Assembly: GCF_001426435.1 (NCBI RefSeq)
Contig: NZ_LMER01000018.1
Span: 102,825-143,074, forward strand
Length of the DNA stretch: 40,250 nt
From: Angustibacter sp. Root456
GTDB lineage: Bacteria > Actinomycetota > Actinomycetes > Actinomycetales > Angustibacteraceae
Reading direction: 5' to 3'
A program made the position numbers and the translations under genes. The notes under the pieces were generated by a model. It saw nothing but the letters and a program-made list of their open reading frames with translations. It was not told the DNA's origin and searched no databases. Shown here piece after piece: positions 1-40,250 of the stretch. The number at the start of each line of letters is the position of its first letter. Within the stretch, counting starts at the first letter, position 1.

Positions 1-40
1 CATGACCGGCGGCGCCGCAGCGTGACGGGTGCGTGGTGCG

Positions 41-616
41 TCAGTCGACCTGATCGGCGTCGGCGAGCGCTTCACGGACGACGCGGAACGCCAGCCCGCT
101 GCTGTAGCCCTTGCGCGCCAGCATGCCGACCAGCCGGTTGACCTGTTTCTCGGGTGGCAGCCCGCGCACGGACGCGAGCCTGCGCGCCACCAGACCGCGC
201 GCCAGCTCGACCTCGCTCTCGTCGTCCACCTGGTCGAGTGTCGCCCGAGCCAGCTCGTCGTCGATGCCCTTGGAGCGCAGCTCGTGCGCCAGCGCCCGCC
301 GGGACAGACCGCGCGTCGCCTGACGAGACCGCACCCAGCCCTCGGCGAAGGCGGTGTCGTCGACCAGCCCGACCTCCTCGAACCGGTCGAGCACGCGCTC
401 AGCCACCGCCTCGTCAGCCCCGCGCTCGGCGAGCTTCTCGGCCAGCTGGGCCCGGCTGCGCGGCGCCATGGTGAGCTGCCGCAACACGATGGAGCGAGCG
501 ACCGACTCCGGGTCGGCGTCCGGCGTCTCGTCGGCCGCGCCGCCAGGCACCGGCTCGCGAGGCCCAACCGGCCGGGAGGTCCCCCGGCCGGCTGGGCGGC
601 GAGCGTTGAGGCTCAC
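41..616 (-). CDS. recX: Regulatory protein RecX
   Basis: RecX binds RecA filaments and limits RecA activity in recombination and the SOS response. The 191-residue product has the helical tandem-repeat character of RecX: basic and arginine-rich at the N terminus, then phrases such as LDRFEEVGLVDD and SRRALAHELRSKGID typical of its three-helix repeats. It starts with GTG at 616 and lies 29 bp downstream of the recA stop in the same direction, the usual recA-recX order, so it is probably co-transcribed with recA under LexA control. The first 40 residues are poorly conserved, so an internal start is possible. Identity is firm from order plus sequence. Confidence 0.95.
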   Translation of the reverse strand: MSLNARRPAGRGTSRPVGPREPVPGGAADETPDADPESVARSIVLRQLTMAPRSRAQLAEKLAERGADEAVAERVLDRFEEVGLVDDTAFAEGWVRSRQATRGLSRRALAHELRSKGIDDELARATLDQVDDESEVELARGLVARRLASVRGLPPEKQVNRLVGMLARKGYSSGLAFRVVREALADADQVD

Positions 617-645
617 GAGTCACCTCGCGACGACGTGCGCACGGG

Positions 646-1698
<1,053 letters not shown>

Positions 1699-1841
1699 GT
1701 GAGTCACCTCTGGTTCACGGACGGCGCCTGCCGGCCGGTGGTCTGATGTCGTCGAGGAAGACGCTAGGCGCCTGCACCGACAGCCGGCGCTCGTCGACCC
1801 GAGGCTGTGGACAACCAGCGGGTCCCGAGCACCTGTGGATG

Positions 1842-1847
1842 AGCATA
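1842..1847 (-). promoter_or_regulatory. Candidate recA -10 element
   Basis: TATGCT on the minus strand fits TANNNT and starts two bases past the LexA box, so a repressor bound there would cover the -35/-10 region. It implies a leader of about 135 nt before recA. This is inferred from sequence only; other start points in the 1699-1840 leader are possible. Confidence 0.5.
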
Positions 1848-1848
1848 T

Positions 1849-1864
1849 CCGAACAGGTGTTCGG
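1849..1864 (-). promoter_or_regulatory. LexA (SOS) box upstream of recA
   Basis: CCGAACAGGTGTTCGG is a near-perfect palindrome that fits the actinobacterial/Bacillus-type LexA operator (CGAAC-N4-GTTCG). It lies directly upstream of a candidate -10 (TATGCT on the minus strand, 1847-1842) and about 150 bp before the recA ATG. This placement is what one expects for SOS induction of recA-recX. Confidence 0.9.
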
Positions 1865-1911
1865 TTCCACGGATCTCCCCACGCGTGTCGCGGACGGCTC
1901 CGCACCGGTCC

Positions 1912-3000
1912 TCAGGCGGGCCGACCGACCGGCTCCGCGGGTGCGCGGGGCTCCCCGAGCAGCACGGTTCGTACCAGGTGGCGGGCCATGGCCAGCAGGA
2001 CGGCGACCCACACCGCCAGCGCCACCCACAGCTCTCCCGCCCCGACCGCGCGCACGAGCGGCAGGTGGTCGGCCTGGCCGAGGTAGAGGCCAGCGACCGC
2101 GTACATGCCGAGCGGGAACACGATGCTCCACCAGGTCGCCTCGTAACGCAGCGGCACGCGGTGCCGTACGTGACGCCACCACCCGGCGGCGACGAGCACC
2201 GGGATCAGCCAGGAGGCGAAGCTCCAGAACACGATCGCGGTGCCGCCGGCGAGCCCGCGCATCGCCGTCGCCATCGGCGTGTCGGCCATCCCCACGATCC
2301 GGGCGCCCGCGACCACGGTGATGGAGCACGCCCCCATGGCCACCCAGTAGGGCGGCGTGAGGTCCTCTGGACGCAGCTCGTAGAGCATCATCCGCAGGGC
2401 CACGAGCACGCCGGCCGCGGCGTACAGGAAGATGCCGACCGACCACGACACCACGGCGAGCACGGCCAGCTCGCGCTGTGCCGCACCCGCGTGCGGCTCC
2501 AGGCCGGCGGCGGCGACCGCCACCGACTGGCTGGCGACGACCCAGATGAACCACGTGCCGTTGGCGGTCGCGACCACCGGCCGGGTGCTGTGCCCGAGCA
2601 CCGCCGTCCACGGCACGACGTAGCCGAGCACCAGCCACAGCGCCCCGGCGACGCTCAGCAGCACCGCCGTGAGGCCGAACCGGCCGTCGAGCCCGAGCCG
2701 CGCAGCCAGGACGTCGGTGCCCGCCACGAGGGTGAAGAACCCGAAGGCGCGCCGCGGGTCGGCGAAGTCGTCGGCCACGGCGGCCCTGAACCACAGCAGC
2801 CGCGCCAGGCTGAGCGCCGCGAGCGTCACCCACGCGAGGGCGGTGGCGACCAGGAAGGCGCCCGACCACGTCCGGTGCCCCTGGAGCCACAGGCCCGTCG
2901 AGAGGATCCCGGTGGCCATCACCAGCGCGAAGTAGCCCGGGGTCAGGCTCTCGACGGCGGCGCTGACCCGTGACCCGAGCGTCGCCGCCTCACCGTTCAC
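1912..3000 (-). CDS. TDT-family (TehA/SLAC1-like) membrane transporter
   Basis: A 362-residue, very hydrophobic protein with about ten predicted membrane helices. The opening phrase TPGYFALVMATGILSTGL and later FGFFTLVAGTDVLAAR are typical of the tellurite-resistance/dicarboxylate transporter (TDT) family, related to TehA anion channels and SLAC1. Substrates in this family include C4-dicarboxylates, sulfite and other anions; the sequence does not say which applies here. The GTG at 3000 overlaps its own weak GAGG, so the start is uncertain; a start some 10-15 residues later would also work. It stands alone, divergent from the DUF2277 gene. Confidence 0.8.
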   Translation of the reverse strand: MNGEAATLGSRVSAAVESLTPGYFALVMATGILSTGLWLQGHRTWSGAFLVATALAWVTLAALSLARLLWFRAAVADDFADPRRAFGFFTLVAGTDVLAARLGLDGRFGLTAVLLSVAGALWLVLGYVVPWTAVLGHSTRPVVATANGTWFIWVVASQSVAVAAAGLEPHAGAAQRELAVLAVVSWSVGIFLYAAAGVLVALRMMLYELRPEDLTPPYWVAMGACSITVVAGARIVGMADTPMATAMRGLAGGTAIVFWSFASWLIPVLVAAGWWRHVRHRVPLRYEATWWSIVFPLGMYAVAGLYLGQADHLPLVRAVGAGELWVALAVWVAVLLAMARHLVRTVLLGEPRAPAEPVGRPA

Positions 3001-3034
3001 CTCGGTGACGGTACCGGCGGGGGGCCCGGGCTTC

Positions 3035-3040
3035 TAGGCT
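3035..3040 (+). promoter_or_regulatory. -10 element of the DUF2277 gene (leaderless)
   Basis: TAGGCT lies six bases before the ATG at 3047, which would place the transcription start on the A of the start codon. No Shine-Dalgarno sequence is visible, so the gene is probably translated from a leaderless mRNA. Confidence 0.6.
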
Positions 3041-3046
3041 CGTCGC

Positions 3047-3268
3047 ATGTGTCGCAGCATCAAGACCCTTCGTGAGCCGTACGTCGAGGACGTCGGCGAG
3101 GCCGACGTCCGAGCCGCTGCCTTGCAGTACGTGCGCAAGATCAGCGGCTTTCGACAGCCGGCCCCGCACAACGCGCAGGCGTTCGAGGCCGCCGTCGACG
3201 CGGTGGCGGCGGCCACCACGCACCTGCTCGACCAGCTGGAGGTGCGCGGCAGCCGCCGCCCGGCGTGA
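3047..3268 (+). CDS. DUF2277 family small protein
   Basis: A 73-residue protein beginning MCRSIKTLR, the hallmark N terminus of DUF2277, with the central phrase AALQYVRKISGFRQPA. The family is widespread in actinobacteria and some proteobacteria and has no established function that I know. It appears to have its own leaderless promoter and faces the convergent MFS gene of the formate operon, ending only 7 bp before that gene's stop. The N-terminal Cys-Arg-Ser-Ile is invariant in members I recall. There is no signal peptide or membrane segment. Confidence 0.85.
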   Translation: MCRSIKTLREPYVEDVGEADVRAAALQYVRKISGFRQPAPHNAQAFEAAVDAVAAATTHLLDQLEVRGSRRPA

Positions 3269-3275
3269 GTCGGCG

Positions 3276-4547
3276 CTAGCCGGTCGTCACCTCGGCCCGC
3301 TCGGCCGGCTTGCGGGTGATGAGCGGCACGACCAGCGCGACGAGGGCGATGATGCCGATCACGGTGAAGCCCAGCGTGTACTGCTTGTTCTCGCCGATGA
3401 GCTGGGAGATCAGCAGCGGGCCGACGATGCCACCGAGGCTCCACGCCACGAGCATCAGGCCGTAGATCGCACCGGCGAACCGCACGCCGAAGAACTGGCC
3501 CGCCGTCGACGGCATGGTGCCGAACGCACCGCCGTAGCAGGTGTAGACGAGGGCGGCCAGGACGGCGAACAGCGCGGGCGAGCTGGCGTGCGGGATCAGC
3601 AGCAGGCACACGCCCTGGATGCCGAGGATCCCGAGGAACGCCGGCATCTTGCCGATGATGTCGGACAGCCAGCCCCAGAACACGCGTCCGGCGCCGTTGA
3701 AGATGGCCAGCACGCCGACCAGGCTCGCGGCGCCCACCTTCGACATGCCGCTGATGTCGGTGGCGCTGCCGGCAGCGACGGAGATCAGCGAGATGCCTGC
3801 CATGACGCTCAGCGTGAGGATCGCTGTCAGCAGGTACCACTGCGGCGTGCGCAGCGCCTCGGCTGCGGTGAACTGGCGCGCCTGCACGGGCTCGGCCGCC
3901 TTCGTGGTGGCCGCCGCGGTGGTCACGGGCGCGGCCGGGTTCCGGAACTGGCTGGCCCCGACCAGGATCGCCACCAGGTAACCGATACCCAGCCACAGGA
4001 AGGCCTTCGTGGGCACGTCGGGTGAGCCGTCGATGAGCGCCTGACCGACCGGCGCCGTGATGACGGCCCCGAACCCGAAGCCCGCCACGGCGATGCCCGT
4101 GATGAGACCCGGCTTGTCGGGGAACCACTTCTGCAGCATGGCGATCGGCACGATGTAGACCATGCCGAGGCCGAAGCCGCCGAGCACTCCGTAGCCGAGC
4201 ACCAGGAGCCAGAAGGAGTCGGCGCGGGCCAACGACGCGATGATGACGCCGATGCTGTAGACGACGCCGCCGGTGAGCGCGACGATGCGGGGGCCGCGCG
4301 TGTCCTGGATGCGGCCGCCGATGTAGCTGCCGACGAAGATCATGCCGATCGCCACCTCGAACGGCACGGTGGCCTGGGCCTTGCTCCAGCCGAAGGCGCC
4401 GTCGTCCTGCAGCGCCTTGGAGAACACGCTCCAGGCGTAGACGGCGCCGATAGCCAGCTGCACCAGCACGGCGGCCACGAGGATCACCCAGCGGTTTCCG
4501 CCGGTCGTGGCCTGCCGCTGACCGGCTGTGGTCCGACTCTCACTCAT
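3276..4547 (-). CDS. MFS transporter, oxalate/formate antiporter-like (OFA) family
   Basis: A 423-residue major facilitator with about twelve hydrophobic segments. Features resembling the OFA (OxlT-like) family include VLVQLAIGAVYAWSVFSKAL near the N terminus, WFPDKPGLITGIAVAGFGFG in the middle and GRVFWGWLSDIIGK after the central loop. OFA members exchange oxalate, formate or other small carboxylates. Position supports a formate-related substrate: it is the last gene of the minus-strand formate dehydrogenase operon, 21 bp after the NrfD-like gene, with GGAGAGAG before the ATG. It most likely imports formate or exchanges oxalate for formate; lactate or another monocarboxylate cannot be excluded. 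Confidence 0.8.
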   Translation of the reverse strand: MSESRTTAGQRQATTGGNRWVILVAAVLVQLAIGAVYAWSVFSKALQDDGAFGWSKAQATVPFEVAIGMIFVGSYIGGRIQDTRGPRIVALTGGVVYSIGVIIASLARADSFWLLVLGYGVLGGFGLGMVYIVPIAMLQKWFPDKPGLITGIAVAGFGFGAVITAPVGQALIDGSPDVPTKAFLWLGIGYLVAILVGASQFRNPAAPVTTAAATTKAAEPVQARQFTAAEALRTPQWYLLTAILTLSVMAGISLISVAAGSATDISGMSKVGAASLVGVLAIFNGAGRVFWGWLSDIIGKMPAFLGILGIQGVCLLLIPHASSPALFAVLAALVYTCYGGAFGTMPSTAGQFFGVRFAGAIYGLMLVAWSLGGIVGPLLISQLIGENKQYTLGFTVIGIIALVALVVPLITRKPAERAEVTTG

Positions 4548-4568
4548 GCTCTCTCCTCTACGGCCGGG

Positions 4569-5639
4569 TCAGCCGATGGTGGTGATGGAGTCCCCCACGA
4601 CGCCGTCTGCTCGACGTCGCTCGAGCCGTTCACGCTGTGGCGTGACGGTGTACTTCGGATCCTTGGCCGAGACGAGCCCGGCCTCGAAGACCCCGAACCG
4701 GGTGCAGGCCGACCCGGCGAGCAGCGCCGCGCCGCTGAGCGCGGCGGCTGCGCGGTTGCGGCCGAAGAGCGCCGCGCCCACCGCCCCCGACACCGTCAGC
4801 ACCTTGCTGGCCCGCATCAGCGCGCCGGCCCGCCCCTGCCTGAGCGGCTCGGCGACGACCTCGTGCATCGTGCGCTCCATGCGCTCGGTGGCGGCGATCT
4901 CGGCCACAGCACCGAGCACGGCGAGGCTGCGAGCGGGACGGGTCTCCGACGTCGGCGACGTCAGCAGAGCCAGCCCGGCCGCTGCGGCATTGGCCGACGA
5001 GACGAACACGAACGGCAGCTCCTTGTACGCCGCGTGCCACGTCGGCGTCGCGGTGTCGGCCAGGAGCACCGCGGTGTACGCCGCGAGCGGCGGCGCGAAG
5101 GCGGCCGACCCGGCGGCCGCGGCGGCGTCGGCGAGCTTCGCCAGGCCGCCGAGCGTCGACTGCTCGTCGAGGTGCGGGCGCACCACCTCCGTGGCCACCG
5201 CGAGCCCTGCGAACGCGCCGAACGCGGTGAGGATCCACGACCCGACCGACATGGGCGAGGTCAGCTTCACCGTGCGCATCATGTTGAGGGCGCGGCTCGG
5301 CTTGCCGAGGTCGCGCACCAACGCCACGCCACCTGCGGCGACGGCGGCGAGCGCGGCATAACGACTGTTGCGCCGCAACGTCTTCAGACCGCGCGCGTGC
5401 GCACCGGCCCCGAGCAGCCCGGAGCCCGCCGCGATCCCCCCGAGGAAGATGTAGGCCGGGATGTCAGCCTCCCACGGCGCCGGCTTGACCACCGGGCGCC
5501 CGTAGTAGCTGTCGAACTGGACGTCCGGCACCATGAGCGACTCGTCACGACGGCGACCACCGCCCTGACCTCCGCGCCGCCGACGCCCGGTGCGCGGCGG
5601 CTCCGGCGGCCGGTCCGCGTCGAACGGGTTGGTGGTCAC
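4569..5639 (-). CDS. NrfD/PsrC-like membrane subunit of formate dehydrogenase
   Basis: A 356-residue polytopic membrane protein of the NrfD/PsrC family, which accepts electrons from an iron-sulfur subunit and passes them to quinone. The first 45 residues are hydrophilic and rich in Arg/Gly. The family phrase SYYGRPVVKPAPWEADIPAY and the first membrane helix (YIFLGGIAAGSGLLGAGAH) follow, with about eight hydrophobic segments in all. The frame is open further upstream, but I chose GTG at 5639 because it overlaps the beta-subunit stop as GTGA. It replaces the cytochrome b gamma subunit of E. coli Fdh-N, so quinone reduction here is probably heme-independent. Confidence 0.85.
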   Translation of the reverse strand: MTTNPFDADRPPEPPRTGRRRRGGQGGGRRRDESLMVPDVQFDSYYGRPVVKPAPWEADIPAYIFLGGIAAGSGLLGAGAHARGLKTLRRNSRYAALAAVAAGGVALVRDLGKPSRALNMMRTVKLTSPMSVGSWILTAFGAFAGLAVATEVVRPHLDEQSTLGGLAKLADAAAAAGSAAFAPPLAAYTAVLLADTATPTWHAAYKELPFVFVSSANAAAAGLALLTSPTSETRPARSLAVLGAVAEIAATERMERTMHEVVAEPLRQGRAGALMRASKVLTVSGAVGAALFGRNRAAAALSGAALLAGSACTRFGVFEAGLVSAKDPKYTVTPQRERLERRRADGVVGDSITTIG

Positions 5640-6592
5640 CGGCGCCTCCCCAGGAACACGCTCGCGGCCATCGCGAGCATGCCGACGGCGGCGAAGCCCG
5701 CCTTGCGGAACATGTCGGGCAGGTCCGCGGTGGTCACCACAGGGTCCGGCGGCAGCCCGTACACCTCGGGCTCGTCGAGCAGCAGGAACACCGATCCCGT
5801 GCCACCCACGCCGTCGTGGTCGTTGCCGCCGTAGACGCGGGCCTCGGTGAATCCATTGGCGTGCAACGTCTTCACGCGCTCCTGAGCGCGCTCGCGCAGA
5901 TCGCTCAGCTCGCCGAACTGGATGGACGTCGTCGGGCAGGCCTGCGCGCACGCGGGCGTCTGGTCGTGGCTGATGCGGTCGTAGCAGAGCGTGCACTTCT
6001 GGGCGACGCCGGCGTTCTTGACCGTCGCGTCGCCCGCGCGCCGCTCGATGACCCCGAAGGGGCAGGCGGCCACGCAGTAGCCGCAGCCGTTGCAGACGTC
6101 GTCCTGCACGACCACCGTGCCGTGCTCAGTGCGGAACAGCGCACCCGTCGGGCACACGTCGAGACACGCCGCGTGCGTGCAGTGCTTGCAGACGTCGGAC
6201 GACATGAGCCAGCGGAAGTCCGGCACCTCCGCCAGCACGGGCTCAGCCACCGGTGCCGCGGCCGCCGGTCGCGGGCCGGGCATGCCGAGCTCGATGAGGC
6301 GCCGTCCGGACTCCCGGGCCTGCTCGATGCGCTCGGTGCTCTGCTCGACGAACGCGACGTGCCGCCAGGTGCTCGCACCGAGAGCACCGGTGTTGTCGTA
6401 CGACGACCCGAGCAGGTCGAGGTCGCCGTCCGGCGGGATGGCGTTCCACTCCTTGCAGGCCACCTCGCAGGCCTTGCAGCCGATGCAGATCGAGGTGTCG
6501 GTGAAGAAGCCCTTACGCGGCGGCGGGTCGTCCCACGCCGCGTCGCGCGCCGGGTCGGTCGGCCCCGCGAGCTGCTGCCTCCAGAAACCCAT
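5636..6592 (-). CDS. Formate dehydrogenase iron-sulfur (beta) subunit
   Basis: A 318-residue ferredoxin-like electron-transfer subunit. Four cysteine groups that would bind four [4Fe-4S] clusters are visible: CIGCKACEVACKEWN, CKHCTHAACLDVCPTGAL, CNGCGYCVAACPFGVI and CTLCYDRISHDQTPAC followed by CAQACP. A hydrophobic stretch near the C terminus (AAVGMLAMAASVFLG) may serve as a membrane anchor. The start is ATG 6592, which overlaps the alpha-subunit stop as ATGA. It carries electrons from the catalytic subunit to the NrfD-like membrane protein encoded next. No Tat signal is present, as expected for a cytoplasmic-side complex. Confidence 0.93.
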   Translation of the reverse strand: MGFWRQQLAGPTDPARDAAWDDPPPRKGFFTDTSICIGCKACEVACKEWNAIPPDGDLDLLGSSYDNTGALGASTWRHVAFVEQSTERIEQARESGRRLIELGMPGPRPAAAAPVAEPVLAEVPDFRWLMSSDVCKHCTHAACLDVCPTGALFRTEHGTVVVQDDVCNGCGYCVAACPFGVIERRAGDATVKNAGVAQKCTLCYDRISHDQTPACAQACPTTSIQFGELSDLRERAQERVKTLHANGFTEARVYGGNDHDGVGGTGSVFLLLDEPEVYGLPPDPVVTTADLPDMFRKAGFAAVGMLAMAASVFLGRRR

Positions 6593-9500
6593 CAGCGCTC
6601 GCCCTCCGACGTCCGCAACGTGTTGCCCGTCTGCACCGTGACCCCGGCCCGCGACTGGTACTCCGACACCCACCGCAGCAGCGCCTCGCCGCGCGGACGT
6701 CGGCCCGCCACGATGTCGCACGAGCCGGCCTTGGACTCCTGGATCTGCACGTTCGGGTCGAGCGCGACGCCGAGCAGGTCATTGGCGGAGTCGCCCGACA
6801 CCACGGCCTCGCGGCCGACGCCCCAGTGGTAGGGCAGGCCGATCTGGTGCACCGTGCGGCCACCGATCACCAGCGGCGTCATCCGCTCGGTCACCAGCAC
6901 CCGCGCCTCGATCGCGGTACGCGCCGACACGATCGTCGCCCAGCCGCCGTTCTCCAGCCCCCTCTCCTGCGCCAGCTCCGGCGAGACCTCGCAGAAGAAC
7001 TCGGGCTGCAGCTCGGCGAGGTACGGCAGCCACCGGCTCATGCCACCCGCCGTGTGGTGCTCGGTCAGCCGGTACGTCGTGAACACGTACGGGTAGACGT
7101 CGGCGCCCGGCTCGCCCGCCGAGGGGCTCCACAGGTTGTCCTTGCGCGCGAACACCTTGCGCGCCGGGTTGCTCTGCTGGCGGTAGAGCGGGTTGGCGAC
7201 CGGCGACTCCTGCGGCTCGTAGTGCGTCGGCAACGGGCCGTCGATCATGCCGCGCGGCGCGAACAGCCAGGCCTTGCCGTCGGCCTGCATGATGAACGGG
7301 TCGTCACCGGCCAGGCCCTCGGGCCCACCTGTCCCCGGCTCCGGCCGGTACGACGGCGGCTTGGTCACCGGGAAGTCCGGCACGTCGTGGCCGGTCCAGC
7401 GCTGCTGCTCCTCATCCCACCACACGTACTTCTTGCGCTCGCTCCACGGACGCCCTTCGGGGTCGGCGGATGCGCGGTTGTACAGGATGCGCCGGTTCGC
7501 CGGCCACGCCCAGCCCCAGTCGGGTGCGACCGGGCTCTGCTCGCGACCCGGGACGCGCTTGGCCGAGCGGTTCACTCCCCCGGCGAACACGCCCGTGTAG
7601 ATCCAGCAGCCACCACTCGTCGTGCCGTCGGCCCGCATCTCGGTGAACAGGTCGAGCAGCTGCCCGGCCCGGTCACCGCTGAGGTGGAAGCCGTTGATCT
7701 CCTTCAGCACCGCCTCGCTGTCGATCTCACCGTGCTCGTCGAGCGGGTAGTCCCACGTGAGGTCGAGCAGCGGACGGTCCCGCTCGTCGGTCGAGTCGGC
7801 GAGACGTTCGCGGATGCGCTGGCCGAGCTCGTAGAAGAACTGCAGCTCGCTCTGGCAGTCGCCCGGGGGCTGCACCGCCTGGTGCCGCCACTGCAGCATG
7901 CGGTGGGTCTGGGTGAACGTGCCGGCCTTCTCGACGTGCGAGGCGGGCGGCAGGAAGAACACCTCCGTGCCGATCTGCTCGGTCTCGAGCTCCCCCGTCG
8001 CGATCTCCGGGGCGTCCTTCCAGAACGTCGCCGACTCGATCATGTTCAGGTCACGCACCACCAGCCACTTCAGGCGGGCCAGCCCGAGGCGCTGCATGCG
8101 ACCGTGGGCCGACCCCACCGCGGGGTTCTGCCCGAGCAGGAAGTAGCCCTCGACCTGGTCGTCGAGCATTGCCATGACCGTCTGGTACGTGCCGTGGGCA
8201 CCGGTGAGGCGGGGCAGGTAGTCGAACGCCCAGTCGTTCTCGGCCGTCGCGGCGTCGCCCCACCACGCCTTCAACAGGCTCACCGCGTAGGCGTCGGCGT
8301 TGGCCCAGAAGCCCTTCTGCTCCTTCGAGCCGATGGCCGAGACGTACTCCTGCCAGGTGTCGTGCTGACCGGCGACCGGCATCGCGAGGTAGCCGGGCAG
8401 GATGTTGTACAGCGTCGGAATGTCGGTGGAGCCCTGGATGCTCGCGTGCCCGCGCATCGCCATGATGCCGCCGCCCGGGCGGCCCATGTTGCCCAGCAGC
8501 GTCTGCACGATCGCCGCGGTGCGGATGAACTGCGCGCCCAGCGTGTGCTGGGTCCAACCGACGGCGTAGACGAACGCGGTGGTGCGCTCCCGCCCGCTGT
8601 TCTCGGTGACCGCGCGGGCCAGGTAGTGGAAGTCGTCGACCGAGATACCGCACGTGTCGGCGACCAGCTCGGGCGTGTAGCGGGCGTAGTGCCGCTTGAG
8701 CACCTGGAACACCGTGCGCGGATGCTGCAGGGTCTCGTCGCGCTCGACCTCGGCGTGCTCGAGGGGATGACCGGCGCCGCCGAGCCGCTGGCCGGCCGAC
8801 GCCTCGCGCTTGTCAGCCCCGTGGTCGGACCCCGGCTCGTCGACCGTGCCGTCCTTCGCGCTGCCCGACCGTGTGGCGTACGACCAGCTCTTCAGGTCGT
8901 ACGCGCCGCGCTCGTCGTCGTACCCGGAGAACAGGCCGCCGAGGTCCTCGGTGTCGCGGAAGTCCTCCGACACCAGCGTCGCGGCGTTGGTGTAGGCGAC
9001 GACGTACTCCTTGAAGTACAGGTCGTTGCTGAGGATGTAGTTGATCAGCGCCCCCAGCAGGACGACGTCGCTGCCGGCCCGGATCGGGATGTGCTTGTCG
9101 GACGTCGCGGACGTGCGGGTGAACCGCGGGTCGATGTGGATGACCTTGGCGCCCTTGCGGCGCGCTTCGGCCACCCACTGGTAACCCACCGGGTGGCACT
9201 CGGCCATGTTGGAGCCCTGGATGACGATGCAGTCCGCGTTGGCGAGGTCCTGCTCGTACTGGGTGGCGCCGCCGCGGCCGAACGAGGACCCCAAACTGGG
9301 GACCGTTGCGGAGTGTCAAATACGGGCTTGGTTCTCGATCTGGATGGCGCCGGCAGCGGTGAAGAGCTTCTTGATCAGGTAGTTCTCTTCGTTGTCGAGG
9401 GTGGCCCCACCGAGCGAGGCGATGCCCATGGTGCGCCGCACCCTGCGCCCGTGCTCGTCGTGGTCCTGCCAGGTGCGGCGGCGGGACTCGACGAACCGGT

Positions 9501-9885
9501 CGGCGATCATGTCGATGGCGGTGTCGAGGTCGAGGCTCTCCCACTGCGTGCCGCGCGGGCGGCGGTAGAGCACCTTCGTCTGGCGGCCGGGGCTGTTGAC
9601 GAGCTGCTCGCTCGCCGAGCCCTTGGGGCACAGCCGTCCGCGCGAGACCGGCGAGTCCGGGTCACCCTCGATCTGGACGACGCGCTCGTCCTTGACGTAC
9701 ACCCGCTGACCGCAGCCGACGGCGCAGTAGGGGCAGACGCTCTGCACGACGCGGTCAGCGGTGACCGTGCGCGGGGTGAGCTCGCGCGTGTGCTGGCTCG
9801 TGACGGCCGGCCCCCGGCCGAGGAAGTCACCACTTCGGACCTGGCGGATGACCGGCCAGCTCAGGAACTGCGGTTTGTTGCGCAT
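6592..9885 (-). CDS. Selenocysteine-containing formate dehydrogenase, alpha subunit
   Basis: A 1097-residue molybdopterin oxidoreductase of the Fdh-N/Fdh-O type that oxidises formate to CO2. The N-terminal [4Fe-4S] motif is C51-x2-C54-x3-C58-x27-C86. An in-frame TGA at 9318-9316 (codon 190) sits between NQARI and HSATVPSLG, exactly where Fdh-N has selenocysteine (NQARVUHGP), and the frame stays homologous on both sides. A stem-loop right after the TGA suits a SECIS. Starting at ATG 9885 gives a good GGGAGGAG. There is no twin-arginine signal, unlike E. coli FdnG, so the enzyme is probably cytoplasmic. It heads the operon with the beta, NrfD-like and MFS genes. A naive gene call would split it at the TGA. 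Confidence 0.93.
9286..9318 (-). promoter_or_regulatory. UGA(Sec) codon with candidate bacterial SECIS hairpin
   Basis: The Sec codon is the TGA at 9318-9316. Starting 12 nt later, GGTCCCC and GGGGTCC (9304-9298 and 9292-9286) pair around the loop AGTTT, with one U-U mismatch low in the stem. The apical loop begins about 18 nt after the UGA, against about 17 nt in E. coli fdhF, and the U in the stem recalls the bulged U recognised by SelB. No selA, selB, selC or selD gene lies in the window, so decoding depends on genes elsewhere. Confidence 0.75.
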
Positions 9886-10013
9886 GCAACTCCTCCCTCG
9901 ACTCGGCACAACATGCCACAGAGCCGGGTGAAGGGCACCAGATGACCGGTGCGGCGCGCCGAGCGGGCGAGAGGGGTCGGTGAACGGCGCTCAGCCGCCG
10001 CCGTCGCCCGACG

Positions 10014-10517
10014 TCACTTCAGCAGCAGCGCGGTCAGCCGACGCCGCGTCACGGCCAGGCCGACGGCGCCCATGGCCACCAGCGCGGCCACGTGGCCGAC
10101 CAGCGACCAGCTCACGGTGCCGAGCAACAACGCCCGCTCGATCGCCACGCCGTGGTAGAGCGGCGACAGCTCGACCACCCAGCGCAAGCCGGCGGGATAC
10201 GCCTCGACCGGGAAGAACGTCGCCGACAGCAAGGTCAGCGGCACGAGCGCCATCTGGATGTAGTCGAAGTCCTGGAAGTTGCGGATCCAGGTGGTGGCAG
10301 CCATGCCGACCGAGGAGAACACGAAACCGATGAGCGTCGCGGCCGGCAGCGCGAGCACCGCCCACCAGCTCGCCGTCAGCCCCATCGCCACGGAGATGCC
10401 GAGGAAGCCGAGCACGTAGCAGCCGCTGCGCAGGAGCGACCACAGCGTCTCGCCCAGGGCGATGTCGCGGGGCCCCACCGGCGTCGCGAGCATGGCGTCG
10501 AACGTGTGCATGTAGCG
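10014..10517 (-). pseudogene. C-terminal fragment of ABC-2 permease 2 (split host copy)
   Basis: These 167 codons plus stop (RYMHTFDAMLATPVGPRDIALG through RRRLTALLLK) are the C-terminal two thirds of an ABC-2 permease. The N-terminal 89 codons lie more than 6 kb away at 16793-17059. Joining the two at the repeat CAGCTTGAA gives an unbroken 256-codon gene, the same length as the intact homologue at 15954-16724. The fragment still reads cleanly with no stops, so the split is probably recent. It has no start codon or ribosome site of its own; the upstream sequence that stays in frame belongs to the insert. It is probably not expressed. Confidence 0.9.
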
Positions 10518-10526
10518 CAGCTTGAA
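10518..10526. repeat. Left boundary direct repeat of the island
   Basis: CAGCTTGAA, identical to 16793-16801. The next nine bases (CAAGTTGTT) also resemble the bases following the right copy (GAACATGTT), giving 15 matches in 18. This is the pattern expected of recombined attachment sites that share a core with imperfect flanks. On the minus strand the repeat reads TTCAAGCTG, encoding Phe-Lys-Leu of the permease. Confidence 0.75.
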
Positions 10527-10854
10527 CAAGTTGTTCCCTGGTACACACGAACAGTTGCAGACTGCTGACTTTCGTGGTGCGGCCAACGGACAGACTAAGA
10601 CCGTTGCATCGGCAGCAGAACACTCCGATCGCCTCTGCGAGTGCCACTGACCTTCGAAAGGTTCGTCGCTTCAAACCCCCACGGTCGGAGCCGGCCGCTA
10701 ACATCATCGGCGGGCTGGGCCACTCGTTTGCGCGAAACGGCGTGCGGACCGGACTGATAAGCGGGCTTTCAGCCTTCACCCCTGGGTGAGGCCTCTGGGG
10801 CAGATGCCAGAGGTGTTGACTTGATGCATGGCAGCTCCGACTTAAAGGAGACTA
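10527..10854 (+). other. Gene-free leader of the SLATT-RT pair; possible structured RNA
   Basis: These 328 bases hold no convincing gene. They contain two clear hairpins: ACCTT-CGA-AAGGT in the middle, and CCTCTGG-8 nt-CCAGAGG at 10792-10813, a perfect 7-bp stem just before the SLATT gene. TAACAT near 10700 could serve as a -10. Many defence-associated reverse transcriptases work with a non-coding RNA encoded beside them, so this is the natural place to look for one. This is structure plus context only; no known RNA family is recognised. Confidence 0.4.
10792..10813 (+). repeat. Perfect 7-bp inverted repeat upstream of the SLATT gene
   Basis: CCTCTGG, an 8-nt loop (GGCAGATG), then CCAGAGG. 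It ends 41 bases before the GTG start of the SLATT gene and is not followed by a T-run, so it does not look like a terminator. It could be an operator, a translation-control hairpin or part of an RNA. Confidence 0.6.
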
Positions 10855-11439
10855 GTGGCCCAGCCTCCAAAGACAGTGCCCGAGCTACTCGAGGCCCTCG
10901 AAGACCGCTCATTCACCACCTACAAATGCCGGATTCGAGCTTACGAGCGCATCCAAGGCCGCAGCCGGGCTTGGAACGCCGCCCTCATCTCATTGGCCAC
11001 GGCAACAACCGTGGCGGCCATCGGGCTCTTAGTTGACGACTCCATGTACGGAGCATCAGGTGAGACCCTCTTAGCGGCATGCTCGGTGCTGGCGCTCGCT
11101 GCGTCGCTCGTAGTGGCTTCGCTCGACTACCCGGGTAGAGCGGTACGCGTGGAGGTCAACTACAAGGAAATACAGGACATTGCGTCACGCATTCAGGCCG
11201 CCAGGAGCGTTAACAGCCAACCCACCCTGGCAAACTATTACGACTTGCACGGATCGTATAGCGACCTTGTTCGACACTCTGAGAACCACACTAGCGGCGA
11301 CCGCGACGCCTATGAAGGCAACATCTCCTGGTCGCGATTCTTCACCTTTGCACTAACCTTTCTGCCATACGCAACTTTCGTACTGCCGATGTGGCTGTTC
11401 TGGCAGTTCGGGGCATGGGTCATCCATGGCTCGGGCTAG
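10855..11439 (+). CDS. SLATT-domain membrane protein (putative pore-forming effector)
   Basis: A 194-residue protein with two adjacent hydrophobic segments (about 41-60 and 71-90). A hydrophilic helical region follows, with NYKEIQDIASRI and SENHTSGDRDAYE, and there is a third hydrophobic segment near 162-187. This arrangement fits the SLATT family of two-helix effectors. I recall that one subfamily (SLATT_5) is typically paired with reverse transcriptases and predicted to depolarise membranes when triggered. The GTG start at 10855 has AAAGGAG five bases upstream. The next gene, a reverse transcriptase, overlaps its end by 14 bp, so the two are translationally coupled. The function as toxin or effector is inferred from family and context. 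Confidence 0.75.
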   Translation: MAQPPKTVPELLEALEDRSFTTYKCRIRAYERIQGRSRAWNAALISLATATTVAAIGLLVDDSMYGASGETLLAACSVLALAASLVVASLDYPGRAVRVEVNYKEIQDIASRIQAARSVNSQPTLANYYDLHGSYSDLVRHSENHTSGDRDAYEGNISWSRFFTFALTFLPYATFVLPMWLFWQFGAWVIHGSG

Positions 11440-12796
11440 TTACCGCACACCGTCCGAGTCCTTCCGCCGTGTGACCACGCTTCGGAATTTGAAGGCGATA
11501 TTCGAGGATCGAGTGGCAAAAGGCACGGTACGTGGGCGCGATGGCGTCTCTGTACATGCCATTCGAGCGGACCTCGATGCCGTGACTAGGTATGTGTCGG
11601 TGCGCTGTCGTGCCGGTTCGTACCAGTTCACCACGTACCGGCCAAGACTGCTCCTGAAGGGGGCAGGCAAGCCGCCTCGAGAGATCTCGATACCGACCGT
11701 CCGTGACCGCATCGCACTCAGAGCATTGACGGAGCTTCTTGCTGAGACCTTCCCGAACTGTGTAGGTAAGCTACCGCAAACCGAGGTGGCCGCGGTGGCG
11801 AAAGACCTCGACGCAGGGAACTTCGACAGTTTCGTCAGAATCGACGTCAAGAACTTCTACCCCTCTATCGATCACGAAGTTCTGTTGCGGGAACTTGCCA
11901 CTCGTATCCGTTCGAGAGCGATACTTCGTGTTGTGCGCCGGGCGATAGCAACGCCCACAGCTCCCGACCGATCAGCGCGTCCTACAGCCCTGCTCTCGGC
12001 CGGCGTGCCGCAAGGTCTCTCGATTTCAAACCCTCTGGCTGAGATTTACATGCGCTCTGTGGACACGACCATGGCATCCATGTCCAACGTCTCGTACCAC
12101 CGTTTTGTGGATGACATCCTGGTGCTATGCCAGGCTTCGGACGCTCAAGCAATCGACGACGCGTGCCGTTTAGCGCTGGGTGCGATCAAGCTCTCCGCAC
12201 ATCCCAGCATGGCGGCCGGGAAGTCAGAGATCGGGTTGATCGCCGACGGGTTCACTTACTTGGGTTACACGTTCAGTAGCGCTCACGTGAGCGTGCGCCT
12301 CTCAAGCATTGTTCGCCTCGAGTCGCACCTTGCCAGCATCTACGCCAAGTGGCGCCAAGAACGTGAAGGCGACGCCGTAAGCGCTGACACCGCGCTCCGA
12401 CGCCTAATCTGGCATCGAAACCTTGCCATCACTGGGTGCATCTTCCAGGGTGTCGCCAGCGGTTGGATTCAGTATTTTCGGCAACTCGACGACCTGATGC
12501 TCCTGAAGCGCCTCGATGCCACCGTTTCGCGTCTAAGCAAGCGATACAGCGTGCCGAAAACCCCACTTCCCAAGACATTCATGCGCGCGTACTGGGCAAT
12601 TAAACATCCCAGATCGCGTAGCGAAGACTACATTCCGAACTTCGACCTTTACGACGTGCCCAAGATGAGGCTCGAGCTCGAAGCCATGGGAATCACGGAC
12701 GCAATGGGAACCGACCAGCAGGTCCAGGACAAGTTCTTCCGCATTGTGAGTAGGGCAGTGCGGGACCTCGAACATGACATCGGCGACGTCTCCTGA
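11426..12796 (+). CDS. Reverse transcriptase, defence-associated (DRT/UG-like)
   Basis: A 456-residue RNA-directed DNA polymerase. Motif A is RIDVKNFYPSID (D140), motif B is GVPQGLSISNPLAEIYM (about 193-209) and the catalytic motif C is FVDD (227-230). A C-terminal region of about 200 residues continues with LTYLGYTF-like thumb sequence (GFTYLGYTFSS). No maturase X, HNH or integrase domain is visible, so it is not a group II intron or retrotransposon protein. No retron msr-msd was identified. It overlaps the SLATT gene by 14 bp. RT-plus-SLATT pairs belong to the abortive-infection/DRT world, where the RT senses or answers phage and the membrane protein kills the cell. The exact subtype cannot be assigned by eye. 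Confidence 0.88.
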   Translation: MARASYRTPSESFRRVTTLRNLKAIFEDRVAKGTVRGRDGVSVHAIRADLDAVTRYVSVRCRAGSYQFTTYRPRLLLKGAGKPPREISIPTVRDRIALRALTELLAETFPNCVGKLPQTEVAAVAKDLDAGNFDSFVRIDVKNFYPSIDHEVLLRELATRIRSRAILRVVRRAIATPTAPDRSARPTALLSAGVPQGLSISNPLAEIYMRSVDTTMASMSNVSYHRFVDDILVLCQASDAQAIDDACRLALGAIKLSAHPSMAAGKSEIGLIADGFTYLGYTFSSAHVSVRLSSIVRLESHLASIYAKWRQEREGDAVSADTALRRLIWHRNLAITGCIFQGVASGWIQYFRQLDDLMLLKRLDATVSRLSKRYSVPKTPLPKTFMRAYWAIKHPRSRSEDYIPNFDLYDVPKMRLELEAMGITDAMGTDQQVQDKFFRIVSRAVRDLEHDIGDVS

Positions 12797-12985
12797 CCTG
12801 CCTGTGGGACGCATCCCTCCTTCCCGGATACCGGCACGCGGTGGCACTCAAGTCCCAGCACACGGGCAAGACAATGCGTTCGGCGCCACAAACCAACTGG
12901 CGGTTCGCGAGAGGGTCAGCGAACTTCATCGCACGGCTCAGTGCGTTCCCGCACAATAGAAGGCCGCGCTGCGGCTGTTGGTCAC
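12797..12985. other. Convergent gap between RT and DUF4062 genes
   Basis: These 189 bases separate two converging genes. Short hairpins occur near both ends (GGGA-CGCA-TCCC just past the RT stop and CCGC-GCT-GCGG near 12964), possibly weak terminators. No gene is supported here. Confidence 0.4.
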
Positions 12986-14056
12986 CTATGCCGTCTCCGG
13001 CCGCTTGGTCGCCTTCAGCCGCACCAAGTACTCATCCCCCGCCGGCGTAAGCGTCCAATAGACAGCCTTGTCGGATACAGTCCGCTTCTTACTTCCCGTG
13101 GTGATGATTCCCAAGGCTCGAAGTTGCACGAGGATTCGACCCCACGAGTCGTTCGTGATTGTCATTCGTGGGGCCGCAGCACCATCCCAGTTACTATCGG
13201 GAATTTCGAGCAAATACTTCCATGCGTACGAGCAAAACGTCGCTCGGAGTGCGGGCTCCGCAGCCTCGTCGATCATAGACGGACCTAATGCGTCGACAAT
13301 CTCATCCCATGTGAATTCGAGTTCGACCGCCTGCGATTCTCTGGTATACGTGCCGTGCGAGACTACGAATTCAAGTTCAACTTCATCGCTCCCGTGTTCG
13401 AATGATTCGTTGATTTCATTTCCACCATCCCGCGCAGCCAATTCCGTTCGCCGCTGTTCCGCCTGCGCCAGCGCTGCACGCAGTTCAGCCACTTCAGCTC
13501 GTACAGCGTCGGTCATCGCCTGGTCCCCTCGCACCCATCCGGGTCTGGGGTTCCGCTTCATTGCCCTAACCAGGCCACGGGACACGACGGACGCCAATTC
13601 CTCTGCGGTTCGATACTCTTTGACCATCCGCTGCATTACTTTGGCTCGAAACGCATCTAGGCGCACCCTGGCGGTGGCGTCAATTTCCGACATGTTCACT
13701 GGAATCGATCCCGGGTCCGAGTGCACGAAGCCCAGCACGGGAATGCCCTTGGCGACAGCGTAGTCATATTCCATTTCGGTGAAACTTACGCCGTCTGAGG
13801 TTACGGACCCATAGCGGCCACCAACCACGACAATGTAATAGTCGCTCAGGTCGATAACCTCGCGAATGAGTGTCCACTGATCCTCGCTTGCTGCAGGGAA
13901 CATCTCCATACCAGCGGGAATACAATCGAGCTCCAAAAGAGCCTGTATTATGGCGCGCCGCTCCTCGACTAAGTCCAGATATGTCGAACTCACGAATACC
14001 TGGTGCCGCCGATCGAGCGTCGTCTGCGCGTTCACGCTCAGCACCCTAGCGGCCAT
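12986..14056 (-). CDS. DUF4062 domain protein with C-terminal winged-helix-like region
   Basis: A 356-residue protein. Residues about 18-105 are a clear DUF4062 domain: QVFVSSTYLDLVEERRAII, IVVVGGRYGS and SFTEMEYDYA. DUF4062 is a Rossmann-like domain, comparable to TIR/SLOG domains, found in conflict systems and at the N terminus of some NLR-like proteins. A heptad-like helix follows (about 185-210, AVRAEVAELRAALAQAEQRR). The C-terminal part ends in a probable winged helix (RILVQLRALGIITTGS, YWTLTPAGDEYLVRL). ATG 14056 has GAGGA upstream. It is divergent from the ATPase gene across a 124-bp gap with a palindrome. It is likely a sensor or effector of the ATPase system; no catalytic activity can be claimed from the sequence. 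Confidence 0.75.
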   Translation of the reverse strand: MAARVLSVNAQTTLDRRHQVFVSSTYLDLVEERRAIIQALLELDCIPAGMEMFPAASEDQWTLIREVIDLSDYYIVVVGGRYGSVTSDGVSFTEMEYDYAVAKGIPVLGFVHSDPGSIPVNMSEIDATARVRLDAFRAKVMQRMVKEYRTAEELASVVSRGLVRAMKRNPRPGWVRGDQAMTDAVRAEVAELRAALAQAEQRRTELAARDGGNEINESFEHGSDEVELEFVVSHGTYTRESQAVELEFTWDEIVDALGPSMIDEAAEPALRATFCSYAWKYLLEIPDSNWDGAAAPRMTITNDSWGRILVQLRALGIITTGSKKRTVSDKAVYWTLTPAGDEYLVRLKATKRPETA

Positions 14057-14103
14057 GCGCTCGTCCTCGCGCTGTGATCCTCATGCCTGTTGGCGGGTCC
14101 CGC

Positions 14104-14129
14104 TGGCGCAACATGCATGCAGTGCGCCA
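14104..14129. promoter_or_regulatory. Candidate operator between the DUF4062 and ATPase genes
   Basis: TGGCGCA, twelve bases centred on ATGCAT, then TGCGCCA: a 7-bp perfect inverted repeat with a palindromic core. It starts immediately downstream of a minus-strand -10-like TATGTT (14134-14129), so a bound dimer would sit on the transcription start of the DUF4062 gene and upstream of the ATPase gene. The role is inferred. Confidence 0.5.
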
Positions 14130-14134
14130 ACATA
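14129..14134 (-). promoter_or_regulatory. Candidate -10 of the DUF4062 gene
   Basis: TATGTT on the minus strand fits TANNNT and would give a leader of about 65 nt before the ATG at 14056. It abuts the inverted repeat at 14104-14129. Confidence 0.4.
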
Positions 14135-14180
14135 GTCCCGGCTGGATGCGAGGGTGGTCCGGCGGGGTGGAGGAGGGACC

Positions 14181-15734
14181 GTGGAGACACGAGAAGCGAA
14201 CCTAGTGTGGGCGTCCATCGAACGCCGGGCCGAGAATGCCGATGGCCATGACCACCTAGCCGAGCTGGTCGAGCTGGAGGACATCAATCCCACATTCGAC
14301 GCCACGTCAATGGTGATCTTTGGGCGGCGGGGCGCTGGCAAGACGCATACCCTGCTGCACCTACGACGAAAAGTCGAGAATTCGGGCGACGTTGTCGTAT
14401 ACATCGATATGCGGAAATTGTCATCAAATGCCGGGATATATGCTGACGACACCATGGCGTTCGGTTCAAGGGCGACGAACATACTGGTTGACGTCGTCAA
14501 TGAAGTACATGAGGAGCTGTATCGGCTAGCCGTCCTCGGTGGCAGTGAGATTCTCAACGAGAACCTTCACGTTGTCGGGCCTGCGCTTGATGAACTCGGA
14601 GACGCCGTGACGGAGGTGCGAGTCTCTGGTGAGACAGTAGTGCAAGTCGACGCCAGTGCCGAAGGCACGCACGAACAGTCAGGCAGCTCTCTTGCGACCT
14701 TCTCACAAAAGCCGTCGGCGACAATCTCCAGGGCCAGAAAGAGTATTCGCAAAGCCTCGAGAGCCTACCTCGAAAGACACACCGGCCACCCCAGTATCTA
14801 CGTCCATTTGGGCCGCCTTGATAGTGCTATCCGCCGCATTGTCGATTCCCTGGATGGAAAAAGGCTGTGGCTCCTAATCGACGAATGGTCGGGAGGAGTG
14901 CCTTACGATCTACAGCCCATCCTCGCAGACATGCTTCGACGCAGCTTCATCAGTGCGCCTGGAGTAATAGTCAAGATTGGTGCTATCGAACATCGATCGC
15001 GCTTCATCACGGAGGCAAGCAACGTCGAGTACGTGGGGTTAGAGTTGGGGTCCGACACCGCGGAGTCTCTAAGCCTCGACTCGAAATTGGTGATCAGAAC
15101 CGATCCGCGGCCGTCGCGCGCTTTCCTGTCTCAACTCCTGTCCGAGCACTTCCGCATCGCGTGCACGGCGGCCGGTGCTGTGTCGCCGGATGACCCTATC
15201 CGTGCATCCTTCGGCCGTGACGCCTTCGACGTCTTGGTTCTCGCTTCAGAGGGTAATCCCCGCGATGCAATCAACCTCACATCGAAGGCCGCCCGGAAGG
15301 CCATGGACAGTTTGGTCACGAGGGAGCACGTCCTTCGGTCCGCCGAAGACTACTTCTGGAACACGAAGTACAAGAACATCGAAGGCACCCGAGAACTCGA
15401 GAAGGTGTTCGAAGCGTTCGTCACGAATTCCTTCAGTCGCGGCGTACGCACGATTCTCTTCGAGCGGAGCGACAAGAGACGCGTCGCCGTTGACCGACTC
15501 AATGATCACCGTCTCATCCACTTGATCCGGAGCGGCCTTCGGCCCCCAGGCGGTGGCGCTCTATACGACGCGTACGCAATCGACTTTGGCTCGTACGCGG
15601 AGAGAATCCTCCGCAAGGAAATGCAGTGGCGCAACGACGGCTTCGCAAGCCCGCTGAGCTTTCAGCTCGATCCGAACGCCGAGTCGTGGCGTGAGGCTGT
15701 CGTGCGCCGCAAGTCCGGCCACAGCCACGAGTAG
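14181..15734 (+). CDS. P-loop (AAA/ORC-like) ATPase, putative defence protein
   Basis: A 517-residue ATPase. Walker A is GRRGAGKT (48-55) and Walker B is LLIDEW (231-236). In between lies a long insert of about 100 residues that is polar around 150-190. After the AAA core come helical lid-like phrases (SEGNPRDAINLTSKAARKAM) and a C-terminal region with a possible winged helix (DRLNDHRLIHLIRSGLRPP). This resembles ORC/CDC6-like and NACHT-type ATPases used in conflict systems, but I cannot name the subfamily. I chose GTG 14181, preceded by GGAGGAGGG; an in-frame GTG at 14154 has no ribosome site. It is divergently paired with the DUF4062 gene, suggesting a two-component sensor/effector system. 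Confidence 0.75.
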   Translation: METREANLVWASIERRAENADGHDHLAELVELEDINPTFDATSMVIFGRRGAGKTHTLLHLRRKVENSGDVVVYIDMRKLSSNAGIYADDTMAFGSRATNILVDVVNEVHEELYRLAVLGGSEILNENLHVVGPALDELGDAVTEVRVSGETVVQVDASAEGTHEQSGSSLATFSQKPSATISRARKSIRKASRAYLERHTGHPSIYVHLGRLDSAIRRIVDSLDGKRLWLLIDEWSGGVPYDLQPILADMLRRSFISAPGVIVKIGAIEHRSRFITEASNVEYVGLELGSDTAESLSLDSKLVIRTDPRPSRAFLSQLLSEHFRIACTAAGAVSPDDPIRASFGRDAFDVLVLASEGNPRDAINLTSKAARKAMDSLVTREHVLRSAEDYFWNTKYKNIEGTRELEKVFEAFVTNSFSRGVRTILFERSDKRRVAVDRLNDHRLIHLIRSGLRPPGGGALYDAYAIDFGSYAERILRKEMQWRNDGFASPLSFQLDPNAESWREAVVRRKSGHSHE

Positions 15735-15953
15735 TGACTTGGAGTCGACTCCACCGTCGCCTTCGGCAGCGGTCAACTCGGAGTGCGTCGGCAACACCGG
15801 CTCGGCAGGTGTGGGGGCCGGGGACGGCCATTCGCTCCTCAACTCACCCTAGGCTTGCCCACTCGATGTAGCGCTGCGCGCTTGCCATAGCGAGCCGTAG
15901 CAACTTCTCGAGTGATGTCGCTCGACCACCAAGTCCACCGGCTCGAGCTAGAG
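15735..15953. other. Gap between island ATPase and rescue permease, with 12-bp palindrome
   Basis: These 219 bases lie between two convergent genes. GGAGTCGACTCC at 15741-15752 is a perfect 12-bp palindrome seven bases after the ATPase stop and may act as a terminator hairpin. No gene is supported. The GC content rises again here relative to the ATPase gene. Confidence 0.45.
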
Positions 15954-16724
15954 CTACTTCAATAGCAGTGCCGCAAGGCGGCGACGCGTGACGGCCAGGC
16001 CGACGGCTCCCATCGCCACCAATACCGCGACGTGCCACACCAGCGACCACCCCGCCGTGCCGAGGAGAAGCGCCCGCTCGATCGCCACTCCGTGGTACAG
16101 CGGCGACAGCTCGACCACCCAGCGCAGGCCGGCGGGGTAGGCCTCGACCGGGAAGAACGTCGCCGACAGCAGGGTGAGCGGAACGAGGGCCATCTGGATG
16201 TAGTCGAAGTCCTGGAAGTTACGAATCCACGTGGTCGCCGCCATGCCGACTGACGAGAACACAAAGCCGATCAGTGTGGCCGCGGGGACCGCTAGAACCG
16301 ACCACCAGGACGTCGTGAGCCCCATCGCGACCGAGATCAGAAGAAAACCGATGACGTACGCGCCACTCCTCAGGAGCGACCAGAGCATCTCACCTAGCGC
16401 GATGTCGCGCGGCCCCACGGGAGTCGCCAGCATTGCGTCGAACGTGTGCATGAATCGAAGTTTGAAAAACATGTTGTACGTGGCATCGAAGACGGCGCCG
16501 TTCATGGCCGACATCGCGAGCATCGCCGGCGCCATGAACTGCGCGTAGGTCACCAGCCGACCGTCGGCCAACGGGATGCGCCCGATGAGCGCACCCAGCC
16601 CCACGCCCAGCGAGAACAGGTAGAAGACCGGCTCAAGGAACCCGGTGAGGAACGCCACCCACTGCCGTCGGTAGGTGAGCACGTTGCGCTCGACGACGAC
16701 ACCGGCCAGCCCCAGCGCCGACAT
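15954..16724 (-). CDS. ABC-2 type permease 2, intact copy carried by the island
   Basis: A 256-residue ABC-2 export permease with about six membrane helices, from MSALGLAGVVVERNVLTYRRQ to RRRLAALLLK. It is homologous along its full length to the split host gene (16793-17059 plus 10014-10517), with about 14 amino-acid differences by eye. In the first 89 codons about 26 of 260 bases differ but only one residue does (Tyr for Cys60), so it has been under purifying selection. Its ATG overlaps the stop of the truncated host fragment as TAATG, with GGAGGGTGG upstream, so it should be translated as the third gene of the ABC operon. It most likely replaces the disrupted permease. Confidence 0.9.
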   Translation of the reverse strand: MSALGLAGVVVERNVLTYRRQWVAFLTGFLEPVFYLFSLGVGLGALIGRIPLADGRLVTYAQFMAPAMLAMSAMNGAVFDATYNMFFKLRFMHTFDAMLATPVGPRDIALGEMLWSLLRSGAYVIGFLLISVAMGLTTSWWSVLAVPAATLIGFVFSSVGMAATTWIRNFQDFDYIQMALVPLTLLSATFFPVEAYPAGLRWVVELSPLYHGVAIERALLLGTAGWSLVWHVAVLVAMGAVGLAVTRRRLAALLLK

Positions 16725-17059
16725 TAGGCCACCCTCCATCGCTCGACCCGAAGCAGCCCGAGGCCCCGCGAGATTTTCTTGCCGTTGGTACACAGCTTGA
16801 AGAACATGTTGTAGGTGGCGTCGAAGACCGCGCCGTTCATGGCTGACATCGCGAGCATGGCCGGCGCCATGAACTGCGCGCACGTCACCAGGCGGCCGTC
16901 GGCCAGCGGGATGCGACCGATGAGCGCCCCCAGGCCCACCCCGAGTGAGAACAGGTAGAACACCGGCTCGAGGAACCCGGTGAGGAACGCCACCCACTGT
17001 CGGCGGTACGTCAGGACGTTGCGCTCGACGACGACGCCGGCCAGCCCCAGCGCGGACAT
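16724..17059 (-). pseudogene. N-terminal fragment of ABC-2 permease 2 (split host copy)
   Basis: The first 89 codons (MSALGLAGVV to MFFKL) belong to the host permease, starting with ATG 17059 that overlaps the permease 1 stop as ATGA. From 16792 the frame runs into island sequence for 22 more codons (CTNGKKISRGLGLLRVERW...) and stops at TAA 16726-16724. That stop overlaps the start of the intact copy. The 111-residue product keeps perhaps two membrane helices and is unlikely to work as a transporter. Its frame may serve to hand ribosomes to the replacement gene. The missing part is at 10014-10517. Confidence 0.88.
16793..16801. repeat. Right boundary direct repeat of the island
   Basis: CAGCTTGAA, identical to 10518-10526. 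It encodes Phe87-Lys88-Leu89 of the host permease on the minus strand. Just inside the island is GGTACACA (16786-16793), also present inside the left end. Confidence 0.75.
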
Positions 17060-17892
17060 CACACCACCATCCGACGGCGCAGGGTGCGGATCGCCAGCCA
17101 GCCACCGACGAGGATCCACAGCAGCAGGTAGGCCACGTGGCCGGCGTCCGCCGCCAGGTGCACGGTGCCCAACGTGGCGTCACGCGCCAGCGTGGCCCCG
17201 TGCCACAGCGGGACGACGTAGGCCACCGGGTGCATCCAGGCCGGCAGCTGCTCGACCGGGAAGAAGGTGCCGGAGAACAGGAACATCGGCACGATGCCGA
17301 GCCGGAACACGAGGTTGAAGGTCGTGTCGGTCTCGGCGTGCGCGGAGATGGCGAACATCGGCGCCGCGTAGGCCAGGGTCACCAGCACGACGGCGAGCAG
17401 AGACACCACACCCCAGGCCGAGGGCACCGCGCCGAGTGCCGCCGCGACCGCGAGGAACACCACGGAGCTGAGCAGCGAGCGCAGCACGATCGCGGTGAGG
17501 TTGCCGACGACGATGTCGCTCACGCCGATCGGTGTGGCCAGCATCGCGTGGTACTGACGCTGCCACTTGATGGCCCCCAGCACCGGCCACGACGCGTCGA
17601 AGACGCCGGTCTGCATCGCCGTCGCCGCGAGCACTCCGGGCGCGATGAACTGCATGTACGGCACGCCACCCATCGCCGTGGACCCGCCGCGGTCGACCAA
17701 CGAGCCGAGCCCGTAGCCCATGGCGACGAGGTAGAGCAGGGGCGAGACGAAGCTGCCGAAGATCGTGCCGCGGAAGGTGCGCCGGAGCAGGACGAGGAAG
17801 TAGTCGAGCACCCGCACGGCGGGGTGCGGGACCCGAGCCGGCGCACCGGAGGCATCCGGCGGCCGCACCGCGGTGGCCGTCGCGCCCGCCAT
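17059..17892 (-). CDS. ABC-2 type transporter permease 1
   Basis: A 277-residue membrane protein of the ABC-2 (drug/lipid exporter) family with about six hydrophobic segments. Family-like phrases include FLVLLRRTFRGTIFGSFVSPLLYLVAMG (split over the first helix), QYHAMLATPIGVSDIVVGNL and FSGTFFPVEQLPAWMHPVAYVVPLWHGATLAR. It starts at ATG 17892, overlapping the ATPase stop as ATGA, and ends overlapping the permease 2 start as ATGA, so the operon is tightly coupled. With permease 2 it should form the heterodimeric membrane channel of the exporter. The layout resembles DrrABC-type or lipo-oligosaccharide (NodJ-like) exporters; the substrate is unknown. Confidence 0.88.
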   Translation of the reverse strand: MAGATATAVRPPDASGAPARVPHPAVRVLDYFLVLLRRTFRGTIFGSFVSPLLYLVAMGYGLGSLVDRGGSTAMGGVPYMQFIAPGVLAATAMQTGVFDASWPVLGAIKWQRQYHAMLATPIGVSDIVVGNLTAIVLRSLLSSVVFLAVAAALGAVPSAWGVVSLLAVVLVTLAYAAPMFAISAHAETDTTFNLVFRLGIVPMFLFSGTFFPVEQLPAWMHPVAYVVPLWHGATLARDATLGTVHLAADAGHVAYLLLWILVGGWLAIRTLRRRMVV

Positions 17893-18872
17893 CAGTCGAC
17901 CAGCGTCCGGCCGGTGAGCCGCAAGAACACGTCCTCCAGCGTGCTGCGGCGCACCAGCGACGACAGTGGCTGCACGCCCCGCTGGTGCGCGGCGCCCGTG
18001 GCGGCCTCGCCGTCGTCGACGTACAGCAGCAGGCGGTCGGGCAGCACCTCGACGCGGTCGGCGATGCCGTCCAGCCGGCGGGCGTGGGGCGTCAGGTCGT
18101 CGTCGGCGAACCGCAGCTCGAGCACCTCCCGGGTCGACCACGTCTCGATGAGCGAGCGCGGGCTGCCCTCGGCGACGATCTTGCCGCCGTCCATCACGAC
18201 CAGCCGGTCGCACAGCTGCTCGGCCTCGTCCATGTAGTGCGTCGTGAGCACGAGGGTGACCCCCTGCCGCTTGAGCCGGAACAGCCGGTCCCACAGCACG
18301 TGGCGAGCCTGGGGGTCCAGGCCGGTCGTGGGCTCGTCGAGCAGCAGGATCTCAGGACGGTTGATCAGGGCGCGGGCGATGGTGAGCCGGCGCTTCATGC
18401 CACCAGACAGTGGCTCGACGAGCGAGTCGGCGCGCTCGGTGAGGTTGGCGAACTCGAGCAGCTCGTCGGCGCGGCTGCGGCACTCAGCCCGGCTGAGCCC
18501 GAAGTACCGGCCGTAGATGAGCAGGTTGTCGCGCACCGTCAGCTCGCCGTCGAGGGAGTCCTGCTGGGGGACGACGCCCAGCCGCGCGCGGATGCGCGGA
18601 CCGTCCCGACGCGGGTCGAGCCCCAGGATCTGCAGCTCGCCGCCCGACGGCGGCGAGACGCAACCGACCATGCGCATCGTCGAGGACTTGCCGGCGCCGT
18701 TCGGCCCCAGGAAGCCGAAGGCCTCGCCGCGGGTCACCGTGACGTCGATGCCGTCGACGGCCACGAAGTCGCCGAACTGCTTGCGCAGCCCGCGGGCCTC
18801 GATCAGCGCCTCACCCGGCTGCTGGCCCGTGCCCTGCGCCGTCGCGCTCGCCACCGCATCCGCCCCTGTCAC
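17892..18872 (-). CDS. ABC-2 exporter ATP-binding protein (DrrA/NodI-like)
   Basis: An ABC ATPase of about 326 residues. Walker A is GPNGAGKS, the signature is LSGGMKRR and Walker B is ILLLDEPT followed by the switch His in TTHYMDEAEQ. A C-terminal extension of about 90 residues (TLEDVFLRLTGRTL) is typical of DrrA/NodI exporters. I place the start at GTG 18872 because a TAGGGT -10 lies seven bases before it, suggesting a leaderless mRNA. The frame is open to a TTG at 18902, which has no ribosome site. It is the first gene of the operon with permease 1 and permease 2. It supplies energy for export of an unknown, probably hydrophobic, compound. Confidence 0.9.
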   Translation of the reverse strand: MTGADAVASATAQGTGQQPGEALIEARGLRKQFGDFVAVDGIDVTVTRGEAFGFLGPNGAGKSSTMRMVGCVSPPSGGELQILGLDPRRDGPRIRARLGVVPQQDSLDGELTVRDNLLIYGRYFGLSRAECRSRADELLEFANLTERADSLVEPLSGGMKRRLTIARALINRPEILLLDEPTTGLDPQARHVLWDRLFRLKRQGVTLVLTTHYMDEAEQLCDRLVVMDGGKIVAEGSPRSLIETWSTREVLELRFADDDLTPHARRLDGIADRVEVLPDRLLLYVDDGEAATGAAHQRGVQPLSSLVRRSTLEDVFLRLTGRTLVD

Positions 18873-18879
18873 GTCGACG

Positions 18880-18885
18880 ACCCTA
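18880..18885 (-). promoter_or_regulatory. -10 of the ABC exporter operon (leaderless)
   Basis: TAGGGT on the minus strand, with seven bases before the GTG at 18872, so transcription would begin at or one base before the start codon. This would drive the ATPase, permease 1 and, through the truncated fragment, the island-borne permease 2. Confidence 0.55.
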
Positions 18886-18961
18886 GACACCCCCACCGAC
18901 AACGGGCGAACTGTTATCTCCCCGTTCGGCGGGTCGCCCGTCAGCCGTCAGCGGACGAACC

Positions 18962-18967
18962 TAGGCT
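18962..18967 (+). promoter_or_regulatory. Candidate -10 of the L,D-transpeptidase gene
   Basis: TAGGCT fits the TANNNT consensus used elsewhere in this window. Transcription would start near 18974, giving a leader of about 65 nt before the ATG at 19039. Confidence 0.5.
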
Positions 18968-19038
18968 CGAGATGCAACCCGAGCCGCTGCTGGCGCGTCT
19001 GTGTTGGTGACGGAGGCGCTCACTCACGGGGGGACCAC

Positions 19039-19932
19039 ATGCGAAGCACGTTCCGCGTTCCGACGGCCGCAGCGGCCGTGGCTGCGCTCGCGCTCGGGCT
19101 CAGCGCCTGCGGCAGCGGGGGCGACCCGACGGCGTCGTCATCCACGACGACCGTCGCAGACCCGGTGACCACGTCGCCGACGACGAGCACGACCACGAGC
19201 CCGACGACGGCCACCTCACCGACGACGAGCCCGACGTCGACCACTCCCGCGTCCCCCACGTCGACCACGACCTCGACCACGACCTCGACACCGGCGACCA
19301 CCACCACGACGAAGGCGCCGCCGCCCGTCACCGAGAAGACCACGCTGCGCCCTGGCATGAGCGGGCCCTACGTGCTGCGGGCCCAGCAACGACTCAGCGC
19401 GCTGGGCTACTGGCTCGGCAGCGCCGACGGTGAGTACGGCTACCTCACGAGCCAGGCGGTGATGGCCCTGCAGAAGGCTGCGGGCCTCGGTCGCGACGGC
19501 ATCCTGGGCCCGAAGACCAAGGCGGCGCTCGAGCGCGGGGTGCGCCCGGACGCCCGTACCCGCTCGGGCTCGGCCATCGAGGTCGACAAGACCCACCAGC
19601 TCGTGCTCGTGGTGCTCGACGGCCGGCTGCGCTACGTGCTCAACACCTCGACCGGCAGCGGTCGGCCGTACACCTCCGACGGGCACACGTACGTCGCGAC
19701 GACGCCCGAGGGCCGGTTCAGCGTGCAGCGGCAGATCGACGGCCTGCGGGTGAGCCGACTCGGCGAGCTGTGGCGGCCGAAGTACTTCACCGGCGGCTAC
19801 GCGTTGCACGGTTCGCCGAGCGTGCCCGGCTTCCCCGCCTCGCACGGGTGCGTGCGGCTGTCGAACCCCGCCATCGACTTCCTGTGGTCGTCCGGCGTGG
19901 CGCCGATCGGGCGCACCGTCTGGGTGTACTGA
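19039..19932 (+). CDS. L,D-transpeptidase lipoprotein with peptidoglycan-binding domain
   Basis: A 297-residue exported protein. It has a signal peptide with lipobox LSAC (Cys24), then a Ser/Thr/Pro-rich linker of about 75 residues made of imperfect TTS/TSTT repeats. A PG_binding_1 domain (about 106-165, PYVLRAQQRLSALGYWLGSADG and ILGPKTKAALE) follows. A YkuD catalytic domain comes last, with the active-site motif HGSPSVPGFPASHGCVRLSN (nucleophile about Cys271). It forms 3-3 cross-links in peptidoglycan on the outer face of the membrane. ATG 19039 has GGGGGGA upstream. The frame is open further upstream, but the lipoprotein signal fixes this start. Catalytic assignment is firm; the exact role among paralogues is unknown. 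Confidence 0.93.
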   Translation: MRSTFRVPTAAAAVAALALGLSACGSGGDPTASSSTTTVADPVTTSPTTSTTTSPTTATSPTTSPTSTTPASPTSTTTSTTTSTPATTTTTKAPPPVTEKTTLRPGMSGPYVLRAQQRLSALGYWLGSADGEYGYLTSQAVMALQKAAGLGRDGILGPKTKAALERGVRPDARTRSGSAIEVDKTHQLVLVVLDGRLRYVLNTSTGSGRPYTSDGHTYVATTPEGRFSVQRQIDGLRVSRLGELWRPKYFTGGYALHGSPSVPGFPASHGCVRLSNPAIDFLWSSGVAPIGRTVWVY

Positions 19933-19935
19933 GCG

Positions 19936-20175
19936 CTATCGACCCGGCCCGCGCCGGTCGGGCTTGCGGTCGGCGCGTCCCCACCGCCGCTCGCTGGGGA
20001 CGTCCATGACGTCGCACAGGGCGAACCACACCTGGCGGGGAGGGACGTGCGCGGCGAGCGCCTCGTCCGCCGTCCGCCCGCCGAGCGCCGCCACCACCTG
20101 GTCGCGCGCCACGCTGCGGGCGTAGCCGGCGCCGAACTCGTCCTCCATCAGCTGCCAGAACTCGCTGTGTCGCAC
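19936..20175 (-). CDS. DUF3046 family protein
   Basis: A 79-residue protein whose core (RHSEFWQLMEDEFGAGYARS, then ALGGRTADEALAAHVPPRQVW and ALCDVMDVPSERRWG) is characteristic of DUF3046, the family that sits beside recA in mycobacteria (Rv2738c type). Its function is unknown to me. I chose GTG 20175 because family members begin MRHxEFW; an ATG at 20187 would add four residues. The basic tail (ADRKPDRRGPGR) is not conserved. It is divergent from lhr with 54 bp between the starts and convergent with the transpeptidase gene. Confidence 0.85.
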   Translation of the reverse strand: MRHSEFWQLMEDEFGAGYARSVARDQVVAALGGRTADEALAAHVPPRQVWFALCDVMDVPSERRWGRADRKPDRRGPGR

Positions 20176-20229
20176 GCCCGCCAGCATCGCACGCGCGCCG
20201 CTGTCGGACGTCGGTGACACCATCAGGGG

Positions 20230-23200
20230 GTGGTCGACGTCCTGCAGCGGTTCTCCCCCGCCACGCGCGAGTGGTTCCAGGGCGCGTTCGCCGCGCCCAC
20301 CGCCGCGCAGGCCGGCGCGTGGGACGCGATCAGCAGCGGCCAGCACGCGTTGGTCGTCGCCCCCACCGGCTCGGGCAAGACGCTGTCGGCGTTCCTGTGG
20401 GCGCTCGACCGGCTGGCCAGCCGGCCGCGTCCCGACGAGCCGCTGAAGCGCTGCCGCGTGCTCTACGTCTCACCGCTCAAGGCCCTGGCCGTCGACGTCG
20501 AGCGCAACCTGCGCGCACCGCTCACCGGCATCTCGCACGCGGCGGCCCGGCTGGGCTTGCCGCGCCCCGAGGTCGAGGTGAGCGTGCGGTCCGGTGACAC
20601 GCCGGCCGCCGACCGCCGGGCCTTCGCGCGCACGCCCTCCGACGTCCTCATCACCACGCCCGAGTCGCTGTTCCTGCTGCTCACCTCACGCGCGCGTGAG
20701 GCGCTGAGCGGCGTCGAGACGGTGATCATCGACGAGGTGCACGCGGTCGCCGGCACCAAGCGCGGCGCGCACCTCGCGCTCACCCTCGAGCGGCTCGACG
20801 CGCTGCTGCCCCAGCCGGCCCAGCGCGTGGGGCTGTCGGCCACCGTCCGGCCGGTCGAGGAGGTCGCGCGCTACCTCGCCGGGGGGCGTCCGGTGAGCGT
20901 CGTGCAGCCGGGCTCGCGCAAGGAGCTCGACCTCCAGGTGGTCGTGCCGGTGCCCGACCTCAGCGACATCGGCGAGCCCACCGGTGACCTGTCGGGCCCA
21001 GCGGCCGGTGACCCGCGCCGGACGTCGATCTGGCCGCACGTCGAGGAGCGCGTGGTCGACCTCGTCGCCGACCACGGGTCCACCCTCGTCTTCGCCAACT
21101 CCCGGCGGCTGGCCGAGCGGCTCACGGCTCGACTCAACGAGGTGTGGGCTGAGCGCCAGCAGACGGCCGAGCAGCAAGCGGGCGCCCAGGTCGCGGACGG
21201 CGCCGCAGCGGCTCCTCCCCCGTCCGGCCGGGCACCGGCCGAGCTGATGGCGCAGGCCGGGGCGGCGAGCGGCGCTCCTGCGGTGCTGGCCCGAGCACAT
21301 CACGGCTCGGTAAGCAAGGAGCAGCGGGCGCTGATCGAGGACGACCTCAAGGCCGGGCGGCTGCCCGCCGTCGTCGCCACCAGCTCGCTCGAGCTCGGCA
21401 TCGACATGGGCGCGGTCGACCTGGTCGTCCAGGTGGAGTCGCCGCCCAGCGTCGCGTCGGGACTGCAGCGCGTGGGACGCGCCGGCCACCAGGTCGGCGC
21501 CGTGTCGCGCGGCGTCGTCTTCCCGAAGTTCCGCGGTGACCTGGTGCAGACCGCCGTGGTGGTCGAGCGCATGCGCGACGGCGCGATCGAGGCGCTGCGG
21601 CTTCCGGCCAACCCGCTCGACGTGCTCGCCCAGCAGATCGTGGCCATGTGCGCCATGGACGACTGGACCGTCGATGACCTCGCCGCGTTGCTGGCCCGCA
21701 CGGCCTCTTTCGCCGCGCTGCCACGCAGCGTGCTCGAGGCCGTGCTCGACATGCTGTCGGGCCGCTACCCGAGTGAGGAGTTCGCCGAGCTGCGCCCGCG
21801 CATCGTCTGGGACCGCCACACCGACCTGCTCACCGCGCGCCCTGGAGCCCAGCGCCTGGCGGTCACCAGCGGCGGCACCATCCCCGACCGCGGGCTGTAC
21901 GGCGTGTTCCTCGCCACGGGCGAAGGCCCCGGCCGCCGGGTCGGCGAGCTCGACGAGGAGATGGTCTACGAGTCGCGCGTCGGCGACGTGTTCACCCTCG
22001 GCTCGTCGTCGTGGCGCATCGAGGACATCACGCACGACCGGGTGCTCGTCACCCCCGCCCCGGGTCAGCCGGGCAAGCTGCCGTTCTGGCACGGCGACGC
22101 CCTCGGCCGTCCGGCTGAGCTCGGCCGGGCCGTGGGCGCCTTCGTGCGGGAGGTGACGGCGCTCGAGCCCGCCGCCGCCCGCGAGCGCGTGCGCGCGGCC
22201 GGGCTCGACGAGTGGGCCGCCGACAACCTGCTCGCCTACCTCGACGAGCAGCGCGAGGCCTGCGGTCACGTGCCCGACGACCGCACCATCATCATCGAAC
22301 GGTTCCGCGACGAGCTGGGCGACTGGCGCGTCGTCGTGCACTCGCCCTTCGGGGCGCAGGTGCACGCGCCCTGGGCGCTCGCCGTGGCGGCGCGGCTGCG
22401 CGAGCGGCACGGCGTCGACGTCCAGGCCATGCACGGCGACGACGGCCTCGTGCTGCGGCTGCCCGACGTCGAGCTCGACGACGGCCCGGCGCCCGACGTC
22501 GCGTCCTTGGTGTGCCTCGACCCTGACGACGTCCACGACGTCGTCACCGAGCAGATCGGCGGCTCGGCGCTGTTCGCCTCGCGGTTCCGTGAGTGCGCGG
22601 GGCGGGCGCTGCTGCTGCCGCGGCGCCGGCCCGGTCAGCGCCAACCGCTGTGGCAGCAGCGGCAGCGCAGCGCCCAGCTGCTGGAGGTGGCCAGCGGCTA
22701 CCCCGACTTCCCGATCGTGCTCGAGGCCGTGCGCGAGTGCCTGCAGGACGTCTTCGACGTCCCCGGCCTGGTCGAGCTGATGCGCGACATCACCGCGCGG
22801 CGCGTCCAGGTGGTCGAGCTCGAGACGCGCCAGCCGTCGCCGTTCGCGCGCAGCCTGATGTTCGGCTACGTCGCCCAGTTCCTCTACGAGGGTGACTCCC
22901 CGTTGGCCGAGCGGCGAGCGGCCGCGCTGTCGCTCGACCCGACGCTGCTGTCGGAGCTGCTCGGCCGCGGCGAGGGGGCCGCCCTGCGCGACCTGCTCGA
23001 CCCCGCAGCCATCGAGCGCACCGAAGCCGAGCTGCAGCACCTCGTGCCCGAGCGCGCCGCGCGCGACGCCGAGGACGTCGTCGACCTGCTGCGCGTGCTC
23101 GGCCCGCTCAGCGCGGCCGAGGTCGCCGCCCGCTCGCGCGACGCCGACGAGGCCACGGCGGCGCAGTGGCTCACCGGGCTCGAGCAGAGCCGGCGGGTGA

Positions 23201-24858
23201 TCGCGGTGCGGATCGCCGGCGAGGCGCGCTGGGCCGTCGTCGAGGACGCCGCCCGCCTGCGCGACGCGCTCGGGGTGCCGTTGCCGGTCGGCATCGCCGA
23301 GACGTTCCTCGCCCCGGTCAGCGACCCGCTGGGCGAGCTGCTCTCGCGCTACGCGCGCACCCACGGGCCCTTCACCGTCGCCGAGGCGGCCACGCGGTTC
23401 GGGCTCGGGTCCGCGGTCGCCGCCGGGGTCCTCACCCGGCTGGTGGCGGCCGGCAGGCTGGTCGAGGGCGAGCTGCGGCCGTCGGGCCAGGGCCTTGAGC
23501 TGTGTGACGCGCAGGTGCTGCGCTCGCTGCGCCGCCGGTCCCTCGCCGCCCTGCGTCAGCAGGTCGAACCGGTGCCGGCGAGTGACCTCGCGCGGTTCCT
23601 GCCCCGCTGGCAGGGGCTCACCGGTCGTGGTCGGCAGGCCCGCGGCGCCGGCGGCCTGCTGCGCGCGGTCGAGCAGCTCGCGGGAGCCGTCGTTCCCGCC
23701 AGCGCGCTCGAGACGCTGGTGCTGCCGGGGCGCGTCGACGACTGGTCGCCGGCCCTGCTCGACGAGCTCACGTCGTCGGGCGAGGTGCTGTGGAGCGGCC
23801 ACGGCGCACTGCCGGGCGACGACGGCTGGGTGTCGCTGCACCTGGCCGACACCGCGCACCTCACCCTGCCCGAGCCGGCCGAGCTCGAGCTCTCGCCGAT
23901 GCACGAGCAGGTGCTGCAGGCGCTCGCCGGGGGCGGGGCGTTCTTCTTCCGTCCCCTGTCGCAGGTGGTGGGGTCCACCGACGACGAGGCGCTGCTGGCC
24001 GCGCTCTGGGACCTCGTGTGGGCCGGCCGGGTCACCGGCGACACGCTGGCGCCACTGCGGGCGCGGCTGGCCGGTGGCCGCACCGCCCACCGCACCACGC
24101 GCAGCGCACCACGCCGCAGCAGGTACGCCGGCCGGCCTGGGGCGCTCGGGCGTGCCGCCCTCCCCGCGCGCACCGGCCCGCCAACCGGCGCGGGCCGGTG
24201 GTCGCTGCTGCCCGAGCCTGAGGTCGACGCCACCGTCCGCGCCGCGGCACTGGCCGAGACGCTGCTCGACCGCCACGGCGTCCTCACGCGAGGCGCCGTG
24301 ATGGCCGAAGGCGCCGCGGGCGGTTTCGCCGCCGTCTACCGCGTGCTGTCGGCGTTCGAGGACGCCGGGCGCGTGCGCCGGGGCTACTACGTCGAAGGCC
24401 TGGGTGCGGCCCAGTTCGCCACGTCCGGTGCCGTCGACCGGCTGCGCGCCACCGACGACAGCCCGGCCCGCACCCTGGTGGTCGCCGCTGCCGACCCGGC
24501 CAACCCGTTCGGGGCCGCGCTGCCGTGGCCCGAGCGGGCGAGCGTCGCCGGTAGCGAGCCGACCACGGGTCACAAGCCCGGACGCAAGGCCGGCGCGCTG
24601 GTCGTGCTGCACGACGGCGAGCTGGCGCTCTACGTCGAGCGCGGCGGCCGCACGTTGTTGTCGTTCAGTGACGATCCCACCGTGCTGGCTGCGGCCGCCG
24701 ACGCGCTGGCCCTCGCCGTCCGCGACGGCGCTCTGGGCCGGCTCACCGTCGAGCGGGCCGACGGCGCGGGCCTGCTGGGCTCGGACCACCCTGTGGTCAG
24801 CGCCCTGGAGTCGGCCGGCTTCCACGCCACGCCGCGCGGCCTGCGGCTGCGCCGATGA
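20230..24858 (+). CDS. lhr: Lhr-type ATP-dependent DNA helicase
   Basis: A 1542-residue superfamily 2 helicase. Motif I is APTGSGKT (near residue 45), motif II is DEVH in IIDEVHAVAGTKRG, motif III-like LSATVRP follows, and the second RecA domain has TSSLELGIDMGAVDLV and QRVGRAGH. A long Lhr-specific C-terminal region of about 1000 residues follows, with winged-helix and beta-barrel parts. Lhr translocates 3'-5' on single-stranded DNA, unwinds RNA:DNA hybrids and acts in repair. The size matches the mycobacterial enzyme. The GTG start at 20230 lies directly behind AGGGG. A Nei-type glycosylase follows 15 bp later, the same pairing as in mycobacteria, which suggests joint repair work. Confidence 0.96.
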   Translation: MVDVLQRFSPATREWFQGAFAAPTAAQAGAWDAISSGQHALVVAPTGSGKTLSAFLWALDRLASRPRPDEPLKRCRVLYVSPLKALAVDVERNLRAPLTGISHAAARLGLPRPEVEVSVRSGDTPAADRRAFARTPSDVLITTPESLFLLLTSRAREALSGVETVIIDEVHAVAGTKRGAHLALTLERLDALLPQPAQRVGLSATVRPVEEVARYLAGGRPVSVVQPGSRKELDLQVVVPVPDLSDIGEPTGDLSGPAAGDPRRTSIWPHVEERVVDLVADHGSTLVFANSRRLAERLTARLNEVWAERQQTAEQQAGAQVADGAAAAPPPSGRAPAELMAQAGAASGAPAVLARAHHGSVSKEQRALIEDDLKAGRLPAVVATSSLELGIDMGAVDLVVQVESPPSVASGLQRVGRAGHQVGAVSRGVVFPKFRGDLVQTAVVVERMRDGAIEALRLPANPLDVLAQQIVAMCAMDDWTVDDLAALLARTASFAALPRSVLEAVLDMLSGRYPSEEFAELRPRIVWDRHTDLLTARPGAQRLAVTSGGTIPDRGLYGVFLATGEGPGRRVGELDEEMVYESRVGDVFTLGSSSWRIEDITHDRVLVTPAPGQPGKLPFWHGDALGRPAELGRAVGAFVREVTALEPAAARERVRAAGLDEWAADNLLAYLDEQREACGHVPDDRTIIIERFRDELGDWRVVVHSPFGAQVHAPWALAVAARLRERHGVDVQAMHGDDGLVLRLPDVELDDGPAPDVASLVCLDPDDVHDVVTEQIGGSALFASRFRECAGRALLLPRRRPGQRQPLWQQRQRSAQLLEVASGYPDFPIVLEAVRECLQDVFDVPGLVELMRDITARRVQVVELETRQPSPFARSLMFGYVAQFLYEGDSPLAERRAAALSLDPTLLSELLGRGEGAALRDLLDPAAIERTEAELQHLVPERAARDAEDVVDLLRVLGPLSAAEVAARSRDADEATAAQWLTGLEQSRRVIAVRIAGEARWAVVEDAARLRDALGVPLPVGIAETFLAPVSDPLGELLSRYARTHGPFTVAEAATRFGLGSAVAAGVLTRLVAAGRLVEGELRPSGQGLELCDAQVLRSLRRRSLAALRQQVEPVPASDLARFLPRWQGLTGRGRQARGAGGLLRAVEQLAGAVVPASALETLVLPGRVDDWSPALLDELTSSGEVLWSGHGALPGDDGWVSLHLADTAHLTLPEPAELELSPMHEQVLQALAGGGAFFFRPLSQVVGSTDDEALLAALWDLVWAGRVTGDTLAPLRARLAGGRTAHRTTRSAPRRSRYAGRPGALGRAALPARTGPPTGAGRWSLLPEPEVDATVRAAALAETLLDRHGVLTRGAVMAEGAAGGFAAVYRVLSAFEDAGRVRRGYYVEGLGAAQFATSGAVDRLRATDDSPARTLVVAAADPANPFGAALPWPERASVAGSEPTTGHKPGRKAGALVVLHDGELALYVERGGRTLLSFSDDPTVLAAAADALALAVRDGALGRLTVERADGAGLLGSDHPVVSALESAGFHATPRGLRLRR

Positions 24859-24873
24859 GGCAGCGAGCACGAG

Positions 24874-25686
24874 GTGCCTGAGGGCGACGTCGTCTACCGC
24901 ACGGCCCAGCGGCTGCACGCGGCGCTGGCCGGACGCGAGGTGGTGGCGAGCGACCTGCGGTGGCCGTCGCTGGCCACGGTCGACCTGAGCGGGCGCACGG
25001 TGCTCGAGGTGGTGCCGCGCGGCAAGCACCTGCTCATGCGGCTGGACGGCGACCCGCCCGTCACGCTCCACAGCCACCTGCGCATGGAGGGCTCGTGGCA
25101 CGTTCACGCCACCGGCCAGCCGTGGGGCTCAGCCCGACGCCGCGACGGGATCCGGGCCATCGTCTCCACTGCCGACTGGACGGCGGTGGGGCACCTGCTC
25201 GGCATGCTCGACCTGGTCGCCACCGCCGAGGAGCACACGCTCGTCGGTCACCTGGGCCCCGACCTGCTGGGCGCCGACTGGGACCTCGAGCGGGCGCTGG
25301 CCAACCTCGCCCAGCAGCCTGACCGACCGATCGGCGAGGCCCTGCTCGACCAGCGCAACCTGGCGGGCATCGGCACGATGTTCATGGCCGAGGGCCTGTT
25401 CGCCCGACGGGTCAACCCCTGGACGCCCACCGCGCGGGTGCCTGACCTCGCGGGCGTGATCACCCGCACGCAGCAGCTGATGCGCCGCAACCTCGGCGGC
25501 GCGATCCAGACCACCACGGGCGACACGCGGCACGGTCAGCGGACGTACGTCCACGGCCGTCACCGCCAGCCCTGCCGCCGCTGCGGTGAGCCGGTGCGCG
25601 TCGACCCCATCGGCGTCGCCCCGCAGGACCGCGTCGCGTTCTACTGCCCGCGCTGCCAGCCTCCTGCGGAGCCGGCGGCGAGCTGA
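24874..25686 (+). CDS. Fpg/Nei-family DNA glycosylase (Nei2/endonuclease VIII type)
   Basis: A 270-residue base-excision repair enzyme. It has the catalytic N terminus MPEGD (Pro2 forms the Schiff base and Glu3 is essential), the conserved Lys region VPRGKHLLMRL, the helix-two-turn-helix NLAGIGTMFMAEGLF, and a C-terminal zinc finger CRRC-x18-CPRC. It removes oxidised pyrimidines and cleaves at the abasic site. The GTG start at 24874, 15 bp after lhr, is fixed by the need for Pro2. Translation is probably linked to lhr. It is closer to Nei2 than to Fpg by its MPEGDxVYRTAxRL opening. Confidence 0.93.
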   Translation: MPEGDVVYRTAQRLHAALAGREVVASDLRWPSLATVDLSGRTVLEVVPRGKHLLMRLDGDPPVTLHSHLRMEGSWHVHATGQPWGSARRRDGIRAIVSTADWTAVGHLLGMLDLVATAEEHTLVGHLGPDLLGADWDLERALANLAQQPDRPIGEALLDQRNLAGIGTMFMAEGLFARRVNPWTPTARVPDLAGVITRTQQLMRRNLGGAIQTTTGDTRHGQRTYVHGRHRQPCRRCGEPVRVDPIGVAPQDRVAFYCPRCQPPAEPAAS

Positions 25687-25698
25687 CGCTCGTCGCGC

Positions 25699-26004
25699 TC
25701 AGGCAGCCGACACCAGGCTGTTCGCCCGAGCCGAAGCCACGGGCAGCGCCGCCACAGGGGTCTGGACGCGCTCAGCGTCCGCCACCCGCTCGCTGACCTG
25801 GCTGAGCACTCGAGACAGTGGCACGTCGAGCGCGCCGCAGATCGAGGCCAGCAGCTCGCTCGACGCCTCCTTCTGCCCGCGCTCGACCTCGCTGAGGTAG
25901 CCCAGCGACACGCGCGCCTTGGCCGAGACCTCGCGCAGGGTGCGGCTCTGCTGCCGGCGCTGCTCGCGCAGCACGTCGCCGATCTCCTGCCGGAGCAGCA
26001 CCAT
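25699..26004 (-). CDS. clgR: XRE-family regulator ClgR (Clp gene regulator)
   Basis: A 101-residue single-domain helix-turn-helix protein (about 6-65: [40 protein letters not shown]), matching the ClgR/PopR family that activates clpP, clpC and lon in actinobacteria. The C terminus NSLVSAA ends in two alanines after hydrophobic residues. In Streptomyces and corynebacteria this is a degradation signal by which ClpP proteases control ClgR levels, so feedback is likely here too. ATG 26004 has GGGAGG upstream; the frame is open further upstream but not conserved. It lies next to cinA, pgsA and ftsK, the usual context. Confidence 0.92.
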
Positions 26005-26069
26005 GTCGCCTCCCTGGGTGGTTCGCGTGGCGGCCTCAGCACGTGATGGTGAGGAGAACCGCACACACC

Positions 26070-26094
26070 ACCGTACCCCGTGATGCCAGCGAAC
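26070..26094 (-). promoter_or_regulatory. Candidate clgR promoter with possible ClgR half-site
   Basis: TACGGT on the minus strand (26075-26070) is a possible -10, and GTTCGCT lies just upstream (26094-26088), resembling half of the GTTCGC-type ClgR binding site. Autoactivation is known for ClgR. The second half-site is not clear, so this is tentative. Confidence 0.35.
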
Positions 26095-26134
26095 GGCGGG
26101 CAACCCCGCCGGAGCGCACCGTTCGGACCAGTCG

Positions 26135-26644
26135 TCAGCCGGCCAGGACGTCGGCCAGCGCGCGCAGCGCCGCCCCCACCGTGTGAGCGCGCACCTGCGC
26201 CCTGCCCTCGACGTCCGGCGCCGCGAGCGACACGTTGCACGACCACACCCGCTCGGGCGTGGCGACACCGACGTAGACCGTGCCCGGAGGGTGGCCGTCT
26301 TGCGAGTCGGGGCCGGCCACCCCGGTGCTCGCGAGGCCGACGTCGGCACCGAGGCGGCGGCGCACGCCGTCGGCCATCTGCGCCGCGACGTCCGGATCGA
26401 CCGGGCCGACCCGCGCCAGCAGCTCGGCGTCGACCCCGAGCAGGGCGTGCTTCAGCTCGGTCGCGTAGGCCACGATCCCGCCGACGAAGACCCTCGAGGC
26501 ACCAGGCACGCTCGTGACCGCGCCCGAGAGCAGGCCACCGGTGAGCGACTCGGCGGTCGCCAGGCGCAGCTGCCGCTCGTGCAGCAGCCGCACCACCGCT
26601 TGCGCGAGCGCGTCGAGGGCGGGGTCCGGAGCCGGCTCGGGCAC
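26135..26644 (-). CDS. CinA C-terminal domain protein (nicotinamide-nucleotide amidase, PncC-like)
   Basis: A 169-residue single-domain protein of the CinA C-terminal/PncC type, which deamidates NMN to nicotinic acid mononucleotide in NAD salvage. Hallmarks are [39 protein letters not shown] and [21 protein letters not shown]. The N-terminal MoaB-like domain of full CinA is absent, as in many actinobacteria. The GTG start at 26644 lies 4 bp after the pgsA stop, so the two are probably in one transcript upstream of clgR. Clear family assignment. Confidence 0.92.
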
Positions 26645-26648
26645 GGTG

Positions 26649-27305
26649 TCAGGCCCCGGCGCGCCGTCGAGCGCGCTTGGCGAGCGCCCGGGGGCTCGTG
26701 CGGCGCAGGCGCACCGCGCGCACCACGTAGTCGACCCCGGTGACGACCGTGACCACCACGGCGACGCCCATCACCACCGCGGGCACCTCGCGGGGCACCC
26801 AGGCCTCGGGCAGCAGGTACAGCGCGATGGCCACACCCTGCAACAGCGTCTTGACCTTGCCGCCACGGCTGGCGGGCATCACTCCGTGTCGGATCACGAC
26901 CAGGCGCAGCGCGGTGACGCCGATCTCGCGGGCCATGACGACCACCGTGACCCACCACCACAGCTCGTCGAGCAGGGAGAGTCCGACCAGCGCGGTACCG
27001 ATGAGCGCCTTGTCGGCGATGGGGTCGGCGATCTTGCCGACGTCGGTGACCAGGCCGCGCCGGCGCGCGAGCTCACCGTCGAAGCGGTCGGTGACCGAGG
27101 CCACCGCGAAGGCGACGAACGCCGCCAGCCGCCACCGCGGCTGGTCGCCGCCGTGCAGCAGCAACCACCCGAACACCGGCACCAGGCCGAGCCGCAGTGC
27201 GGTCAGCGCGTTGGCGACGTTCCACGTCGAGGGCGCGGCGCCACCCGCCGCCGGGGCGGCCACCGGGTGAGCCCGCCGCGAGCTCGGCGTGGACGACGTC
27301 ACCAC
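26649..27305 (-). CDS. pgsA: CDP-alcohol phosphatidyltransferase (PgsA-type)
   Basis: A 218-residue integral membrane enzyme. The CDP-alcohol motif DRFDGELARRRGLVTDVG followed by KIADPIADK carries the metal-binding aspartates (pattern D-x2-D-G-x2-A-R-x8-G-x3-D-x3-D). About six membrane helices are predicted. It most likely makes phosphatidylglycerophosphate from CDP-diacylglycerol and glycerol-3-phosphate. The N terminus (MVTSSTPSSRRAHPV) is poorly conserved, so the start could be a little later. It follows rimO by 10 bp and precedes cinA by 4 bp in the same direction, as in other actinomycetes. Confidence 0.92.
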   Translation of the reverse strand: MVTSSTPSSRRAHPVAAPAAGGAAPSTWNVANALTALRLGLVPVFGWLLLHGGDQPRWRLAAFVAFAVASVTDRFDGELARRRGLVTDVGKIADPIADKALIGTALVGLSLLDELWWWVTVVVMAREIGVTALRLVVIRHGVMPASRGGKVKTLLQGVAIALYLLPEAWVPREVPAVVMGVAVVVTVVTGVDYVVRAVRLRRTSPRALAKRARRRAGA

Positions 27306-27315
27306 CTCACCCTAG

Positions 27316-28746
27316 TCACCGAGCGCGAGCGATGAGGTCGACCCCGACGTGGTCGACGACCACTGCTGGCACCAGGTCACCGACCGCCAGGTCACCGGCC
27401 GACAGCCGGACGACACCATCGACGTCAGGGCCCTGGTGGGCTGCGCGGCCCTCGGCCTCGCCGTCCACGATCTCCTCGACCAGCACCTCGACGTGCTCAC
27501 CCACCCGCTCGCGCGCCCGCTCGTCGGTGAGCTGCTCGACCAGGTCGGTGACCCGGCGCACCCGCTCGGCGACGACGTCGGGGTCGACCTTGGCGTCGTA
27601 CGTCTCGGCCTCGGTGCCGTCCTCGTCGGAGTAGCCGAACACGCCCACGACGTCCAGCCGGGCCGCCACCAGGAAGCGCTCGAGCTCGGCGACGTCCTCG
27701 TCGGTCTCACCGGGAAAGCCGACGATGACATTTGATCGCACGCCCGCCTGCGGAGCCTGCTCGCGCACCTGATCCAGCAACGCCAGGAAGGGGTCGGTGC
27801 CTCCGAACCGCCGCATGCGACGCAGCAGGCCCGGCGACGCGTGCTGGAACGACAGGTCGAAGTACGGCACCACGCCCGGCGTCTGGGTCATGGCCTCGAG
27901 CAGCGTGGGGCGCATCTCGGCCGGCTGCAGGTACGACACGCGCACCCGGTCGACGCCCTCGATCGCGCTCAGCTCGGGCAGCAGCTGCTCCAGCAGGCGC
28001 AGGTCGCCGAGGTCCTTGCCGTACGACGTGGAGTTCTCGCTCACGAGGAACAGCTCGCGCACGCCCTGCTCGGCCAGCCAGCGCGCCTCGGCCAGCACGT
28101 CGGTCGGGCGGCGCGACAGGAACGACCCGCGAAAAGCCGGGATCGCGCAGAACGCGCAGCGCCGGTCGCAGCCCGACGCGATCTTCAGCGGCGCCCACGG
28201 ACGGCCGTCGAGCCGGCGACGCACCACGCGCGGCCCGGACGCCGGAGCGACCCCGGCGGGCAGGTCGGCCACCGCGTGCCCCGGCACGGCCACTGCGGCC
28301 GCGGTGTCCTGCCGCGCGGCCGGGCTCAACGGCAGCAGCGTGCGCCGGTCGCGCGGCACGTGCGACCCCGGCCGGCCGCCGTGCAGGATCGAGTCCAGGT
28401 GCGACGACAGGTCGGCGTAGGAGTCGAAGCCCAGCACCGCGTCGGCCTCGGGCAGCGAGTCGGCCAGCTGCTGGCCGTAGCGCTCGGCCAGGCAGCCCAC
28501 CGCCACCACGGCGCGCGTGCGGGCGCTGGCGTCGTCCTTGAGGTCGCTGGCCTCGAGCAGCGCGTCGACGGAGTCCTTCTTGGCCGACTCCACGAACCCG
28601 CACGTGTTCACGACGGCGACGTCGGCGGACTCGGCGTCGTCGACGAGGGTCCAGCCCTCGGCCTCGAGGCGGCCGGCGAGCTCCTCGGAGTCGACCTCGT
28701 TGCGGGTGCAGCCGAGCGTCACCAGAGCGACCGTGCGAGAAGCCAT
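27316..28746 (-). CDS. rimO: Ribosomal protein S12 methylthiotransferase RimO
   Basis: A 476-residue radical-SAM enzyme that methylthiolates the conserved aspartate of ribosomal protein S12. It has the N-terminal UPF0004 domain ([20 protein letters not shown], with Cys positions for the second cluster), the radical-SAM [11 protein letters not shown] motif (C-x3-C-x2-C), the following phrase [11 protein letters not shown], and a C-terminal TRAM-like domain. The preferred start is ATG 28746 ([12 protein letters not shown]). Downstream are pgsA and cinA; upstream is the RodZ-like gene with a 10-bp gap, so all are likely co-transcribed. Confidence 0.95.
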
Positions 28747-28756
28747 GCGCTCCAGT

Positions 28757-29635
28757 CTAGGCGGGGTCACCGGGCCCGAAGTTCAGCCGCACGACCTGCC
28801 CCTTGTCACCGGCCGCCCCGATGGCCTTGCCGTTGACCGTGAGCTCGACGTTTCCCGCGCTGCCCAAGGTCAGCCGCAGGCCCTTGCCGTCGGTGAAGCG
28901 TCGCGCGTCACCCTTCGACAGCAGGCCGGAGAACACCGTGCGACCGGCGGCGTCGCGCACCGACACCCACGAGTCGCCGGTGAGCCGCAGCGCGATGGCC
29001 ACGCCGCGTGGTTGCTGGGTCACCGAAGGGCTCGGCTGCGCCGTCGTGGACGCGGTGGCGGCAGGTGCGGTCGCACCCGGCGTCCCCCCGGGTGTCGGAC
29101 CTGCCGACGGCGTGGCACCGGACGTCGGGCTCGCCGTCGCCACCGGCCCCGCGACCTCGCTCGTCGGCCGGCTCGGCCCCCGCAGGTCGCTCACCAGCTG
29201 CACCACGAGCAGGACGACGACGACCGTGAGCACCGCCCCCACGACGAGCGACCAGTTCGGCCCCGACCGCTCGAGCGGCACTCCACCGGCCCGCTCGCGC
29301 GCGCGCAGCGGTGCGACGGGCACTGGACCGGCGGCGAAAACCGGCGGCTCCTCGGACGTCGGCACGCGCCGCACGCCACCGTGCTGCGCCGCGTACGTCG
29401 CGAGCAAGGGAGCGGGGTCGAGGCCGACCTGACGGGCGTAGGCCCGCACGTGGCCGCGCGCGTAGACGTCGCCCCCGCACAGCGAGAAGTCGTCGCGCTC
29501 GATCGCGCGCACGACGGTCTCGCGCAGGTTGATGGCTGCGGCGACGTCGGCCACCGACTGCCCGCTGGCCTCGCGGGCGGAAGCCAACGAGCGCCCGAGC
29601 GGCTCGCGCTCGGCCGCCGGCCCCTGCTCGCTCAT
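28757..29635 (-). CDS. RodZ-like helix-turn-helix membrane protein (DUF4115)
   Basis: A 292-residue protein with a cytoplasmic N-terminal helix-turn-helix (about 13-75, [20 protein letters not shown] and [20 protein letters not shown]). A linker and a single membrane helix (about 130-150, [20 protein letters not shown]) follow, then a Pro/Thr/Ser-rich extracellular stretch. The C-terminal DUF4115 domain ([20 protein letters not shown]) comes last. This is the RodZ/YmfM architecture, linked to cell shape and the MreB or division machinery. ATG 29635 is probably served by the TAGAAT -10 upstream. Placed between ftsK and rimO, as in other actinobacteria. Confidence 0.88.
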
Positions 29636-29666
29636 CGCCCCACCGTCTCTTCCCTCGAGTCAGGCC

Positions 29667-29672
29667 ATTCTA
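29667..29672 (-). promoter_or_regulatory. Candidate -10 for the RodZ-like/rimO/pgsA/cinA genes
   Basis: TAGAAT on the minus strand, about 31 bp before the RodZ-like ATG, is the best -10 match in the 116-bp gap after ftsK. No convincing -35 is seen. Confidence 0.45.
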
Positions 29673-29751
29673 CGGGCGAAACGGACTGCCGACGCATAGG
29701 CCGAAAGCCCTACTTTTCCGCAGTGCCCGCAGTGCCCGCGGCACCACGGCG

Positions 29752-32367
29752 TCAGGCGCGGTCGGTGAGCTGCCAGGCGTCCTCGCCGGCACCGTCGGCA
29801 GCGCCGTCGACGTCGGCCAGGTCGTCGTAGGGTGCGGCCCCCACGGGCTCCTCGCCGCGCAGAACGGCCAGGGTCGCGGGAAGGTCGTCCGCCTTGACCA
29901 GTACGTCGCGGGCCTTGCTGCCCTCGCTCGGGCCGACGATCCCCCGCGACTCCATGAGGTCCATGAGGCGCCCGGCCTTGGCGAAGCCGACGCGCAACTT
30001 GCGCTGCAGCATCGAGGTCGACCCGAACTGCGTCGTGACCACCAGCTCGGTGGCCTGCAGCAGCAGGTCGAGGTCGTCGCCGATGTCCTCGTCGACCTGC
30101 TTCTTGGCCTGAGCGACCACGACGTCGTCGCGGTACGACGGCTTGAGCTGGGTCTTGACGTGCTCGACGACCTTGGCGATCTCGGACTCGGTGACCCAGG
30201 CGCCCTGCACGCGCATCGGCTTGCTCGAACCCATGGGCAGGAACAGCGCGTCACCTTGACCGATGAGCTTCTCGGCTCCCGGCTGGTCGAGCACGACCCG
30301 GCTGTCCGCGAGGCTGCTCGTGGCGAACGCCATGCGGCTGGGCACGTTGGCCTTGATCAGCCCGGTGACGACGTCCACGCTCGGTCGCTGGGTCGCCAGC
30401 ACCAGGTGGATGCCCGCCGCGCGGGCCAGCTGGGTGATGCGGACGATCGAGTCCTCGACGTCGCGGGGGGCCACCATCATCAGGTCGGCCAGCTCGTCGA
30501 CGATCACCAGCAGGTACGGATAGGGGTGGACGACGCGCTCGCTGCCCGGCGGTGGCGTGACCTTGCCGGCCTTGACGGCCTTGTTGAAGTCGTCGATGTG
30601 CTTGAAGCCGAACGCCGCCAGGTCGTCGTAGCGGGTGTCCATCTCGCGCACGACCCACTGCAGCGCCTCGGCCGCCTTCTTGGGGCTCGTGATGATCGGC
30701 GTGATCAGGTGCGGGATGCCCTCGTACCCGGTGAGCTCGACGCGCTTGGGGTCGACGAGCACCATGCGCACCTCGTCCGGCGTCGAGCGCATGAGGATCG
30801 AGGTGATCATCGAGTTCACGAAGCTCGACTTGCCGGCGCCCGTGGCGCCCGCGACGAGCAGGTGCGGCATCTTCGCGAGGTTGGCGATGACGTAACCGCC
30901 CTCGACGTCCTTGCCGACACCCATGACCATCGGGTGGTGGTTGTCGCGCGCCGTCGAGCTGCGCAGGACGTCGCCGAGGCTGACCTTCTCACGGTCGGTG
31001 TTGGGGATCTCGATGCCGATGGCGCTCTTGCCGGGGATCGGCGACAGGATGCGGACGTCGGCACTGGCCACCGCGTACGCGATGTTCTTGCTCAGCGCCG
31101 TGACGCGCTCGACCTTGGTGCCCTTGCCCAGCTCGACCTCGTACCGCGTCACGGTCGGGCCCCGCATGAAGCCGGTGACCTGGGCGTCGATGTCGAACTG
31201 GTCCAGGACCCCCGACAACGCCTCGACCACGCGGTCGTTGGCCGCGGAGCGCGCCTTGTGGGGGCTGCCCGGAGCCAGGATCTCGTTGGACGGCAACGTG
31301 TACGTGACGTCGCCTGCGAGCGCCAGCTGCTCGGTGCGCTGCGGGATGGGGGTCGTGGGGGGCGGCGCGGTGGCGGCCGGAGGCGTCGTCTCGACGCCGT
31401 TCTCGACCGGCGGCACCGTGGCGGCGTCGTCCCCGACGGGACGCTTCTGGCCAGGACGCAGCCGGCGGCCCGCGGCGTCCGTGGCCACCGGCGTCTCGAA
31501 CGCCTCGTCACCGGCGCGCTCACCGTCCGCCAGCGCGGCGACCTTGCGGCGGGCGGTGCGGCCGCGTCGCAGCGGCACCGGGGCCTCGTCGTCCGTCGTC
31601 CCCTCCCCCGCGGTGTCCTGCGGCTCGCGGTCGTGGCCGGTGAGCCGGTCGAGGAGCTCGCGCAGCCGGCGCGGGATCGCGTGCACCGGCGTCGCGGTGA
31701 TGACCAGCACCCCGAAGAAACCGAGCAGCGCGAGCAGCAGGCCTGCGCCCCAGCGCGTCACGGCCTGCTCGAGCGGGCTGGAGGCCAGGAAGCCGATCAT
31801 GCCGCCGGCGTCGCGCAGCGCGCGCCAGCCGTCGCTGACGTCGGGCAGGCCGCGACTGATGTGCACCAGGCCGCAGGCGGCGACGGCCAGCGTGGTCAGG
31901 CCGATGGAGACGCGGCTGTTGGCCGACGTCGCGTCGGGGTGGCGGAGCATGCGCACGCCCAGGGCGACCAGCACGATCGGCAGCGCCAGCGCGACCCGGC
32001 CGAAGGTGCCTGCGGCGACGGCGTGGACGACGTCGCCGACGAAGCCGTCGAGGCCCCACCACTCGCGCGCGGCCACCACGATGGCCAGGGCGATGAGCGT
32101 GAACCCGAAGCCGTCGCGGCGGTGGGCGGGGTCGAGGTCACGCGCGCTGTGTCCGATGCGGCGCGCCGTCCCGCCGGCGAGGTGGGCCGTCCCCATCCAC
32201 AGCCCGCGCAGGGCGCGCAGCGGCAGCGGGAGGCCCCCGCGCGAGCCGCTCGCGGCGCGTCCGGCCGGACGGGTGCTGCCGCGCGGGCGGGTCGCGCTCG
32301 AACGGCTCGTGCTGCTCGTGCGGGTGCTGCCCGACCGGCGTACGGGGGAAGACGTACGGGTCGCCAT
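29752..32367 (-). CDS. ftsK: DNA translocase FtsK
   Basis: An 871-residue division-linked DNA pump. The Ser/Thr/Arg-rich N-terminal 60 residues are followed by four membrane helices within about 80-230, then a Pro/acidic linker and the motor. Walker A is GATGAGKSS, Walker B is [13 protein letters not shown], and the C-terminal gamma winged helix is recognisable ([20 protein letters not shown]). FtsK pumps chromosome ends across the septum and activates XerCD/dif recombination. ATG 32367 has a TACGGT -10 seven bases upstream, so the mRNA is probably leaderless; the frame is open further but not conserved. Confidence 0.96.
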
Positions 32368-32374
32368 GCTGGCC

Positions 32375-32380
32375 ACCGTA
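32375..32380 (-). promoter_or_regulatory. -10 of ftsK (leaderless)
   Basis: TACGGT on the minus strand lies seven bases before the ATG at 32367, which predicts transcription from the start codon. Confidence 0.55.
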
Positions 32381-32442
32381 CCCCCCTGGCCCCAGATTTC
32401 ACCTGCGCCACACCCGCCCCACCCCCGGACCTCTCCCCGGTG

Positions 32443-32555
32443 GCGCGGTGGCACCCCGTCGCCAACCTATGGCAGCTGGGTGCCCCAGCGGCGACGTCGC
32501 CGAAGGCGACTGGGGCGCCCCGCCGCCAACCTAGGGCGGCGGGGTGCCACCGCGC
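32443..32555. repeat. Nested inverted repeat between the diguanylate cyclase gene and ftsK
   Basis: GCGCGGTGGCACCCCG (32443-32458) is perfectly repeated in inverse at 32540-32555. Inside is a second pair, GGGTGCCCCAG and CTGGGGCGCCC (10 of 11 bases match), enclosing GTCGCC-GAA-GGCGAC. Both spacers also hold CGCCAACCTA-x-GGC. The whole 113-bp unit could fold into one long hairpin or cruciform. It lies just past the cyclase stop, so it may end that transcript. Confidence 0.8.
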
Positions 32556-32569
32556 GACAAGAGCGGAGC

Positions 32570-34432
32570 TCAGGCGGAGGCGGGGACGGGCTCGGGCTCG
32601 TGGGCGCACACCCGGTTGCGCCCCTCCCGCTTGGCCCGGTAGAGCGCGGCGTCGGCGGCGGCCACGAGCGCCGAAGGCAGCCCGGTGCCCGGACCCAGCG
32701 CGGCCACGCCGAAGGACGCCGTCACCGCCACTTCCCCCGCCGCGGCGAACACCGACGCGACGCGCTCGCGCAGCCGGTCAGCGAGCAGCAGCGCACCGTG
32801 CAGGTCGCTCTCGCGCACGATGATCGCGAGCTCCTCGCCGCCGTAGCGGTAGGCGGTGTCTGAGGCGCGCAGCGCCCCGCTGATGACGTCGGCCACCGTC
32901 TGGAGCACCTCGTCACCTCGCGTGTGGCCGAGGGCGTCGTTGATCTGCTTGAAGTGGTCGAGGTCGAGCATGACGAAGGCGAGCGGTCGCGCGTACCGCG
33001 AGCTGCGCTCGCACTCCAGCGCGAGGTCGGCGTCCAGCCGTCGGCGGTTCGGCAGCTGGGTGAGGGCGTCGTGCTCGCTCGCGTGCGCGGCGTCCTCGTG
33101 CAGTCGGGCTGCCTCGACGGCGGTGGCCGAGTGCACGGCGAGGGTCTCGAGCACCTCCACCATGGCGTCGGTGAGCGGTTCGGCCGAGTCCAGGTGCAGG
33201 TCGAGCACCCCGACGACGCGCGAGCCGACCACGAGCGGCACGGCCAGGCGCTGGCCGCCGTCGACCTCCTCGCGAACGAGGCGGCTGTACTTCGCCGCCC
33301 GCCCCACCGCTCCGCTGCCGAGCTCGACCGGCGGCCGGCCGCTCGGGCGATCGTCGCGACCGCGCGAGCCGCACGACTCGACGAGCTCGCCACCCTCGGG
33401 GCTGGTGAGCCAGATCGCCACCCGGCCGGCGCCCACGATGCGCCCCACACCGGCCGCGACGGCGTCGACGACGTAGTCGACGTTGAGGCTGCCGCCGATC
33501 TCGCGCACCATCGCGAGGATGCTGCGCAGCCGCTCGGCCTGCTCGACGATGTGCTGCTCGCGGGCCGCGGCGCGTTCGCGGGCGTCGGCGAGCCGGGTGG
33601 TCATCCGGTTGAGCCCGTCGACGACGTTCACGAGCTCGCGAGCGCCGTCTGCCTGCACCTGGCGTTCGTAGCTGCCCTGAGCCACCGCCTCGAGTCCCGC
33701 CAGGACGGCGTTGACCGGCACGAGGACGTCGCGGCGCAGGCGACGGCGGCGGCGGACGGCGGCCCCGAAGATGGCGAGGGCCGTGAGCACCGCGGCGGCG
33801 GCGACGAGCACGAGGGCGCGGCGCTGGGCCTCCCGGCTCGCGGTGAGCCGCTCGGTGGTGACGTCGACCGCCGTGGCCCGGGCCTCGCCGTACTGGTCGA
33901 AGAGCACCTTGTCGCGCAGCAGGAACGACGTGCGCTCGTCGCTACCGACACCTCCGGGCGCGAGGCCTCCGGCCGCCACCTGGGCCCACTCGCTGACCCA
34001 CCGCTGCTGGGCGAGGCGCAGGTCGACGATGGCCTGGGTCATGGCGCCGTCGCCGCCGGTGGTCTGCAGCAGCTGGTCGGCGCGCTCCATGTCACCGCGG
34101 GCCCGCGCGTACGACAGCATGAACGACAGGTCGTCGGTGCTGACGAAGCCGCGCAGGCTGGTCTCCTGGTCGAGCATCGCCGTGTGCTCGGCCTGGATGG
34201 CCGACAGCGCCCGCTCGAGGTGGGCGACCTGCGGCTGCGACACCAGGCTCAGCCAGGCCAGGAGCGTGGCGACCACGAGCACCAGCGCGACCGAGCCCAC
34301 GATCACGACCCGGAAGCTGCGGTCGACGACGACGGCCAGGCTGGTCTCGCGGGCGCGTCGGCCGCCGGGGCCCAGGCGGCGCAGGCGGCGCAGCACGACG
34401 AGCCCACGTCGCACGACGCGACGACCCGCCAT
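32570..34432 (-). CDS. Membrane diguanylate cyclase (CHASE3-like sensor, HAMP, GAF, GGDEF)
   Basis: A 620-residue signalling protein making cyclic di-GMP. It has a first membrane helix near 42-65 and an extracytoplasmic four-helix region of about 130 residues (CHASE3-like, LDQETSLRGFVSTDD). A second helix (ALVLVAAAAVLTALAIFGAA), a HAMP segment, a coiled coil and a GAF domain (about 310-440) follow. The C-terminal GGDEF domain has the active site GGEEL and the inhibitory RxxD site (RASD) five residues before it, so product inhibition is likely. ATG 34432 has GGAGGAA upstream. No EAL domain is present. The signal sensed is unknown. Confidence 0.92.
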   Translation of the reverse strand: MAGRRVVRRGLVVLRRLRRLGPGGRRARETSLAVVVDRSFRVVIVGSVALVLVVATLLAWLSLVSQPQVAHLERALSAIQAEHTAMLDQETSLRGFVSTDDLSFMLSYARARGDMERADQLLQTTGGDGAMTQAIVDLRLAQQRWVSEWAQVAAGGLAPGGVGSDERTSFLLRDKVLFDQYGEARATAVDVTTERLTASREAQRRALVLVAAAAVLTALAIFGAAVRRRRRLRRDVLVPVNAVLAGLEAVAQGSYERQVQADGARELVNVVDGLNRMTTRLADARERAAAREQHIVEQAERLRSILAMVREIGGSLNVDYVVDAVAAGVGRIVGAGRVAIWLTSPEGGELVESCGSRGRDDRPSGRPPVELGSGAVGRAAKYSRLVREEVDGGQRLAVPLVVGSRVVGVLDLHLDSAEPLTDAMVEVLETLAVHSATAVEAARLHEDAAHASEHDALTQLPNRRRLDADLALECERSSRYARPLAFVMLDLDHFKQINDALGHTRGDEVLQTVADVISGALRASDTAYRYGGEELAIIVRESDLHGALLLADRLRERVASVFAAAGEVAVTASFGVAALGPGTGLPSALVAAADAALYRAKREGRNRVCAHEPEPVPASA

Positions 34433-34563
34433 GGTTCCTCCTCGAACACCGACGCACCGCGCTGGTGGCGTCAGTGTCGGCAGGAGGATGCCGTCACTTG
34501 ACCAGCCCTTGACCTCACCACGCGGTGTGCGCCGGGCGGCGCCACCCGTGCGGGCTAACGCCG

Positions 34564-36249
34564 TCAGGCGGAGACGACCACCGGGATGATCATCGGACGC
34601 CGGCGCAGCTTGCCACCCACCCAGCGCCCCACGACGCGACGCACGACCTGCTGCAGCTGGTAGGTGTCGGCCGACCCCTGGCCGGCCGACTCGGCGAGGG
34701 CCGCCTCGATCTGCGGCAGGATGCCCTCGAAGACCGCGTCGCCCTCGGCGAAGCCCCGGGCGTGGATCTCCGGCCCCGCGACGACCTTTCCGGTCTCGGA
34801 GTCGACGACCACGATGATCGAGATGAACCCCTCCTCGCCGAGGATGCGGCGGTCCTTCAGGTCGGCGTCCGTGATCTCCCCGACACTCGACCCGTCGACG
34901 TAGACGTACCCGCACGGCACGGCGCCGACGACCTCGGCCAGGCCGTCCTTGAGGTCGACGACGACGCCGTCCTCGGCGTGCACCACCCGCTCGCGGGGGA
35001 TGCCGGTGAGCATCGCGATGTCGCGGTTGGCCACCAGGTGCCGCGTCTCGCCGTGCACCGGCATGACGTTGCGAGGCCGGATCACGTTGTAGCAGTACAG
35101 CAGCTCGCCGGCGCTCGCGTGCCCGGACACGTGCACCCGCGCGTTGCCCTGGTGCACGACGTGGGCGCCGAGCCGGGTCAGCCCGTTGATCACGCGGAAC
35201 ACGGCGTTCTCGTTGCCGGGGATCAGCGACGACGCCAGCACCACCGTGTCGCCCTCGTTGATCCGCACCTGGTGGTCGTTGTTCGCCATGCGCGACAGGG
35301 CCGCCATGGGCTCGCCCTGCGAGCCGGTGCACATGAGCACCACCTGGTCGTCGGGCAGGTCGCCGACGGCCTTCAGGTCGACCAGGACGCCGTCGGGCAC
35401 GTCGAGATAGCCGAGGTCACGGGCGACGCCCATGTTGCGCACCATCGATCGGCCGACCAGCGCCACCCGACGGCCGTGGTCGTGCGCCGCGTTCAGCACC
35501 TGCTGCACGCGGTGCACGTGCGAGGCGAAAGACGCCACGATGAGCCGCCGGTCAGCACCGGCGAAGACGCGATCGAGCACGGGCGAGATCTCGCGCTCGG
35601 AGACCGTGAAGCCGGGCACCTCGGCGTTGGTGGAGTCGATCATCAGCAGGTCGACGCCCTGCTCACCCAGCCGGGCGAAGGCGCGCAGGTCGGTGATCCG
35701 GCCGTCGAGCGGCAGCTGGTCCATCTTGAAGTCACCGGTGTGCAGCACCGTGCCCGCACCCGTGGTGACCGCCACGGCCAGGGCGTCGGGGATCGAGTGG
35801 TTGACCGCCACGAACTCGCAGCGGAACGGCCCGAGCTGCTCGACCTGCCCCTCACGCACGCCCAAGGTGTAGGGCGTGATGCGGTGCTCCTTGAGCTTGG
35901 CCTCGATGAACGCCAGCGTGAGCTGCGAGCCCACCAGCGGGATGTCAGGACGCAACCGCAGCAGGTAGGGCACCGCGCCGATGTGGTCCTCGTGCCCGTG
36001 GGTCAGCACCACGGCGACGACGTCGTCGAGCCGGTCGGCGATGTGGCTGAAGTCGGGCAGGATGAGATCGACACCGGGCTGGTGGTCTTCGGGGAAGAGC
36101 ACCCCGCAGTCGATGACGAGCAGCTTGCCGTCGTACTCCAGCACGGCCATGTTGCGGCCGACCTCGCCGAGGCCGCCCAGCGCCACGACGCGCAGGGCGC
36201 CAGGTGCGAGTGACGGGGGCAGGCCGAGCTCGGGGTGCGGGTGGGTCAC
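34564..36249 (-). CDS. rnj: Ribonuclease J
   Basis: A 561-residue metallo-beta-lactamase/beta-CASP ribonuclease with 5'-3' exo- and endonuclease activity in RNA maturation and decay. The metal-binding motif is HGHEDHIGA, with LLVIDCGVLFPED before it. The beta-CASP part contains NAEVPGFTVSE and VHVSGHAS, and the C-terminal domain ends in a short basic tail. The GTG at 36249 overlaps the dapA stop as GTGA, so it is coupled to dapA. The dapA-RNase J pairing is usual in actinobacteria. Confidence 0.95.
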   Translation of the reverse strand: MTHPHPELGLPPSLAPGALRVVALGGLGEVGRNMAVLEYDGKLLVIDCGVLFPEDHQPGVDLILPDFSHIADRLDDVVAVVLTHGHEDHIGAVPYLLRLRPDIPLVGSQLTLAFIEAKLKEHRITPYTLGVREGQVEQLGPFRCEFVAVNHSIPDALAVAVTTGAGTVLHTGDFKMDQLPLDGRITDLRAFARLGEQGVDLLMIDSTNAEVPGFTVSEREISPVLDRVFAGADRRLIVASFASHVHRVQQVLNAAHDHGRRVALVGRSMVRNMGVARDLGYLDVPDGVLVDLKAVGDLPDDQVVLMCTGSQGEPMAALSRMANNDHQVRINEGDTVVLASSLIPGNENAVFRVINGLTRLGAHVVHQGNARVHVSGHASAGELLYCYNVIRPRNVMPVHGETRHLVANRDIAMLTGIPRERVVHAEDGVVVDLKDGLAEVVGAVPCGYVYVDGSSVGEITDADLKDRRILGEEGFISIIVVVDSETGKVVAGPEIHARGFAEGDAVFEGILPQIEAALAESAGQGSADTYQLQQVVRRVVGRWVGGKLRRRPMIIPVVVSA

Positions 36250-37169
36250 GCGCGGGCCTCCAGGAGGGCGCAGTCGGACAGATCGGTCTTGAGCAGCGAC
36301 ACCTGCTCGGCCGTCGCCTCGACGAGCGGGAGCCGGACGGCGCGGGTGGCCAGGACGCCCTGCAGCTGCAGTGCGGCCTTGGCCATGATCGCGCCCTGGG
36401 TGATGGTCATGATGCCCCGGACGGCGGGCAGCACCTCACGGTAGACGCGCTGAGCGGTCGTGAGGTCACCCTCGAGCACGGCCTCGACCATGGCGCGGTA
36501 CTGCAGGCCGGCCACGTGCGACACGACGCTCACGAGGCCGGACGCGCCGTGCGCGAGCCACGAGAGGTTCGCCGCGTCGTCGCCGGAGTAGTAGGCGAGG
36601 TCGCTGCGCGACATGACCCAGGTGCCCTCGAACACGTCACCCACGGCGTCCTTCACCGCGACGATGCGCTCGTGCTCGGCCGCACGCACCAACGTGTCAG
36701 CGGCGATCTTCGTCGCCGTGCGGCCGGGGATGTCGTAGAGCATCACCGGCAGGTCGGTCGCGTCCGCGACGGCCCTGAAGTGCGCGAGCACGCCCGCCTG
36801 CGGCGGCTTGTTGTAGTACGGCGTGACGACGAGCAGGCCGTGGGCGCCCGCCGCCGCGGCGGCCCGTGCCGACTCGATGGTGTGACGGGTGTCGTTCGTG
36901 CCGACGCCGGCCACGACGGTGGCGCGACCGCCGACCGCGTCGAGCACGACGCGCAGCAGCTCGACCTTCTCCTCGTCGGTGGTCGTCGGCGACTCCCCCG
37001 TGGTGCCGCTGACGACCAGTCCGTCGCTGCCGTGGTCGACCAGGTGCTCGGCCAGGCGTGCGGCCGCGCCGAGGTCGAGCCGGTGGTCGTCGGTGAACGG
37101 CGTGACCATCGCGGTCAGGACGCGCCCGAACGGGGCCGGCGAGAGGTCCGCCGAGGGTGTGCTGGGCAT
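36246..37169 (-). CDS. dapA: 4-hydroxy-tetrahydrodipicolinate synthase
   Basis: A 307-residue TIM-barrel aldolase that condenses pyruvate with aspartate semialdehyde for lysine and diaminopimelate synthesis. Visible marks are the substrate loop GTTGESPT, the catalytic Tyr in VTPYYNKP and the Schiff-base Lys in RIVAVKDAVGD. It also has the barrel phrase YDIPGRTA. ATG 37169 gives the conserved start; the frame is open 21 codons further. A TAGGTT -10 seven bases upstream suggests a leaderless mRNA. It is divergent from thyA and coupled to RNase J downstream. Confidence 0.95.
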   Translation of the reverse strand: MPSTPSADLSPAPFGRVLTAMVTPFTDDHRLDLGAAARLAEHLVDHGSDGLVVSGTTGESPTTTDEEKVELLRVVLDAVGGRATVVAGVGTNDTRHTIESARAAAAAGAHGLLVVTPYYNKPPQAGVLAHFRAVADATDLPVMLYDIPGRTATKIAADTLVRAAEHERIVAVKDAVGDVFEGTWVMSRSDLAYYSGDDAANLSWLAHGASGLVSVVSHVAGLQYRAMVEAVLEGDLTTAQRVYREVLPAVRGIMTITQGAIMAKAALQLQGVLATRAVRLPLVEATAEQVSLLKTDLSDCALLEARA

Positions 37170-37176
37170 GGCCACC

Positions 37177-37182
37177 AACCTA
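37177..37182 (-). promoter_or_regulatory. -10 of dapA (leaderless)
   Basis: TAGGTT on the minus strand lies seven bases before the dapA ATG, predicting a leaderless dapA-RNase J transcript. Confidence 0.55.
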
Positions 37183-37235
37183 CCGCCCCGCGCGGGTGCA
37201 GCCGGAGCGACGTGCGCACCGGCCCCGGACACACA

Positions 37236-37279
37236 GAACGCGTCGTTGCCCGCTCGGGGGTCCGGGCAACGACGCGTTC
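37236..37279. repeat. Perfect long inverted repeat between dapA and thyA
   Basis: GAACGCGTCGTTGCCC (37236-37251) and GGGCAACGACGCGTTC (37264-37279) pair perfectly over 16 bp, or 17 bp with the adjoining G-C, leaving a 10-nt loop. It lies between two divergent promoters, where a terminator is not needed. A T6 run is found 46 bp further on at 37326-37331, too far for a simple terminator. It could be an operator, or the end of a small untranslated transcript. Confidence 0.8.
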
Positions 37280-37377
37280 CACCGGCTTATCGCCGCCGCC
37301 CCCGGAGGCGTTACAGGGTCGCGGAACTTTTTTCCCAGCCCCGAGTGCCGCGATCCGGCGGGTGCCCACGGCGCGGT

Positions 37378-37383
37378 TAGGCT
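37378..37383 (+). promoter_or_regulatory. -10 of thyA-dfrA (leaderless)
   Basis: TAGGCT lies six bases before the GTG at 37390, so the first base of the mRNA should be the G of the start codon. No ribosome site is seen. Confidence 0.6.
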
Positions 37384-37389
37384 CGGGCC

Positions 37390-38690
<1,301 letters not shown>

Positions 38691-38706
38691 CCCCTCCTAC
38701 CCGCTC

Positions 38707-39894
38707 CTAGCCGCTCCTACCCGCAGGTCGGGCGCGGCGCACGGGATCGACGGCTCCCGCCCAGCGGTGCATCGCCGCAGCTCCCAGCAGGCCGACCAGT
38801 CCCATCACCCAGACCCCGGTGGCCAGGGAGGCGACCGCCGTCGCGAACGAGACGACCAGCGGACCCCCGGCGTTACCGGCGTCGGCGCAGAGCCGCCACG
38901 CGCCGAGGAACTGCGAGCGCCCGACGGCCGGGGACGCGTCAGCGCCCAACGTCATGACGATGCCGCTGCCGGCGCCGTTGGCCAGTCCGAGGAGCAGCGC
39001 CACGCCGAGGATCCCCCCGGCGCCGGTGGTGAACGGCAGCACCAGGTGACCCAGCCCCAGCAGCGCGGTGCTCGGGACGGCCACCCAGCGCCGTCCGAGG
39101 CGGTCCATGACGTGCCCCGCGGGGTAGAAGAGCAGCATGTCGACCGCTCCTGAGGCCCCGAAGATCAGGCTGGTGGCCGTCGCGTCGAGCCCGCGGTGCT
39201 CGGCCCACAGTGGCAGCACGACCTGTCGGCTGGCGCGCACGGCTGCGAGCACCACCACCCCGAGCCCCAGCGTGCGCAGCACCGGCAGGTGTGCCCGCAC
39301 GACCGTCCACGTGCTCGCCGACGGTTGCTCGGCGACGGCCGGCCGCGGTACCTCGCGCACCGCCAGCAGGACGACGCACGCCATGGCGGCGGCCACCGCG
39401 TGCAGGCCGTAGGCGGCGTCCAGACCCCACCGACCGATGGCCCACGCGCCGGCGAAGGGGCCCAGGAACACGCCGATCCGGTGGGTGCCACCGAGCGTCG
39501 ACAGGGCTCGCGCGCGCTGCCCGACCGGCACGACCTCGGCGAGGTAGGCCTGCCGGGCCAGGCCCCACACCGCGCTCGCCGCGCCGAGCGCGGCCACCGA
39601 CAGGCCGAGCTGCACCACACCAGCGGCCACCACGCAGCCGACCAGGGCGAGGGCGGCCACACCGGTCGACCACAGCATCGCCCGCCGCTCCCCGACGCGG
39701 TGGGCCAGGGCGCCGGCCGGTAGGTCGCCGGCGAGCGCTCCGAGTCCGCTCAGCGCGACGACGAAGGCCGCGACGCCCACTGATGCGCCCAGCTCTCGGG
39801 CCGAGAGCGCGACGACCGGCACGATCGCGCCCTGGCCGACGCCCCAGATCGCCGACGGCCCGTAGATCGACACGGCGGCCCGGCGCACCGACAC
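38707..39894 (-). CDS. Major facilitator superfamily transporter
   Basis: A 395-residue protein with about twelve hydrophobic segments and the MFS loop motif AGDLPAGALAHRVGERRA between helices 2 and 3, with a second copy-like stretch (YPAGHVMDRLGRRWVAVPS) at the start of the second half. It resembles drug:proton or sugar efflux MFS proteins; no substrate can be named. The start is GTG 39894, giving MSVRRAAVSIYGPSAIWG. It follows the HAD hydrolase gene by 16 bp in the same direction and converges on dfrA. Three imperfect repeats of CGCTCCTA(C/G)CC cover its last codons and the gap to dfrA. Confidence 0.85.
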   Translation of the reverse strand: MSVRRAAVSIYGPSAIWGVGQGAIVPVVALSARELGASVGVAAFVVALSGLGALAGDLPAGALAHRVGERRAMLWSTGVAALALVGCVVAAGVVQLGLSVAALGAASAVWGLARQAYLAEVVPVGQRARALSTLGGTHRIGVFLGPFAGAWAIGRWGLDAAYGLHAVAAAMACVVLLAVREVPRPAVAEQPSASTWTVVRAHLPVLRTLGLGVVVLAAVRASRQVVLPLWAEHRGLDATATSLIFGASGAVDMLLFYPAGHVMDRLGRRWVAVPSTALLGLGHLVLPFTTGAGGILGVALLLGLANGAGSGIVMTLGADASPAVGRSQFLGAWRLCADAGNAGGPLVVSFATAVASLATGVWVMGLVGLLGAAAMHRWAGAVDPVRRARPAGRSG

Positions 39895-39910
39895 CGGCGC
39901 GCCGGAGCGT

Positions 39911-40250
39911 TCAGGCAGCCGACACCGCCGGCCGCACCCGCACTCCCTCGGCGTCGGCGCTGAGGACGACGTCGGCGAGCGTGCTCACCACGGCGTCGGC
40001 GTGCAGCTCCTGCGGCGGCGTCGTGGTCGTGACCGCGAGCGTGGCCATGCCGGCCGCGCGCGCCGCCGCCAGGCCGCTGGGCGCGTCCTCGACCACGAGG
40101 CAGAGCTCGGGGTCGACGCCGAGCCGCTCGGCGCCGAGCAGAAAGGGCTCGGGGTCGGGCTTGCCGCGGTGGACGTGGTCGGCCGCCACCAGCACCGACG
40201 GCGCGTCGAGGCGGGTCGCCGCCATGCGCGCGGCCGCCAGCGCGTCGGTG
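39911..40250 (-). CDS. HAD-superfamily phosphatase (C-terminal part, cut by the window end)
   Basis: This is the C-terminal portion, at least 112 residues, of a sugar-phosphatase/beta-phosphoglucomutase-like HAD enzyme. The phrase VAADHVHRGKPDPEPFLLGA carries motif III lysine, and LCLVVEDAPSGLAAARAAGM carries the motif IV acidic residues. The frame is open to the edge, and an in-frame ATG at 40225 lies inside the conserved domain, so it is not the start. The N-terminal nucleophile Asp and cap domain lie beyond 40250. Its substrate is not predictable from this part. Confidence 0.88.
   Translation of the reverse strand, partial: TDALAAARMAATRLDAPSVLVAADHVHRGKPDPEPFLLGAERLGVDPELCLVVEDAPSGLAAARAAGMATLAVTTTTPPQELHADAVVSTLADVVLSADAEGVRVRPAVSAA

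Follow-up and report, generated by a model that had tools for sequence, protein, structure and literature searches.

An island in an Angustibacter transporter operon carries a complete copy of the permease gene that it interrupts

Results

In Angustibacter sp. Root456, an island of about 6.27 kb splits the last gene of an ABC transporter operon and carries, at its operon-facing end, a complete and constrained copy of the split gene, whose start codon overlaps the stop codon at which the broken host frame ends. The window (the whole 40,250-nucleotide stretch of contig NZ_LMER01000018.1 that was analysed) contains the operon on its minus strand in the order ATPase, permease 1, permease 2. The first gene encodes a NodI/DrrA-like ATPase (17892-18902, minus strand; PF00005, E=1.1e-30) that matches both the nodI and the drrA models of NCBIfam, in each case under the model cut-off, and the second an ABC-2 permease (permease 1; 17059-17892, minus strand; PF01061, E=2e-16) whose translation stops at TGA 17061-17059. 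By matching to the island-encoded protein, permease 2 was recovered as two minus-strand pieces, a 5' fragment that by codon count comprises codons 1-89 (16793-17059) and a 3' fragment comprising codons 87-256 and the stop (10014-10526), both of them open coding frames. The operon is intact and syntenic in G001, the sole other member of the genus among the four family genomes compared, where window segments 10016-10535 and 16794-18808 hit adjoining, slightly overlapping stretches of a single locus. The island thus interrupts permease 2.

A scan that was not built for actinobacterial promoters returned no sigma-70-like promoter in 15700-19200, and the same segment has two terminator-like hits where 1.0 is expected. 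On the far side of the split gene, about 6.8 kb of sequence adjoining it (3251-10013) is unmatched at the corresponding position of G001, in which the end of permease 2 adjoins a block matching window positions 3035-3250. This segment includes a minus-strand frame (6592-9909), which we presume from its motif to be formate-dehydrogenase-like, with an internal TGA at 9318-9316 (context NQARI-U-HSATV) and no further internal stop. As read from its sequence, the frame probably encodes a selenoprotein; a weak SECIS_3 match overlaps it at 9263-9321 (29 bits against a gathering threshold of 63, E=0.0032).

The island itself (10527-16792) is delimited by repeats, by the comparison with G001 and by GC content. 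The 9-bp direct repeat TTCAAGCTG flanks both ends, its left copy at 10518-10526 (an attL-like junction) and its right copy at 16793-16801 (an attR-like junction), both given on the minus strand, so that the island enters permease 2 at codons 87-89; together with the intact empty site in G001, this is the configuration of an integrative element. The four cargo genes have a GC content of 57-59%, against 71-74% for long host stretches of the window, a composition unlike that of the host. They begin on the plus strand with a gene for a SLATT_5 membrane protein (10855-11439; PF18160, E=1.6e-40; PADLOC RTasSLATT, E=6.6e-59), which lies immediately upstream of one for a UG17-type reverse transcriptase (11426-12796; PADLOC RT_UG17, E=3.4e-140). 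This is the gene arrangement of DRT10, which a published account describes as a UG17 reverse transcriptase, a SLATT protein and an ncRNA (PMC12632851). No ncRNA was matched here: upstream of the SLATT gene, where the DRT10 ncRNA would lie, the segment 10600-10854 has no Rfam match and folds scarcely better than shuffles (z -0.79). The remaining cargo comprises a DUF4062 gene (12986-14056, minus strand; PF13271, E=2.3e-27) and a gene for an ORC-CDC6-like AAA ATPase (14154-15734, plus strand; PF24389, E=1e-6, barely past the cut-off), which are divergent within 12986-15734 and possibly form another module for defence; PADLOC mad8 is also matched weakly by the AAA protein (E=3.3e-8).

How the island entered is suggested by its ends. 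Beyond TTCAAGCTG the island end resembles the target in the manner of an att site (15 of 18 positions identical, core included), terminal inverted repeats are absent (4 of 20 positions), and joining the island ends yields a near-palindrome of 18 bp, symmetrical at 14 of 18 positions. These features, taken together, suggest site-specific recombination. Neither a recombinase nor a transposase was found among the island proteins scanned, which for the recombinase comprised the five main proteins and ten small ORFs, and the mechanism of insertion is therefore unproved. Elsewhere in the genome, tyrosine recombinases are matched at three places and large serine recombinases lie at two more (L039:3834-5357 and L040:7737-9134), the latter being possible candidates for action in trans, without support from their sites. 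Beside recombinases L039-L041, three of the five such places, a search for the att-like core gave nothing clearly above shuffles (17-18 of 29 positions against 16-19 in shuffled sequence); the 17 positions at L041, against 16 in its shuffles, are not counted as a match, and L039 and L040 did no better than shuffles.

The complete copy of permease 2, which we call the rescue copy (15954-16724, minus strand; 256 aa; PF01061, E=7.3e-21), is close kin to the gene that it would replace. Its sister in a 32-row protein tree is the host gene (support 100/96), the two being joined next by G001 (86/64) and G591, and its homology to G001 is gene-sized (15944-16737). The rescue copy and the host gene differ at 118 of 771 positions (nucleotide identity over the 5' fragment, 0.895), mostly without effect on the protein: dN is 0.005 and dS 0.547 over the 5' part (dN/dS about 0.01), and dN is 0.061 and dS 0.784 over the 3' part (dN/dS about 0.08). 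With G001 as outgroup, the changed codons on the rescue branch are 35 synonymous and 5 non-synonymous, and the rescue protein has therefore been conserved by selection. We also considered whether the core within the rescue copy had been specially altered to escape the recombinase and rejected the idea, since 2 of 9 core positions and 5 of 24 surrounding positions differ, no clear excess over the 118 of 771 for the whole gene.

The composition of the rescue copy has meanwhile moved away from that of its relatives. With the same outgroup, GC-to-AT and AT-to-GC changes number 25 and 3 on the rescue branch and 10 and 9 on the host branch (Fisher p=0.007). The rescue copy has G or C at 222 of 256 third codon positions (GC3) and the host gene at 248 of 256 (p=3.4e-5), the former being the lowest value among 32 permease 2 genes; the other 30 orthologues lie between 0.92 and 0.996, including the closest relatives G001 (0.965) and G591 (0.945). 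The low GC3 suggests long residence on a low-GC element or origin in a low-GC donor species; the former reading draws on the composition of a single island, and a lower-GC donor would give the same signal.

At the junction, the host frame opens with ATG 17059-17057 and runs for 89 codons as far as 16793, where the shared core ends; it continues through 22 island codons (16727-16792, minus strand) and ends at TAA 16726-16724, which has one base in common with the start codon of the rescue copy (ATG 16724-16722). This TAATG (16722-16726, minus strand), in which stop and start codons overlap as in a coupled gene pair, had been noticed in the first-pass annotation and is seen directly in the sequence. 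The same annotation gave ATGA as the native coupling of the two permeases, but the native junction is TGATG (17057-17061, minus strand), in which TGA 17061-17059 and ATG 17059-17057 likewise overlap by 1 nt. The proposal that chance would produce the new overlap only rarely goes too far. The overlap itself appears to be inherited, as set out below, and the coincidence that remains is that the host frame meets it in register through an open tail: the 66-nt tail can be read in three frames, of which just the one in use ends at the TAA, and the chance of the right frame and no earlier stop is 1/3 x 0.55, or about 0.18. The rescue copy also has Shine-Dalgarno-like pairing of -10.7 kcal/mol, near the native value (-12.0 for the host gene, -11.4 for G001); it may therefore be translatable without coupling, which need not be essential.

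Where the overlap came from is indicated by the relatives and by the bases in front of the rescue copy. The two closest relatives in the tree, G001 and G591, have TGATG at the same start as the host gene. Of the 17 nt that precede the rescue ATG, 11 agree with the end of host permease 1 (P=0.00095 for 17-mers of the island and 0.0018 for those of the host window), a match that may in part be ordinary Shine-Dalgarno similarity, since the controls are random 17-mers and not ribosome-binding sites. Read as codons, the last of the 22 island codons resemble the C-terminus of permease 1, R-W-R-V-A-stop before the rescue ATG aligning with R-R-M-V-V-stop, although the stop at the rescue junction is TAA, unlike the TGA of the nearest relatives. 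The TAATG overlap was thus probably inherited from the donor operon, and the simplest reading of this alignment is that the rescue copy was taken along with the last codons of the donor's permease 1, overlapping stop included.

A wider count adds little to this argument. We scored the junction in 32 relatives, comprising loci from the 29 best-matching genomes among the 108 others in the order search and three of four named loci (L038 was omitted because its contig starts within the gene), and an overlapping start was present in 32/32 (29 NTGA, 3 TGATG). We do not take this as strong proof of an ancestral overlap, because 104 of 160 (65%) out-of-frame stops inside permease 2, examined as a control, likewise touch an in-frame start codon, because the loci are related to one another, and because the overlapping start is the last start before the homologous region in just 6/32 loci. 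At L010 and L034, two of the three TGATG loci, there is also an in-frame start 1 base upstream of the stop. Inheritance is therefore argued from the host gene, from G001 and G591, and from the 17-nt match.

The island is the one example found in the samples searched. Permease 2 is split at this site in none of the 108 other genomes of the order sample that match at E<=1e-30, nor among the matches listed for the class sample (153 other genomes, E<=1e-25), which go down to about E=6e-34, the best matches of 30 of the 153 genomes being weaker by the count of the genome table; partial matches in G533, G466 and G475 have ends that are not at codons 87-89. The two samples overlap in genomes, and up to six candidates were scored per genome; the E limits of 1e-30 and 1e-25 could miss a diverged 90-residue 5' fragment, and less readily a 170-residue 3' fragment. 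Among permease homologues in IMG/VR, two stretches fitted the pattern and none was a relative, while none of the 240 permease matches in plasmid records reaches 60% identity, and Rhizobium and Sinorhizobium account for 201 of these matches. Nine loci with homologues of the reverse transcriptase or the AAA protein (L054-L062) contain some repeats but none clearly has the same arrangement, and at L061 one ORF is matched by two shorter neighbours. At L058, two frames of about 480 codons (6429-7877 and 11238-12689), 59% identical and inverted, flank the AAA homologue. A contig of a Nocardioidaceae MAG (L038:1-492) starts almost exactly at the codons where the island enters permease 2, which may be accidental or may mark a similar insertion at which the assembly broke.

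Discussion

Why should an island that breaks a transporter gene contain the whole of that gene? We consider it probable, though well short of certain, that an island with a complete permease 2 recombined at the 9-bp core and that the overlap at its end is a relic of a donor's permease 1. In this scenario, a small integrative island would have recombined at codons 87-89, parting the 5' end of permease 2 from the 3' end, and the complete gene at its operon-facing end would take the place of the broken one downstream of permease 1. The rescue copy would have carried some 17 nt of the end of the donor's permease 1 with its overlapping stop codon, and the truncated host frame would run into this relic in the right frame by luck, so that a ribosome finishing the fragment would stop on the start codon of the rescue copy. 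The recombinase would either have been lost or have acted in trans. Transcription across the junction and coupling in vivo are thus predicted from the arrangement of the genes. Part of the earlier proposal is borne out by our analysis: an interrupted permease 2 is followed, in the same operon order, by a complete and constrained replacement that overlaps the end of the broken fragment's frame. The view that the overlap is something rare, or built for its purpose at the island end, is not supported, given that TGATG occurs at the same start in the host, in G001 and in G591 and that an apparent tail of a donor's permease 1 precedes the rescue copy.

It is conceivable that the island end evolved for translational coupling, selection having picked frame and overlap so that ribosomes leaving the fragment translate the rescue gene. 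The in-frame junction, the 1-nt overlap and the open tail of 22 codons would all be expected in that case, and the native permeases overlap as well. However, an inherited overlap requires no selection for a new one, frame and openness together have a chance of about 0.18, the rescue copy has its own Shine-Dalgarno-like site, and no second island that would show conservation was found in the samples searched; we regard such selection as unlikely. A different question is how long the rescue copy has belonged to the island. A chance recombination, in the course of this transfer or not long before it, could have joined the permease 2 of a lower-GC relative to the island without making it a standing part of the element, which would rival long residence only and leave the rest of the preferred scenario untouched. 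The copy is gene-sized, a single case was found, and its GC3 could reflect the donor genome; yet this GC3 is under that of all 30 sampled orthologues, G001 and G591 among them, and the copy is placed where rescue is needed, so that we are inclined to doubt a one-off capture without dismissing it.

Other explanations concern the insertion itself. A transposon or retroelement that duplicated 9 bp of target on entry, with the rescue copy stemming from an unrelated earlier duplication, would explain the direct repeat around the insert, which moreover encodes a reverse transcriptase. We rejected this reading for the lack of terminal inverted repeats and consider it very unlikely: no transposase occurs in the proteins scanned, the best match of the reverse transcriptase is the UG17 defence type, and the island end is like the target past the 9 bp. 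That two near copies lie side by side might also raise the suspicion of an assembly artefact fusing two similar genes. This is scarcely credible, as 118 differences in 771 positions go beyond ordinary assembly confusion, both host halves keep open coding frames, and the contig spans 250,242 bases in a genome scored at 100% completeness and 0% contamination.

Elements that restore their own target gene on entry are already well known. According to one account, the attP of integrative elements usually carries replacement sequence for the target gene, as for icd and many tRNA genes (PMC10111431). The island resembles such elements in that it enters a gene and supplies coding sequence that preserves its function, here a predicted one. 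In icd-type elements, however, the replacement sits in attP and the recombinant target is functional, whereas here it is a separate whole gene with an upstream stop, the host part is a fragment, and no integrase was found among the island proteins scanned; an in-frame fusion of the replacement to the host part at the att core is absent, the host part ending at a stop. The same source says of helper-embedded satellites (HE-PICIs) that they have captured a 'backup intact copy' of the late gene in which they sit (PMC10111431). There, too, the interrupting element holds a complete copy of the interrupted gene, but prophage genes are hit and integrases are present, whereas the island sits in a transporter operon of the chromosome and no integrase was found among its scanned proteins.

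The stop/start overlap can be set beside those for which a published study describes termination-reinitiation coupling (PMC6728339). Both the TGATG and the TAATG junction have a 1-nt overlap of this kind, the difference being that at the island junction the upstream frame is a broken fragment and not a normal gene. Compared with the known gene-restoring elements, what is distinct here is that the replacement is an entire gene of its own, preceded by a stop, within an operon and in an island with no integrase found. CIMEs are att-flanked elements that derive from an ICE or IME and lack recombination genes of their own. The island has recombination-site-like flanking repeats as they do, and no recombination gene was found in the proteins scanned; it differs in that no related ICE, from which it might derive by deletion, was found at this site. 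Our search of the literature on target-gene replacement and integrase-less elements returned no like case; we claim no priority, and key work lies beyond that search. According to the paper that describes it, the TIGER/Islander software requires an integrase gene. Island finders of this type would therefore leave such an island unlisted, and any finder with that requirement would miss it.

A more far-reaching possibility, which we put forward tentatively and with some doubt, is that an island without its own recombinase keeps a whole replacement gene, together with its neighbour's end and the overlapping stop, as a standing part. If this is true, the island could insert into this operon in one new host after another without loss of transcription or translation, and the copy would drift towards the base composition of the element under selection at the protein level. 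Such low-GC drift under purifying selection would offer a possible way to separate standing rescue genes from chance captures. With a rescue copy that is complete, constrained, in operon order and at the island end facing the operon, its function being predicted, the arrangement in Angustibacter sp. Root456 suggests how a defence island can occupy a conserved transporter operon and yet cost its host little, as far as is apparent, by supplying a whole spare gene and not a patched end.
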